Positions 1 to 54,075 of a stretch of DNA of 54,075 bases are shown one piece after another. The position numbers and the translations under genes are program-made. The stretch spans positions 1 to 54,075 of the forward strand of contig QIAB01000035.1 of assembly GCA_003225455.1 (NCBI GenBank). Reading direction: 5' to 3'. Origin of the DNA: Acidobacteriota bacterium (GTDB lineage Bacteria > Acidobacteriota > Terriglobia > Terriglobales > Acidobacteriaceae). Numbering within the stretch: position 1 is the first letter of the stretch; each line of letters opens with the position of its first letter. The notes under the pieces are model-generated. The model saw only the letters and a list, made by a program, of their open reading frames with translations, searched no databases and was not told the origin of the DNA.

Positions 1-192
1 AAAGGAGATTGAATCTAAAGACTGGGCAACGGCCACAAATTGGCGCTCGGTGCCTCCCGTTTCAAGGCTGTTGGTCATCAGAAAGACGCCAGGAACAAGT
101 CTCTCATCGGGTGTTGATATCTGGTTTGCGTTCGATGCGGCTGGCTTGTTCGATTGTTTCAATCGGGTTGCCTGATCCAGAAATGAGGTCAT
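1..192 (-). CDS. Glycosyltransferase family 4, N-terminal fragment (runs off the left edge)
   Basis: Reading from the ATG complementary to 190-192, the frame stays open to base 1 (64 codons), so this is the start of a gene continuing outside the window. After about 37 polar residues comes FLMTNSLETGGTERQFVAVA. This is the first beta strand and nucleotide-binding loop of GT-B, family 4 glycosyltransferases, whose usual form is a hydrophobic strand followed by GG-T/A-E-R. A purine-rich GGGGGTTGG lies just upstream of the ATG. The gene follows the GT4 gene ending at 216 with a 23-bp gap, so the two are probably co-transcribed. Family assignment rests on one motif only; acceptor and sugar donor cannot be inferred. 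Confidence 0.7.
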   Translation of the reverse strand, partial: MTSFLDQATRLKQSNKPAASNANQISTPDERLVPGVFLMTNSLETGGTERQFVAVAQSLDSISF

Positions 193-215
193 TCCAACCC
201 CCAGCAAGCCCGCAT

Positions 216-1454
216 TCAAACCTCGATCGCGGGAGGATGCCCGGCCGCTGAGGGTAAAGCACCGACTAGGGTTCCGAGGACTTCAGCAAATCTATCGCCA
301 ATGACCGACCAGTCATACTGGGCTGCCAGTTCGGCGGCGGCACGCTCATACCGGCGGCGAAGTTCGATATCGCCCAGAAGCATCATGACAGCTTGGGCGA
401 AAGCACCTGGATCGTCGGCAAGGATTATGTCGCGGCCATGATGTACATCGAGACCTTCGGCTCCAATAGAAGTGGAAACGACTGCCTTGCCGGCGGCCAT
501 AGCTTCGTAGATTTTCAAACGTGTGCCGCCCCCGACGCGCAGCGGCACTACTATCACGGCGGCTTCTCGCAAGTGATCCAGGACCGAATGAACCAATCCG
601 GTGACCTCAACCGAGCTTGAGGCCAGTTTCTGCACTCGCCGATCCGGATTTCGGCCCACAATTCGAAAGCGTGCCGCCGGAACTCCGGCTTGAACCAGAG
701 GCCAAATTTGGCGACAGAAGTGCTCCACCGAATCAATGTTGGGCTGCCAATCCATTGCGCCCACAAACACCACAAGTGGGTCCGCTGCGAGAGGGGATGC
801 CTCGGGCCGGTATTGCTGCAGGTAAACACCCGTTGGAACGACCGTGATCCGAGACGGCTCGACCCAGGCGCTCATCAATCTGCGATCGTGCTCCGAAACC
901 GCAATGATGTGGTGAGACTCCCGTACGGTACGTTGTTCGTAATGGCGCATCTTGGCGAATTCCACTTTATATAGAATTCTCTTGGCTAGGTTGGACTCAG
1001 TGAGAGCGTGGCGCCTCCATATTTCGCTCTCTACATTGTGTTGAAAAAGAATGGTAGGAATTGCAAGCTTCCTCGGGAAATTCACCGCCGCGTCAAGGAA
1101 ATCACAAACTGCCACATCAAAGGGCCTCCCACGGAGGCAGGCCTTCAGCCTATCTTGAACTCGAGAGGACGCAAATCGGCCCACCGCGTATGGGGTTTTC
1201 GATGGGAAATGGACAATGTAGTCCAAAACGCGTGCCAACCCGCTCAAATCACGCTTTCCAGTGTACACGGATGTTGCACCGGGAAGCTGTTTCTCTAGTT
1301 CTCGCTCGTAGTCTGGGTCCCGGTCGCCGCTATAATAGGAGAGAAATGTGAGCTCCTGGCGGGCGGCTAAGCGACGCAGAATGTGGTAAGAACGTATGTT
1401 ACCGCCACTTTGAACAGGTAGTAATTTGTCCGCCTTCACCCACAAGATTCTCAC
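216..1454 (-). CDS. Glycosyltransferase family 4 (GT-B fold)
   Basis: A 412-residue cytoplasmic or membrane-associated retaining glycosyltransferase expected to move a sugar from a nucleotide donor to a growing glycan. The N-terminal domain has the open Rossmann start MRILWVKADKLLPVQSGGN and, mid-protein, LFQHNVESEIWRR. The C-terminal domain begins near FVGAMDWQPN and carries PLRVGGGTRLKIYEAMAAGK followed by VSTSIGAEGL, the donor-binding EAMA loop of the Glycos_transf_1 family. The layout resembles the sugar transferases linked to exosortase or exopolysaccharide loci (TIGR03087-like), though no exosortase is visible here. It is divergent from the heparinase gene and followed by a second GT4. 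Sugar specificity is unknown. Confidence 0.88.
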   Translation of the reverse strand: MRILWVKADKLLPVQSGGNIRSYHILRRLAARQELTFLSYYSGDRDPDYERELEKQLPGATSVYTGKRDLSGLARVLDYIVHFPSKTPYAVGRFASSRVQDRLKACLRGRPFDVAVCDFLDAAVNFPRKLAIPTILFQHNVESEIWRRHALTESNLAKRILYKVEFAKMRHYEQRTVRESHHIIAVSEHDRRLMSAWVEPSRITVVPTGVYLQQYRPEASPLAADPLVVFVGAMDWQPNIDSVEHFCRQIWPLVQAGVPAARFRIVGRNPDRRVQKLASSSVEVTGLVHSVLDHLREAAVIVVPLRVGGGTRLKIYEAMAAGKAVVSTSIGAEGLDVHHGRDIILADDPGAFAQAVMMLLGDIELRRRYERAAAELAAQYDWSVIGDRFAEVLGTLVGALPSAAGHPPAIEV

Positions 1455-1776
1455 CGGATCCTCACGCCATTCGAGGTTCGTTCAACAGCGTAGCTTGGGC
1501 GACATATTTCTAGCGCATACGAAAGGACTGTCTAGTTCGAGTCCATCGCCTGTCTGACATGACTTGCCACTTCGAAAAGCCTCGGTCTGAAATTCAGTCC
1601 TCGTCACGAGCGGGAAATAGATATCATTATTTAACACATTGGCATCGACCTCGGAATAACAATTACCGGCTTTGTACTGATTGAGGTCTGGCTGACAAAC
1701 GATCTGGCAGCGGAAATGCAGGAACGCTGCAAGGGCCGGGTCAGCGCTTAGTGCTGGAGAGGATGGGGGGTAGGAC
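1455..1776. other. Divergent intergenic region between GT4 and heparinase genes
   Basis: 322 bp with no convincing gene. It must hold the promoters for the leftward glycosyltransferases and the rightward heparinase-asparagine synthase-deacetylase group. The only clear element is the purine-rich ribosome site GGATGGGGGGTAGG immediately before the ATG at 1777. I see no confident -35/-10 pair. Confidence 0.5.
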
Positions 1777-4176
1777 ATGCCATCAAAGAGGACATGGAGC
1801 GAGCGCTGGCAGCGGCTAGTCTCCATGGATCAAGACGAGATCCTTGATCGCCTCCGGCAGCAGGTGACGGCGCGCGCCGATGCGCTGAAGTATAGATTAG
1901 GCATGAGCTTTGACGGTGATGCGCCGGAGGTCCAGGTCGCGCGGCAAGGGCGATTCTTCTTCGCTTCCGAACAGCTACCCACCCTCCTCTCACTGTTGAG
2001 AGAGCGGCTTCCGCAACAGGCAGAACAAATCGTCCAGCGGGCAGAGAAGATCTGCCGTCATCGTTTTGACCTGCTGGGATTTGAAGATCTGGACTACGGT
2101 GATGACATAGACTGGCACTGCGACCGGGTGCACGGCAAGCGAGCACCGCGCAAGCCGTGGTTCAAAGTCAACTACCTCGATTTTTCGGAGGTTGGGGATT
2201 CCAAAATCATCTGGGAACTGAATCGTCACCAACATCTCGTGACACTGGCTAAGGCTTACCGGCTCACCAGCGATGGGAAATTTGCGGCCGAAATACTCCG
2301 CCAATGGCGGCACTGGCATATCGAGAATCCATACCCGATCGGCATCAATTGGTCGAGCAGCCTCGAAGTAGCGTTTCGCAGTGTTTCCTGGATCTGGATG
2401 TATCACCTGCTGGAAGGATCCACCGCCCTCGCCCCGGACTTTCGCAGCGAGTGGCTGCGCTATCAGGCGGTCAACGGTCGTCACATTGAGCGTTTCCTTT
2501 CGACCTACTTCTCGCCAAACACACACCTTCTGGGAGAAGCCGTCGCTCTGTTCTTCTTAGGGACGATCTGTTCGGAACTCCCAGCCGCCCAACGCTGGAG
2601 GTCGCGCGGCTGGAGGCTGGTCTTGCAGGAGGCTCAGCGACAGGTTCAAACCGACGGCTTTCACTTCGAACAGTCCACGTATTACCACGTTTACGCGCTC
2701 GATATGTTTCTGCATGCGGGTGTGCTGGCCTCGATCAACGATATGCCCGTTCCTTCGGATTTCGATCACACTCTGGAAAGGATGCTTGATGCTCTTTGTT
2801 TGTTGGCGCGCGCGGGTGCGCCACCTCGCTTGGGCGACGACGATGGTGGGCGTCTTTTCGATCCGCGCCGCAATCACGCGGAACACCTATTAGATCCGCT
2901 CGCCGCCGGAGCGGTCCTATTCGGACGAGGCGACTTCAAGTACGTTGCGGGGCGTCTGCGCGAAGAAACGTTGTGGCTCCTGGGGGAACAAGGCATCGCT
3001 GAATTCGACCGCCTACCGACCACGCCCCCGATGCAGAGTTCAGCAGCGCTCGAGGGTGCGGGTCTGTATATGATGGCGAATGCGAACCCAAGCCAGCAGT
3101 TCATCATTGATGCAGGTCCCCAGGGAGCGGCCACAGCGGGCCACGGCCACGCCGACGCGCTCAGCGTGTGTATAAACTGTGAGGGGCATGCTCTGCTAAT
3201 CGATCCGGGAACTTACGAGTATGTGGGCCCAGAGCGCAACCTCTTTCGCGGCACCAGTGCTCACAACACGTTGCTCATCGACGGTGTAGACCAGTCAGAA
3301 CCGAAAGGGCCCTTCGCGTGGACCAAGCTGCCCAGCGTGAAAGCGGAAGGGTGGATCAGTGGAGAGACTTTCGATCTTTTTGTCGGCAACCACGACGTCT
3401 ACAGCCGACTGGAAACCCCGGTTGTGCATCGCCGCTGGGTCTTTTCCCTGAAGTCGGGTTTCTGGCTGGTGCGCGATATGGCCCTAGGGGCGGGGCAGCA
3501 CCGACTTGATCTTTTCTGGCATGTGGGTCCGGAGCTTTCGCGACGTACCGGCGGCTCGAACATATTTCTCGACGCAGACGGATGCGCTGGGCTGGGTGTG
3601 CTTGCGCCAACTGGGCACGGCTGGTCGCAAGAAATCCGTCAGGGATGGTGTTCACCGGTATACGGGAACAAGCAGCCTCTGGATGTGCTGCACTTCGGTA
3701 CCGTGGCGGAACTTCCGACTGAGTTTGTGACATTATTGGCGCCGATCGCCGAACCTGGCCCAAAGCCGGGCGAATTCGTGAAGGTCGAGTCGCCATCCAC
3801 AAACAATCTCGTTCGTGGTTACCGATATACATCATCGCAAGAAGAACATTGGATGGCTTTCGGCAGCCAGGGCAAAGGTTGGTCACTTGGTCCTTGGACA
3901 AGTGACGCGGGATTCCTTTACTGGGGCGGTGACCGCGACGAGGGGTGCCGCCGGTTGATTGTTTGCAACAGCACGTTCGTTGAAATCGGTGGAGAAAATG
4001 TTTTCTCCTCTGCCAAGTCCGTGCTTCGCTGCGAGATAATCAAGTCCGCTCAGAATTTTGATGTATTCTGTTCGGACCACGGTGTCGTTGTGATGAAAGA
4101 CTTGCTGCGGCGCGTTTGGGCCGAGCTCGAGCCAACATTGACGAACGGTCCTGGCGACAGCAAGGTGACCCGCTGA
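1777..4176 (+). CDS. Heparinase II/III family polysaccharide lyase-like protein
   Basis: 799 residues. The N-terminal half (about 60-400) is the alpha/alpha toroid of alginate lyase/heparinase proteins, with INWSSSLEVAFRSVSWIWMY near 190 and QSTYYHVYALDMFLHA near 300 (candidate catalytic Tyr/His). The C-terminal beta-sandwich (about 425-650) is the Hepar_II_III domain: GHGHADALSV near 455 supplies metal-binding or catalytic histidines, followed by LLIDPGTYEY and FRGTSAHNTLLIDG. Such enzymes cleave uronic-acid polysaccharides by beta-elimination. In polysaccharide gene clusters they are often linked to asparagine synthetase-like genes and may edit or clear the nascent polymer. I see no clear signal peptide. 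The gene ends one base before the next start codon, indicating translational coupling. Actual lyase activity is unproven. Confidence 0.9.
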   Translation: MPSKRTWSERWQRLVSMDQDEILDRLRQQVTARADALKYRLGMSFDGDAPEVQVARQGRFFFASEQLPTLLSLLRERLPQQAEQIVQRAEKICRHRFDLLGFEDLDYGDDIDWHCDRVHGKRAPRKPWFKVNYLDFSEVGDSKIIWELNRHQHLVTLAKAYRLTSDGKFAAEILRQWRHWHIENPYPIGINWSSSLEVAFRSVSWIWMYHLLEGSTALAPDFRSEWLRYQAVNGRHIERFLSTYFSPNTHLLGEAVALFFLGTICSELPAAQRWRSRGWRLVLQEAQRQVQTDGFHFEQSTYYHVYALDMFLHAGVLASINDMPVPSDFDHTLERMLDALCLLARAGAPPRLGDDDGGRLFDPRRNHAEHLLDPLAAGAVLFGRGDFKYVAGRLREETLWLLGEQGIAEFDRLPTTPPMQSSAALEGAGLYMMANANPSQQFIIDAGPQGAATAGHGHADALSVCINCEGHALLIDPGTYEYVGPERNLFRGTSAHNTLLIDGVDQSEPKGPFAWTKLPSVKAEGWISGETFDLFVGNHDVYSRLETPVVHRRWVFSLKSGFWLVRDMALGAGQHRLDLFWHVGPELSRRTGGSNIFLDADGCAGLGVLAPTGHGWSQEIRQGWCSPVYGNKQPLDVLHFGTVAELPTEFVTLLAPIAEPGPKPGEFVKVESPSTNNLVRGYRYTSSQEEHWMAFGSQGKGWSLGPWTSDAGFLYWGGDRDEGCRRLIVCNSTFVEIGGENVFSSAKSVLRCEIIKSAQNFDVFCSDHGVVVMKDLLRRVWAELEPTLTNGPGDSKVTR

Positions 4177-4177
4177 T

Positions 4178-6142
4178 ATGTGCGGAATCTGCGGAATTCT
4201 GTATCCCGGGGAGGAACAGCGCGTTCAGCGCGACAGGCTGGCGCAGATGAATGCGCGAATCGTGCATCGCGGACCTGACGATGAGGGCTTTTTTGTCGAA
4301 CGCAACGTCGGGCTGGCTATGCGGCGGCTCAGCATTATCGACATTCGGACTGGACAGCAGCCGATCAGCAACGAGGACGAGAGTCTGTGGATCGTTTACA
4401 ACGGTGAAATCTACAACCACCGGGAACTACGTTCAAAGTTAGAGGCGCGGGGCCACCGTTATCGTACACAAAGCGATACTGAAACAATTATCCATCTATA
4501 TGAAGAATACGGCCGCGATTGTGTGCAGCATCTCCGCGGGATGTTTGCTTTCGCTATATGGGACCGCCGCTCGCGCCGCCTTTTCATTGCGCGTGACCGG
4601 TTAGGGATCAAGCCTCTCTATTATTCTTATGACGGCACAAAGTTTGTTTTCGCCTCTGAGATCAAGGCAATTCTCGCCTACCCTGGTATAAAGCCGGAAT
4701 TCAACCAAAACACACTCGCTGAGTATCTGGCATTCGGTTACATCGCCGGGCCAGAGACCATGTTTGCGGGAATTCGCAAGCTGCTTCCCGGGCACACCCT
4801 GGAATTAGATGATTCGGGTGAAATCAAAATTGAATCGTATTGGGATCTTTCAGTTCCCGCCGACAGCGAGCGCCGTCCGCGTAGTCACTACATTAAGGCT
4901 TACCGCGCACTTCTCGAAGAGTGTGTCGCCAGCCATCTGATGAGTGACGTTCCTCTAGGCGTATTTCTAAGTGGTGGCCTCGACTCCAGTGCGGTCGCTG
5001 CGCTGACCAGCAAAATTCGCGGCGAGCAAATCGAGACCTTTTCGGTTGGCTACGGCGAGGAAGCTTACAGCGAATTGCCCTATGCCCGTGAAGTTGCCCA
5101 GCACATTGGCTCGCTGCATCACGAAGTCCAGCTTAGCCGGCACGAATTCTTCGAATCTCTTCCCAAGCTGATTTGGCATGAAGACGAGCCGATCGTCTGG
5201 CCGTCCAGTGTTTCGTTATATTTTGTGGCTCGGCTGGCACGAGAGCGCGTGACCGTAGTACTAACCGGCGAAGGCAGCGATGAGACCCTGGCTGGCTACA
5301 CGCGTTACGCGTGGACGCTGCAGAATTCCCGCATGGATCGGGTTTACCGGTCGGCAGTGCCATCCGTATTGCGACAACTGGTGCGGCAAGGAATTGCGGC
5401 GGGTCCACTGGGGTCCAGCCTCCATCGCAAATTAGAACACACGTTTCTGGTGCGCGATGGGGCTTCGTGGCCCTCATTCTATTTCGATAATTTCTATTCC
5501 GCTTTTTCCTCTGCTGAAGCAACGGATTTGCTCACGGCCTCAGCCCATGCAACCGCCGGCGATGCCTATCGAGGATCAATGCAGCACTGGGAGCATTCCC
5601 CTGGCGATCTCTTGCACCGGCTGCTGTATACGGATATAAAGACTTATCTCGTTGAACTGCTGATGAAGCAGGATCAGATGAGCATGGCGGCCTCGATTGA
5701 GAGCCGTGTGCCTTTTCTGGACCATGTACTTGTCGAATTTGCTGCGACAATTCCGGCCGAGTTTTCAATCAAAGGTCTCGCGGGGAAGCACATCCTGAAA
5801 ACAGCGGTTGAAGACTTGCTCCCGAAATCGATCATTTACCGCAAGAAGATGGGATTTCCTACACCGTGGGCATCCTGGCTATCCGGGTCGCACTTGGATC
5901 AGCTTGAATCCATGCTGCTCGAGCCCCGGACCACCGCGCGCGGACTATTCAAACGTGACGTCATCCAGCGCCTGTTCGCCGAGCATCGCGCCCAGCGTCG
6001 CGACCACGGAAACCGGATTTGGCGGCTCTTGAACCTGGAAATATGGATGCGCGTTCATCTCGATGGTGAATCCCCACCGCGAGACTTGGAAATTCAAGAA
6101 AATATGGCAGCGCTTCCTGCCCGGCCAGCAGCTTCAGTCTGA
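4178..6142 (+). CDS. asnB: Glutamine-dependent asparagine synthetase-like amidotransferase
   Basis: 654 residues. The protein begins MCGICGI, leaving Cys2 as the N-terminal nucleophile of the class II glutamine amidotransferase domain (to about 215); HRGPDDEG and NGEIYNH are typical pocket motifs. The synthetase domain carries the PP-loop SGGLDSSAV near 264 and LTGEGSDE near 363, which bind ATP. The family amidates aspartate, but copies inside exopolysaccharide loci frequently amidate sugar carboxylates or unknown acids. Here it follows the heparinase by a single base and precedes a deacetylase by 21 bp, so amidation of a uronic-acid polymer is a plausible role (inference). Length is typical for AsnB. 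Confidence 0.92.
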   Translation: MCGICGILYPGEEQRVQRDRLAQMNARIVHRGPDDEGFFVERNVGLAMRRLSIIDIRTGQQPISNEDESLWIVYNGEIYNHRELRSKLEARGHRYRTQSDTETIIHLYEEYGRDCVQHLRGMFAFAIWDRRSRRLFIARDRLGIKPLYYSYDGTKFVFASEIKAILAYPGIKPEFNQNTLAEYLAFGYIAGPETMFAGIRKLLPGHTLELDDSGEIKIESYWDLSVPADSERRPRSHYIKAYRALLEECVASHLMSDVPLGVFLSGGLDSSAVAALTSKIRGEQIETFSVGYGEEAYSELPYAREVAQHIGSLHHEVQLSRHEFFESLPKLIWHEDEPIVWPSSVSLYFVARLARERVTVVLTGEGSDETLAGYTRYAWTLQNSRMDRVYRSAVPSVLRQLVRQGIAAGPLGSSLHRKLEHTFLVRDGASWPSFYFDNFYSAFSSAEATDLLTASAHATAGDAYRGSMQHWEHSPGDLLHRLLYTDIKTYLVELLMKQDQMSMAASIESRVPFLDHVLVEFAATIPAEFSIKGLAGKHILKTAVEDLLPKSIIYRKKMGFPTPWASWLSGSHLDQLESMLLEPRTTARGLFKRDVIQRLFAEHRAQRRDHGNRIWRLLNLEIWMRVHLDGESPPRDLEIQENMAALPARPAASV

Positions 6143-6163
6143 GGACAAAAATCAGCCTTCATA

Positions 6164-7243
6164 GTGCAGCTCACTTTACGGGACATGCGGAAACAAATCC
6201 GGCGGGTCGTCTTACACGTGTTGCGGAATGCGGGAGTTTTTCGCCTCCTGCGCGAGAGTGAATGGCGCAGGCATCGGCTGCTGATTCTTTGCTATCACGG
6301 AATCTCCCTGGAGGATGAGCATCAATGGCGTCCAGGTCTTTACATGGAGCCAAGGGTATTGGAGCAGCGCCTGGAATTCTTGCGAGCGGGCGATTACAAC
6401 GTGCTGCCACTGGGAGAAGCTCTGCAACGCCTATATGCAAACGAACTCCCGCGTCGAAGCGTGAGCATTACCTTCGATGATGGAACTTACGACTTCTACA
6501 AGCAAGCCTACCCGATTGTGAAGAAGTACGGTTTCCCCGTCACGGTTTACCAGACCACTTATTACAGCGCCTGCCGGTTTCCGGTTTTTAACCTGATCTG
6601 CTCATACTTGTTGTGGAAGCGGAAAGGCGCCGTCCTCGATAGTGGCAGAGAATTGGGCCTCGAGCCAGCGATGGATCTGAGAACGGAAGCCGGCCGGCAA
6701 GCAATTGTCACCGAGTTAATGAACTTGTCGGTAACGCAGGGTCTCAGCGGACTCGAGAAAAATGAAGTGGCACGCCGATTAGCGGATCTGCTTGGCGTCG
6801 ATTACGCCGAGTTGGTGCAGAAACGAATTCTTCAACTCATGGGTGCGCAGGAAATTGCAGAGTTATCTCGCGACGGAGTCGACTTTCAACTGCACACTCA
6901 TCGCCATCGCATGCCCAATGATGAGTTCCTGTTCCAGAAAGAAATCGAAGAGAACCGTACGTGTCTGCGTCGTATGTCTCAGAAGGACGCCTTACACTTC
7001 TGTTACCCGAGCGGATTTTACCGCCAACAATTCCTGCCCTGGCTCAAGGCTGAAGGGGTGATTTCAGCTACGACGTGCGATACAGGATTTGCCACATCCC
7101 GAACCAATGCGTTGCTGTTGCCCCGATTTGTTGATACCTCAGGCAGGAGCGAACTGGATTTTGAGAGTTGGCTCACCGGAGCGGGTGATTTCCTTGCAAT
7201 CCGGCGGGCAGCTCGGCAGAAATACATTCCCCCGACTGATTGA
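6164..7243 (+). CDS. Polysaccharide deacetylase (NodB homology, CE4)
   Basis: 359 residues starting at a GTG; an in-frame ATG at 6185 is an alternative and neither has a strong ribosome site. The NodB homology domain is recognised from LLILCYHGI (motif before the domain), SITFDDGTYDFY (the paired Asp of motif 1), and FQLHTHRHRMP (metal-binding His pair of motif 2); CYPSG corresponds to motif 3. These enzymes remove N- or O-acetyl groups from sugars with a divalent metal. An internal stretch rich in Leu/Glu between motifs 1 and 2 makes it longer than a minimal CE4 domain. It ends the heparinase-amidotransferase group and is convergent, 15 bp away, with the CysQ-like gene. Confidence 0.87.
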   Translation: MQLTLRDMRKQIRRVVLHVLRNAGVFRLLRESEWRRHRLLILCYHGISLEDEHQWRPGLYMEPRVLEQRLEFLRAGDYNVLPLGEALQRLYANELPRRSVSITFDDGTYDFYKQAYPIVKKYGFPVTVYQTTYYSACRFPVFNLICSYLLWKRKGAVLDSGRELGLEPAMDLRTEAGRQAIVTELMNLSVTQGLSGLEKNEVARRLADLLGVDYAELVQKRILQLMGAQEIAELSRDGVDFQLHTHRHRMPNDEFLFQKEIEENRTCLRRMSQKDALHFCYPSGFYRQQFLPWLKAEGVISATTCDTGFATSRTNALLLPRFVDTSGRSELDFESWLTGAGDFLAIRRAARQKYIPPTD

Positions 7244-7258
7244 GCCAGCATGTTGCCG

Positions 7259-8065
7259 TTATTGGCCTGCGGCAGCCGGTAAATGGTCGCTGATGATCGC
7301 GAGCAGCTCTTTTTCCAGGTTTGGTCCGCATGCCAGAAGACCAGAAATAAGAGGTGATGTGCTGTTGCACCAAAGAGACGCATTTTCCAGCGTGCGTACC
7401 ACGCCACCCGCGCTTTCTACCAGCGCAGCCCCCGCCGCAACGTCCCACTCATGTTTTGGCGTCAAGGTAAAAGTTGCATCCGCCAATCCTGCTGAAACCA
7501 ACGCAAGTTTGTACGCAACTGAGCCCATCGGCCGAATCGTGAACGGCGCGTTTTCAAATTGCTTCCACTCTCCGCGCTTGACCTCGCTCCGGCTGGCTAA
7601 TACAGCCGCACCGTTTAAGCTGGCGCGGCGGCTCACCTGGACAGGCTTGCCGTTGTAGCTGACGCCAGAATCGACGCCGCCCAGGAAGATCTCATTGGTA
7701 GCGGGATTACAAATTCCTCCAGCGATCGGGTGGCCATCCTCCACCATCGCGACTGACACGCAGAATTCCGGTATCCCGGCAACGAATTCTCGAGTTCCAT
7801 CCAAAGGGTCTACAATCCAAACTCGGTTTGCATTCAAACGCGCAAGATCATCAACACTTTCTTCTGACAACCAGCCTTCGCCGTTGCGCAGCAATTCCTT
7901 GCGAAGTATCGCATCAACACACCTGTCAGCTTCGGTAACCGGATCATGGCCCGCTTTATATTCCGCTTCGATGGCTCCGGGGGTGAAGCGGCTTAGGACT
8001 TGACGCGCCGCGTCCAGTGCGGACGCTATCCGCTCCACGATCTCGGAATTGGGCTTGGAATCCAT
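7259..8065 (-). CDS. cysQ: 3'(2'),5'-bisphosphate nucleotidase-like inositol monophosphatase family protein
   Basis: 268 residues from the ATG at 8065; a GTG at 8101 would add 12 residues and overlap the upstream gene by 10 bp. Motifs of the lithium-sensitive, magnesium-dependent phosphatase family are complete: WLSEES (about 66-71), WIVDPLDGTREF (about 83-94, metal-binding DPLDGT) and HEWDVAAGAALVESAGG. The expected reaction is removal of the 3' phosphate from PAP, the by-product of PAPS-dependent sulfotransferases, which otherwise inhibits them. That role fits its place at the end of a train containing ATP sulfurylase/APS kinase and a sulfotransferase. Inositol- or histidinol-phosphatase activity is the alternative; neighbours favour CysQ. 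Confidence 0.82.
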   Translation of the reverse strand: MDSKPNSEIVERIASALDAARQVLSRFTPGAIEAEYKAGHDPVTEADRCVDAILRKELLRNGEGWLSEESVDDLARLNANRVWIVDPLDGTREFVAGIPEFCVSVAMVEDGHPIAGGICNPATNEIFLGGVDSGVSYNGKPVQVSRRASLNGAAVLASRSEVKRGEWKQFENAPFTIRPMGSVAYKLALVSAGLADATFTLTPKHEWDVAAGAALVESAGGVVRTLENASLWCNSTSPLISGLLACGPNLEKELLAIISDHLPAAAGQ

Positions 8066-8091
8066 GTTGAAGTCTTCAAACTTTAGGATGC

Positions 8092-8859
8092 CTACGCCCA
8101 CAGCATCCGTGCGCCCGTTGCCAGAAGCACGGCGCAGAGTATCCTTCGCAACCAGGGTACGGGAACGCGAGTGCTCAAATGCGATCCAACCAAACCGCCC
8201 GGGATTGAGCCGATCAGAAGCGAGCCTACCAATCGGGGATCGACATTGCCAAGCCGCCAGTGCAGCAGGCTGGTTACGCCGGTAAGCAACACGGCATGCA
8301 CAATGTCGGTACCGACCATCACCTTGGGAGCAAAGCTGTAAAACACGAGCAGCAGCATCATGATAATGCTGCCCGAGCCCACAGAGGTCATGCCCACCAG
8401 GAACCCGGCCAATAGCCCGATGCCCGACATTCCGGCGAAAGACTTCATAGTCGGGGGACGGCCGGCGACGTGCTCTTCAATTCTGGTCTGGAAAAGCATC
8501 AACGTCGGGATGCAGACCAGCAACAGTCCCACCGCAGAAGTAATGAAACTATTTACCCCACTGCCATATACATGTCGCAGGTGCGCCAAGAAAGTCACAC
8601 CTAGAATTGAGCCGGGAATGCTGCCCACCGCAAGTGCCACAACTACTCTGCGTCGAACGGTTCCTTTGCGCAGGTGCATCCATCCGGAGCCGATCTTGGT
8701 CACAAAATTGAAAACCGCATCCGATCCGACGGCCAAGATTGGTGGAACCTTGAGACCAAAAATCAGCAGAGGCAGCAGAAGCACACCGCCTCCAAGCCCC
8801 GTCATGCCGATGAGCGTCCCAACGACCAACCCGATCACGATCTTGGCTGCGATTTCCAT
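8092..8859 (-). CDS. TauE/SafE family sulfite/organosulfur anion permease
   Basis: 255 residues, almost entirely hydrophobic, about eight membrane segments. It begins with VVGTLIGMTGLGGGVLLLPL and repeats the pattern in the second half as LVGMTSVGSGSIIMMLLL, the internal duplication with Gly-rich loops typical of the TauE/SafE (DUF81) family. Members export or import sulfite, sulfoacetate or other sulfur-containing anions across the inner membrane. Lying between sat-cysC (24 bp) and the CysQ-like gene, it probably supplies sulfate or a related anion for PAPS synthesis, or exports a by-product; direction cannot be read from sequence. Confidence 0.88.
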   Translation of the reverse strand: MEIAAKIVIGLVVGTLIGMTGLGGGVLLLPLLIFGLKVPPILAVGSDAVFNFVTKIGSGWMHLRKGTVRRRVVVALAVGSIPGSILGVTFLAHLRHVYGSGVNSFITSAVGLLLVCIPTLMLFQTRIEEHVAGRPPTMKSFAGMSGIGLLAGFLVGMTSVGSGSIIMMLLLVFYSFAPKVMVGTDIVHAVLLTGVTSLLHWRLGNVDPRLVGSLLIGSIPGGLVGSHLSTRVPVPWLRRILCAVLLATGARMLWA

Positions 8860-8883
8860 GACAACAGCGAAGCCGGTTGCTCC

Positions 8884-10635
8884 TTAAGCAGATGCTGCCC
8901 CGGCATTGATACCGACAAACCCTTCCCGTTCCAAATGCAAAATAATTTCCTGGGCGGCTTCTTCCGGGGTCAGATCGGCGGTGTTAATTACCACCTCGGC
9001 ATCCTTTGGCTCCTCATAAGGATCCGAAATCCCCGTGAACTCCTTGACGATGCCGGCGCGCGCTTTGGCATACAAGCCCTTGCGGTCGCGCTGCTCGCAG
9101 GTTTCAAGCGGCGTCGAGATATGCACCAGGATGAACCCTCCCCAGGGCTCGATCATGGCGCGCACTTGCTTACGCACCGCGTCGTAGGGCGCGATTGGAG
9201 CGCAAATCGCGATACCACCGTTCTTCGTGATTTCGGAAGCGACATATCCGATGCGGCGAATGTTGATATCGCGATGCTCCTTCGAAAAGCCGAGCTCCGA
9301 TGAAAGATGCTTGCGCACCAGGTCGCCGTCCAGAAGTGTGACTGGCCGTCCGCCCGTTTCCAGAAATTTTGTGAGCAACACATTTGCGATCGTCGATTTT
9401 CCCGAGCCCGAAAGTCCCGTGAAAAAAATGGTCACACCCTGTTTATGTCGCGGCGGATAGCTTCGCCGCAGTTCCTGCACGACCTCGGGATAAGTGAACC
9501 AAGTGGGAATGTCGCGGCCTTCGTTGAGCCGCTGCCGTAATTCCGTGCCAGAAATGTTCAGCACCCGGGAACCCTTCGTTACCTCGTTATCCGGGACGTA
9601 TTTATCCTCATCTTCCAGGTAAACCATCATGTTGAACTGCACCATGCTCACGCCGACGTCAGTTTCGTGTTTCTTGAACAGTTCCTGCGCTTCATACGGT
9701 CCGTAGAACGGCTTGCCATTCGTGTCATTACCCGGACCGGCATGGTCTCGGCCGACGATGAAATGGGTGCAGCCGTGGTTCTTCCGGATAAGCGCATGCC
9801 AGATAGCCTCGCGAGGTCCTCCCATGCGCATGGCAAGTGGGAGCAGTGAAAGCTTCACTGTCCCGGGCGGGAATTTCGAGAGAAGCAACTGATAGCAGCG
9901 CACGCGTGTGAAATAGTCCACATCGCCCGGTTTAGTCATACCCACCGAAGGATGAATCAACAGATTCGCTTCCACCTGTTTCGCCGCTCGAAACGTCAGC
10001 TCCACATGCGCCCGATGCATGGGATTTCGGGTTTGAAACGCAACCACGCGACGCCATCCCAGACGCGCAAATTCCGCCCTCAGTTCGGAGGGGGTTAAGC
10101 GCAATGATTTGAAATCGTAGTGGGCCGCCGCTTGCACGCCTTCCACCCGGCCTCCGATGTACCACGGGTGCGCCTTATTGAACAGATAGTCAACGCCGGG
10201 GTGCGCATTGCTGGCGCTCTTGAATACCGCTTCGGCCTCCGCTTTCTTGTCTGGCTGCCAGACTTCTGCAACGTGTAACACCGCCAGCATCACGCCTTCG
10301 GGATCGCGCAGCGCAACCGTGCTGCTTCCAGGCTTCAATGACTTGGCGAACTGTTCGGTTACGTCCAGGGTGATCGGCATCGGCCACAGCACGCCGCTTG
10401 CCAGGCGCATGTTGTGGCACACGCCTTCGTAATCGGCCCGCGTCATGAATCCACGCAGTGGAGAGAAGCCCCCACTCATCAGCAACTCCAAATCGCAAAT
10501 TTGCCGCGCGGTTAAATCCCAGGATGGCCATTCCCTGGAATGTGCCTTGAGTTCGTTGCTTCTTTCGGGTTCAGTGAGTAGATTGGCGAGTTCACCGCCG
10601 TGGGGCGGAATAAGATGGCTGGTCGAAGCGGTCAA
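8884..10635 (-). CDS. sat-cysC: Bifunctional sulfate adenylyltransferase / adenylylsulfate kinase (PAPS synthase)
   Basis: 583 residues. The N-terminal half is a homomeric-type ATP sulfurylase: PUA-like domain to about 175, QTRNPMHRAH at 201-210 and VGRDHAGPGN near 294-303, both active-site signatures. The C-terminal part is APS kinase with an intact P-loop GLSGSGKST at 407-415 and a DGD motif near 437. Together they turn sulfate plus two ATP into PAPS in the cytoplasm. The start is TTG, supported by GGGAGG nine bases upstream. No APS/PAPS reductase or sulfite reductase is nearby, while a sulfotransferase gene lies directly upstream. PAPS is therefore more likely destined for sulfation than for cysteine synthesis. 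The 208-bp gap before it may carry a separate promoter. Confidence 0.94.
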   Translation of the reverse strand: MTASTSHLIPPHGGELANLLTEPERSNELKAHSREWPSWDLTARQICDLELLMSGGFSPLRGFMTRADYEGVCHNMRLASGVLWPMPITLDVTEQFAKSLKPGSSTVALRDPEGVMLAVLHVAEVWQPDKKAEAEAVFKSASNAHPGVDYLFNKAHPWYIGGRVEGVQAAAHYDFKSLRLTPSELRAEFARLGWRRVVAFQTRNPMHRAHVELTFRAAKQVEANLLIHPSVGMTKPGDVDYFTRVRCYQLLLSKFPPGTVKLSLLPLAMRMGGPREAIWHALIRKNHGCTHFIVGRDHAGPGNDTNGKPFYGPYEAQELFKKHETDVGVSMVQFNMMVYLEDEDKYVPDNEVTKGSRVLNISGTELRQRLNEGRDIPTWFTYPEVVQELRRSYPPRHKQGVTIFFTGLSGSGKSTIANVLLTKFLETGGRPVTLLDGDLVRKHLSSELGFSKEHRDINIRRIGYVASEITKNGGIAICAPIAPYDAVRKQVRAMIEPWGGFILVHISTPLETCEQRDRKGLYAKARAGIVKEFTGISDPYEEPKDAEVVINTADLTPEEAAQEIILHLEREGFVGINAGAASA

Positions 10636-10843
10636 ATCCGTGAACCTCCCAGGTTCTATGGTTTGTACTGTTCACAACTATTCTCGACTGGACACGCGTT
10701 CCAGACGGCACGACTACGATGATGCGTATACTTGCAGCCAGGGAAGGGAGACAAACGAAATCAAAATTCCCTGCGCCGGACTTTTTTGCGGGCCGTACAG
10801 CATGCGGCCTCATGCGCATTGCAAAATTTCTGACTCACAACGG

Positions 10844-11731
10844 TTAGGAACCCGCCAGCGCCGGCTTCTCCGCCGGAGTGCCCTTAGAGCCGCTCAGTTC
10901 ATAACCCAGACTTTGCATGAGATCTCCCCATTCGCTTTCGATCTGCTGGACCGATTTCGGCGGCAGCTCAGATTTCCAGGTGCCGGACCGTGCTTCTCGC
11001 ACAAATCGCTTGTCCTGGCGAGTGTTTTTCGTAAGCTTCCACTCCTTGGCCTCGGCCTTCTCCAATCGGCGCATACGGTCAGCCGAGCTCAGATCTATCG
11101 CTCGGTTCAAGCGCTCCGGAGTGCCGCTGATGTTCAGGAATTCAGCAATCTTAAGCAGTTCGCGTGCTGGTTGCTGCAACATATCCTCATAGCGAAGCAG
11201 GAGAAAACGACGGTTGTGCCGCATCGCGAGCCAGCCCTGCACATTGTCGTACCATGAACCCCATCGCGGGTCGGACAACAGCCCAGAACCGAATTCGCCG
11301 CTCATAAATAGCGGGACGAAGTCCTCCACTGGGAAGTCCTCTGGCAAGATATTTACTTTGATCGAGTAGTGATATGCGGAGACGGCCACATCCCGGGGGT
11401 CGCGCGTAATGTAAATCACATTCTTGTACCTGGGATCGAAACACTCGTGACTCTTAAAGATCCGCGGCAAATGGCGCAATTGGCGATCTGAGAAAAGATA
11501 GAGTGAAGGAATTCGCGATTCGACATTGGCGAACGTAATGGGCTCGTCGGGATAGATCAGGTTACCGATTAAGAATCGGGTCCAGGTATTCCCTGACCTG
11601 GGATACGAGACGATGAATAGATCCCCCGCGCGTACCGTTACCTGCCGGCCAGCTGGGATTCGATGCCAAAGAAAGTCCCACGTTGAGCCGAGGTGCTGCA
11701 ATCCTAACTTTAGTTTCCGCGATCCGTTCAT
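10844..11731 (-). CDS. PAPS-dependent sulfotransferase
   Basis: 295 residues, one Sulfotransfer_1 domain. The 5'-phosphosulfate loop is SYPRSGNTW at 42-50, and the 3'-phosphate motif is ITRDPRDVAVSAYH at 108-121, where Arg and Ser contact the PAP 3' phosphate. Near the C terminus FVREARSGTWKSE matches the RxGxxxxWK-type PAPS-binding loop. The enzyme should transfer sulfate from PAPS to a hydroxyl or amine. The whole-domain cytosolic type, without a signal or membrane anchor, means the acceptor is cytoplasmic or a lipid-linked precursor. It follows the ATP-grasp/phosphatase gene by 43 bp and precedes sat-cysC. AAGG lies three bases before the ATG. The acceptor is unknown. Confidence 0.92.
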   Translation of the reverse strand: MNGSRKLKLGLQHLGSTWDFLWHRIPAGRQVTVRAGDLFIVSYPRSGNTWTRFLIGNLIYPDEPITFANVESRIPSLYLFSDRQLRHLPRIFKSHECFDPRYKNVIYITRDPRDVAVSAYHYSIKVNILPEDFPVEDFVPLFMSGEFGSGLLSDPRWGSWYDNVQGWLAMRHNRRFLLLRYEDMLQQPARELLKIAEFLNISGTPERLNRAIDLSSADRMRRLEKAEAKEWKLTKNTRQDKRFVREARSGTWKSELPPKSVQQIESEWGDLMQSLGYELSGSKGTPAEKPALAGS

Positions 11732-11774
11732 TGCCTTAACTCAAGTCCATTCGCAAGCCTAAACTCCGATACTC

Positions 11775-13613
11775 TCAACTGGGCAGCAGAGCTGGTTTTA
11801 TGATCCCCTTGGCCTCTTTCCGGGGAGCGATGCTTCGCGCCAGATTTCTGACGCATTGCATCAATATGGCATAGCATCGCCGGGTGGTTTCCTCGTCGCC
11901 ATAGTACGGATCTGTGATCTCGCGATTGCGCTGCTTTCCTTCGGCAAAGGCGCTGAGCATATGAATCTTGTACCGCGCCTCAGGATAGACTGCATACAGT
12001 TCGGCAAGATTTTCAAAATCCATGGCAAAAATCAGATCCGAGGATGCAACTATCTCGGGGTTGAGCAACTGCGCTCGATGATTGTCGAGCGGAATGCCAA
12101 TCTCGTGCGACACTTTTAGCGCCAAAGGGTGGGCCTCGCGCCGCGCGCGCGCATGCAGCCCAGCCGATTTGACTCCGATGCCGCTAGCTCCTTGCTCGGC
12201 GAGCACTCGTTTCAGCATCGCTTCCGCCATTGGGCTGCGCATGATGTTTCCGTAGCAGACGAACACTACTGACGTCGCGGTGCGAGGAATGAGCTGCCCA
12301 CCGTCCCGACTCCTGCTCAAAGCATCAGTGGTACGTAACTTCGCGTAGATAGGGCGCGCCTCCGGCCGCAGGCGTAAGTAGATTTTCGCATACCTGCTCA
12401 TGCCCCCCGGAATAAGCTTCCGCAGCAGCCAATTGACTGCTGCGGTGAGATGTTCGTATATCGAGGCAGCCAACTCAGAGAAGAACGGCTCCGGATCGGA
12501 CCATGACCACAGCGCCTCGTGGGTCGTCGAAAAGAGATCTATCGGAGTCTGAGCGAGTTCGCGGATCCGCGAAGTCTTACAATTTCCGCTAGAGTTTGCC
12601 ATGATGCTGTAAAGGCGATCCAGATATCCAGGCGTCCAACGCCAGCGCGTGCCGACGGCGTACTTACCAGGCACACGCGGCTGTTCGCCATGCAAAATTT
12701 GCCAATGATAAAGCGGAAAGTCGACGCCGGCGAGGATGGGAAGTGATGATGTCCCCCAATATCGACCATTTACTTCCATGAAAACGCGGTTCCCAGTCTG
12801 ACGGTCGACCCGGAATTCCACCATAGCAGGGCCTTCCCACTCCAGTGCGCGCAGTAATTTCAGAGATGCGTCGCGCAGCCCAGGATCGAGAGCCTCGGCA
12901 ACAGCCATTACTGCAACCCCACCGCTGGCGGGAGCTTCCTTCAATCTGCGATGCTGGAATGCAGCAACACATTCGCCTTTGTGCAGCAGCATCTCTACTC
13001 CGACGCCAATGCCAGGGCAGTACTCCTGCAGCAAAACAAGGCCCGGATCGTTCATTCGCAGAGCTTCCGACAACTTTTCAAAGGTAGGGAAGGTGCGCAC
13101 CCGGAAAACCTTCGCGCCTTTTTGCCCAGGCTTGGCTACAAGTGGAAAGCGAAGCTGCGCGGCCACCTGCTCCAGTTCAGTGATATTCCCGACGGTGCAG
13201 GTGAACGGCACATGGATCCCGCATTTTTTCGCCGCTTCCAAAGTAAGAGCTTTATTTAGCACGCGCTCGACGGCGCTAGGCGGCGGACAGCCAACATGCA
13301 AAAGCGGAGCCAGGCGGTCGTAGTGCTCAGCTAGCGCTGATAATGCGGGATCGCCGGTCGGCAGCACCATGTCGAATCCGCGCTCACGAATCAATGCCAG
13401 AAGCGAATCGATAAATTTTGTTGGATAGATATCCTTCAGCGGCAGGCGATGGAAGGCGCGAATGGCGCGTGAGCGCAGTCCCGGCTCGGTCGCCAAAAAG
13501 GAGGCGACTTCTACGGGGATTCCGCGGCGATGCAGCGAGCGTGCGACCGCCAGAGAGATGCGCGGGGCAGCGCCCAAAATCAGCACGGGCCGGTAGTTCG
13601 AATTGCTTGCCAT
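11775..13613 (-). CDS. ATP-grasp ligase fused to a low-molecular-weight protein tyrosine phosphatase domain
   Basis: 612 residues. Residues 1-400 form an ATP-grasp protein: N-terminal LILGAAPRISLAVARSLHRR, VAKPGQKGA (ATP-binding Lys near 161) and FMEVNGRYWG at 278-287, with the magnesium-binding Glu/Asn pair. This subgroup usually ligates amino acids or other carboxylates. Residues 447-605 are a complete LMW-PTP (Wzb-like) domain with P-loop CYGNIMRS at 453-460 and the acid loop DPYYGD. The second P-loop cysteine, normally CRS, is Met. Wzb-type phosphatases control tyrosine kinases in capsule export. The single open frame, with no linker stop, argues for a genuine fusion. It lies between flippase (24 bp) and sulfotransferase (43 bp). 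Substrates of both halves are unknown. Confidence 0.85.
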   Translation of the reverse strand: MASNSNYRPVLILGAAPRISLAVARSLHRRGIPVEVASFLATEPGLRSRAIRAFHRLPLKDIYPTKFIDSLLALIRERGFDMVLPTGDPALSALAEHYDRLAPLLHVGCPPPSAVERVLNKALTLEAAKKCGIHVPFTCTVGNITELEQVAAQLRFPLVAKPGQKGAKVFRVRTFPTFEKLSEALRMNDPGLVLLQEYCPGIGVGVEMLLHKGECVAAFQHRRLKEAPASGGVAVMAVAEALDPGLRDASLKLLRALEWEGPAMVEFRVDRQTGNRVFMEVNGRYWGTSSLPILAGVDFPLYHWQILHGEQPRVPGKYAVGTRWRWTPGYLDRLYSIMANSSGNCKTSRIRELAQTPIDLFSTTHEALWSWSDPEPFFSELAASIYEHLTAAVNWLLRKLIPGGMSRYAKIYLRLRPEARPIYAKLRTTDALSRSRDGGQLIPRTATSVVFVCYGNIMRSPMAEAMLKRVLAEQGASGIGVKSAGLHARARREAHPLALKVSHEIGIPLDNHRAQLLNPEIVASSDLIFAMDFENLAELYAVYPEARYKIHMLSAFAEGKQRNREITDPYYGDEETTRRCYAILMQCVRNLARSIAPRKEAKGIIKPALLPS

Positions 13614-13637
13614 CGGATTTGCGGAGCGGGAGCTCGC

Positions 13638-15200
13638 CTACGCTTCCTCCTGCTGGTAGGTTTCGACCAGCGCCATCGCAGTTTCCCTGGCAGTTTCTTC
13701 ATCGCGAATGCCTTCGACCTGCCAAGCCTTGTGCGTCCAAATGGCCCAGACTAGTCCGAGCGCGTAGATGCCAGAACCAACCAAAAGCTGAACGGCCAAT
13801 TGAAGATAGCTGTGGGCGACGAACCAATGCCGCATCAAGAGCAGAACCGCGATGAGCGGCATCGTGAGCGCCAGCGGCAGCACAAACGCCTGGCGTACGT
13901 AGGTTCGCACTCGCAGACCTAATACCCGGCACAGATGCCGAGGCAAGAACCATAAAGTTGTGCAAGTGAGTGGGATCGCCGTTCCCACCGCATCGCCCAT
14001 GATTCCGAATCGCCGTACCAAAACTATGCTGAGTATCAGGTTTGCGACGCCCTCCATAAAAACCACTATGGCAAGGGTCTTGTGTTTAGCCATTCCGAAT
14101 AATGTTCGCGCGGAGGCTGCCTGCGCCAGCATGAAAGTTGAGGGGATTAGCAGCACCAGCAGCACGGGATAGCTGATCGCTACGTAACGGTGACCCACCC
14201 AGACCTCGATAACTGACTTGCCGAGAATAATCAGAATAGCGGCGATCGGAAAAATGATCAGTGCGCAGGCGCGATTGCCTGCCACGAAAATCTTTCGCAA
14301 GCGGTCCATGTCGCCGGTTGCGTCCGACTGGCTGGACATCGGAACAAAAATTTGCGCCAGACTACTGATGACCTCTCCGGCATAATCCACCAGGCGTGAC
14401 CCGATAGCAAAATAGGTGATCGCAGCTGACGAGACAAATGTTCCGATGACCATGGCGTCGGTCTTGAAGCGCAGGCGGCCAGCCATAATGATCATGAATG
14501 TTGCGCCGCTGTAATTCGCGATTCGCCGTAAGCTGCTGCGATCAACATATCTCGGGCCAAAGCGGAGGGGCACCAGGTGGAGTACGACTGTCGCATTCAC
14601 TAGAGCGGCTAACAATGGCAGCGATACCGTAATCAGTGCCACGGTCAGCAATCCTCCACCACGCCGTAGAGCGAGCACGATCAGCGAAGCCCGCAACAAA
14701 GTGGAAGAGACGCTGGTGAAGTTCAGCAGATAAAAACGCTGCAAGCCTTCTAGAATCCCGCCAAACACGCCGAGGGGAAAACCCAGAGACACTGCCGTTC
14801 CCACGACCAGAAATAACAGCCGCGCCGTGGTCAGAAAATTTGTGGGAACTTTGAAAATGGAGGCCACATAAAATGCGCCAGTGAAAGTCACGAGCAGCGC
14901 CAGCATTCCCACGCTGCCGTAGCTAGCCATGGCAGTGTTGATCAGTCGGGTCAATTCTTCATAGTCATTAGTGGCGGAATATTTGGCGACATAGCGGACG
15001 ATGGAAGAGCGAATCCCCAGATCGAACAGGCCGTAATAACCCGTGATGGAAAAAATCAGAACCCAGAGGCCGAAGGCCTCATCCCCCAGCCGGTGAAGAA
15101 TATAAGGCGAAAGAAAGATCCCAACCAGTACATTCACGCCCAGAGCAAACCAGCTGGAGCCGACGTTCTTTAGAATCTCAACTTTATCCAACTGCTTCAT
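13638..15200 (-). CDS. Wzx-like oligosaccharide flippase / MATE-superfamily exporter
   Basis: 520 residues with about 12-14 membrane segments. The start KNVGSSWFALGVNVLVGIFL and the following YILHRLGDEAFGLWVLIFSI match the N-terminal pattern of polysaccharide biosynthesis (Wzx/MurJ/MATE) exporters, where the first helices end in a short GxxxFG-like turn. Such proteins flip undecaprenyl-linked oligosaccharides across the inner membrane. Lying 24 bp after the NRPS and 24 bp before the ATP-grasp/phosphatase gene, it is the evident export step of this locus. Whether it carries a lipid-linked glycan or the NRPS product cannot be decided from sequence. Confidence 0.87.
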   Translation of the reverse strand: MKQLDKVEILKNVGSSWFALGVNVLVGIFLSPYILHRLGDEAFGLWVLIFSITGYYGLFDLGIRSSIVRYVAKYSATNDYEELTRLINTAMASYGSVGMLALLVTFTGAFYVASIFKVPTNFLTTARLLFLVVGTAVSLGFPLGVFGGILEGLQRFYLLNFTSVSSTLLRASLIVLALRRGGGLLTVALITVSLPLLAALVNATVVLHLVPLRFGPRYVDRSSLRRIANYSGATFMIIMAGRLRFKTDAMVIGTFVSSAAITYFAIGSRLVDYAGEVISSLAQIFVPMSSQSDATGDMDRLRKIFVAGNRACALIIFPIAAILIILGKSVIEVWVGHRYVAISYPVLLVLLIPSTFMLAQAASARTLFGMAKHKTLAIVVFMEGVANLILSIVLVRRFGIMGDAVGTAIPLTCTTLWFLPRHLCRVLGLRVRTYVRQAFVLPLALTMPLIAVLLLMRHWFVAHSYLQLAVQLLVGSGIYALGLVWAIWTHKAWQVEGIRDEETARETAMALVETYQQEEA

Positions 15201-15224
15201 GAATTTTGTGTTTTCGACAATGAC

Positions 15225-18200
15225 TCAGTTCGATGACGAGGAAATCAGGGAAGCTTCGAGCGCCTGAAACTCAGATTCCCTAGGCCGCTTGCCTAAGCGC
15301 TTTACACATGCCGCGAGTTGCTCTCCTACAGGCCGCACGTACGGCTCACGAAGTAATTCATCGTGATCGAACTCGATTTCGTGGATCTCCACTCCGCCCT
15401 GGCTACGTTGGCCCCAACCCATCTCGGGATCATCGACGTAGTAGAAAGGCTGTTTCGGCCGTTTGAACAGGATCACCGGAGCCCGGAAGCGGCTGGGAGT
15501 GAAGCCCTCAGGCCAATACGCACGGTACCATTCACTTCTACCCAGAGACTTACCCGTCAACTTCCTCCATTCGCTACTAACGGCGCGCTTGCAGATCTCC
15601 CATTGCTGCGAGAAATTCATCTTCGTCAACTCCCTCAAGCGCTGGCGAAAGTACTCAATCCGCCACAGCCATAATCGCTGGCTGTGCTGGAGCACCCAGG
15701 TGTCGAAAATAGCGAGTAGGCTGACCTCCTGTCCTTGCGTTTCCAGATCGCAAACCATTCTTTCGGCGATCTGGACTCCTTCACACATTCCGCCCAGGCA
15801 GTATGGGCCTTCCGGCTGAACCGCGCGCATGGCTGCGATGTATTCTCGAGACAGCGAACGCAAGTCTTCCTCGGCGAAAGGTCTGCCCACGACAACAGGC
15901 GCGTGGCCCTGTAGCTTGTAAACTGTTTGGTCTGGCCCCATGTGACGGGCCAACAGACCGAAGCCGAGCGTTTCCACCCCCGGCGAAGCAACCGCGAAGA
16001 AGGGCAATCCATCGCCGCCACGCTGGATTTCCATTACAACCGGATCAGGATTAGCCTCGCCGCCTTCACGGATTAATTTTGCCAGCGACTCCACTGTCGC
16101 TCCGCGGAACAAAGCCGAGAGAGGAATCTGCCGTCCCGCAACTTTCTCCACCTCCGAAAGCAGTCGCGCGGCCATCAGAGAGTGGCCACCAAGGTCAAAA
16201 AAATTATCCGTCACACCAACACCCGGGATGCCCAGCACCTTCTGCCAGATCTTCACCAGCATTGTCTCCAGCTGATCCCGCGCCGCTATCGAGGGAGCAC
16301 TCTCGCCTTGCGACCAATCAGGGGCGGGCAGGGCACGACGATTGATTTTTGCGTTGGGTGTGAGCGGCAGCGCATCCATGTTCACGACAGCACTGGGGAT
16401 CATGTATTCCGGTAGACGTTCCTTTAGAGACGCCCGCAGCTCGAGACTGGAGGCGTATTTACCAGGCACGAAGACAACATAGGCGACAAGCCGCTTGTCT
16501 CCCGGTTTATCTTCGCGCGCAACTACGACGGCCGCTTGCACGGCAGAATGCTCCGCCAGCACCGATTCGATCTCGCCCAATTCAATCCGGAAGCCGCGAA
16601 TCTTTACCTGGTTATCCATTCGTCCCAGGTATTGAATGTTCCCATCCGGCAGAAACCGCGCCAGATCGCCTGTGCGATACATGTGAGCCTCAGAATTGGT
16701 ACTAAACGGGTCAGGAACAAAGCGCTCCGCTGTTAGCTCCGGCCGTTGGAAGTAGCCCCGAGCTAACCCCTCTCCACCGATACAAATCTCGCCAGGCACT
16801 CCGATGGGGACTAAGTTGCGATTGGCATCAAGAACATACGTTCTTGTGTTGGCGATGGGACGGCCGATGGGAACTGTGCCATCGTGTTTGTCCCTGACCC
16901 GATACACTGTGGACCAGATGGTAGTCTCCGTTGGGCCGTACATGTTCCAGACCTCGCCACAGCACTCTACTAGCTGGTGGGCCAACTCCGATGGAAGAGC
17001 TTCACCGCCGACCAGCACCTTCAGTTTGCGGTCACCTTTCCAGCCGGATTCAAGTAGTAAGCGCCAGGTTGCAGGCGTAGCCTGCATCACGGTAGTGCCG
17101 CAGCGCTCCATTAGCTGCGCCAGCAGGCGTCCGTCGTAAGTCTGCTCCCGGCTCGCGACCACCAGACGTGCTCCGGCCAGCAGGGGCAGGTACATTTCCA
17201 GTCCAGCGATGTCAAAGGAAAGGGTTGTGACTGCCACTAGAACATCATTCCTGCTAAGCCCTGGCTCCCGCTGCATGGAGCAAAGAAAATTCACCACGCT
17301 CCGATGTTCCAATTGAACGCCCTTCGGCTTGCCCGTAGAGCCTGACGTGTAAATCACATACGCAAGGTTTTCCGGGCTGACGTCGGCAGGAATTTCCAGC
17401 TCACTCTCGCCTGTCAGAGCTTTCCATTCAGGATCTAAGCAAACGACAGCTGCCGAAGTCGATGGTAGCGATGATAGCAGCGACTCCTGCGTAATCAGAA
17501 CTTTGACTTGAGCGTCGTCGAGGACGTATTTGATGCGGTCGCTGGGATAAGCGGGATCCAGCGGAACGTAAGCTCCACCAGCTTTCAGTATCCCGAGGAG
17601 CGCGACTACCATCTCCAGCGAGCGCTCGACGCACAAGCCCACGAGGACCTCGCGCTGTACTCCAAGTTTGCGCAAGAGGCTGGCTAATTGGTTCGCGCGA
17701 GCATCCAGTCGGGCATAGGTAAGCGATCGCCCTTCAAACTGGACTGCGATTGCTGCCGGCGTGCATTTTGCCTGTGCTGCGAGAAGCTCGTGCAGGCATG
17801 CATTTCTCGGATAATCGAACTCTGTTTGATTAAATTCCGCGAGAATCAATTTCTGCTCTGCATCGCCCAAAAGCGGCAGTTCAGAGACGCGGCGCGCCGG
17901 ATCTGCAACCATTTCCTCCAGCAATTTACGGAAGTACCCGGCCATTCGCGAAATCGTTTCTACTTTGAATAAGTCGTGGTTGTAGCTAAACTTTGCATCC
18001 AGCCTTCCATCTCGCTCAACCACATTGACAGAAAGATCGAACCTTTCAGTCTTGGCTTCGATCTCCACCGGCGTTACTGTCACGCCTGGGATTTGCCATT
18101 GACGAACCGCAGGCGGGCGCATACTGAACGCAATTTGGAACAATGGATTGCGGCTCAGGTCGCGCTCAGGATTGAGTTCGTCAACCAGCTGTTCGAAAGG

Positions 18201-19289
18201 AAAATCTTGATGCGCATGGGCGGCTTCGACTGTCGCATGCACACGGTGCAGCAGTTCCAACACACTAGGATCGCCGGAAATATCGGTGCGCAGCACCAAT
18301 GGATTGGCAAACAATCCAATGGCACTTAGCGTTTCTGGACAGCTGCGTCCCGATACTTCCGTCCCCAGCACCAAGTCATCCTGTGCGCTGTACCGCCATA
18401 GCAAAATGTTGAAGGCTGTAAGTAGAGCAGTGAACAACGTGACGTGCTGGCTGCGGCTCAGATCCTGCAAACGTTTATACACTGTTGACGAAATCTGCGT
18501 AGTGCAAGTGGCGCCCCGAAAGCTCTGCACGGGCGGGCGCGAGTGGTCTGTTGGCAGGTCCACGCTCGATGGGGCTCCGGCCAGTTGTTGCTTCCAATAG
18601 GCGAGCTGCGATTGCAGTTCGTCATTCAACAATTCTTCCCGCTGGGTTCTCGCGAACTCAAGATATCCACGCGATGCTTCGTCTGGATTCCAGGACTCGC
18701 CTCGAAGCCTGGCCGAATAACAAGCTGCGATTTCCGCAAACAAGATCTGCAGCGACCGTTCATCACAAATAATTCGGTGAACAATCAGCAGCAGAATGTG
18801 TTCTGAAGGAGAGAGCCGGAGAATCTGTGTCCGAAACAGCGGGCCACGGCTCAAATCGAAAGGCTTGCCGACCTCTCCATACAGCAGCTGCGAAACTCGA
18901 CTATCTTTTGTTGCCGCGGGAATATCGCTGAGATCGAGTGATGTCGCAGCAACGGCGTCGCGCGGGAGGATCACCTGCACCGGTTCGCCATGTTCCACGT
19001 GGAATTCAACGCAGAGAATTTCGTGCCACCCGGCCACTGCATTCAGCGCACTTTGCACCGCATCTAGGTCCAGCGGTCCGTCCAGCCGCACGGCGAAGGC
19101 GGGGTTGTAAACTCCGTTGCCGGGTTCCAGACGATCCAGTACCCACAAGCGTTGCTGCGCAAGTGAAAGCGGAAACGAGCGGCGCTGTGCCTCACTCGCG
19201 CTTGACACGTGGGAGCCTGATTCCAAGGCTTGGCCTTCGGACGTGTTTGCCATACCTGGCTTATGGATCTCCAAGCCCAAACTCTGCAT
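15225..19289 (-). CDS. Single-module non-ribosomal peptide synthetase (C-A-T-TE)
   Basis: About 1354 residues from the first ATG (19289); an ATG at 19253 and a TTG at 19301 are alternatives. Order: condensation (about 35-470; SLAQQRLWVLDRLEPG), adenylation (about 485-985; YTSGSTGKPKG, NMYGPTETT, GEICIGGEGLARGYF), carrier (DNFFDLGGHSLM, Ser as pantetheine site), thioesterase (about 1090-1330). The condensation active site reads HRIICDE instead of HHxxxDG (residues 171-177), so its catalytic His is missing. The thioesterase nucleophile elbow is GMCEG with Cys near 1169. Adenylation pocket residues I extract are D-I-L-Q-V-G-M-I-W(-K), close to codes I recall for glycine. As first gene of a train with flippase and sulfotransferase, it probably activates one amino acid for attachment to a partner molecule. 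Confidence 0.9.
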   Translation of the reverse strand: MQSLGLEIHKPGMANTSEGQALESGSHVSSASEAQRRSFPLSLAQQRLWVLDRLEPGNGVYNPAFAVRLDGPLDLDAVQSALNAVAGWHEILCVEFHVEHGEPVQVILPRDAVAATSLDLSDIPAATKDSRVSQLLYGEVGKPFDLSRGPLFRTQILRLSPSEHILLLIVHRIICDERSLQILFAEIAACYSARLRGESWNPDEASRGYLEFARTQREELLNDELQSQLAYWKQQLAGAPSSVDLPTDHSRPPVQSFRGATCTTQISSTVYKRLQDLSRSQHVTLFTALLTAFNILLWRYSAQDDLVLGTEVSGRSCPETLSAIGLFANPLVLRTDISGDPSVLELLHRVHATVEAAHAHQDFPFEQLVDELNPERDLSRNPLFQIAFSMRPPAVRQWQIPGVTVTPVEIEAKTERFDLSVNVVERDGRLDAKFSYNHDLFKVETISRMAGYFRKLLEEMVADPARRVSELPLLGDAEQKLILAEFNQTEFDYPRNACLHELLAAQAKCTPAAIAVQFEGRSLTYARLDARANQLASLLRKLGVQREVLVGLCVERSLEMVVALLGILKAGGAYVPLDPAYPSDRIKYVLDDAQVKVLITQESLLSSLPSTSAAVVCLDPEWKALTGESELEIPADVSPENLAYVIYTSGSTGKPKGVQLEHRSVVNFLCSMQREPGLSRNDVLVAVTTLSFDIAGLEMYLPLLAGARLVVASREQTYDGRLLAQLMERCGTTVMQATPATWRLLLESGWKGDRKLKVLVGGEALPSELAHQLVECCGEVWNMYGPTETTIWSTVYRVRDKHDGTVPIGRPIANTRTYVLDANRNLVPIGVPGEICIGGEGLARGYFQRPELTAERFVPDPFSTNSEAHMYRTGDLARFLPDGNIQYLGRMDNQVKIRGFRIELGEIESVLAEHSAVQAAVVVAREDKPGDKRLVAYVVFVPGKYASSLELRASLKERLPEYMIPSAVVNMDALPLTPNAKINRRALPAPDWSQGESAPSIAARDQLETMLVKIWQKVLGIPGVGVTDNFFDLGGHSLMAARLLSEVEKVAGRQIPLSALFRGATVESLAKLIREGGEANPDPVVMEIQRGGDGLPFFAVASPGVETLGFGLLARHMGPDQTVYKLQGHAPVVVGRPFAEEDLRSLSREYIAAMRAVQPEGPYCLGGMCEGVQIAERMVCDLETQGQEVSLLAIFDTWVLQHSQRLWLWRIEYFRQRLRELTKMNFSQQWEICKRAVSSEWRKLTGKSLGRSEWYRAYWPEGFTPSRFRAPVILFKRPKQPFYYVDDPEMGWGQRSQGGVEIHEIEFDHDELLREPYVRPVGEQLAACVKRLGKRPRESEFQALEASLISSSSN

Positions 19290-19605
19290 TTGATCTGCCA
19301 AGCCGGATTTGGAGAATCTGCAATTTCGTCATTTGGCCTGTTCGTAACTTGCTGATATTGCCGAATTTACATTTCAATCGATGTGTTTCCGCCAGCTTCT
19401 CTTTTCAAAATGCGCAAGAAGTTGCAGATTTCAAGTCCCTCGCTTCGGTCAGCGCAAGCGAGCTCGGCAAAGAGATTATAGTCGAGAGTTGACGGCTTCA
19501 GTAGCGGCAGGTCCTACTTTCCACATGACGACATTGTCTTCAAAACCGGCTCTGCAAGCGAGTATCATGGAGCGCGGTCTTATAGGCGGAAGGAGCATTT
19601 TGCGT
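19290..19605. other. Divergent intergenic region upstream of the NRPS train
   Basis: 316 bp between the leftward NRPS and a rightward small gene. It contains a 13-base inverted pair with one mismatch, AATCTGCAATTTC (19315-19327) and GAAGTTGCAGATT (19418-19430), about 90 bp apart, which could be an operator or chance. The promoter for the NRPS-to-cysQ genes should lie here. No gene seen. Confidence 0.4.
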
Positions 19606-20040
19606 ATGAAGCAATTTTCGTTAATTTGCTTAGGACTCGGAATGTCGTTTCTTTTGGGTTTCGCTCAGAGCACAAAACCTGCTACGGTACTTCGCCACCG
19701 CACGAAAGCAAGAGCGGTGCCTTCGATCACGGGAGCAGCTCCCCGCCACGCGATTACAGCGCCAGATCCTAAGCTGCGTGTAAAAACCGGCAGTGTCGAT
19801 GCCCAGCTTAACAGCCTGGAGCGCGACACCGTTAAATCTGCAGGAGCGCAGAGCAAGAACCAGAGCAATAAAACTGCTCATGCCGAGGCGCCGAAATCGA
19901 ACGACACCGCTGCAGGCCGAAAGCCGATGAATTTTCGTTACCAGGCGCCGACCGGTGTTTCCAAGGGAAATCAAGCCAGCCAGCTGTCATCCGGGAACAA
20001 ATCGCGTCCACAGCGGAGGTTTAGTTCCGGCGCTCGCTAG
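19606..20040 (+). CDS. Small secreted basic protein of unknown function
   Basis: 144 residues from the ATG at 19606, chosen because GGAAGGAG lies upstream at good spacing and because it opens a clean signal peptide, MKQFSLICLGLGMSFLLGFAQ. The mature part is low-complexity, rich in Ser, Lys, Asn and Ala, with no family I recognise; the C terminus is strongly basic (RPQRRFSSGAR). An upstream extension of the frame to 19381 exists but lacks a start signal. The last six codons and the stop lie inside the 34-bp repeat copy at 20021-20054, so the natural C terminus may have been replaced by repeat sequence. Export to the periplasm is likely; function is unknown. Confidence 0.6.
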   Translation: MKQFSLICLGLGMSFLLGFAQSTKPATVLRHRTKARAVPSITGAAPRHAITAPDPKLRVKTGSVDAQLNSLERDTVKSAGAQSKNQSNKTAHAEAPKSNDTAAGRKPMNFRYQAPTGVSKGNQASQLSSGNKSRPQRRFSSGAR

Positions 20041-20054
20041 TTCCTTGGCTGCGT
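20021..20054. repeat. 34-bp direct repeat, copy 1
   Basis: Matches 22618-22651 in the same orientation at about 31 of 34 positions, with the identical core CCGGCGCTCGCTAGTTCC. The palindromic CTAG within it provides the TAG stop of the small secreted protein. Together the copies bracket the beta-propeller/CARDB gene. Confidence 0.75.
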
Positions 20055-20161
20055 GGTTCATGCTGGGGCTGGGGAGTTGTTCCGGGAGTGGGGTCATCGT
20101 GAACTGGAGACGCCGAGCCGGACGGTAGTGCGCTTCTATAGCGAAAGGGGCACGGCGAGAA

Positions 20162-22591
20162 GTGGATCAAGGAGGGAAGCAGGCGGTGAAAATGGCTCGT
20201 CTTTCCTGTCACCGTTTCCGCTCCAACGAGATGCGGCTGGCGCGTAATGTCGCTCCAACGTGCGAGATCACAACTGAACTGGCCGCCCCCAAATGGCGGG
20301 CTGCATCGTTCGCCTTCTGTGAAGACTTTCGGATAGTCCGCTTTTTGTCGGTTTTGCTGCTGACATTGTTCTTTGCGTGGGTGCACCTGCTGGCCCAAAC
20401 CTCAGTCACAACCTGGCACTATGACAATGCGCGGACGAGCGCGAACACGAGCGAGACCGTGCTCACTCCATCGAATGTAAACAGCACCAGTTTCGGGAAA
20501 CTAGCTACCTTGCCGGTTGATGGCTTCGTCGTAGGACATCCACTATACCTTCCGAGCGTAAACGTTGTTGGACAAGGCGTGCACAACGTCGTGTACGTGG
20601 CCACTATGCATGACAGCGTCTACGCATTCGATGCTGACAGCGCCAATACCTCGCCCTTGTGGATGACTAGCATCTTTACCTATAGCCCGGCGGGTGCGAC
20701 GTCGGTTCCAGCGACTGTGAAGAAGGATTCAGGAACCACTCGATGGACCGAGGTAGGCATCATCTCGACTCCGGTAATTGATCCTGTAACCGGCACCCTC
20801 TATCTGGTTGCGGAGACCTATGAGAACGGCAACGTAATCCATCGGCTTCATGCGCTTGATGTCACCAGCGGGCTGGAAAAGTTCGGTGGTCCGACTACGA
20901 TAGCCGCGACCTACACCCTAAACGGTGTCACTACTACTTTTGTGGACCTCTACCAAATGAATCGGCCGGGGCTGCTGCTGGCCAATGGCCATATCTACAT
21001 CGCCTTTGGCTCTAATTGCTGTAATGCCTACAGTCAGGGATGGGTGCTTGCTTATAACGCGACCACACTGCAGCAAGAAGGTGCGTATACCGCTGAGCCT
21101 GGCAAAATCCTCGCTTCCATATGGCAAAAGGGTGCAGGTCTTTCCGCCGACGGCGACGGAAACATTTACGCTGAAACTTCAGAAGGTTTCTATGCAGTAG
21201 GCACGAACTTGTCAATCAGCGTGTTGAAGCTTACCCAGACAGGAACCTCTCTCGCCCTAACCGACTGGTTCACTCCCTACAATCATCAATACCTCTCCGA
21301 CAAGGATTTGGACCTGAACGATGGCGTTCTTATTTTGCCGGACCAGTTGGGGCCACATGAAGCGATCGCTGAAGGCAAAGAAGGCACAATCTATCTTTTG
21401 GACCGAGAGAGCATGGGCCACCTATGTTCGAATTGCACTACCGGGGACACGCAGATTGTGCAGGAAATACCCCAGGGCGCTGGCAGACAAAGCGGTACGC
21501 CTGTTTATTGGAACAACACCGTATATTTCACCGGTCAGTCCAGCCCTGTATTTGCGTACACACTTAGCAATGGTGCGCTTGTAATTCCGCCTTCCGCGCA
21601 GTCCATCAAGATGGGCGGTGGAGGACACGCCATCATTACGGCCAATGGAAATTCCAATGGGATTCTCTGGTTCATCAATGGAAATAAGAACCTGTGGGCG
21701 ATGGACGCGATTACGTTGCAGACCCTGTACACCAGCAACCAAGCTGCGAACGGCCGAGACACTTTGCCAGCGCTGGCTCATTTCGCAACGCCCATTGCTG
21801 CCGATGGAAAAGTATTTGTCGGAACCCAGAACAGCCTTATCGTGTATGGACTACTCCCGCATGCCGGCTTACCCGACCTGACGGAGAGCAGCGTGACCAA
21901 TCCGCCCGCAACTGTTCTGGACGGCAGCAGCTTCTCTGTCACCGACACGGTGCAGAACATCGGCAGTGCGCCTGCCGCTGCTTCGATCACGCGCTACTAC
22001 CTCTCCACGACGACCTCGAAGAGCGGCGCTCGTCTGCTGACGGGCAGCCGCGCTGTGCCCTCGCTGGCCCCCAGCGCCACCTCGAGCGGCACTGTGACCG
22101 TGACGGTCAGTGCGGGTACGGCAGGCGGAACCTATTTCTTGCTGGCCTGCGGCGACTACACCCTCGTGGTCCCGGAAACAAACGAGAGCAACAACTGCAA
22201 GGCTTCGGCCACGCAAGTCACAGTGAGCGGTCCGGATCTCGTCGAAACGGCTGTAAGTGATCCGCCCAACACCGTAACCCCGGGTGGCACATTCTCCATC
22301 ACCGACACCGTGCAAAACATCGGCAATGCGACTGCGGCAGCTTCGACCACGCGCTACTACCTCTCAACCACGACCTCGAAGACCGTCAGCAGCATCCTCC
22401 TGACGGGTAGCCGCTCGGTACCTTCGCTCGCACCCGCGGCAACATCCAGCGGCAACGCCTCCGTTACCGTCCCATCCACGCTGCCGAGCGGGACGTATTT
22501 CTTGCTGGCGTGCTCGGATGACACAAAACTCGTTTCAGAAACCAACGAGACCAACAACTGCAAGGCCTCGGCCACCACGACCACGCACTAA
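20162..22591 (+). CDS. Secreted PQQ-like beta-propeller protein with two C-terminal CARDB domains
   Basis: 809 residues from a GTG; in-frame ATGs at 20192 and 20231 are equally plausible starts. A membrane-crossing signal IVRFLSVLLLTLFFAWVHLL ending in AQ implies export. Residues about 80-570 form a repeat-rich propeller with blade motifs such as DSVYAFDADS and HRLHALDVTSG, like PQQ- or Kelch-type propellers; I see no certain cofactor site. Residues about 571-690 and 691-809 are two CARDB (cell-adhesion related) beta-sandwiches, each starting PDL and containing TDTVQNIG, YYLSTTTSK, GTYFLLAC and ETNE-NNCKAS. The protein is likely cell-surface and adhesive. Isolated on its strand and flanked by a direct repeat; ligand unknown. 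Confidence 0.82.
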   Translation: MDQGGKQAVKMARLSCHRFRSNEMRLARNVAPTCEITTELAAPKWRAASFAFCEDFRIVRFLSVLLLTLFFAWVHLLAQTSVTTWHYDNARTSANTSETVLTPSNVNSTSFGKLATLPVDGFVVGHPLYLPSVNVVGQGVHNVVYVATMHDSVYAFDADSANTSPLWMTSIFTYSPAGATSVPATVKKDSGTTRWTEVGIISTPVIDPVTGTLYLVAETYENGNVIHRLHALDVTSGLEKFGGPTTIAATYTLNGVTTTFVDLYQMNRPGLLLANGHIYIAFGSNCCNAYSQGWVLAYNATTLQQEGAYTAEPGKILASIWQKGAGLSADGDGNIYAETSEGFYAVGTNLSISVLKLTQTGTSLALTDWFTPYNHQYLSDKDLDLNDGVLILPDQLGPHEAIAEGKEGTIYLLDRESMGHLCSNCTTGDTQIVQEIPQGAGRQSGTPVYWNNTVYFTGQSSPVFAYTLSNGALVIPPSAQSIKMGGGGHAIITANGNSNGILWFINGNKNLWAMDAITLQTLYTSNQAANGRDTLPALAHFATPIAADGKVFVGTQNSLIVYGLLPHAGLPDLTESSVTNPPATVLDGSSFSVTDTVQNIGSAPAAASITRYYLSTTTSKSGARLLTGSRAVPSLAPSATSSGTVTVTVSAGTAGGTYFLLACGDYTLVVPETNESNNCKASATQVTVSGPDLVETAVSDPPNTVTPGGTFSITDTVQNIGNATAAASTTRYYLSTTTSKTVSSILLTGSRSVPSLAPAATSSGNASVTVPSTLPSGTYFLLACSDDTKLVSETNETNNCKASATTTTH
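21872..22588 (+). repeat. Tandem 360-bp duplication encoding two CARDB domains
   Basis: Unit 1 is 21872-22231 and unit 2 is 22232-22588, in frame (120 codons). Long DNA identities such as TCGAAGA...GCCGCTC and CAACAACTGCAAGGC persist, so this looks like a fairly recent in-gene duplication of an adhesion domain. Confidence 0.8.
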
Positions 22592-22617
22592 AACCAGTCC
22601 GGGTCTACGGCGCAGGG

Positions 22618-22651
22618 TTAGTCCCGGCGCTCGCTAGTTCCGTGGCTGGGT
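22618..22651. repeat. 34-bp direct repeat, copy 2
   Basis: Second copy of the repeat at 20021-20054. Here the complement of the central CTAG provides the stop codon of the leftward GT2 gene, the mirror of what copy 1 does for the rightward gene. Confidence 0.75.
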
Positions 22652-23407
22652 TTCAGTGGGTGCCAACTTCTGGTTTCGTGTCTGCGCAGATTGGAATGGA
22701 GATTCGGCAGCTTTCACCGGCTCCTTGAGTGAATATTTCAGCAAGCACCACAACGCGCGGACGCCATCTTTCCATCCGATCTTCTTTCCTTCCTCGTAAG
22801 TGCGCCCCCAGTAGCTGATGCCAACTTCATAAATCCGCAGCTTCCGCTTGGCGACTTTGACTGTGATCTCCGGCTCGAAGCCGAAGCGATCTTCCTCGAT
22901 CGGAATCGACTGAATTACCTCACGCCGAAATGCTTTGTAGCAGGTCTCCATATCACTCAGGTTGATGTTGGTAAGGCAATTGGAAAGCAACGTGAGGATC
23001 GAGTTTCCTACTGAGTGCCAAAAGTACAACACGCGGTGGGGTCCGCTGCCGAGGAAACGTGATCCATATACCACATCAGCTTTGCCTTGAACGAGAGGAT
23101 CAAGCAGGGTGGGGTAGTCCTGCGGATCGTATTCGAGGTCCGCATCTTGAATGATTACGTAATCGCCCGTTGCTTCTTGTATCCCGCGCCGAAGCGCTGC
23201 GCCTTTACCCATGTTGCGCGGTTGCAGAAACATCCGAACGTTTCGATGCTCGCTCTGCAAGTCGGCCAGCATTTCTCGCGAACCATCTCCCGAACCATCA
23301 TCCACACACAGCACCTCCATCTCGAACGGGAGCGACAGCACGCGTTCTACTACAGAGCGCAGTGTGTTGCGCTCGTTGTAGATCGGTATGACCACAGATA
23401 GTTTCAT
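22634..23407 (-). CDS. Glycosyltransferase family 2 (dolichyl-phosphate mannosyltransferase-like)
   Basis: 257 residues, one GT-A domain. The N-terminal strand [28 protein letters not shown] (nucleotide-binding Asp) and [11 protein letters not shown] (DxD-type metal site) define the DPM1/polyprenyl-phosphate hexosyltransferase subgroup, followed by VVYGSRFLG and the conserved [13 protein letters not shown]. The enzyme should transfer a sugar from a nucleotide donor to polyprenyl phosphate at the inner membrane face. No C-terminal membrane helices, so it is the soluble DPM1 type. The C-terminal tail is polar and its last codons fall within the direct repeat at 22618-22651. The convergent neighbour is the CARDB protein; no functional link is evident. 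Confidence 0.9.
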
Positions 23408-24063
23408 ATTTGAGATCTGCTCGAGAATCTACATCCAGCCCTTTCATATTATTGTATTGAAAAATTCACAATGTCCACAGGACCAGACCAGAAGCCTTGC
23501 CCAAAGGAAAGTGTAATTACTTCCAGGAACACTGAGAAATTACAGGAATTTTGTCATAGGGCATTTGCCTTAGCCTAAAGAAAATAATGCACATGCGGCG
23601 AGTATTCTATTTGTCAACTCGCCATTCTTACGCTTAGGTGCCGAACAAGCGGCAGGTAACGGCAGAATAACTGACAAATGATAAGGTGAACGACCTAACC
23701 AAAATGTCTCCTCAACGTGTCAGGATTGTTTTCAATCGACGCCCAGCTGCTGTTCTTGTATCGAAAATACTGGCATCGACCCAATCCGGTTCTCATAATT
23801 CCATTGCATCGGGCGCAATGATTATCAGTCGCTTGCGCTCTCCTGGAAATCTCCGACGTTTAGTGTGCCATGGCCGCGTTTTGCAACTCTTCATCAATTT
23901 ATGAAGACAGCCACTCACGTTGGCATTTTGAGTGCTATGAATTTTGGAAGAAGTCGCAATAAATTTGAAGGTCCACCGGAACTGGGTGAGCAACGGTCTG
24001 TCCTGATGTTCGCGTAGTTCTTGGCGGGATGTTGGCGGACATTCATTAACCAGGGGAAATGCA
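23408..24063. other. Intergenic region upstream of LuxR-type genes
   Basis: 656 bp, visibly richer in A/T than its surroundings, without a convincing gene. The short open frames at 23686-23904 (plus) and 23793-23993 (minus) have no start signal and no family features. It should contain promoters for the GT2 gene (left) and the HTH genes (right); GGGGAAATGCA directly precedes the ATG at 24064. A small RNA cannot be excluded. Confidence 0.45.
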
Positions 24064-24585
24064 ATGAAAGAAAGAACAATCCGACTGGGTCCCCGTGAGC
24101 AGCAGATTACAGAATTGCTGCTTCAAGGCTGTGACAACTCCGAGATTGCCGGGCAGCTTCAGATGGCCCGGCGAACAGTGAAGGCACACTTCAATCGGCT
24201 GTTTATGCGATTCGGAATCACCGGCGGAATTAAACGAGTAAAACTAGCGACCATGCTATATCGGAGGCAGATATGTTCGGAGGAGAGCGTTTTGGCAGTC
24301 GAGCACCCAGCGCAACTGAACAACGGGTTATCGAGCTCGTTGCACAAGGGTTCAAGAACCGGGAAGTTGCGCAACAAATTGGAACCACAGAACACGTCGT
24401 CAAAAATTACTTACGGATCATCTACGACAAGCTCGGGCTTTGGAACCGGGTCGAGCTCGCCCTCTGGTATGAAGCCCGCAGACACGAATCCCTCGTCCAT
24501 GCCTGACGTGCTTGAGAGCTGGGAACACAGCGTCCTCAACCTCGACCGGCAAGAACTGGGGCCGCAGGATTTCCTCGAGCATTAA
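24064..24585 (+). CDS. LuxR/GerE-type helix-turn-helix protein, upstream member of an overlapping pair
   Basis: Open for 173 residues. Residues about 8-68 are a GerE-type DNA-binding domain: LGPREQQITELLLQGCDNSE, IAGQLQMARRTVKAHFNRLF, then a short helix ending MLYRRQ. The ATG has a purine-rich site (AGGGGAAATG). From about residue 70 on, the sequence turns into an S/T/G-rich tail with no family resemblance, exactly where a second HTH gene begins in another frame (24273). The tail may be an over-run of an originally shorter protein, or the two domains may once have been one protein. There is no receiver or ligand domain, so regulation of this protein is not evident. Targets unknown. Confidence 0.65.
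   Translation: MKERTIRLGPREQQITELLLQGCDNSEIAGQLQMARRTVKAHFNRLFMRFGITGGIKRVKLATMLYRRQICSEESVLAVEHPAQLNNGLSSSLHKGSRTGKLRNKLEPQNTSSKITYGSSTTSSGFGTGSSSPSGMKPADTNPSSMPDVLESWEHSVLNLDRQELGPQDFLEH
24273..24506 (+). CDS. Small LuxR/GerE-type helix-turn-helix protein nested in the preceding frame
   Basis: 77 residues, essentially only a GerE domain: SATEQRVIELVAQGFKNREV, AQQIGTTEHVVKNYLRIIYD, then KLGLWNRVELALWYEARR. The ATG is preceded by a textbook CGGAGG at six-base spacing, which argues for independent translation. It lies wholly inside the upstream HTH open frame but in a different frame. Stand-alone single-HTH proteins of this kind occur widely in acidobacteria (recollection) and bind DNA as dimers; no signal-sensing domain is present. 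Followed by a strong hairpin terminator at 24605-24634. Confidence 0.75.
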   Translation: MFGGERFGSRAPSATEQRVIELVAQGFKNREVAQQIGTTEHVVKNYLRIIYDKLGLWNRVELALWYEARRHESLVHA

Positions 24586-24604
24586 ACCGCAGTCATTTAC
24601 CCTG

Positions 24605-24634
24605 AAAGGCCTTCGGCAGCACCGAGGGCCTTTT
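24605..24634 (+). terminator. Hairpin terminator, probably bidirectional
   Basis: AAAGGCC-T-TCGG pairs with CCGA-G-GGCCTTT around loop CAGCA, followed by TTTT on the plus strand. The same hairpin is preceded by AAA, so it also ends in T residues when read leftward for the gene ending at 24660. A second small perfect hairpin, TCCCACA-C-TGTGGGA, follows at 24637-24651. Confidence 0.8.
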
Positions 24635-24659
24635 GGTCCCACACTGTGGGAGCCAGTTT

Positions 24660-25748
24660 TTATTGGCAGTCGCTGGATTCCAGATTGCGAAGCCGAAGGC
24701 CCGCATCGGGTGCGCCCCGCTTTGCGGCCGCAACCAGCAGAAGTCGTGCTTGATCGCAGCTCTTTGGAACGCCATCGCCGCGCGCATATAGTTCGGCCAG
24801 CAAGAGCGCGGCGGCCGGGTTCTGTTTGCCGACGGCTTTCCATAACCACTTGGCGGCTTGCGAGCTGTCGCGCGCTCCATTTTTCCCTTCGAGATAGCGC
24901 TGAGCAGCAGCCAGTTCATCCGTTCCAGCCGCGTCCGTTTCTTCCTTTGTGCGCTCTGGAAGCGTCGCCTGCTGTGATGGCTCGGAACGCAAACCGGCTT
25001 CCGAAAGCTTGTTCTCGCCTGCGCTTGTGTCGGGGGCCTTGGAAACTGTTGCGGGCTGCCGCTCTTTGAGCGCCTTGGGTTGTGAAACATCGCTTACTTG
25101 CGCTGGCGGTTGTAACGCAGCGCTCGGCGCAGACGCAGGGCTGGGCTGCGCCGACGATCGAGCTTGTGAAGAAGCCCATTGCAAATAGCCGAATGCCGCC
25201 GCTAGGATCAGTACACCAACCACTAAATACATAAAACCGCGCCTGGCGGGTGCTTGCGGCGCCTCGAAACTGCTTAGAGCCTTATCTCGCAGCCACTCCA
25301 ATTCATTGTCGCCAGAGACCGTGGTAGGGGTGGTATCGGGCTGGTCAGATTTGTCCGGATCATCGCGGGAGTCCCGCTCAGCTTCAGGAGTCAGCGGCAG
25401 CCTGCAATATCCGCAGAACCGCTGGCCAATGTGGTTCAAGCGCTGGCAAACAGGACAAAGCAGTTGCTGCGTACTGCCCTCAACGGGCTTTGATTTCACT
25501 TCCCGTACTTCGGGGGGTAGCGGCGCAATCGGCTCTCCCGGACCTTCTCTTTGCAACTCGCGCAGCAGCTCTCCCACCGCTTCCTCTCGCCTCTCTGGGG
25601 GACTGGTGAAGTAAACCTGAGCCCAGCGTCCCAGATTGCGGCCCAGCACCGGATTGATTAGAGGGTTCAGCTCAGCCTTGGGCAGGGAATCGGCAGCTTC
25701 CGCAACATTTTCTAAAGCGGAATTTACCAGTTCTTCTGGATATGGCAT
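24660..25748 (-). CDS. Zinc-ribbon, single-pass membrane protein with Sel1-like repeats
   Basis: 362 residues. A zinc ribbon is formed by C98-x2-C101 and C112-x2-C115 (CPVC, CGYC). A charged linker leads to one membrane helix at about 172-190 (MYLVVGVLILAAAFGYLQW). After an Ala/Pro/Ser-rich linker, residues about 275-350 hold Sel1/TPR-like helices (AAKWLWKAVGKQNPAAALLL, YARGDGVPKSCDQARLLL). The topology suggests a cytoplasmic zinc ribbon and an external repeat domain for protein contacts. It sits downstream of a second zinc-ribbon membrane protein on the same strand (114-bp gap), so they may act together. No named family; function unknown. Confidence 0.7.
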   Translation of the reverse strand: MPYPEELVNSALENVAEAADSLPKAELNPLINPVLGRNLGRWAQVYFTSPPERREEAVGELLRELQREGPGEPIAPLPPEVREVKSKPVEGSTQQLLCPVCQRLNHIGQRFCGYCRLPLTPEAERDSRDDPDKSDQPDTTPTTVSGDNELEWLRDKALSSFEAPQAPARRGFMYLVVGVLILAAAFGYLQWASSQARSSAQPSPASAPSAALQPPAQVSDVSQPKALKERQPATVSKAPDTSAGENKLSEAGLRSEPSQQATLPERTKEETDAAGTDELAAAQRYLEGKNGARDSSQAAKWLWKAVGKQNPAAALLLAELYARGDGVPKSCDQARLLLVAAAKRGAPDAGLRLRNLESSDCQ

Positions 25749-25862
25749 AAGTGCTAAATCAATATTCCACTCTCGGCAAACCCGCTTGTCAAACCTGAGA
25801 AGCAGGAAAAAATTGCTGTAGGCTTAGGATGGGCAACTGAGCCGCGCGCAATCCGTGCGGAT

Positions 25863-27626
25863 TCAATCACATGCTTCGCGATTTGCTGGCTCGAATTGGT
25901 CCTGCTGTGCGTCCCGCTGTGAAGCGACCTTTCCACCATCGGTTTTGCCATACAAATCGGCCCCCGGGCAGTAATAAAGTGCGGTATGAACATCAAGCCA
26001 TACTTGGGTGGCAGGATTGCCCTGATACGTTGACGCGGGCGGCGGCTCCGCCACTCCAAGACTTACCAATAATTTCTCGAAAAGCGTGAGATTGGGCCCC
26101 GCAGGATGTCTTCGGTGGGCGTTTGTAGTTATGGCTTTTGGCTCCGAGGCACCATTGATGAAGATGGCCCCAAGTAAGACAACGAGTGAAAGCCCTACCC
26201 AGATGCTCCCCCGGTGCCTGTTCCACTGGGCATTCAACCATTTACTGTCTGGTCTGTGCTCCTTCAGCGATTCCCACCACTCCCGTGCCCTGCTGGCGGA
26301 AGTCCACGTAGATAGCTGGATCTCCTGCAGGCCCCGCCCTATTTCAGCGTGAATCGTGCGCACGGGAACAATTGCAGTGCTTAGCTCGGGCTCAGATTCG
26401 TCAGATTCAGCGGCCGGCTCTGCCTCGCTTTCAGTCTTGACCTGTGAGGCCCCAACCGGATCGGCCTCTGAGGCTGGAGATACCCCGATCTTCGTAGTAT
26501 CGGGTATTACTTCGGATGTCTGAGCGTATTGAGCTGGCTGCTGGATTGGAGCGGCCGCGGCTTTTGTCGGTGTAGTATCCGTCGCCTTGGGCGAGAGTCT
26601 CTTGATGACTTCCTCCAGCGGCACAGGCTGCTCTTCCACCGGTGCGGTTTCTTCACGACTCCCTTTCGCATGATCGCGCAAATTGCTGGCCTGCGCTGAT
26701 TGGGCCTGCTGCAGATACCACATTGACGCCAACTTGCTCTCCGCGCCCCGGCGCAATTCTTCGAAGCGTGCCGTTCCGCACTTGCCGCAAAATTTTTCAC
26801 CTTCTTCAAGGCGGTTTCCGCAGCGGCAAATAGTCTCCGCATCGTGCAGGGTCGCGCCGCCCTCTGACTCTGCCATCATCTCAGAACTCGGTCTTGCGTC
26901 TTTCGGTTCCGAAGTTTGAGGCTCGCCAATAAGCCGTTCAAGTTCCGGCCTGAGTGTCTCAATCGCCTGAAGCATGGCTGCGTTCTCAGTCGTAACCGAT
27001 GCGGCCCATTTATGTTGAGAATCACGTTCGATTGCGTCCGCCAGAAGGCCCGCCATCAGTTCCGCGATGTGTGCGTCGATTTCATGAAACGAATCTGCGC
27101 GCTGGGACCGCAGCTCGAGAACGCCTACAACTTTTGTATTATGCACAACCGGTGCTGCAATCAGGCTTTTCGCTCCGTATTGATGGCAAAGCTGAGCGAA
27201 AGCCGCAGGCTGTTTCTCCGTATCCGGAAGCTGCACGAGCTGTGCTTTACTGACGCACTGTTCCGACAGGCTCGAGTCAATGGGCACGCGCAGGTTTTCA
27301 TCCTGTGAAGCTGTCCCGGTGGCTGCGCGATAAATTATCTCGCGTCCTTCGATGATTCCGATCGCCACAGCTGAAGCGCGGGTCAGACTCAGCGTGCGCG
27401 CTGCAATGAGGCGCAGCGCGGAGGACAGATCAACTTCTCGACCCTCAATTGCTTTTTGGATTTCTATGATTTCAACCAGACCACGAGTGGCGTTGCCATT
27501 CGATCCGTCAAGCAAGTGGAGCTGATCATTATGCTCTTGCAGTACGAAAAGGGCCTGCAGGAGTTGCTGAAATGACTCCTCGTCGAGTACTGGCTTGCGC
27601 CTCGCGCTGGTAGATGGTTGCGCCAT
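25863..27626 (-). CDS. GAF-domain, zinc-ribbon membrane protein
   Basis: 587 residues from the ATG at 27626, preferred because GGAG lies upstream and because residues before it look non-coding; the frame could extend to 27791. A GAF domain spans about 60-215 (RTLSLTRASAVAIGIIEGRE, LIAAPVVHNTKVVGVLEL). A zinc ribbon near 262-285 reads CRCGNRLEEGEKFCGKCG. A long acidic, Pro/Ala-rich region precedes one membrane helix near 480-500 (VGLSLVVLLGAIFING). The C-terminal about 60 residues include YYCPGADLYGKTDGG, a small domain I recall from acidobacterial surface proteins. Probably a sensor-like protein whose GAF domain binds a small molecule; no catalytic output domain is seen. Confidence 0.7.
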   Translation of the reverse strand: MAQPSTSARRKPVLDEESFQQLLQALFVLQEHNDQLHLLDGSNGNATRGLVEIIEIQKAIEGREVDLSSALRLIAARTLSLTRASAVAIGIIEGREIIYRAATGTASQDENLRVPIDSSLSEQCVSKAQLVQLPDTEKQPAAFAQLCHQYGAKSLIAAPVVHNTKVVGVLELRSQRADSFHEIDAHIAELMAGLLADAIERDSQHKWAASVTTENAAMLQAIETLRPELERLIGEPQTSEPKDARPSSEMMAESEGGATLHDAETICRCGNRLEEGEKFCGKCGTARFEELRRGAESKLASMWYLQQAQSAQASNLRDHAKGSREETAPVEEQPVPLEEVIKRLSPKATDTTPTKAAAAPIQQPAQYAQTSEVIPDTTKIGVSPASEADPVGASQVKTESEAEPAAESDESEPELSTAIVPVRTIHAEIGRGLQEIQLSTWTSASRAREWWESLKEHRPDSKWLNAQWNRHRGSIWVGLSLVVLLGAIFINGASEPKAITTNAHRRHPAGPNLTLFEKLLVSLGVAEPPPASTYQGNPATQVWLDVHTALYYCPGADLYGKTDGGKVASQRDAQQDQFEPANREACD

Positions 27627-27968
27627 GTGGGGCAGTACTCCACACACCGGCGGTGGAACCGGAAATGCTATTTTAATGCAATTGGCCATCCAAACCAGGA
27701 AGGAAAATGTTGCAAATGCTTGCTTCCGTGTGGCAAGCCTACTGATATACCAGTGGGTTCTGGCGAGAAATTCATAGCAGCTAACCTTCACTTTTGCAAT
27801 AACTTACGATCGGTTGGCTTTGATTCCCTTGGGTTTGAACCAAACCAGCCGCTTGCTTCGAGCAACTATGCAGAATTCTGCAGCTGGCGAGTGTGGTTCC
27901 ACAGTCTAGACCTTTTGGGCTCTCCTTTGGGTGGCACGACCCTCGCTCACTTCAGCTTGAGACCGAAT
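27627..27968. other. Intergenic region between M48 peptidase and GAF protein genes
   Basis: 342 bp. The GAF gene frame remains open through part of it (to 27791) but without family features. Otherwise I see no gene, hairpin or clear promoter. Confidence 0.4.
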
Positions 27969-29777
27969 CTAGTGGTTCTGGGCTGTGCTGGCCGCGCTTG
28001 GCGGAACCGAGTTTGCCGCCGCTCCGTAACGTGTGAGGCGCGGAAAGAACGGCGTCACTTCAAACGGCATTTTGTCGCGCGCAGATGTAATTGCAACCGG
28101 CGCCGTCTTGATTAGTTCAACGTGATCGTCCCAGGCGTTGAGACGCACGCGTCCGCCCAAAGGCAGCGCCGCAATCTGGTCCAGTTTGTTTGGATCGAGC
28201 GCTGGTGCAGAGCTCATCAGCCCCGCCATGCGCTCGATTGCGCCCTTATTGTCTGTGAGTTTGTTGCCTAAATGAGCGGTCAGCAACGCGGAAAGTGCAG
28301 GGCCGCGCTCGGCTAGTTGCTTGAGGAATAAACCCGCCGCATCGAGCTTTTGGCTGTACGGCGAATTCTTCAAAAGTTCCATAGCCTTTTTGTCGGCGGC
28401 AGTTTCTTCTTCGGGAACGTGTTTGAATCCCAGGTTCTGATAAGTCGATTCATCCGTGAATAACATCCGGTCGTTGAACGCATACTTGCTGCCAAGATTA
28501 TGTCCGAGGACGATGTGCGCTAGCTCGTGCGAAAGCACCATTGCGAGGCTTGCCTCATCGGGAAGCACGTCGATCAGCCCACGGCTGACGATGATGGTTT
28601 GGCCGACGCTGAAGGTTTCCAGCGGCGAAGTCAGCATCACGCGGGTGCGCACCGGACGCGGAAGATCGATGTTGTTCGTGACCTGTAGATTCGTAACAAC
28701 CGTCTGCAGAATTTTGTCGACTTCGCCTTCAGGCGCAAGCATGCCGGCATTTTGCAGACGCTCGATTACGTTGTCCTCCGCCTGCTGTTGCCATTGGCGC
28801 TGAGCCTGCAGAGGAGATGCGTCCTGTGCGGTGGGACTTTCGTCCTTCACCGAGGAATCCACGAGCACTTGCGTCAGCTCGCTATCTTTGCCGCCCTTTT
28901 GCAAGTTGTATCCCCACAGACGGGTTTGAGCCTTGAAGGCCATCTTGTCTTTTGAGCCGTAGCTGAAGTCGCCCTCTTCGCTGTAGATGTAGGCCGGTAC
29001 CCAGTAGCCCGGGACAAGATTCAGACGCCAGCTATCCATGTGGAAGAAGTAGGCATTGCGCGGGCGAGGCGCATAAGTCCCGTTCAGGCGGACAATGTTG
29101 TAGTCTTGGTCTTCCACCCAAATGCGTCCCAGAAAGCGCCCGTTGCCAGAACCCTTCTTGGGTGTCACGTCGAAGACGATGCAGCGCACATCGCCCTGAA
29201 ACTCGCGATGCACATATTTGAAATCGTAGTGACTGCGGTCAAAATCCTCGCGGTCGGCAAAGATCATCCACGAAAAGCCCATCGGCTTGTATTCGAACTT
29301 GAACAATTTAGTGATGCCGCCAAGCATTCGGTTTTGGAAGCTGGCCTCTTTAGAGAGATAGTCGCGGCGATCGACCGTGTCCGCCATATCCATGCGGCCG
29401 AAGAAATAATGATCTTGAACAGGCGACGGTCCCATTTGGTTATCGAGCTTCAGATTCTGTAGATAGGTTTCCACGAGCGGCGTACGAGTTTTTAGCATCT
29501 CCATCAAAGCGCGTTCGCGCGCGATGGCGCGGTCGACAACCTGGTCCATCGTCGTGGGCGCAGCAGCGGCAGGCGCTGGCGTCGTCGGAGGTGTGGTCAC
29601 TGGCGCAGTCGCTGGCATAGTGGTGGCGGGGGCTGCCACTGGCTGCGGAGTCGTAGCCGGCTGAGGAGTGGCCCGGGGCGTGGCCTGCTCGACCGGCGGT
29701 GTGACGGTTGTTTGCTGTGCTACTGCATTGAGAGCGACTAGCAGAAAAGCTGCGAATATCCAATTCCAAATACGCAT
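27969..29777 (-). CDS. Secreted M48-family zinc metallopeptidase
   Basis: 602 residues. Signal peptide MRIWNWIFAAFLLVALNAVA, then an Ala/Pro/Thr-rich linker to about 75. A central domain of about 250 residues (YFFGRMDMADTVDRRDYLSK, YNIVRLNGTYAPRPRNAYFF) resembles the outer-membrane-lipoprotein-like beta domain fused to acidobacterial M48 proteins. The peptidase domain has the zinc site VLSHELAHIVLGH near residue 415 and the third ligand Glu in EEETAADKKAMELL. The enzyme should act in the periplasm on misfolded or envelope proteins, like BepA-type proteases. The gene starts 15 bp after the TonB-like gene stop, so the two form an operon. Confidence 0.88.
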   Translation of the reverse strand: MRIWNWIFAAFLLVALNAVAQQTTVTPPVEQATPRATPQPATTPQPVAAPATTMPATAPVTTPPTTPAPAAAAPTTMDQVVDRAIARERALMEMLKTRTPLVETYLQNLKLDNQMGPSPVQDHYFFGRMDMADTVDRRDYLSKEASFQNRMLGGITKLFKFEYKPMGFSWMIFADREDFDRSHYDFKYVHREFQGDVRCIVFDVTPKKGSGNGRFLGRIWVEDQDYNIVRLNGTYAPRPRNAYFFHMDSWRLNLVPGYWVPAYIYSEEGDFSYGSKDKMAFKAQTRLWGYNLQKGGKDSELTQVLVDSSVKDESPTAQDASPLQAQRQWQQQAEDNVIERLQNAGMLAPEGEVDKILQTVVTNLQVTNNIDLPRPVRTRVMLTSPLETFSVGQTIIVSRGLIDVLPDEASLAMVLSHELAHIVLGHNLGSKYAFNDRMLFTDESTYQNLGFKHVPEEETAADKKAMELLKNSPYSQKLDAAGLFLKQLAERGPALSALLTAHLGNKLTDNKGAIERMAGLMSSAPALDPNKLDQIAALPLGGRVRLNAWDDHVELIKTAPVAITSARDKMPFEVTPFFPRLTRYGAAANSVPPSAASTAQNH

Positions 29778-29792
29778 CGCTAAAATCCTCTC

Positions 29793-30836
29793 TTAAAGCG
29801 CCAACTGGAAAACCACATGCACAACTGCAGTAGAGTCTACAGGGACGCCATTGTGCAGCGCCGGCTTGAATCGCATCTGATTCGCGGCTGTGACGGCCGC
29901 TTCATCGAGCCCGTGACCCATGCCACGCACGACGCGATTCACGTGCAACTGTCCGTTCGCGCCGAACATGACTTCCAGCAGGACCTCTCCCTGTAATTTT
30001 AGCTGGCGAGCTTCTTCAGTGTAGACCGGATTCGGCTTAAATGTAATTTCTGCCGGTGTCGTTGCTGGTCCTCTGTCCAGTTGCTGCGGTTTGGACGAAG
30101 CTCGGGTGACCTGCTGCGCGCCGAAGGCTCCAGTCTCTATGCCCGCTGAGCCATGCCCGTTGCTGCGTCCATCCCCTTGACCCCCAACCGCGATTCCATT
30201 TCCAAAGCCTGCGCTCGCAACACTCCCCTTAATTCCATTCGCGCCGCCCGTACCGTTCCCGTAGCCGGCTCCTGGAGGCAGATCAAAGGATCCGCTGCTG
30301 GCCGCGACCAGGTGTGCGTTAGGCTTGCCTTGTCCGGGAATCCCATTGGGGTCGCCGAAGCCGCCGGTCTGCACTTTCTGCACGGGAGCGTTGACAGTCG
30401 GTGTGGCCGAGCTGCCGAATTCTCCGGTGTGCACAATCAGCGATGGTCTGGCGCCGCCTGGAATTTGCTTGAGCACCGCCGGGGTAAAGTTGTTCAAAGC
30501 GACTTTGGGAGGTTCCAGTTGTTGCGGCTGCGGTCGGGGTGCGCGAAGCTCAGGCGGGACCGTCAGCTTCGGTGCAGCAAGTGCGGCAGGTAGCAGCTTG
30601 GTTGGAAGCGGCCGTTGCGTTTTCATTTTCAACTGCTTCGGCTGCATGCTGGGCATCGGTATGATTTCCATCACGTGATATTTTTGCGCAAGCTGAAGCC
30701 GGTCGGGCCAGATAAGTCCGATGTTGATCAGCAGCAGAATCAGGAAAATTACTATTCCATAGCTGCTGGCGATCGCACGCCAGTTGGGCTTTCGCTCGGG
30801 CAGAAGCCCCAACCGAAAATCATTCGACACAGCCAT
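29793..30836 (-). CDS. TonB C-terminal domain protein with Gly-rich linker
   Basis: 347 residues from the ATG at 30836, chosen because GGAG sits six bases upstream; another ATG is one codon earlier. An N-terminal membrane anchor (SYGIVIFLILLLINIGLIW) is followed by a Pro-rich stretch (RAPRPQPQQLEPPK) and a long Gly/Ala/Asn region, then a TonB C-terminal domain (ITFKPNPVYTEEARQLKLQG, EVLLEVMFGANGQLHVNRVV, MRFKPALHNGVPV). TonB couples proton-motive force to outer-membrane transport; stand-alone acidobacterial forms without ExbB/ExbD nearby may instead serve in envelope assembly. It is 15 bp upstream of the M48 peptidase. Confidence 0.85.
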   Translation of the reverse strand: MAVSNDFRLGLLPERKPNWRAIASSYGIVIFLILLLINIGLIWPDRLQLAQKYHVMEIIPMPSMQPKQLKMKTQRPLPTKLLPAALAAPKLTVPPELRAPRPQPQQLEPPKVALNNFTPAVLKQIPGGARPSLIVHTGEFGSSATPTVNAPVQKVQTGGFGDPNGIPGQGKPNAHLVAASSGSFDLPPGAGYGNGTGGANGIKGSVASAGFGNGIAVGGQGDGRSNGHGSAGIETGAFGAQQVTRASSKPQQLDRGPATTPAEITFKPNPVYTEEARQLKLQGEVLLEVMFGANGQLHVNRVVRGMGHGLDEAAVTAANQMRFKPALHNGVPVDSTAVVHVVFQLAL

Positions 30837-31013
30837 CATTAGCTCCAAAAGCGGGGAACCCGAGACTGGGGACGTACACGGGCGAGATCTCTAACTTACG
30901 AGAGGCGCAACGAGGGGTAAACGTGCCCTGAGTTAATGTACTAACGTAATGCGGCGATTTTGCGAAGGAGGAAAGCGGGTTTAAAGTGGATCAAGCCTCG
31001 AACATTGTGGCAA

Positions 31014-32387
31014 TTACGCAGTGCGTTTCCGGGCAAACGCATAAAAAACCGGGATACCCGCCAGAATTACCAGTGAACCATAGCCCGAATTCGGCCAATT
31101 ACCGCGAAATGTGTAGTACAAAAGCACCGCTGCAGCCAGCACAAACAGGCAGGGAACCAGCGGATATCCCCAAACTCGGTATGGACGCGGAGCCTGCGGA
31201 TCGCGGCGGCGAAAGAGGAACACAGTGCTGGCAGCCACCATATAGAACAGCCATTCAGCAAAAATCGCCAGCGAGAAGAATTGACGGAAGCTCCCTCCGA
31301 AAAGCAGCAAGATAACTGCGAGTGCTGCTTGCGCAATGATCGCAACCGAGGGCGTATGAAACCGGGGATGCACTTCCGCCAGGGCGGAGAAAAAATAACG
31401 GTCGCGCGCCACCGCAAATGGAATTCGCGCTCCGCTCATGATCGTGCCATTCATGGCGACCAGCATGGATATTGCCATGCCTGCCGAAACGATCGCCGCG
31501 CCAACATTTCCAAGTACGGCTGCGGTCGCATCTGAGGCCGGCCGTAGTGAGCTAGCGACCGCACTCGCCGGAAGCACATATTGCACGGCAGCATTCATCA
31601 GCATGTAGAGAATTCCGACCGTGGCCACTCCTACGATGAGCCCGATCGGGATGCTGCGCTCAGGCTCGCGAATCTCCCCGGAAACCATGTTCAGATCATT
31701 CCAGCCATCGTATGCCCAGAGCGCAGCGACCAACGCGGCCATAAATCCGGCCATCCCGCCTGCCGCGCTGGAATAGGTTCCTGCGAAATTTTGCCAGGTT
31801 CCTGAAGCATAGCTAAAGCCGATCAGCACGATGCTGAGAATGATCACAATTTTCAGAACTGTGAAAATGAGTTGAAAGTCGCCGGCCTTTTTCACGCCAA
31901 CGTAGTTGAGCAAGGAGATGAGAAGGGCGGCGGCGACAGCCAGAAGCTGTCCGTAGGTGACATGAAACGGAACAGTGACTAAGTTCTTGGGCAGAAAGTT
32001 GAGCGCGGAAAAATTTCCCAGCACCCGCACGAAGCCGGTTGCCAGCGTGGCGATAGAAGCGGGCTTGGCAATAAGAAACCAAGTCCAGGCGTACAGAAAT
32101 CCAGCCAGGGGGCCGTATCCATCACGGACGTAAACGTACTCTCCTCCCGCTTGCGGCTTCATGGCACCCAGTTCGGCGTAGGTGAGCGCGCCAAAAAACG
32201 ACAGCAGACCGCCAACGAACCACGCGAGATAAACAAGTTTGGCCGAGCCAACCGCCTGCATCATGTCCGCGGGCACAAGAAAAATCCCGCTCCCGATGAT
32301 GGTGCCGACGACAACGGCAATCGCATGGCTCAGGCGCAGGTCGCGCGCGAGCTCCGGCTGAGCTTCGGTCGCTTGTGGCATGGCCAT
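31014..32387 (-). CDS. APC-superfamily amino acid permease (LAT-like)
   Basis: 457 residues with about 12 membrane segments. The first helix carries the substrate-binding signature VVGTIIGSGIFLVPADMM (GSGIF), and AELGAMKPQAGGEYVYVRDG plus YAYDGWND-like ALWAYDGWNDLNMVSGEI are hallmarks of the L-type amino acid transporter group. It should import or exchange amino acids across the inner membrane. The start ATG at 32387 follows CGAAGGAGGG-like purines two to ten bases upstream on the minus strand reading. No operon partner; the next gene downstream begins 177 bp away. Confidence 0.9.
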   Translation of the reverse strand: MAMPQATEAQPELARDLRLSHAIAVVVGTIIGSGIFLVPADMMQAVGSAKLVYLAWFVGGLLSFFGALTYAELGAMKPQAGGEYVYVRDGYGPLAGFLYAWTWFLIAKPASIATLATGFVRVLGNFSALNFLPKNLVTVPFHVTYGQLLAVAAALLISLLNYVGVKKAGDFQLIFTVLKIVIILSIVLIGFSYASGTWQNFAGTYSSAAGGMAGFMAALVAALWAYDGWNDLNMVSGEIREPERSIPIGLIVGVATVGILYMLMNAAVQYVLPASAVASSLRPASDATAAVLGNVGAAIVSAGMAISMLVAMNGTIMSGARIPFAVARDRYFFSALAEVHPRFHTPSVAIIAQAALAVILLLFGGSFRQFFSLAIFAEWLFYMVAASTVFLFRRRDPQAPRPYRVWGYPLVPCLFVLAAAVLLYYTFRGNWPNSGYGSLVILAGIPVFYAFARKRTA

Positions 32388-32430
32388 CGAAGGAGGGAAA
32401 AGTATAGATGAAAAACCCCGGAAAGACTTT

Positions 32431-32519
32431 AGCCGCGAAGCGATCGCAAAGAGCGCAAAGAAAGAGAGACACAGGTTTTTCTTTGCGTCCTCGGCGAACC
32501 TTTGCGAGCTTTGCGGTCA
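32431..32519. repeat. CGCAAAG-type repeat cluster, left arm beside the GxxExxY gene
   Basis: Contains CGCAAAGAGCGCAAAG near 32445-32460 and, inverted, CCTTTGCGAGCTTTGCGGT at 32499-32517. The latter is inverted relative to ACCGCAAAGAACGCAAAG at 32944-32961. The GxxExxY stop codon lies inside this arm. Confidence 0.7.
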
Positions 32520-32918
32520 AAAGCTCTTTTCCGCAGACTCGATGTAGTTGTTCACCATTCGCTTGATACCATCTTTCAGCAGCGCCACGTGAAAGTTAAT
32601 CAGAAGTCCTACCGGAATATTCAGAAGGCGAAGGTGGGACAATAGCTGCGCCTCGTCAACTGGATGCAGCGCTTCTTTGCATTTAAGTTCCACTACTACT
32701 CGCCCTTCTACGACCAAATCTGCCCGAAAACCGCAATCCAGCTTTACCGCTTCATATATCAGAGGAACAGGCTTTTGGCGTTCTATTCGCAAGCGTAGGT
32801 TTTCCAATTCATACGCCAGGCATGTCTCATAAGCCGACTCGAGCAGTCCTGGCCCCAAGATGCGATGGATTTTGATGGCTGTGCCGATGATTTCAGACGT
32901 GAGTTCGCGACGATGCAT
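32517..32918 (-). CDS. GxxExxY protein (PD-(D/E)XK-like fold)
   Basis: 133 residues from the ATG at 32918. An in-frame extension to 33023 translates the flanking repeat and is rejected. The family signature is GPGLLESAYE (G-x2-E-x2-Y) near residue 24, followed by CGFRADLVVEGRVVVELKCK, in which Asp and the ELK triad fit a PD-(D/E)XK nuclease core, and LLSHLRLLNIPVGLLINF. Length matches the family. Function is unestablished; a role in nucleic-acid processing or mobility is often suggested. It is bracketed by inverted CGCAAAG-type repeats, which suggests that gene and repeats travel as a unit (inference). Confidence 0.88.
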   Translation of the reverse strand: MHRRELTSEIIGTAIKIHRILGPGLLESAYETCLAYELENLRLRIERQKPVPLIYEAVKLDCGFRADLVVEGRVVVELKCKEALHPVDEAQLLSHLRLLNIPVGLLINFHVALLKDGIKRMVNNYIESAEKSF

Positions 32919-32943
32919 TTGTGCCTCCAGGAACAAACCTCTA

Positions 32944-32986
32944 ACCGCAAAGAACGCAAAGCTATCGCAAAGGTCGCGGAGAAAGA
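32944..32986. repeat. CGCAAAG-type repeat, right arm beside the GxxExxY gene
   Basis: ACCGCAAAG-AACGCAAAG-CTATCGCAAAGG: three spaced CGCAAAG units, inverted relative to 32499-32517 and similar to 32445-32460. Located 26 bp before the gene's start codon. Confidence 0.7.
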
Positions 32987-33060
32987 TGTGATCGATGACC
33001 CGAGCCCTCTGTGGTCGTTGCACACACCACGATCCTGCGGTTGAAGGTCTTGCTGGGAGG

Positions 33061-34500
33061 CTAATCTGCAGTATCAGAAGAATAGAAAATCAGGCTCGCG
33101 ATGTACCCGACCGCAAACGTCACCAACGTCCCAATCATCACGTACCAGGTCCACGGCACGGCGGTCCACAGCCAAATGTAGAGTTCAATCACGAATCCAC
33201 ACAGCATGCCAAGCATCGCCCCACTTTGATTTGCCCGCCGGGTCAACACGCCCAGCAGAAAGACCCCGAGCAGCGCGCCATAAGCGACTGACGCGATCTG
33301 TAATCCCACTTCGACCACGCGCCCGACTTTGTGCAGCGACAACACTGCCAATCCAAACAACACGAGGGCCCACCCGACCGTTGCAAATCGCGAAATCCTC
33401 AAGCGCCCGCCTTCATCCGTCCTCGGGCTATGCCTTAAATAAAAATCAAAAATCGAGCTGGACGAGAGCGAATTCAGCGCTGCGCTCAGATTCGACATGG
33501 CCGCCGCAAGGATAGCCGCGATGAGCAATCCCGAAATTCCGTGCGGCATGTGGCTGACGATGAACTGCGGGTAGATCCTGTCTGGCTTTCCGAAGCTGGC
33601 CGAGGGCACTCGGTAGTACGCATAGAGCATTACGCCGACCGTCAGAAACAGCGCGAACTGGAATAGGATTGCAATGCCGCTGGAAAGCAGAGCCGCAACC
33701 GACTGCCGCTGATTGCGTGCCGCCAGGAGCCTCTGGACGATCAATTGATCGGCACCATGGCTGGCAGTCGTAAGAAAAGCTCCGCCGATCAGTCCCGCCC
33801 AGAATGTGTAGGGCTTCCAGAAGTTTGGGCTGAAATCGAATGTCTGAAATTTTCCAGCGCTCGCAGCCACACTGTGGATCGTGCTCCATCCGCCGGGGAC
33901 AAGGTGAACAATCGTGAACAGCCCCACCAGCGTCCCGCCAACATAGATGACAGTTTGGACCACATCGGTCCAGATCACAGCCGCCAGCCCGCCTTCGAAC
34001 GTGTAAATCAACGTCAGGGCGGTAATGATCGCAATGGAGGCAATCTCGCCTGTGCCCAGCGCGATCCCAACCACAATCGAAACCGCGTACACCCGCACGC
34101 CTTCTGCCGCCGCGCGTGTGAGCAGAAATAATCCTGCCGTGAGCGAACGCAGCTTTCGGCCGAAGCGCCGCTCGATCAACTCGTACGCCGTATAGAGATC
34201 GCCTCGAAAATAATGCGGTAGAAAAACAAAGCTGATGATGACACGCCCTGCCAAATAGCCCAGAACCACCTGAAGAAAAGTGAAGTTAGTGTCGTACGCC
34301 AGGCCCGGAATGCTGATGATTGTGAGGGTGCTGGTCTCGGCGGCGACGATCGACAGCGCAATCGCCCACCAGGGAATGGTTCGGTCGGCCAGGAAGTAGT
34401 CCCGCAGCGAGCGCTGGCGCTTGCGGAAGCGCAGGCCGAACAAAGTAATTCCTGCGAGGTACAGCGCAATAATCGCGAAATCAATCTTGTCCAGTCCCAT
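33061..34500 (-). CDS. Sodium:solute symporter family transporter
   Basis: 479 residues from the ATG at 34500; an upstream in-frame extension to 34578 is polar and runs through a GC-rich hairpin, so it is rejected. About 13 membrane helices. IIALYLAGITLFGLRFRKRQ, SLRDYFLADRTIPWWAIALS and AAETSTLTIISIPGLAYDTN match the N-terminal signature of the SSS family, where Ser/Thr residues in this stretch bind sodium; ADQLIVQRLLAARNQRQSVA is a further family motif. It should import a sugar, sialic acid or similar solute with sodium. Divergent, 152 bp away, is a BadF-type sugar kinase, which suggests uptake and phosphorylation of an amino sugar. Confidence 0.88.
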   Translation of the reverse strand: MGLDKIDFAIIALYLAGITLFGLRFRKRQRSLRDYFLADRTIPWWAIALSIVAAETSTLTIISIPGLAYDTNFTFLQVVLGYLAGRVIISFVFLPHYFRGDLYTAYELIERRFGRKLRSLTAGLFLLTRAAAEGVRVYAVSIVVGIALGTGEIASIAIITALTLIYTFEGGLAAVIWTDVVQTVIYVGGTLVGLFTIVHLVPGGWSTIHSVAASAGKFQTFDFSPNFWKPYTFWAGLIGGAFLTTASHGADQLIVQRLLAARNQRQSVAALLSSGIAILFQFALFLTVGVMLYAYYRVPSASFGKPDRIYPQFIVSHMPHGISGLLIAAILAAAMSNLSAALNSLSSSSIFDFYLRHSPRTDEGGRLRISRFATVGWALVLFGLAVLSLHKVGRVVEVGLQIASVAYGALLGVFLLGVLTRRANQSGAMLGMLCGFVIELYIWLWTAVPWTWYVMIGTLVTFAVGYIASLIFYSSDTAD

Positions 34501-34511
34501 TGTTTCTGTGG

Positions 34512-34531
34512 CGCGGGCGCCCTCGCCCGCG
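34512..34531. repeat. GC-rich palindrome
   Basis: CGCGGGCG-CCCT-CGCCCGCG, eight-base perfect stem, four-base loop, immediately upstream of the symporter start. No T-tract. Similar GC-rich hairpins occur at 35560-35599. Confidence 0.6.
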
Positions 34532-34652
34532 ACTGGATAGCGTTTCCTTGAGAGTATCGGGTTTACCCGGTTCCGCACCGCATCTCTGCAATCAGGTATC
34601 TACCTCGTAAATCCGATCTTCGTAGTGTGGGCTGTGATAGAACTACGCTCGA

Positions 34653-35552
34653 ATGATTTTCCTTGGCATCGACGGCGGCGGCAGCAAGACGACGTGCCTC
34701 GTCGGTGATGAGAACTCGATTCTCGGCAACGGCTCAGCCGGGCCAAGCAACGTAATTCGCGTCGGCGAAGTCGAGACGCGTGCATCCCTGAATAACGCCA
34801 TCCAGCAGGCGTGCGGGGCGGCCCGCGTGAGGCCTGCGGAAATTCATAGGACATGCGTAGGACTCTCTGGCGCTGCGCGGCCGGAAATCAGTGCCGTTGC
34901 TCGGCGGCTGCTCTCTGAAATGGTATCCGGCGAAGTTGAAATCGTCGGAGACACGACAATCACTCTCGCAGCAGCTTTCGGGAACGGCCCAGGAGTGATC
35001 GTGATAGCCGGCACAGGATCGATCGCCTATGGACGCAACACCGCCGGTGAGACTATGCGCGCCGGGGGCTGGGGATTCGCTATCTCCGATGAAGGCTCTG
35101 GCCATTGGATTGGCCGTGCTGCGGTGACCGCGGCGATGCGCAGTCTCGACGAGAATGGAAAATCACCGCTGCTCGAGCGAATCCTGAAAACCTGGAAACT
35201 GGAGAGCCGAGACGAATTGGTCGTCGCAGCCAACGCTACGCTGCCGCCCGATTTCGCCACCTTAGTTCCGTTGGTGCTTGCAGCCTCAGATGCCGGGGAC
35301 GTAACTGCTTGCACCGTTCTAGAAAGCGCGGGCGCAGAACTGGCTCGGGTTGCCAAGATCGTTATTAGTCGTTTATTCCAGCAAGAGCCCAAGCCACGAG
35401 TGGCCATGTCCGGCGGTGTGTTTCAGAATTCCGTTCTAGTGCGCGAACATTTCTACAAGAGCTTACGTTCGGCATTTGCCGGTGTGGTTATTTGCGACGA
35501 TATCGTTGATCCGGTTCGCGGTGCGCTGGAACTGGCTCGGAAGGGCAAATGA
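34653..35552 (+). CDS. BadF/BadG/BcrA/BcrD-type ATPase, N-acetylglucosamine kinase-like
   Basis: 299 residues, ASKHA (actin/hexokinase) fold. The phosphate-1 loop is GIDGGGSKT (5-13). IVIAGTGSIAYGRN near 114-127 is phosphate-2, and GGWGFAISDEGSGHWIGRAA is the characteristic sugar-binding stretch of N-acetylglucosamine kinases; VAMSGGVFQNSVL is the adenosine loop. It should phosphorylate an amino sugar with ATP in the cytoplasm. The absence of the cysteines that ligate an iron-sulfur cluster separates it from the benzoyl-CoA reductase activators of the same family. Divergent from a sodium:solute symporter, suggesting a small salvage pair for cell-wall or chitin sugars. Confidence 0.86.
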   Translation: MIFLGIDGGGSKTTCLVGDENSILGNGSAGPSNVIRVGEVETRASLNNAIQQACGAARVRPAEIHRTCVGLSGAARPEISAVARRLLSEMVSGEVEIVGDTTITLAAAFGNGPGVIVIAGTGSIAYGRNTAGETMRAGGWGFAISDEGSGHWIGRAAVTAAMRSLDENGKSPLLERILKTWKLESRDELVVAANATLPPDFATLVPLVLAASDAGDVTACTVLESAGAELARVAKIVISRLFQQEPKPRVAMSGGVFQNSVLVREHFYKSLRSAFAGVVICDDIVDPVRGALELARKGK

Positions 35553-35559
35553 CAGTAGC

Positions 35560-35599
35560 GCCGGCCTCTGGCCGGCTGTCTGGCGGGCGTCTCCGCCCG
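35560..35599. repeat. Two consecutive GC-rich hairpins
   Basis: GCCGGCC-TCT-GGCCGGC (35560-35576) then CGGGCG-TCTC-CGCCCG (35584-35599), directly after the kinase stop codon. No T-tract follows, so a dispersed palindromic repeat is more likely than an intrinsic terminator. Confidence 0.6.
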
Positions 35600-35638
35600 G
35601 CGATTGCCCGGAACATAGTACAGAAGCAGTAGTTGATT

Positions 35639-36409
35639 ATGTCAGGTAACAAACGAACACCGGCCAGCCCGCCAGCGGCTACCCAAGCTCCAACTCCAGC
35701 TTCTCCCGATTTAGTTGCCGCGGCTGACGAGCCCGGCCTCGGCGAAGATCGCGCTCTCGCTTTGCTGAAACGCACAGATTTGCCCGCGGAGGCTCTCGTC
35801 AGACTTAGTAAAAATGCCAGCGCAATAAAGAGCCGAAAAGTGAAATTGGCTCTGGTGCAGCATCCGAACACGCCTCGCCACGTTTCCGTTCCAACGCTGC
35901 GGCATCTGTTCACGTTCGAACTGATGCAAGTGGCGCTTACGCCCACCGTCGCGGCCGACATTAAAAGAACCGCTGAAGACACTCTCATCACGCGCCTGGA
36001 AACTATTTCCTGCGGAGAGCGACTGTCCCTCGCCCATCGCGCTTCCGGCCGCGTTGCCGCGGAGTTGCTGTGCGATCCTGAGCCGCACGTGATTCTGGCG
36101 GCATTGGACAATCCGCGGCTTACCGAAGCAGAAACCATCCGGGCACTCATGCGTCCTAATGCGCCCGCACAGTTAGCGGAATCTGTTTGCGGGCACGCCA
36201 AGTGGTCATTGCGGCGCGAGATCCGCATCGCTCTGTTGCAAAACGAGAACACTCCGCTTGCCCGCGTGCTTGAGTTCGCGCAATCCCTGTCGGTCCGCCA
36301 ATTGCGGGAGATTCTCCGTAACACGCGTCTTCCTGAGCGCACGAAGTCATATTTGCTGAGAGAACTCAACAAGAAGAGTGCAGATTCTCCTGCTGACGCG
36401 CTAAACTAA
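35639..36409 (+). CDS. Helical repeat protein of unknown function
   Basis: 256 residues from the ATG at 35639. After a Pro/Ala/Thr-rich start (about 30 residues) the protein is all alpha-helical with imperfect repeats of about 25-40 residues resembling leucine-rich variant or HEAT units (LALLKRTDLPAEALVRLSKN, VKLALVQHPNTPRHVSVPTL, LLCDPEPHVILAALDNPRLT, IALLQNENTPLARVLEFAQS). No catalytic motif, no signal peptide. I recognise the shape but not a named family; DUF2336-like proteins are the nearest I can suggest. It precedes the acyl carrier protein gene by 8 bp, so it is probably co-transcribed with it and may be a scaffold. Confidence 0.65.
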   Translation: MSGNKRTPASPPAATQAPTPASPDLVAAADEPGLGEDRALALLKRTDLPAEALVRLSKNASAIKSRKVKLALVQHPNTPRHVSVPTLRHLFTFELMQVALTPTVAADIKRTAEDTLITRLETISCGERLSLAHRASGRVAAELLCDPEPHVILAALDNPRLTEAETIRALMRPNAPAQLAESVCGHAKWSLRREIRIALLQNENTPLARVLEFAQSLSVRQLREILRNTRLPERTKSYLLRELNKKSADSPADALN

Positions 36410-36417
36410 ATTCATAG

Positions 36418-36660
36418 ATGGCTACCGCCGATCAGACACTTAATGAAGTCTTGAATCTCGCGGCAACGCACTTCAAAGTGCCGAGAGAAAAGCTCGCACC
36501 CGACGACGACTTCTTTAAAATGCTCAAGATCGACAGCTTGCAAGCGCTCGATCTGCTCACTCGCCTCGAGCATCATTTCAATATTGAGCTGCCGGATTAT
36601 GAGCTACAGGGAGTTTCCGACTTCCGCACACTGGCGAACCGCATTCAATCGCGACTCTAA
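36418..36660 (+). CDS. Acyl carrier protein
   Basis: 80 residues. [17 protein letters not shown] is the phosphopantetheine attachment helix, with Ser40 as the modified residue; the four-helix layout and acidic character (APDDDFF, ELPDYEL) fit the family. The central Leu-Gln after Ser replaces the usual Leu-Asp/Gly seen in fatty-acid AcpP, and it is far from any fab genes, so it is probably a dedicated carrier rather than the housekeeping one. It is 8 bp after the helical repeat gene and 104 bp before an acyl-AMP ligase-like gene, which suggests that the ligase loads this carrier. Confidence 0.88.
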
Positions 36661-36764
36661 ACTTCGCGCAGCGTCGCAGCGTTAGCATATCAATCCGCGA
36701 TAATACTGAATTAGTTATCAATTATCTCCGCTTCTTCGTATCTCTGTGTTCAAATAATTCTTTC

Positions 36765-38443
36765 GTGTTGAATCTTGACGAATATTCCTCGCTTGGCGCG
36801 GCCCTGCGCGCTGCTCTGGATCGCTGGGCGAACGAAACCTGTCTGATTGAAGCCGATCGCGACCGCGAAAAGACACGGCTCACTTACTTCGATTTCAAGG
36901 ATCTTGCCCTGCCGCTGGCGCGGGCGTTCGAAGATAGCGAGTTCGGTCCTGGCGATCGCGTGGCGATTGTCATGAGCAATCAGTCGAAATGGCTGATTTC
37001 CGCTTATGCGGTGTTTTACTGCGGCGGAGTGGTCGTTCCACTCGATTTCAAGTTGACGGCGGCCGAACATCTGCAGCTTCTGAAGCACTCCAGATCGAAG
37101 TTTCTGGTGATTGAGTACTATCTTTGGCGCGCCATGATGCAGTCGCCCGGATTCGAAGACCTAAAGGCCATCGCCATCGTTACGGAAGCGCCGCTGGGCG
37201 CGGATTTGGCAGGAGCTCATCGCTGGGAGGAATTTCGCCGCAAGGGCGATCCCGTCTTTGCTCCCCGTGGCCGCAATGACGTCGCATGCATCGTTTATTC
37301 ATCGGGGACCGGCGGCCGTCCCAAGGGATGTGTTCTCACGCACGAGAATTATTTGGAGCAATGCAAATCATTGACCGCCTGGTTCCCATTCTGGCCGGGC
37401 GTGCGGTACCTGAGCATCCTGCCGACGAATCACGCTATAGATTTTATGGTCGGCTTCATCGGCCCATTTGTGTGTGGAGCTTGCGTGGTACACCTCCGAA
37501 CGCTGCGTCCTGAATATGTACGCGACGCATTTGTCCGCTACAAGATCACCTACATGAGCCTCGTCCCGATGGTGCTCAAAAATCTGGAGCGCGGTCTGAA
37601 AGCCAAATTCGACGAACTATCTGCGCCGAAGCGTTTTCTTCTGAACCGCATGGTCGCTCTCAATAAATTCTTCACTCGATGGAAGCCCGACCTGCGTTTG
37701 AGCCGCGCGTTGCTTCCGCAAGTCCACAAAGCTTTCGGCGGAGAGCTGCGCGTGTTGTTCAGCGGCGGAGCATTCATGGAGCCATCAACCTTGCAATTCT
37801 TTTACGATCTGGGAATGCCGGTGGCAAATGGATATGGGCTGACGGAGGCAGGCACAGCGCTTACGCTCACCGACTTCAAACCTTTTCGCGCGGATACCGT
37901 CGGCAAACTCCTGCCTGCGAAGGCATCGGCGAGGTTGCGGTACGCAGCAAAACTGTGATGTCTTACTACCTCGACGACCCAGAGCTTACGGCAGAGACGA
38001 TTGTGAATGGATGGCTGCTCACCGGCGACCTCGGCCGCTTTGACGGCACCGGCCATTTGCAGCTCTTCGGCCGCAAGAAAAACATGATCGTCACCGAAGG
38101 CGGAAAAAATATTTATCCCGAGGACATCGAAAACGTCTTCGACGGATTATCCGTGAAGGAATACTGTATTTTCGCTGCCAACTATTTGTGGCCGCAGAAA
38201 ACATTTGGCCAGGAGGTACTGGTTCTGGTCATTCGTCTAGAACCGGGCCAGGAATTCTCTGACAGTCTGAAGAATGACATCATCGTGCGCAACCGGCGGT
38301 TGCCCGATTTCAAGCGCGTTGGTGGATACTTGATCTGGGACCAAGACTTCCCTCGTACCGCATCGATGAAAATCAAACGAACAGTTTTGGCGGATGAGAT
38401 CGGCAAGAATCAAAATTTCGAGAGCATTGTGATTGAACTGTGA
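36765..38443 (+). pseudogene. Acyl-CoA/acyl-ACP ligase (AMP-forming), frame-disrupted
   Basis: The first part (GTG at 36765 to a stop at 37956-37958) contains the adenylation core: [17 protein letters not shown] and [12 protein letters not shown]. The C-terminal subdomain is in another frame, ending at 38443: [51 protein letters not shown] and a catalytic Lys in ASMKIKR. The break is near 37905-37920, where VGKLLP should be followed by about ten residues before EGIGEV; those codons are missing, so a small deletion of length 1 modulo 3 is implied. Either the gene is inactive or the assembly is wrong here. The intact enzyme would activate a fatty acid, probably for the ACP upstream. Confidence 0.8.
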
Positions 38444-39319
38444 GCGACCGCTTCTTGGCAGTCATCAATCCGGCTGCCGGCGGGCGGCGCTGCGGCAAGC
38501 TGGTTGGGCCAGCACTGGAGGGTTGAGCCGGTCGAGACATTGGTCCCCGGCCATGCTAGTGAACTAGTTCGATCAGCGTACGAACGCGGGTTTCGAAAAT
38601 TCATCGCTGTCGGCGGCGATGGGACATCTTACGAGATTGTTAATGGCTTGTTTCCTCGAGTGCATGGCGCCGGGCGGCCTACGCTGGCGTTCCTGCCATT
38701 GGGCACCGGGAACTCGTTCCTGCGCGATTTCAGCGATCAGGGGGTTGAGTCCGCCATCAAAGCACTCCTGGCGCAGCGCTCACGGACTTGCGACGTGATG
38801 CGGCTCACGCATAAGGATGGCTTGCTGCACTACATTAATCTTCTAAGCATGGGGTTCTCCGCAGACGTCGCGACCTTGCGGGCGCGGCGATTCGGTGGAT
38901 GGGGAGAGCTCGGTTATCAACTTGCCATTTTTCTTTCTCTTGCGCGTTTTCGTCGCCGTCCCTTTCCGCTTCGCGTAAATCGAGAGGAATCTCTTGATCG
39001 CCGCCCGTGCCTGTTTCTGACTTTCAGCAACAGTAAATTTACCGGCGGCACTATGATGATCGCCCCTCAGGCTGAGATTAACGACGGTTTGATCGAATAT
39101 GTGCGCTGGGGACCGATTAGCCGTGTCGGGCTGATTCGCAATTTGCCTACGCTATATGACGGCACACACGTTAATCATCCTCTAGCCGAACGCCGAGCCG
39201 CAAAGAGCGTCGAGTTTCAGCTCGATGAGCCTGTCGATGTAATGGTGGACGGCGAAGTGCTCAGTGTTCAATGTCAGCGGCTTGATGTGCTGCCTTCCGC
39301 GCTCAACGTCGTGGTATAA
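38440..39319 (+). pseudogene. Diacylglycerol/sphingosine kinase-like lipid kinase, frame-disrupted
   Basis: A GTG at 38440, overlapping the ligase stop, begins with FLAVINPAAGGRRCGK, the N-terminal signature of the DAGK catalytic domain, then meets a TGA at 38524-38526. The rest continues in another frame from about 38510: VEPVETLVPGHASELV, FIAVGGDGTSYEIVNGL (GGDGT nucleotide site), LPLGTGNSFLRDF and a C-terminal DVMVDGE. Only about seven residues seem to be missing at the junction, implying a short deletion of length 2 modulo 3. An internal ATG (38504) could in principle give a shortened protein lacking the first strand and phosphate loop. If intact it would phosphorylate a lipid, in keeping with the ligase and ACP before it. 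Confidence 0.78.
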
Positions 39320-39330
39320 AAAATATCTCC

Positions 39331-39741
39331 ATGGCCAGGGCAACGGCGTCCAAAGCGCATCCGACGAAAGCATCAGCTCGCCGCACAATCATGACAGCTC
39401 TCCTGATTGTGGTGGCGTTCGCGCTGGCGGCGTATCTAGGCTATCGCAAGCGTATTGGCCGGCTTGATGCATTCGCGCAATGCCTTTCTGCGAGGCAGGC
39501 CAAAATGTATGGCGCCTACTGGTGCCCGCACTGCGCGGACCAGAAGGAAATGTTTGGGCGCTCTTTTCGCTACGTTTCGTACATCGAATGCGGAGTTCCA
39601 GGCTCACGTGATGAGGCGAAATCTTGCATCGAAGTGGGCGTGAAGCATTTTCCTACCTGGCAATTCAGCGATGGAGAGCGGCGGGAGGGAACGCTACCGC
39701 TTCAGGCTTTGGGTGAAAAAACTGGATGCGGCTTGCCATGA
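39331..39741 (+). CDS. Membrane-anchored thioredoxin-fold protein, partner of VKOR
   Basis: 136 residues. One N-terminal membrane helix (MTALLIVVAFALAAYLGY, about 21-38) anchors a short thioredoxin-like domain with GAYWCPHCADQ, a CPHC redox pair at 65-68, and the cis-Pro region HFPTWQF. The domain is the one commonly fused to the C terminus of bacterial VKOR proteins, where it passes disulfides to substrates; here it is a separate gene whose stop overlaps the VKOR start as ATGA. The extra cysteines (51, 87, 98, 133) could form structural disulfides. Acts outside the inner membrane. Confidence 0.85.
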   Translation: MARATASKAHPTKASARRTIMTALLIVVAFALAAYLGYRKRIGRLDAFAQCLSARQAKMYGAYWCPHCADQKEMFGRSFRYVSYIECGVPGSRDEAKSCIEVGVKHFPTWQFSDGERREGTLPLQALGEKTGCGLP

Positions 39742-40175
39742 GCACAGGCTCGCGGCGGCTTCTGCTGGCAATTTCGCTTCTCGCGATTGCCGGCATCGTG
39801 GTCTCTTCCGTTGCCCTATACCACCACTACGGCAGTTCGAAGACTTCCTATTGCGATATCGGAGAGAACTTTAACTGCGATGTGGTGAACCGCAGCACCT
39901 ATTCAGTTGTGCTTGGCGTTCCCGTCGCGTTGATTGGAATTATGGGCTACGTTGCTTTGCTGGCACTCTCGACGGTTTATCGCAGCAAAGCTGAAACGCC
40001 GCTTTTTCTGTTAATCTCTTCGTTCGCAGGGCTGGGGTTCGCGCTCTATCTGACCTACATCGAAGGATTCGTTCTGGCGGCCTGGTGCGTTCTTTGCCTG
40101 TCGTCCCTGGGATTGATATTTGCCATCTGCGTACTCTCGTCGATACTGATGGCAAAGACCGGGCGCAGTGCCTAA
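39738..40175 (+). CDS. Vitamin K epoxide reductase family protein (disulfide generation)
   Basis: 145 residues from the ATG at 39738, preferred over 39726 because it forms an ATGA overlap with the preceding stop. Four to five membrane helices. The loop YCDIGENFNCDVVNRSTYSV provides the shuttle cysteines and the family Ser/Thr, and AAWCVLCLSS contains the CxxC active site in a later helix. VKOR reduces quinone while oxidising a thioredoxin-like partner, replacing DsbB. Translational coupling to the CPHC protein indicates a two-gene disulfide-forming unit in the envelope. Confidence 0.88.
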   Translation: MSTGSRRLLLAISLLAIAGIVVSSVALYHHYGSSKTSYCDIGENFNCDVVNRSTYSVVLGVPVALIGIMGYVALLALSTVYRSKAETPLFLLISSFAGLGFALYLTYIEGFVLAAWCVLCLSSLGLIFAICVLSSILMAKTGRSA

Positions 40176-40193
40176 CGATTCTCTCTTGCCCTT

Positions 40194-42140
40194 CTATTGT
40201 TTGTTCCTTAAATATTTGTCAAACCACTCGACGCTCCGCCGGATTGCATCAATGCGGTTCTCGCGCTTCTCAAACCCGTGTCCTTCGTTAGAGTAATAAT
40301 GGGCGGCAACAACCTTGCCGTCTTTCTTGAGAGAGTCCACCACCTGCTCCGCCTCTTCTTTCGGAACGCGGGGATCGTTTTCTCCCTGCAACACCAGCAG
40401 AGGGGCTTTCACATTATGAATGTAAGTGATGGGCGAATCCTGCTCATAAATTTTTCGATCCTTCTCAGGATCTCCGAGCAGGCTTTTTTCATACGCCTGC
40501 AGTTCGGCATCTTCGTGCTGCAGCATGGTGAACCAATTGATGATGCCGTACTGCTCAACCCCCGCCGCCCAAACATCAGGTGTCTTGCCGACTGCCATCA
40601 GGGTCATGTAGCCACCGTAAGAGCCGCCGGTAATCCCAATCTTCTTAGGATCGACGTAGCCGGTCGATTCCATAAACTTTGCCGCATAGACTTCATCCTG
40701 CAAATCGCCTCCGCCCAAATCTTTATAGTTTGCCTTTTGAAAATCGGTGCCATAGCCGGTTGATCCACGGACGTTGGGTGCAATGCATATGTAACCGCGG
40801 GAAACGAACGCAGCCACTTGCGGGCTCCAGTAATCGACGTGCTGGCCAGTGGGGCCGCCGTGCGGCAGAACCAACGCAGGATCGCTGCCGTCTCTTTTCA
40901 GGTTGAACGGCACCCACATTAGCGCGCTGATCGTTTTGCCATCGAAGCTCTTGTAATGCACGATTTGCGCAGGCGGGAGAGGTGTAGTTTCGAGACTGGC
41001 AATAGCAGAAAACGTGAGCTGAGCGGCACGGCGGCTCGCGATATCGTAAACCCAGATGTCGGCGGGACTCACTGAGCTCTCATGTGACAGGAGTAACCGA
41101 TTTCCATCCGGTGAAAACGCCGTTGGCGTGCTGACAAAAGAGTTCAGCCCAGGCGGAAGCTCGATCTTCTCAGCTCTCATGCTGACCCGATCCACCAAAT
41201 AAGGGTCAATTCGGCCGTCTTCATTCACAATGTAGGTGAATGATTTTCCATCGCGCGAGAAATCTGCCGAGCCCGCCTCCCATTTTGTGTCGGTCACCCA
41301 GGTCAATTTCTTGCTGGCCACATCGAGCAGAGCGACATTCTGAAAGCCATTCTTTTGAGTCGAAGTAATCAAGAGCGTCTTGCCGTCCGGCGAAGCCGAA
41401 GAGGCGGCAAACAGAATCTTGCCCTGGTGTGCTGTTAAATTCTCCAGCTTGCCGGTTGCGATATCAATGGCGTACACATCCGACTCTGGTACGCCACTGA
41501 TCTCGCTGCGATTCGCAAATAGAGTCTTGCCATCAGTGCTCCACGCAACAGCGCTCCAGGAATAGGTCTTGGACGATTCATTCGTCAGCTTGTGGACTTT
41601 CTTGGTTGCCCAATCCAGTAAAGCAATGTCATAGACTGTGGACTCCTTCGGCTTGTAATTCAGAGCCAGTATCGCGCTATTCGGTGACCAGATGGCGCTT
41701 TCTTCGCGAATTTCAGGAGTGTTTGTGAGGTTTGTGATTTCGCCGCCCTCAGCAGGAACCGTGTAGATGTCCCACAGTTCATTGCCACCTTTGTCCTGCT
41801 GGTAGACGATCCACTTGCCATCCGGCGACCATGCCGGGTTGAACTGGCGATCGTCAGATTGCGCGAGCTGAATAGGCCAGCCTCCGGCTGCGTTCACCTT
41901 CCAAAGGTTCAGTCTCCCTGACATGTCGGTGGTGAAGACCACTTGTTTGCCGTCCGGAGACCACGCACCCCCGGCAATATTGCGTGTGTAATACAGATCT
42001 TCGATGGGGACCGGGTGCGCCGCCGGGTTCGACGCCGAGGTGACGGATTTGGGATCAGTGATCTGGCGGTCGTCAGGAGAAGACGCAGGACAAATTTGGA
42101 TAGTCAGAGCTATGACGACAAGAATTCGCAAAACGCGCAT
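40194..42140 (-). CDS. S9-family (prolyl oligopeptidase/acylaminoacyl) secreted peptidase
   Basis: 648 residues. Signal peptide MRVLRILVVIALTIQICPAS. Residues about 45-380 form a WD40-like beta-propeller with SPDGK blade repeats (WSPDGKQVVFT, WSPDGKWIVYQQ, FSRDGKSFTYIV). The C-terminal alpha/beta hydrolase has Ser in GGSYGGYMTLMA near 505, Asp in QGENDPRVP near 588 and His in NEGHGFEKREN near 622. It should cleave short peptides in the periplasm, probably for nutrition. Convergent with the VKOR gene, 18 bp apart. Confidence 0.92.
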   Translation of the reverse strand: MRVLRILVVIALTIQICPASSPDDRQITDPKSVTSASNPAAHPVPIEDLYYTRNIAGGAWSPDGKQVVFTTDMSGRLNLWKVNAAGGWPIQLAQSDDRQFNPAWSPDGKWIVYQQDKGGNELWDIYTVPAEGGEITNLTNTPEIREESAIWSPNSAILALNYKPKESTVYDIALLDWATKKVHKLTNESSKTYSWSAVAWSTDGKTLFANRSEISGVPESDVYAIDIATGKLENLTAHQGKILFAASSASPDGKTLLITSTQKNGFQNVALLDVASKKLTWVTDTKWEAGSADFSRDGKSFTYIVNEDGRIDPYLVDRVSMRAEKIELPPGLNSFVSTPTAFSPDGNRLLLSHESSVSPADIWVYDIASRRAAQLTFSAIASLETTPLPPAQIVHYKSFDGKTISALMWVPFNLKRDGSDPALVLPHGGPTGQHVDYWSPQVAAFVSRGYICIAPNVRGSTGYGTDFQKANYKDLGGGDLQDEVYAAKFMESTGYVDPKKIGITGGSYGGYMTLMAVGKTPDVWAAGVEQYGIINWFTMLQHEDAELQAYEKSLLGDPEKDRKIYEQDSPITYIHNVKAPLLVLQGENDPRVPKEEAEQVVDSLKKDGKVVAAHYYSNEGHGFEKRENRIDAIRRSVEWFDKYLRNKQ

Positions 42141-42284
42141 CTCGCCCCCTATGGGCTTCCAAGAAAAAAGATTTCAGGACCGGAATAGAAAACAAATTAC
42201 GCAGAGCCTTCTGGAGCGAAGGCACTGCGCGGAAAGAAGATCTTTAGAAATCCGGAGCGGCTTGTGCGGCAGTTAATGCCGGCG

Positions 42285-42560
42285 TCACTGCACCTGGCTT
42301 AGCCCGGTATAGATGAACAAGCCTGCAATCACCAGAAACACAAGGCCCGACGTAGCGCCCAATACTTTGACCAGCGGATTGATCTTGTTCACTTTGGCCA
42401 TGAGTTCTCTCTGCTGCTCGGCCATTTGCGAGGCAGACTCATCCAGGAAAAGTTGATCGTCTTCCTGCATGGTGAGGGTACCGCGGTAAATCAGAAGAAT
42501 GATGAGAATACCGGTCAGAACGCCCCAGCCAATCAGCAGCCACATGAGATAGGGAGGCAT
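42285..42560 (-). CDS. Small two-helix membrane protein of unknown function
   Basis: 91 residues. Two membrane helices (MWLLIGWGVLTGILIILLIY and LGATSGLVFLVIAGLFIYTG) flank an acidic, helical loop (QEDDQLFLDESASQMAEQQR). No family I can name; the shape matches small acidobacterial proteins annotated as hypothetical. Divergent from the IscA/ErpA gene by 257 bp; no operon partner. Confidence 0.7.
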   Translation of the reverse strand: MPPYLMWLLIGWGVLTGILIILLIYRGTLTMQEDDQLFLDESASQMAEQQRELMAKVNKINPLVKVLGATSGLVFLVIAGLFIYTGLSQVQ

Positions 42561-42762
42561 AGGCCACCTCGTAACGATGTCGAGCCGGTCCCGAAGAATC
42601 TACCCAGGTGTGAGGCGCGACCCCACAGCCGGCTTCGGGTAAGGGCCCCACGCAGATTATAGCCCTGCTTGGCAAGTCCCTGCCTGGTTTGTTGGTTGCG
42701 ACCAGGACGGGAGCATGCTCATCTAACTAACAGAGCAGTTTAGCGGGACCTGTATTTACACC

Positions 42763-42789
42763 TTCCTGCGGATGTGGTTTTGTTATAAT
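42763..42789 (+). promoter_or_regulatory. Probable extended -10 promoter of the iron-sulfur carrier gene
   Basis: TGTTATAAT (42781-42789) is a perfect extended -10 (TGn plus TATAAT). A weak TTCCTG at 42763 lies 15 bases before it. The start codon is 28 bases downstream, preceded by AAGGAG. Confidence 0.5.
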
Positions 42790-42817
42790 CAACTAGTTCT
42801 TACTTGAAGGAGATGCA

Positions 42818-43192
42818 ATGGCCACGACAACAGCACCCGAAGTAAAGCCTCAAGAGAAAAAGACTGCGCCCGTTTCGCTTACGCCAAATGCCATCGCTAA
42901 AGTGAAGCAAATTATGGCGCAACAGAACCCCGTCCCTACCGGCCTGCGGGTGGGCGTGGTGGGCGGCGGTTGCTCGGGTTTTTCCTATTCCATGCAGTTT
43001 GAAAATGCCTCGGGGTTGATGGATAAGGTTTTCGACATGGACGGCCTGAAGGTCTACGTTGACGCGACCTCGGTCATGTACCTGAACGGCTGCATCGTGG
43101 ATTACGTCGAGACGCTCGAGGGCGCAGGTTTCAAGTTTGAAAATCCCAACGTCAAGAGCACTTGCGGCTGCGGATCTTCGTTCAGCGTCTAG
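42818..43192 (+). CDS. erpA: Iron-sulfur cluster assembly/insertion protein (IscA/ErpA, HesB family)
   Basis: 124 residues. Three invariant cysteines for cluster or iron binding: Cys52 in GGGCSGFSY and Cys116 and Cys118 in STCGCGSSF. An N-terminal polar extension of about 17 residues precedes the HesB domain (VSLTPNAIAKVKQIM). It carries [4Fe-4S]/[2Fe-2S] clusters to client enzymes in the cytoplasm. AAGGAG six bases before the ATG and a good terminator at 43216 make it monocistronic. Distinguishing ErpA from IscA is not possible here; the symbol is a best guess. Confidence 0.9.
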   Translation: MATTTAPEVKPQEKKTAPVSLTPNAIAKVKQIMAQQNPVPTGLRVGVVGGGCSGFSYSMQFENASGLMDKVFDMDGLKVYVDATSVMYLNGCIVDYVETLEGAGFKFENPNVKSTCGCGSSFSV

Positions 43193-43215
43193 AGTTTCAT
43201 TTTTCCCGATTTCAG

Positions 43216-43244
43216 AAGGCCTCATCGCCGGGTGAGGCCTTTTC
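43216..43244 (+). terminator. Intrinsic terminator after the iron-sulfur carrier gene
   Basis: AAGGCCTCA pairs perfectly with TGAGGCCTT across an eight-base loop (TCGCCGGG), followed by TTCT. It starts 23 bases after the stop codon at 43192. Confidence 0.85.
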
Positions 43245-43321
43245 TGCTATGCTCCCACCTCTCTACTGAGAACTGACAACTGCGAGAACCGGTTATTTCC
43301 GGCCCCATCAGGAGGAGCTTC

Positions 43322-44267
43322 ATGCTTGCGTGTAGTCTTGCCTTCGCATGTTCGTATGCCATCGCCGCTGATCGCCAGATTGCAATCACCATCGACGATC
43401 TGCCGGCCGGCGCCGCCAATTCGATGTCCGCAGCCGAGATCAGCCAAATGACGGCAAAGCTGCTCACACCTCTGCGAGAACAAAAGATTCCAGTGGTCGG
43501 TTTCGTGAATGAGAAGAAGTTGTACAAGACTGGAGAAGTAGACGACCGGATCAAAGCTCTCAACATGTGGCTCGACTCCGGTTTTGAGCTGGGGAATCAC
43601 ACCTTCAGCCACGCGTCTCTCAATCGTGTGGGACTAAAGGCATGGGAAGAAGATGTCATTCAGGGCGAAACCGTAACCCGAATGCTGCTGAGCCAGCACA
43701 ATCTAAAGCTGAGATATTTTCGCCATCCATATCTCGATACTGGTCGCGATCTCCAAACGCGCCGCGAAGCTGAAGCTTTTCTCGTAGATCGTGGCTACCG
43801 CATCGCACCGGTCACGCTCGACGCCTGGGACTGGATGTACGCAGGCGTTTACGACGACGCCCGCAAGCGCGGAGACACGGCTCTGCAGCAGCAGTTGCTC
43901 AGTTCCTATCTTTCGTATACGTCTTTCGTATACGAACGAGGTGTTCGCGTATTCGGAAAAGCAATCCAAAGATCTGATCGGCTACGAACCAAAACAGATT
44001 CTGCTTCTGCATGGCAATTGGCTGGAAGCCGACCACATCAGCGAACTGCTCGATGTGATCCGCAAGCGAGGATATCGCTTCATTACCTTGGAAGATGCAT
44101 TGAGCGATCCGGCTTACAGCTTACCCGACGACTACATCGGTGAAGAGGGAACGGGATGGCTCGATCACTGGGCGATCACGCGTGGACAGCCGCCACAGAA
44201 TGCGCCAGTTTTTCCGCAGTGGGTGATTGACCGATCGAAGGCATTGCCTCCGCATCCACAGCCGTAA
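43322..44267 (+). pseudogene. Secreted polysaccharide deacetylase-like protein, frameshifted by a 13-bp duplication
   Basis: AGGAGGAG precedes an ATG at 43322 opening a signal peptide (MLACSLAFACSYAIAA). The NodB-like domain has IAITIDDLPAG (paired Asp), GNHTFSHASL (His pair) and RHPYLDTG. Up to about residue 200 the frame is good. A perfect 13-bp tandem repeat at 43909-43934 then shifts it by +1, and the original frame reads on to a stop at 44143 without family sequence. In the shifted frame the family continues: NEVFAYSEKQSKDL, KQILLLHGNWLEADHISEL, and ends at 44267. Removing one repeat unit restores one complete reading frame of about 310 codons. A slipped-strand mutation, a phase-variable switch or an assembly error are the options. 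Confidence 0.85.
43909..43934 (+). repeat. Perfect 13-bp tandem duplication
   Basis: TCTTTCGTATACG occurs twice back to back. Because 13 is not a multiple of three, it shifts the deacetylase frame. Confidence 0.95.
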
Positions 44268-44302
44268 GCAACTTCTTAGAATTCGATTTGCGGCATTGAG
44301 AA

Positions 44303-45244
44303 CTATTGCTCAGGTGGCGGCTGTTGTTGCGGCTGCTGCGGCTGAATCGGTTGAACTGTGGGATTCTGGGGTGAAATTCCCATCTGTATTCCTGGGGCGG
44401 TGCCGGTTGGCTGCCCCGGCTGCCCGGTCTGACCAACCTGCGGCGCAACACCTTGCAGCGGCGGTTGCGCGGGCGTATTCAGCAGACCTCCGCGGTCGCT
44501 GTTGGGATCGTAAATAAATTGCCACTGGTCATAGTGGTTTTTCTTGTTGAACACGCGAATAGTTTCTTTCTTGCTGGTGCTAACGACACCCACAATTGGC
44601 CCTCCGCCGAATGTTTGTGGCGTTGTGGTCTTGGTTGCTGAGTTCGTTTGACTTTGTGCGCCGGAATCTGACTGTGCGTTGCTCTCATCGCCCGGAGGAT
44701 TCTGCCCTGCGGCATTTTGATTCTGGTCTGAAGCGTTTGTACTGCCGGCGCTGGTGTTCGTGGTGGCACCAACGGCACCCACAGGAGAAGTTTGCGTTTG
44801 TCGCGGTTGCGTGCCGAACCCCGGAGCGGCCCCACCTAACGTCGGCACGCCCGGAACAGAGTTCAAGGCACTCACAGGAGTTGCCCCGGCAATGCCGCCC
44901 CCGAACGCAGTCTGCACTTCGCCCAAATGAAGTGGCTTGAAATCTTGTCCGGTAACCGGATCTTTATAGCGCTTGCGCAGAAAGCGCATGTTGTTCGTGT
45001 TTTCCAATTCCTCGATGCGCGTCGGGTAGCGCCCGAATTTCTTCACATACCGGCGTATCGCGCGGGAATACTGCACACCGCGATGGATCAGCTCTTCTTC
45101 CCGATCCCGCCGGATTTGGAAGGCTATGCCGGGCGCAACTGCGGTGGCTGCAATCGCCAGCACCGTGATGACCAGCATCATCATGAGCAGAATGTAGCCC
45201 TGCTCGTTACCACTTTTTAGCCGGGATGGAATTGTCGAATACAC
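44303..45244 (-). CDS. Type II secretion/type IV pilus pseudopilin-like protein
   Basis: 313 residues. A prepilin-like N terminus with QG at 15-16 before YILLMMMLVITVLAIAATAV, so cleavage after Gly16 is plausible. Position +5 of the mature protein is Met rather than the conserved Glu. QIRRDREEELIHRGVQYSRA and IRRYVKKFGRYPTRIEELEN are shared by GspG-like acidobacterial proteins. After about 150 residues the chain is a Gly/Asn/Gln/Thr-rich low-complexity region, ending in PIQPQQPQQQPPP. Last gene of the pilus assembly operon, 16 bp after the PilP-like gene. It could be a minor subunit rather than a major pilin. Confidence 0.78.
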   Translation of the reverse strand: MYSTIPSRLKSGNEQGYILLMMMLVITVLAIAATAVAPGIAFQIRRDREEELIHRGVQYSRAIRRYVKKFGRYPTRIEELENTNNMRFLRKRYKDPVTGQDFKPLHLGEVQTAFGGGIAGATPVSALNSVPGVPTLGGAAPGFGTQPRQTQTSPVGAVGATTNTSAGSTNASDQNQNAAGQNPPGDESNAQSDSGAQSQTNSATKTTTPQTFGGGPIVGVVSTSKKETIRVFNKKNHYDQWQFIYDPNSDRGGLLNTPAQPPLQGVAPQVGQTGQPGQPTGTAPGIQMGISPQNPTVQPIQPQQPQQQPPPEQ

Positions 45245-45260
45245 GTGCGAGGAAGAACTT

Positions 45261-45848
45261 CTATCCTTGGGTGAGGGGAATGCTTTGGCGGTTATTGTTC
45301 AGCACATCTTCTACTTCAACCGCCATCGGCGAGATGCGAAGAACTTTGTAGCGCCGGTCGACAATGTCGCCTTCGGCCGCGATAAACACATCCTCGCCCT
45401 GCGATAGAAAAACTCTCTTCGGCTCGCCGGGCTTATTTGCGAAGCCGAAAAACTTCAGTGTGATCGGCGGGGGAGGCGGAGGTCCCTGTGGAGCCGGCGG
45501 AGGTGTATTCTGCGCATGATCTGTCGTGCCGTTGCTAACTGGTTTTGGAGGTTCTATCTCAGCACGAAAGATGTTCCGCCCCGTCCCTTCATATTTGGTA
45601 TCCTCGCTAGCCTTCAACCAGTCATAACGCAGCGTCGGATCGAGCGAACGGGGAACGGGAGTTGTTTTTCCGGAAGTCTCCGCACCTCGCCGAGCTGGCT
45701 GTCTTGTGGCCGCGACCGTAGATGCTACCGGCGGCGCCGCCGCCGGTGATGAGCCCGGGAAGAAGCGGACTACCACCAGCACTGCCGCCAACCCGGTCAG
45801 GCTGAGGGCTGCTATCGTTTTAGTCCGGTTTTCCGTTCCAATCTGCAT
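45261..45848 (-). CDS. PilP/GspC-like inner-membrane assembly protein
   Basis: 195 residues. One N-terminal membrane helix (IAALSLTGLAAVLVVVRFF), an Ala/Pro linker and a small beta domain at about 130-195 (ITLKFFGFANKPGEPKRVFL, GEDVFIAAEGDIVDRRYKVL, RISPMAVEVEDVLNNNRQSI) resembling the homology region of GspC or the PilP fold, which contacts the secretin. A proline run precedes the domain (PPPAPQGPPPPPP). It begins directly after the PilO-like stop (no gap), consistent with the pilMNOP order. Confidence 0.8.
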   Translation of the reverse strand: MQIGTENRTKTIAALSLTGLAAVLVVVRFFPGSSPAAAPPVASTVAATRQPARRGAETSGKTTPVPRSLDPTLRYDWLKASEDTKYEGTGRNIFRAEIEPPKPVSNGTTDHAQNTPPPAPQGPPPPPPITLKFFGFANKPGEPKRVFLSQGEDVFIAAEGDIVDRRYKVLRISPMAVEVEDVLNNNRQSIPLTQG

Positions 45849-46388
45849 TTAAGCGCTTGCCCTCAAATAAGTTTCCAGCTTCAACTGCAACCTCACCACA
45901 CCGGCTTGCTCTCCGCCTAGTTGGATGCTGTCGATGATAAAGAATAATGAATCACGCTCCACTGAGTTCATGAAGCGCGCAAGCTGCAAGTAATCGCCGG
46001 AAAAATCTGCTTCGATTTCGATGGGACGAAGTCCGACAGGCTCCGGATCTTTGATCTTGTACTTAACTTCGCCAATTTTAACTCCGGTTTGCGCTGCCAG
46101 CTTGCCGAGCGCTTCGGAAATGGCGGAGTTCTGCGCCGGCAATCTTGTCTTGTAGAAATCATCAATTTGCTGCCGCGCGGCTTTGATCTTCTGGTCGATA
46201 TTGCGTAGCGGCTCGACTTCGCGTGTCTTCCGCTGCTGTTCTTTCCATAGCCGGTCGAGTTCTTCTTTCCGGGAACGCTGCGAGCCGACAATCGGCGAAA
46301 AGAACACTGCCGCCATCGCCACATCCACCAGCACGAGAACCGCGATGGCGGCCTTCAACTTCTGCCGGGTGTCTGTAATCTCCGCCAT
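45849..46388 (-). CDS. pilO: PilO-like type IV pilus/type II secretion inner-membrane protein
   Basis: 179 residues: one membrane helix near 12-32 (IAVLVLVDVAMAAVFFSPIV), a coiled-coil (RKEELDRLWKEQQRKTREVE) and a ferredoxin-like domain (VKIGEVKYKIKDPEPVGLRP, IEADFSGDYLQLARFMNSVE). It dimerises with PilN to link the cytoplasmic PilM ring to PilP. Its ATG overlaps the PilN stop as TAATG, so translation is coupled. Confidence 0.85.
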   Translation of the reverse strand: MAEITDTRQKLKAAIAVLVLVDVAMAAVFFSPIVGSQRSRKEELDRLWKEQQRKTREVEPLRNIDQKIKAARQQIDDFYKTRLPAQNSAISEALGKLAAQTGVKIGEVKYKIKDPEPVGLRPIEIEADFSGDYLQLARFMNSVERDSLFFIIDSIQLGGEQAGVVRLQLKLETYLRASA

Positions 46389-46993
46389 TATGGTGTACTC
46401 CGCTTGGCTTCGCTCGTGGCGCCTACTTCCGGGACGTACACTGCGCTGATGTCAAACTGCACGTTATCTCCAGGAGATTGCGACGTTTGGTTTCTCCACT
46501 GCTGGATCCAGGTCTGCTGGAAGCGTTGAGAGCTCTCCATGCGGCGCACCAGTTCCAGAGCGCGGTCACTGGAATCGCCCGCGACCACCAGCTTGATCTC
46601 CAATTGATTGTCGGGCGCCAGCGCCGGCTGAATCGAGATTACGTGTAGGCGTGGCGGCATGACGCGTTCCAGATCCTCAAAAACTTTGGTCCACGAAAAA
46701 GACTTGCGCTGAAACAGTTCATTTAAAAACTGGGAACGGTCGCGAGTGCTGCGGTTCTCCGGCAAGCTCAAAAGCCTTTCCGCTCTAGCCTTCTCCTCGT
46801 CGCGTTCGGCAATCTGCTGCTCCCGCTGCTTGATCAGATTGCGATCGCTGCGCGCGGCCAAAAATCCCATCACCGTCATATATATCAGCAAGAGCGTGAA
46901 CACACCCAACCCCGCGAGGCCCACACCCCAGCGCATCCAAAAACGCCGAGCATCCTGGTATGGCTGAGTCGCGAGATTGATATCAATACGCAT
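46388..46993 (-). CDS. pilN: PilN-like type IV pilus/type II secretion inner-membrane protein
   Basis: 201 residues. The start MRIDINLATQPYQDARRF is the conserved PilN N-terminal tail (INLLP-like) that binds PilM. One membrane helix (VGLAGLGVFTLLLIYMTVM), a coiled coil (LIKQREQQIAERDEEKARAE) and a ferredoxin-like domain (VFEDLERVMPPRLHVISIQP) follow. Located 3 bp after PilM and overlapping PilO by one base. Confidence 0.87.
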   Translation of the reverse strand: MRIDINLATQPYQDARRFWMRWGVGLAGLGVFTLLLIYMTVMGFLAARSDRNLIKQREQQIAERDEEKARAERLLSLPENRSTRDRSQFLNELFQRKSFSWTKVFEDLERVMPPRLHVISIQPALAPDNQLEIKLVVAGDSSDRALELVRRMESSQRFQQTWIQQWRNQTSQSPGDNVQFDISAVYVPEVGATSEAKRSTP

Positions 46994-46996
46994 TTG

Positions 46997-47896
46997 CTAT
47001 GAAACCAGCGCTCCTACGACTCCCGCCATCCTCCACTTGGGAATCGTGCCAACGCTTTCCCCCAACTGGGAAGAACCGACCAACTCCCGAACCTCAGCTC
47101 CAGTTTGCGCGGTCAATGCGGGCGCAGCCCCGCCCAACTCGGGAAGGCCCGCCACAAAGATCTGCTCGATGTCTAAATGATATGTGTCCTGAAAGAAGAC
47201 CACCGAAGGGTACACTTCCTCCGCCAGTTGCTCGCCTGTGATGTTTGCTCCGCGCGTATTCTCCAGCGTTCGGAATAGTAAAAGGCGCTGCTGATCAAGA
47301 ATGGCAATACTTGTTGTGCGGGCATCTACTTTGATCACAAGCGTGGGCCGGTCGGCATCGGCCGCCCCCAGCGCCGCCAATGTTGAGGGCATCACCACGC
47401 CAGGGCTGTAGCCAGCTTCGCGAAATGCAGATTCGTACTCCTCGACCACACTGGTCAGCGCGACGGCAGCGATCAAACGCAGTCCGTTATTTGACGATTG
47501 AGCGTGATAGGAAACTCTCGCCTTGTCCATGTCAAAGGGCAGTGCTTTCTTGAGCCGGAAGCGCACCACACTCTCCGCCTCCTGGCGATTATCAGGAAGC
47601 GTGTCAAAATCGAGGAGCACCACGCGCACAGCCGCATCGGGCAGCACCGCCACGAGATCACGAGATCGCCCGCCGACGCTCCCCAACGTGTTTCGAACCG
47701 TTTGATAAACGGACTCCCGCTGCCGTAAGTTGGCTTCGAGCAGATCCGGAACCAGGCTTCCGGGCGACAGTTCATGCGTCGCGCACATCTCGACCGAATG
47801 GCCGTGTTCCGAAATCCGGCCCGCCAGCACGCGGTCAGCGGCAATCTCACAGGCCAGTTTCGGCCTCGATCCTGAATTGAAGCTACGGCTCATCAT
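46997..47896 (-). CDS. pilM: PilM-like cytoplasmic ATPase-fold protein
   Basis: 299 residues, actin-like (FtsA/ASKHA) fold. VVRFRLKKALPFDMDKARVS is the family's conserved EVxxxxPF-like segment, and TLVIKVDARTTSIAILDQQR is its second nucleotide-binding strand. PilM forms a cytoplasmic ring that binds the PilN tail, in keeping with its place directly before pilN. The N-terminal strand KLACEIAADRVLAG is more divergent than in model PilM proteins. TAGATTAACAGTA lies immediately before the start codon. Confidence 0.85.
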   Translation of the reverse strand: MMSRSFNSGSRPKLACEIAADRVLAGRISEHGHSVEMCATHELSPGSLVPDLLEANLRQRESVYQTVRNTLGSVGGRSRDLVAVLPDAAVRVVLLDFDTLPDNRQEAESVVRFRLKKALPFDMDKARVSYHAQSSNNGLRLIAAVALTSVVEEYESAFREAGYSPGVVMPSTLAALGAADADRPTLVIKVDARTTSIAILDQQRLLLFRTLENTRGANITGEQLAEEVYPSVVFFQDTYHLDIEQIFVAGLPELGGAAPALTAQTGAEVRELVGSSQLGESVGTIPKWRMAGVVGALVS

Positions 47897-47897
47897 G

Positions 47898-47910
47898 TAC
47901 TGTTAATCTA
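47898..47910 (-). promoter_or_regulatory. 13-bp motif shared by pilM and pilC upstream regions
   Basis: TAGATTAACAGTA (minus strand), one base before the pilM start codon; identical to 50978-50990 upstream of pilC. Could be a regulator site or promoter element; unproven. Confidence 0.35.
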
Positions 47911-48012
47911 TAAGTAAAACCCTAGGATAGGTCAATTGCAATAGCTGGAAGGGCACTGACCGCGATGACAAAAGGACGCTACCCTCGCACGATTCGAGGG
48001 TGGTTCCCACGG

Positions 48013-49701
48013 CTACCGCATGCTTTCGATAAATGTGACCTTATTGATCTCCTTCAATGTCGTCATGCCCAGCCGGACTTTGTCGAGCGCCGACTCGCGC
48101 AGGAAGCGCATACCCTCTTCGCGGGCGGCGCGCCGGATTTCCGAGGTTGGCTTTTTGGCCAGAATCATCTCGCGGATGCGGTCACTCAAATCCAGCAATT
48201 CGTGAATCGCACTGCGCCCGCGGAACCCTGTACCGGCGCACTCGATACACCCCTGCCCTTCGTAGAACGGCACCTTCGACCACTGCTCAGGATCGAGACC
48301 GCTGGCCTCAAGCACGTCCGGCGCATAATGGACCGCCGTCCGGCAGGAATTACAGATCAAGCGCACCAGTCGTTGCGCCAGAATGCAGTTCAGCGCCGAA
48401 ACAAAGTTGTAAGGCTCCACCCCCATGTTCAGAAATCGCCCGATCACGTCGACCACGTTGTTGGCGTGGACCGTAGTGAAAACCAGGTGGCCGGTAAGCG
48501 CAGATTGAATGGCAATCTGCGCCGTCTCCGTGTCGCGGATTTCACCGACCATGATCTTGTCGGGATCGTGGCGCAGAATCGATCGCAATCCACGCGCGAA
48601 TGTCAGGCCCTTCTTCTCGTTCACCGGAATCTGCGTGATGCCGCGAATCTGGTACTCGACCGGATCTTCGATAGTGATGATCTTGTCTTCATCGGTCTTG
48701 ATTTCATTGACTGCGGCATACAGCGTAGTTGTTTTGCCGCTTCCGGTCGGGCCTGTGACCAGCACCATGCCATACGGTTCAGAAATGTAGCGCCGGAACT
48801 TGCGCAGGTCTTCTTCGTCAAATCCGACAACATCCAGCGTGAGCTTGTGAAATTTCTCGCTCATCGACTCTTTGTCCAGCACGCGCAGCACGGCGTCCTC
48901 GCCATGAATCGAGGGCATGATCGAAACGCGGAAGTCGATAGGCCGCTCCGGCTGGCCGTATTTCACGCGGAAGCGCCCATCCTGCGGGACACGGCGCTCA
49001 GAGATGTCCAACTCGCTCATCACCTTGATACGTGAAATGATCGTGGTGTGGTGCTCTTTGGCAATGGGTGGCATGGCCTGGGTGAGCACACCGTCAATGC
49101 GGAACTTGATCCCGACCGAGTCATCGCGAGTTTCAATGTGAATATCGCTGGCGCGGCGTTGTAACGCGGTGAAGATGGTCGTATCCACGAGGCGAATGAT
49201 CGGGCTCATGTCGCCCTGTGTGGTCAACCTGTCGATGGAGATTGTCTCATCGCCGCCCGCCTCGTCTTCCCGGATCACATCCAGGGTGAAACCTTCGCTT
49301 GCCTCCTCCAGAACGCGCTTCGACTGTTCCGTTTTCTTGAGAATCTCGCTGATCTGGCCCAGAGTTGAAACCTTGGTGACAATGCGCTTGCCCAACAGCA
49401 AGCTGATCTCATCGATCATCATCAACTGACTGGGATCAGCAATGGCAATCGCCAATCGCCCATCCTGGGTTTCATCCAGCGGTACGAAGTTGTAGCGGAA
49501 CATCAGGTCTACGGGGATTTTCTTGAAAAGATCGTGGTGAAGCTGGAAGTTATGCAGATCCACGAACTCGCAGCGGTAGCGGCGCGCAATGTCCTGAGCT
49601 TTCTCGAAATCGTCAGGGCGGGCCGGTGATACCGGCCTGCCGCCATTGCCGCTATTCGCCAGCGCCGCTTTGTTTTCCGGTGTCGTTCTCGCCATTTCCA
49701 T
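48013..49701 (-). CDS. pilB: GspE/PilB-type assembly ATPase
   Basis: 562 residues. The N-terminal MshEN-like domain (PVDLMFRYNFVPLDETQDGR) is followed by the secretion ATPase core: Walker A GPTGSGKTTTLYAAV near 313-321, Asp box IMVGEIRDTETAQIA and His box TGHLVFTTVHANN. A zinc site is built by CNSC near 449-452 and CIEC near 488-491. It powers pilin polymerisation or secretion from the cytoplasmic face. Two ATGs lie at 49701 and 49695. It is 17 bp after pilC and 116 bp before pilM. Confidence 0.93.
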   Translation of the reverse strand: MEMARTTPENKAALANSGNGGRPVSPARPDDFEKAQDIARRYRCEFVDLHNFQLHHDLFKKIPVDLMFRYNFVPLDETQDGRLAIAIADPSQLMMIDEISLLLGKRIVTKVSTLGQISEILKKTEQSKRVLEEASEGFTLDVIREDEAGGDETISIDRLTTQGDMSPIIRLVDTTIFTALQRRASDIHIETRDDSVGIKFRIDGVLTQAMPPIAKEHHTTIISRIKVMSELDISERRVPQDGRFRVKYGQPERPIDFRVSIMPSIHGEDAVLRVLDKESMSEKFHKLTLDVVGFDEEDLRKFRRYISEPYGMVLVTGPTGSGKTTTLYAAVNEIKTDEDKIITIEDPVEYQIRGITQIPVNEKKGLTFARGLRSILRHDPDKIMVGEIRDTETAQIAIQSALTGHLVFTTVHANNVVDVIGRFLNMGVEPYNFVSALNCILAQRLVRLICNSCRTAVHYAPDVLEASGLDPEQWSKVPFYEGQGCIECAGTGFRGRSAIHELLDLSDRIREMILAKKPTSEIRRAAREEGMRFLRESALDKVRLGMTTLKEINKVTFIESMR

Positions 49702-49718
49702 CTACTTGGCCCGATCCT

Positions 49719-50924
49719 TTAATGAATGTTGGATCCCAAAGTAAAGATCGGCAGATAAAGTGAAATCAGTATTCCGCCGACGACCACCGCCATCACAATC
49801 AGGATCACAGGCTCAATCAATGCCATCGCCGCTCCCAGAGCGGTCTGTACATCTTCTTCATAAAATTCCGCGACCGAATTCAGCATCGCGGGCAAAGCCC
49901 CGGTGGATTCACCGACCTCAATCATTTCAACTGCCAGATCGGGGAAGATTTTCCGTTCATCCAGGCTTTTCGAAAGCGTCTGCCCTTCGCGCACGCGATC
50001 AGTAGCCACTGCAACGCTGTTCAGGATCTGCCGGCTGCCCATGGAAGCTCCAGCGGTTTCGAGCGACGGAACCAGCGGCAAGCCGCCTGTCAGCAAAGTG
50101 GAAAGCATTCGCGAAAAATTTGCCACCTGGTACTTGAGCCAGATACCTCCCAGCAGCGGAAGCTTCAATACTGCTGCATCAATTCTTTCCGCGCCACTAT
50201 CTGTGTTCTTCCAGCGCCAAAAAAATAGGAACAGCAACACCGACGCGACGGCTACAAATGGCGCGTAACGCTGGGCATTGGTGCCCACTGCCAGCATAAA
50301 TACCGTGATGGCGGGCAACTGCGCATTAAGATTTTCAAAGAGCTTCGCAAACTGGGGCACTACATAGGTCACCAAAAATATCAGCATGCACAGCACTACC
50401 GCCACCAACAGTGCGGGATAGACCAACGAAACCGCCAGCTTCTTCTTGAACGTCAACGCCAGACGCTGAAAGGCGATGTAGCGCGACAGCACCTCCTCCA
50501 TGTTGCCGCTCTTTTCTCCCGCCATCAGCGTAGTGGTGTAAATCTTGGGGAAGGCGTGTTGGGCCCCGAACGCGTCGGACAGTGACTCCCCCCCTTTTAC
50601 CCTGTCCCGTATGTTCTGTAAAAGAGCCTGGAGATTTCGATCTTTTTGCTTCTTAATCAGCAGATCCAGCGAGTTCAGGATCGGCAGCCCCGCCTTAATC
50701 AAGGTAAGGAACTGCTGGTTGAAAATCACAAACTGACTCTGCTTGACCTTGCGCCCGCGGATCTGCAGCTTTCCGCCGACAAACAATCCGCGAGGCTTCA
50801 CCCAGTAGACCAGGTAGCCCTGCTGCACGAATCGTTCGCGCACCTCAGACTCTGAGTATCCGCGTTCCACTTGCTGCGCCAGGCGGCCACGCTCGTCAGC
50901 CAGCTTTACTAAGAATTCAGCCAT
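49719..50924 (-). CDS. pilC: GspF/PilC-type inner-membrane platform protein
   Basis: 401 residues. Two cytoplasmic GspF domains (about 70-190 and 275-395) separated by membrane helices: LAVSLVYPALLVAVVLCMLI, APFVAVASVLLFLFFWRWK and, at the C terminus, LIEPVILIVMAVVVGGILIS. The signatures IFNQQFLTLIKAGLPILNSL and TLMAGEKSGNMEEVLSRYI match the family. It is the platform on which PilB drives pilin assembly. First gene of the pilus operon; the 13-bp motif also seen before pilM lies 53 bases upstream. Confidence 0.92.
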   Translation of the reverse strand: MAEFLVKLADERGRLAQQVERGYSESEVRERFVQQGYLVYWVKPRGLFVGGKLQIRGRKVKQSQFVIFNQQFLTLIKAGLPILNSLDLLIKKQKDRNLQALLQNIRDRVKGGESLSDAFGAQHAFPKIYTTTLMAGEKSGNMEEVLSRYIAFQRLALTFKKKLAVSLVYPALLVAVVLCMLIFLVTYVVPQFAKLFENLNAQLPAITVFMLAVGTNAQRYAPFVAVASVLLFLFFWRWKNTDSGAERIDAAVLKLPLLGGIWLKYQVANFSRMLSTLLTGGLPLVPSLETAGASMGSRQILNSVAVATDRVREGQTLSKSLDERKIFPDLAVEMIEVGESTGALPAMLNSVAEFYEEDVQTALGAAMALIEPVILIVMAVVVGGILISLYLPIFTLGSNIH

Positions 50925-50977
50925 CGAATCCGCTTACTCCACTGCCCACCCAAGTCTAGCATTCAAAGGCGTTAACC

Positions 50978-50990
50978 TACTGTTAATCTA
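50978..50990 (-). promoter_or_regulatory. 13-bp motif shared by pilM and pilC upstream regions, second copy
   Basis: Exact match of TAGATTAACAGTA (minus strand) to 47898-47910; located 53 bases before the pilC start codon. Confidence 0.35.
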
Positions 50991-51082
50991 ATGACACCGG
51001 AGGCTCCATCCCGTATCCGTGGTAACCGAATGTCACAGATTCATAAACAACTGGAAATAGCTGCAAACAAAGATGTATCGGC

Positions 51083-51748
51083 TCACTGGCCGAAATCACT
51101 TTCGATCACTTCCGTCCCCGCCGGCGCCGCAAAGCGGAACCGCTGATCTGTCACCTCCACATTCTCCTTCTGATCGCTGAAACGGTATTCGGTAATTGAG
51201 CCGTCTATTTCTTCGATGATAATCCTCGCGATCTGGTGACTCGGAGTAATCTCCAGCATGACTTGGCTGACGCGGTCCTCCATTGCCTTCGGTATACCTC
51301 GCAGCACCGTGTCGCCAGAGTCTAAGGGAGCCACGTCCGGTGCTACCGATAAACCCTGTAATTCTTTCTCCAGCCGCGCCTTACCCAACAGAAATCCCAA
51401 GGGAGATCGCAGGTCGTCAAGCTTGCGAACCGGGGTCCTTCGAACCTGGCGATCACCTGGGATATAGAACCAGGCATCCTTACCGTCGCTCAAAAACAGC
51501 TTCTCCGTCGGAGAACGGTATTCCCAACGCATCTTGCCCGGTTTTTTTAACCAAAGTGTCCCAGACTCGACTCGTTCTATGCCTGACCCACGATAGATTT
51601 CGGCAAACTCGGCCTGCAGGGTATGTAATCGGTTATATCGCTCGTCCACAGCCCGCGCCAGAGCACGGACATCTACAACCTCAGCTCCAAGTAGGGGGGG
51701 AATCAGCAAAACGGCCGCAGAGGTGAGAAAAATAAAAACTCGCTGCAC
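51083..51748 (-). CDS. lolA: LolA-like outer-membrane lipoprotein carrier protein
   Basis: 221 residues from a GTG at 51748, chosen because it gives a compact signal peptide (QRVFIFLTSAAVLLIPPLLG); a TTG at 51781 is the upstream alternative. The LolA half-barrel signature is clear: LQAEFAEIYRGSG, ESGTLWLKKPGKMRWEY, LFLSDGKDAWFYIPGDRQV and LEITPSHQIARIIIEEIDG. LolA ferries lipoproteins through the periplasm to the outer membrane, implying a didermic cell. No LolB or LolCDE nearby. Confidence 0.87.
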   Translation of the reverse strand: MQRVFIFLTSAAVLLIPPLLGAEVVDVRALARAVDERYNRLHTLQAEFAEIYRGSGIERVESGTLWLKKPGKMRWEYRSPTEKLFLSDGKDAWFYIPGDRQVRRTPVRKLDDLRSPLGFLLGKARLEKELQGLSVAPDVAPLDSGDTVLRGIPKAMEDRVSQVMLEITPSHQIARIIIEEIDGSITEYRFSDQKENVEVTDQRFRFAAPAGTEVIESDFGQ

Positions 51749-52116
51749 AGATCTAGTCTTAGGTTTGAGGTGGACCAACAATGCGACAGCCCCGTCGCAT
51801 ACGGACCTGAATGCTATTGTAATCCGGCTTCCTGTCTCGCGCTCTCCAGTTAGGCGACAAGAACCAATTACAGGTCTTTTTAGGCATGGAGTGTCAGCAA
51901 AACTTTCTGAGCAGTAGCGCCGCTTACGCCTGATTTCACGGCTGTGATATAGTTCCCATCAATTTCGGTTGGCAACGTATCCTGTAACCTACTAGTGCGT
52001 TGCCAACTCCATAGGATGTGCAATTTCTCCCGAAGCGCTTGCAGCGGAAGCGCAGCATTAATGCAGTTCCCGGAAAACCTGCGGCTTCGGCCGCCAAAAC
52101 ACTAAGGAGTGCCGCG
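51749..52116. other. Divergent intergenic region between lolA and the small secreted protein
   Basis: About 368 bp without a gene. It contains the perfect inverted repeat at 51781-51800 and, at the right end, AAGGAG before the ATG at 52117. No further structure identified. Confidence 0.4.
51781..51800. promoter_or_regulatory. Perfect 7-bp inverted repeat near the lolA start
   Basis: ATGCGAC-AGCCCC-GTCGCAT. A two-fold symmetric site immediately upstream of lolA could be an operator or an mRNA hairpin. No T-tract. Confidence 0.35.
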
Positions 52117-52449
52117 ATGAAGAAACTGCTGCTGTTCTGTCTTATCCTCTCGACAACCTTCCTCTACGTAGCCGTGGTCTTCGCCGATGACGCAGCCAAG
52201 TCTGACACCGTGAACGGTTGGGTCAGCGATTCCAAATGCGGGGCCAAAGGCGCGAACGCAGGAGCCGAAGCCTGCACGAAAAAGTGCATCGCTGCTGGAG
52301 AAAAACCTGTGGTAGTCAGCGACGCTGATCAGAAAGTCTACAGCGTTGAAAATCCCGATGCCCTCAAAGGACATGAAGGCCATCATGTCGCCGTGACCGG
52401 CCACGTAAACGGCGATTCCATCCACGTGATGAGCGTCAAGATGTTGTGA
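52117..52449 (+). CDS. Small secreted protein with OB-fold-like domain
   Basis: 110 residues from the ATG at 52117, preceded by AAGGAG at seven-base spacing. Signal peptide MKKLLLFCLILSTTFLYVAV ending in VFA. The mature domain (VNGWVSDSKCGAKG, CTKKCIAAGEKPVVVSDADQ, VYSVENPDALKGHEGHHVAV, TGHVNGDSIHVMSVKML) has three cysteines and the strand pattern of small acidobacterial periplasmic proteins that I regard as OB-like; no enzyme motif. Cysteines 53-65 region plus KKC could bind a metal or form a disulfide. Function unknown. Confidence 0.75.
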   Translation: MKKLLLFCLILSTTFLYVAVVFADDAAKSDTVNGWVSDSKCGAKGANAGAEACTKKCIAAGEKPVVVSDADQKVYSVENPDALKGHEGHHVAVTGHVNGDSIHVMSVKML

Positions 52450-52469
52450 GCTTTTTTGACCATCGGAGG

Positions 52470-52507
52470 CACAGAGGGATTTTGAATGAATTCCGTGCTC
52501 CTCTGTG
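52470..52507. repeat. CACAGAGG / CCTCTGTG inverted repeat
   Basis: CACAGAGG (52470-52477) pairs perfectly with CCTCTGTG (52500-52507) across 22 bases, with a further CCTCTGTG-like unit following. It lies between two convergent genes and may aid termination, or be a dispersed repeat. Confidence 0.45.
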
Positions 52508-52525
52508 ACCTCTGTGGTATCGAGG

Positions 52526-53299
52526 TTACCGCAGTACGCCTTCCAACGGCGAACTCGCGGTCGCATAAAGCTTCTTCTGCATCCGTCCTGCGAGATAGGC
52601 CTGACGACCTGCAATGACTGCATGCTTCATGGCTTCCGCCATGAGTACCGGATCTTGCGCATTGGCAATTCCAGTGTTCATCAGCACAGCGTCGGCGCCC
52701 AGTTCCATTGCGATGGTTGCATCAGACGCCGTCCCAACTCCCGCATCCAGAATCAATGGCACTCCGGTGATCATCTCCCGCAAGATACGAATGTTTGCAG
52801 CATTCTGAATTCCCAGCCCGCTGCCGATGGGCGCGCCCAGAGGCATCACCGCGCTTGCCCCAGCATCCAGCAACCGCTTGGCAAACACCACATCATCTGA
52901 CGTATACGGAAGAACCGTGAAGCCTTCCTTTACCAGCACTCGAGTAGCTTCGAGCGTCGCCTGCACATCTGGATAAAGCGTCGCCTGGTCACCAATGACC
53001 TCCAATTTCACCCAGTCCGACAGGCCTACTTCCCTCCCCAAACGCGCCGCCCGAATCGCCTCATCGGCGGTGTAGCAACCGGCGGTGTTCGGCAGAAGGA
53101 AATATTTTTTCGAATCGATGTAATCGAGCAGTGACTCCTTGCTGCGATCCAGGTTGATGCGGCGCACCGCCACGGTCACCATCTCAGCCTCGCTCGCTTC
53201 TAAGGCGCGCGCGGTTTCCTGAAATGATTTGTATTTTCCCGTGCCAACGATGAGCCGCGAGCGAAAGTCCCGCCCGGCAATCATTAGAGAGTCCATCAT
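52526..53299 (-). CDS. thiG: Thiazole synthase ThiG
   Basis: 257 residues from the ATG at 53299; the next codon (53296) is also ATG. TIM-barrel signatures: [67 protein letters not shown] (active-site Lys), [16 protein letters not shown] and [20 protein letters not shown]. ThiG joins deoxyxylulose phosphate, dehydroglycine and ThiS-thiocarboxylate to form the thiazole ring of thiamine. No thiS, thiE or thiamine riboswitch is seen next to it. An in-frame extension to 53404 passes through a terminator hairpin and is rejected. Confidence 0.95.
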
Positions 53300-53601
53300 G
53301 CCTCTATTGTAATGAAAGCAGGGCGAGGTGGGCGCTTGAGACAAAAACGCGGGGCACGAGGCCCCGCGAAAAAAGGTATTGCGCGGAAAGCCATGCCGCA
53401 GCAATCAAACACACACGCTTGTCCAAGGCTCACCTGCGCATCGGGATCACCTTGTTTTGCCGCTCTTAGGAACCAGTTGAGGCTTTTTGGCGGATAATTG
53501 TTTTCTTGAGCGAGTAGGAAAGGCAAAAATAAGGTAGCAAGGACGACCAGCAAGGGTCTCACGACTGCATCCTGAAGCAACAATGAAGGCCAGACACGCA
53601 T
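53296..53601 (-). pseudogene. Truncated Sel1-repeat secreted protein
   Basis: From the ATG at 53601: a signal-like hydrophobic segment (RPLLVVLATLFLPFLLAQ) followed by the start of one Sel1 repeat (NWFLRAAKQGDPDAQVSLGQ). Where the repeat should continue (YxxGxGVxxD) the sequence instead becomes Cys/Phe/Pro-rich and reads through the hairpin terminator at 53343-53374 to a stop overlapping the thiG start. A shift of frame meets an early TGA directly after the repeat. So this is probably a gene remnant or a frameshifted end. Function unknown. Confidence 0.55.
53343..53374 (-). terminator. Strong bidirectional-looking hairpin upstream of thiG
   Basis: CGCGGGGC-CTCGT-GCCCCGCG on the minus strand, followed by TTTTTG; on the plus strand it is followed by six A. 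Eight-base perfect GC stem. It lies about 49 bases before the thiG start, ending transcription from the Sel1 remnant or acting as a leader attenuator. Confidence 0.8.
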
Positions 53602-53758
53602 TACCCAAGCATATTCTATGCTGAGATCAGACACGATTACACTCACGATCCAGGTCAGTGAGTGCAACGGGGATTTTGCAACAGTAATCCTGAAAGCTCG
53701 TCAGGAAAGTCGTAAACTCATCCAGCAGGACCGAACTGGCGCGCCACCTTCAGCGAAC

Positions 53759-54075
53759 ATGTTGAACCTACACCTTTCGTCCCACCGTACTGCAATTGTA
53801 TTAGCGCTCTTTGGCTTCTTTTGTGTGACCGGCCGCTGTCTTGCCCATGACAATGATCTACTGTGCAATGATGGAGACGGCAGTTTTCATGCGGAATCTC
53901 ATACTGGTGTGACTGTGAGAGTGGGAGCTGCGCGAAACGGGGAATTGGCGACGCGGAAGTGTGAGGCAACTCTCAGTTGGAACAAGCAAGCAGTCACAGT
54001 GGCGACCAGCGTGACGCAGCTCGACCTTGATGTGTTCGGTGTGGACCTGGGCCTGGGCGTACCAGTTGCGGCGTG
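53759..54075 (+). CDS. Secreted protein of unknown function, N-terminal part (runs off the right edge)
   Basis: The frame from the ATG at 53759 is open for 105 codons to the end of the window. A signal peptide (HRTAIVLALFGFFCVTGRCL then AHD) is followed by DNDLLCNDGDGSFHAESHTG, VTVRVGAARNGELATRKCEA and TLSWNKQAVTVATSVTQLDL DVFG in beta-strand-like rhythm with two cysteines. The pattern matches acidobacterial exported proteins annotated only as hypothetical in my recollection. It should act outside the inner membrane; function unknown. Divergent from the Sel1 remnant. Confidence 0.7.
   Translation, partial: MLNLHLSSHRTAIVLALFGFFCVTGRCLAHDNDLLCNDGDGSFHAESHTGVTVRVGAARNGELATRKCEATLSWNKQAVTVATSVTQLDLDVFGVDLGLGVPVAA

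Follow-up and report, generated by a model that had tools for sequence, protein, structure and literature searches.

What does a single-module nonribosomal peptide synthetase (NRPS) do in a row of genes for sulfate activation, sulfate transfer and glycan export? The window, a 54,075-nucleotide stretch of an Acidobacteriota contig (QIAB01000035.1), carries seven minus-strand genes in the order NRPS (C-A-T-TE), Wzx, ATP-grasp/LMW-PTP, sulfotransferase, Sat-CysC, TauE and CysQ, as called from ORFs, Pfam and NCBIfam. The initial annotation had order, strand and domain content correct, and its first three gaps returned the same values on re-measuring: 24 bp (NRPS to Wzx), 24 bp (Wzx to ATP-grasp/PTP) and 43 bp (ATP-grasp/PTP to sulfotransferase). 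A gap of 208 bp between the sulfotransferase and Sat-CysC genes is the sole natural break in the row; Sat-CysC and TauE are 24 bp apart, and TauE and CysQ overlap by 10 bp. A sigma-70-like consensus scan of positions 7200-19500 was uninformative, giving one site, on the plus strand, against an average of 5.7 in shuffled sequence. The best reading of the NRPS is that its A and T domains would load a small amino acid, which the Cys-type TE would pass to a lipid-linked glycan carrying sulfate as well. The features of the locus are as follows.

15225..19301, minus: single-module NRPS C-A-T-TE, 1358 aa (Pfam/NCBIfam, PDB relatives; start codon provisional)
17844..19181, minus: C domain, full length, HRIICDE replacing HHxxxDG (Pfam, motif reading, fast divergence)
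18759..18779, minus: codons of the C-domain motif HRIICDE, residues 175-181, Arg at the second His position
16332..17804, minus: A domain, predicted glycine-type, D-I-L-Q-L-G-M-I-W (specificity positions read by eye)
16071..16259, minus: T (carrier) domain, LGGHSL (Pfam, motif)
15225..16046, minus: TE domain, Cys nucleophile (alignment, structure matches)
15783..15785, minus: codon of the TE nucleophile Cys, GGMCEG, residue 1173
13638..15200, minus: Wzx-like flippase (PF13440, PF01943)
12414..13613, minus: ATP-grasp part of the fusion protein (Pfam/NCBIfam, predicted fold)
11841..12269, minus: LMW-PTP (Wzb-like) part of the fusion, CX5R intact (PF01451)
10844..11731, minus: PAPS-dependent sulfotransferase, Sulfotransfer_1 (Pfam, motifs)
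8884..10635, minus: bifunctional Sat-CysC, PAPS synthase (NF004040, 934 bits, cut-off 669)
8092..8859, minus: TauE/SafE-family permease (PF01925)
7259..8101, minus: CysQ-like inositol-phosphatase-family protein, probable PAP phosphatase (PF00459; TIGR01331, 129 bits, under cut-off 228.8)
6164..7243, plus: CE4 polysaccharide deacetylase, facing the cluster (Pfam/NCBIfam; homologs near the cluster in several relatives)
4178..6142, plus: AsnB-type amidotransferase resembling the XrtA/PEP-CTERM one (TIGR03108, 584 bits, under cut-off 816.9)
1777..4176, plus: heparinase II/III-family protein (Pfam/NCBIfam)
216..1454, minus: GT4 glycosyltransferase resembling XrtA-system stp1 (TIGR03087, 215 bits, under cut-off 316.65)
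22634..23407, minus: GT2 glycosyltransferase; homologs upstream of Sat-CysC in several relatives

The window also encodes an AMP-binding protein at 36765-37958, 17 kb from the cluster.

Recurrence and exopolysaccharide context

The arrangement recurs in relatives and is therefore beyond chance. This NRPS type lies near Wzx, sulfotransferase or Sat-CysC genes in 11 of the 397 genomes searched, from five genera, and these 11 are a subset of the 23 genomes that carry this TE at E <= 1e-40. The duplicate records L002/G356, L023/G070 and L013/G087 are each counted once in genome tallies; alignment A2 retains such duplicates (L030 and L055 are identical in it). All seven genes are repeated in G324, together with a phosphopantetheinyl transferase (PPTase), and in 9 of the 11 cluster genomes a PPTase gene neighbors that of the NRPS or of Sat-CysC. 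Wzx and the PAPS sulfotransferase share one cluster in the window and likewise in relatives. The neighbourhood comparison thus finds the NRPS-sulfation-Wzx set together, so the lack of conservation that the initial annotation named as grounds for abandoning its proposal does not apply, and the proposal itself, linking a sulfation cassette with glycan genes and an NRPS, is supported. Versions of the locus without the NRPS exist (G070, G161), so the amino acid would be optional.

An exosortase (PF09721) was found in all seven cluster genomes tested (of 11); in six of the seven, an OPX export gene is no more than about 3 kb from the exosortase. Three relatives have exosortase and exopolysaccharide-export genes on the contig of the cluster, at 35-51 kb from it, the distance between NRPS TE and exosortase being about 37 kb in G135, 47 kb in G092 and 51 kb in G165. 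The exosortase is on another contig than the NRPS in G000, G187, G324 and G282, and in the draft assembly of the window the exosortase and OPX genes are on contig C170, separate from the cluster contig. Stretch L148 of G092 has O-ligase-like and other export genes, of which EpsB_2 is above cut-off; the O-ligase, tyrosine-kinase, ATPase and chain-length XrtA models match under cut-off. Beside the cluster, no Wzy or export genes were identified among the flanking proteins scanned.

Sulfate activation and its uses

The sulfotransferase motifs SYPRSGNTW and RDPRDVAVS are intact. Sat-CysC is the only ATP sulfurylase found, with one PF01747 match in a 95%-complete assembly that has no match to CysD, and contig C18 of this assembly encodes a CysH-type reductase and a nitrite/sulfite-reductase-family protein. 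Given this inventory, Sat-CysC should also serve assimilation, doubling as the sulfate-assimilation enzyme of the cell. The 'dedicated route' of the initial annotation is not borne out, as no PAPS synthase separate from the assimilation enzyme was found. Its statement that APS/PAPS and sulfite reductases are absent is true of the window cluster and fails for the assembly, where the CysH-type and nitrite/sulfite-reductase-family genes are on C18. Sat-CysC as a purely dedicated PAPS source is ruled out by the single PF01747 match, the missing CysD match and CysH on C18.

The same inventory favors an explanation that we regard as quite improbable, in which Sat-CysC, TauE and CysQ form the sulfate-assimilation unit of this clade, placed beside an exopolysaccharide island by chance, and sulfation is minor or absent. 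In the 31 other Sat-CysC loci examined, CysQ is always near and TauE is near in 27, often without an NRPS, and the CysH on C18 passes a model named phosphoadenylyl-sulfate reductase, an enzyme that would use the CysC product. However, this CysH also carries CC and GCxxC, the signature of APS reductases; if it is one, the APS-kinase half would be unnecessary for assimilation. The intact PAPS motifs of the window sulfotransferase also argue against chance proximity, as does the distribution of Sulfotransfer_1 genes, present in 31 of 33 Sat-CysC genomes versus 8 of 167 others (PF00685 only, E <= 1e-10; Fisher values for this association ignore the kinship of the genomes). Sat-CysC (33 genomes) and CysD (134 genomes) never occur together among 200 genomes. 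The 200-genome sets of the separate searches, window genome included, were taken as the same genomes from their shared handles. The 33 are matches across the fusion at >=73% identity, including G196 (on two contigs) and G004 (one internal stop) and excluding 10 genomes that match one half only (Sat-like at 37-40% or CysC-like at 49-55%).

Domains of the NRPS and the fusion protein

The A, T and TE motifs of a canonical C-A-T-TE module are all present in the window NRPS, with Cys in place of Ser as the TE nucleophile, but the C domain, a point absent from the initial annotation, reads HRIICDE where HHxxxDG is expected of an elongation module. This NRPS is probably no ordinary peptide elongator. 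The second His is gone in seven of eight cluster NRPSs, replaced by Arg or Gln, with both His lost in G241 (PRLCADE), and is retained in all 33 other readable C domains. The cluster NRPS of G187 retains HH (HHIVFDS), so its C domain may condense. Readable C domains are all still approximately full length and so presumably do something; the cluster NRPSs of G356, G390 (C126) and G295 lie at contig ends without a readable C domain, and the L159 domain was left out as its motif is unreadable. A rapidly built LG+G4 tree, in which 13 forks stay open and two terminal branches (L163, L161) are long, places the seven cluster C domains lacking the second His together to one side of a branch with 98% support.

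Three Ser-type A domains are 77-79% alike and their C domains 47%. It is partly possible that this drift stems solely from A-domain swapping, and the TE was therefore added as a second yardstick. Subtracting TE identity from C identity gives a mean of -14.2 points for 28 cluster pairs (the His-keeping G187 included) and of 0.0 for 91 control pairs; the pairs share sequences and hence are not independent. By this measure, cluster C domains diverge faster than their own TEs, indicating that constraint has been lost relative to the TE. We consider it improbable that the C domain still condenses via an alternative base, the H-to-R and G-to-E changes being adaptations to small acceptors and the product a short peptide, or an amino acid on an acyl donor. 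His loss does not always abolish activity, mutants of some C domains retaining part of it, and HHxxxDE variants, which are enriched with small acceptors, are found in functional C domains that use Gly as acceptor (PMC8097023); HH in G187 points the same way. Nevertheless, Arg or Gln at the second His and the loss of both His in G241 exceed the described DG-to-DE change, and the loss of C-domain constraint relative to the TE also speaks against condensation.

The A-domain motifs YTSGSTG and LPLTPNAKINR and the T-domain motif LGGHSL are intact. The best PDB match of the window A domain is the second A domain of LgrA (721 bits vs 490 for the next protein), which we take to be the Gly one, and the A domain of G282 we assign to Ala. 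LgrA is given as activating Val and Gly (PMC11253843), and nine window A-domain positions are identical to the published Gly code DILQLGMIWK (PMC12283262); the code DILQLGLIWK had no match in the literature searched. A domains of four relatives (G135, G092, G165 and G324) carry a Ser code, which matches that of EntF (PMC3795760). In these soil bacteria the gene set seems to add sulfate to a surface sugar polymer, and the NRPS module would probably attach a small amino acid, for example glycine, to it.

In the TE, GGMCEG places Cys where Ser is usual, likewise a point missing from the initial annotation, and residues C88, D115 and H228 are invariant in 14 of 14 aligned sequences. Elsewhere, Cys-TEs take part in beta-lactam or lactone formation, and in sulfazecin a Cys-TE and sulfation occur together. 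The same Cys-TE is also found outside such loci, in C-TE proteins and in multi-module NRPSs, from which it presumably releases peptides; some of these off-locus proteins are likewise beside a PPTase (G182, G118, G198). The four-domain layout is that of AB3403 (the best fold match) and EntF/SrfA-C, and the SulM TE structure is among the TE matches. These likenesses, the multi-module NRPSs that end in this TE and the AMP-binding protein 17 kb away would suit an unlikely but serious competitor, in which the NRPS is just a neighbor of the glycan genes and its product a small molecule, diffusible or bound to the membrane (an N-acyl-amino acid, lipoamide or sulfated amino-acid conjugate), that may also be the substrate of the sulfotransferase. 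Yet the second His is lost and the C domain fast-evolving in cluster copies, the recurrent neighbors are glycan genes, and no fatty-acyl ligase or stand-alone carrier protein was found in the cluster or the scanned flanks of relatives (ORFs above ~80-150 codons).

In the fusion protein, the PTP motif CYGNIMRS is intact. The predicted ATP-grasp fold has an L-amino-acid ligase (3vot) as top match and biotin carboxylases at near-equal score, all at 10-20% identity, so no substrate is claimed.

A candidate decoration pathway and known systems

We give about even weight, for and against, to the full proposal that the locus serves as a decoration branch within a Wzx-dependent exopolysaccharide system of exosortase-associated (XrtA-like) type. 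What the sequences themselves show is the gene set, its recurrence, the state of the motifs and, in three relatives, exosortase and export genes on the cluster contig; we infer the polymer and the acceptor, how the transfer takes place and in what order the steps follow. Sat-CysC would make PAPS, the sulfotransferase would sulfate a lipid-linked glycan in the cytoplasm, CysQ would clear the by-product PAP and TauE would move a sulfur anion. In parallel, the NRPS A domain would activate a small amino acid, glycine in the window and serine in several of the relatives, and charge the T domain with it; with the catalytic His gone from the C domain, no peptide bond would form. The aminoacyl group would move onto the Cys-TE and from there to a hydroxyl or amine group on this lipid-linked glycan or on its sugar precursor, Wzx would flip the decorated unit, and the LMW-PTP would reset the tyrosine kinase of the export system. 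More tentatively, and with the balance against it, such NRPSs may form a class in which the C domain is switched off and the Cys-thioesterase acts as an aminoacyl-glycan transferase, by which soil Acidobacteriota would build exopolysaccharides bearing both sulfate and aminoacyl groups (zwitterionic, glycosaminoglycan-like); exchange of A domains (Gly, Ser, perhaps Ala) would alter the amino acid between strains. If true, NRPS-type loading of amino acids onto glycan would connect secondary-metabolite enzymology with envelope biology; a testable prediction follows from the missing C-domain His. Glycosaminoglycan-like exopolysaccharides of marine bacteria were reportedly reviewed in 2014; conservation of a sulfation locus among soil Acidobacteriota would broaden what is known of sulfated exopolysaccharides.

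In the full text of openly licensed literature, no report was found of an NRPS, Wzx and a sulfotransferase together. The synechan xss cluster of Synechocystis is a Wzx/Wzy-type exopolysaccharide locus with its own sulfotransferases, but belongs to another phylum and, among the genes given in the passages cited, has neither an NRPS nor a PAPS-supply unit (PMC8205485). The wps-1 cluster of Actinoplanes missouriensis combines Wzx/Wzy genes with two putative sulfotransferases, whereas its main text names no peptide synthetase, adenylation, ATP-grasp or CysC component and the sulfated product is only suggested (PMC13390465). AlmEFG glycine addition to Vibrio LPS and Dlt D-alanylation also adenylate a small amino acid, load a carrier and transfer to an envelope glycan or lipid; they do so with separate proteins and other transferases (AlmG LPLAT, DltB), and the excerpt mentions no NRPS C domain or Cys-TE (PMC3783018). 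The shuttles LgnA (TE-like) and CmaE (acyltransferase-like) move aminoacyl groups between carriers rather than hydrolyzing them, but in the sections cited are stand-alone and act between T domains (PMC8748450), the acceptor here presumably being a glycan. LgrA, whose module 2 has the closest A domain, AB3403, with its shared layout and TE fold, and SulM differ in that no peptide or monobactam partner genes were identified in the window cluster.

The NodB/NodH/NodPQ comparison of the initial annotation is weak: the window CE4 protein has no NodB match, its best being a partial match to PgaB. NodPQ are of the CysDN/CysC kind. A Nod-factor-like product is ruled out by the missing NodB match and by a Sat-CysC fusion rather than CysDN; another CE4 protein, beside the G187 and G165 clusters, matches NodB at 23-33 bits vs a cut-off of 240. 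As judged from gene content, the XrtA/PEP-CTERM exopolysaccharide toolkit fits better. Although only EpsB_2 passes its cut-off (the window AsnB and GT4 reach 584/817 for TIGR03108 and 215/317 for TIGR03087) and the NRPS and sulfation genes are extra here, the likeness extends to the AsnB-type amidotransferase and stp1-like GT4 in the window and to the exosortase, EpsB_2, kinase, chain-length and O-ligase-like genes in G092.

The seven-gene locus and its relatives

The seven-gene locus is real and recurrent, and its NRPS is of more interest than its sulfation genes. The initial annotation proposed a sulfation cassette joined to an NRPS and a flippase; ORF, Pfam and NCBIfam calls place all seven genes on the minus strand in the order it gave: NRPS (C-A-T-TE), Wzx, ATP-grasp/LMW-PTP, sulfotransferase, Sat-CysC, TauE and CysQ. 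The intergenic gaps measure 24, 24, 43, 208, 24 and -10 bp. Plus-strand heparinase II/III, AsnB-type amidotransferase and CE4 deacetylase genes face the cluster, and a GT4 gene lies farther out. Because the window begins at base 1 of contig C11, the locus is truncated there.

In the window, the first four genes and two plus-strand ORFs separate a GT2 gene from Sat-CysC. In G072, whose Sat-CysC is nearest to the window's (88%), GT2, phosphopantetheinyl transferase (PPTase), Sat-CysC, TauE and CysQ are contiguous without those four between them, so NRPS-Wzx-ATP-grasp/PTP-sulfotransferase look like a four-gene cassette inserted upstream of another unit. Further window genes:

20162-22591, plus strand: large CARDB protein, with homologs (624, 903 bits) <25 kb from Sat-CysC in G070 and G161 (loci L110/L111, L113)
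36765-39319, plus strand: AMP-binding (PF00501) protein followed by a diacylglycerol-kinase-family protein, ~17 kb from the cluster

The TE domain was used as query against 397 genomes of the order, its own included, and gave TE-type matches at E <= 1e-40 in 23. In 11 of these, with five genus codes (G000, the window genome, and G187, G324, G092, G165, G135, G282, G356, G390, G241, G295), Wzx, sulfotransferase or Sat-CysC genes are close to the NRPS. For the remaining 12 (G057, G070, G118, G134, G161, G182, G198, G227, G234, G235, G285, G393), the fetched pieces show a different NRPS context or none of these neighbours; Sat-CysC shares a contig with the TE-type NRPS in G070 (~24 kb away) and G118 (~48 kb away). 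G324 (L161) carries in a row NRPS, PPTase, ATP-grasp/PTP, Wzx, sulfotransferase, Sat-CysC, TauE and CysQ, while G282 has the order PPTase, Sat-CysC, TauE, CysQ, NRPS, Wzx. Cluster parts occur in differing orders in G187, G135, G092 and G165; the fetched pieces of all four hold AsnB and heparinase homologs, and three a strong CE4 homolog, which is absent from the fetched piece(s) of G135.

A PPTase gene adjoins the NRPS or Sat-CysC in 9/11 cluster genomes (three by Pfam, others by similarity), and the window genome has a PPTase-family gene (226-codon frame) on contig C45. This partner is non-specific, since it also adjoins Sat-CysC in several loci that lack this NRPS, as well as the NRPSs that carry the TE in G182, G118 and G198. 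The ATP-grasp/PTP protein is a less constant member: it has matches at E <= 1e-30 in 21/200 genomes, and ATP-grasp and PTP are often separate genes. More distant fusions (~25-30% identity) occur in the Gammaproteobacteria Thalassotalea, Glaciecola, Alteromonas, Aestuariibacter, Vibrio and Photobacterium (L015-L020, L022, L024, L025, L027). Acetyltransf_6 (GNAT) proteins recur by the clusters of G187 and G324 (L101:6070-7431, plus; L161:14813-15982, plus; L161:16440-17804, minus).

The NRPS and a proposed aminoacyl transfer

Sequence at the C-domain HHxxxDG position in cluster NRPS copies
Window: HRIICDE
G135: HRIVCDE
G092: HRIVCDE
G165: HRMVCDA
G282: HRIVCDE
G324: HQVACDE
G241: PRLCADE
G187: HHIVFDS

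The second His of the motif is lost in seven of eight cluster copies and kept in 33/33 other readable C domains (one more was unreadable) from loci fetched in cluster and related genomes. With motif columns masked, a branch with 98% SH-aLRT support has all seven His-less copies on the same side, so a single loss is sufficient. Mean C minus TE identity is -14.2 points among cluster NRPSs (28 pairs, -31 to -7) versus 0.0 among non-cluster NRPSs sharing that TE type (91 pairs, -12 to 12), a gap to be expected if constraint on the C domain had been relaxed or changed. Several points argue against a dead domain, however: its length is still about full, G187 retains HH, and published work attributes residual activity to C-domain His mutants and describes an HHxxxDE domain that works with a glycine acceptor (PMC8097023).

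Among solved structures, LgrA's second A domain, which we take to be the Gly one, comes closest to the window A domain (721 bits, against 490 for the next protein). Nine code positions of the window domain, by eye from alignment columns, read D-I-L-Q-L-G-M-I-W, identical at those positions to a glycine code given as DILQLGMIWK (PMC12283262), and a review table lists Val and Gly for LgrA (PMC11253843). The code in G135, G092, G165 and G324, D-V-W-H-F-S-L-V-D, is that given for EntF serine (PMC3795760). In the TE, Cys, Asp and His are invariant in 14/14 aligned relatives; its predicted model (mean pLDDT 80, weak at residues 118-124) matches NRPS, PKS and FAS thioesterases, with AB3403 ranking first.

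These C, A and TE features fit best with an NRPS that would load a small amino acid, whose aminoacyl group the Cys-TE would then transfer without condensation. Domains resembling thioesterases and acyltransferases are already known to move aminoacyl groups, as in the proposed Cys-TE step (PMC8748450), and the Alm system is described with a similar adenylation-carrier-transferase logic, placing glycine on an envelope lipid (PMC3783018). The gene neighbourhood suggests the putative sulfated glycan as a candidate acceptor. In G390, the 4.2-kb contig C626 is filled by one ORF (L155:1-4173, minus) with the order A-TE-C-A; having TE ahead of C may reflect a tandem layout or stem from the assembly.

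Sulfate activation

Across 200 genomes, Sat-CysC occurs in 33, CysD in 134, both in none and neither in 33 (Fisher p ~1e-19, kinship of genomes ignored). The window genome has a single PF01747 match, and a search of it for CysD gave no match; its contig C18 carries CysH, siroheme genes and a nitrite/sulfite-reductase-family protein. Since the best NCBIfam matches of the latter are nitrite reductase and NirA, both below cut-off, it is only a putative sulfite reductase. CysH carries CC and GCxxC, presumably the APS-reductase signature; it passes the NCBIfam model named phosphoadenylyl-sulfate reductase and falls slightly below the APS-reductase cut-off (221 of 235). Sulfotransfer_1 genes occur in 31/33 Sat-CysC genomes versus 8/167 others. 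Given this distribution, the lone PF01747 match, the lack of a CysD match and the CysH on C18, Sat-CysC seems to be the general sulfate activator of the clade, found mostly in sulfation-capable genomes. Among fetched neighbourhoods (~10-40 kb pieces) for 31 of the 32 other Sat-CysC genomes, CysQ is near Sat-CysC in 31/31 and TauE in 27/31, and the same piece(s) hold a Wzx homolog in 17/31 and a Sulfotransfer_1-like gene in 13/31.

Exosortase and exopolysaccharide genes

The locus is best read as a variant of an exosortase-linked exopolysaccharide system, not as a separate kind of system. An exosortase is present in all seven cluster genomes tested (G000, G092, G187, G165, G135, G324, G282), with an exopolysaccharide-export (OPX, PF02563) gene within ~3 kb of it in six; both are on the cluster's contig in G135, G092 and G165, 35-51 kb from the NRPS TE. 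In G092, the stretch between cluster and exosortase (L148) holds genes for a sugar-phosphate transferase of EpsB_2 type (456 bits, cut-off 393), a second AsnB-type protein and a Sulfotransfer_3-type protein (by similarity). Proteins from this stretch also match four XrtA models below cut-off: O-ligase (82 of 188), tyrosine kinase (141 of 231), ATPase (301 of 325) and chain length (207 of 279). The window AsnB and GT4 also resemble XrtA-system models, with scores below the respective cut-offs, and in G092, G135 and G187 the GT4 homolog has UDP-glucose-dehydrogenase-family genes next to it.

The window A domain (16332-17804) matches the exosortase-A-associated acyl-CoA ligase model TIGR03098 below its cut-off (249 of 592 bits). 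In XrtA loci of other bacteria, a step similar to that of the NRPS may fall to separate ligase, carrier and hydrolase proteins. Near exopolysaccharide genes in G165, a stand-alone amino-acid adenylation protein (L149:11204-12844, minus) and a prolyl-carrier-dehydrogenase-like (PigA/RedW-like) protein (L149:15689-16876, minus) are encoded, suggesting further carrier-bound amino-acid chemistry.
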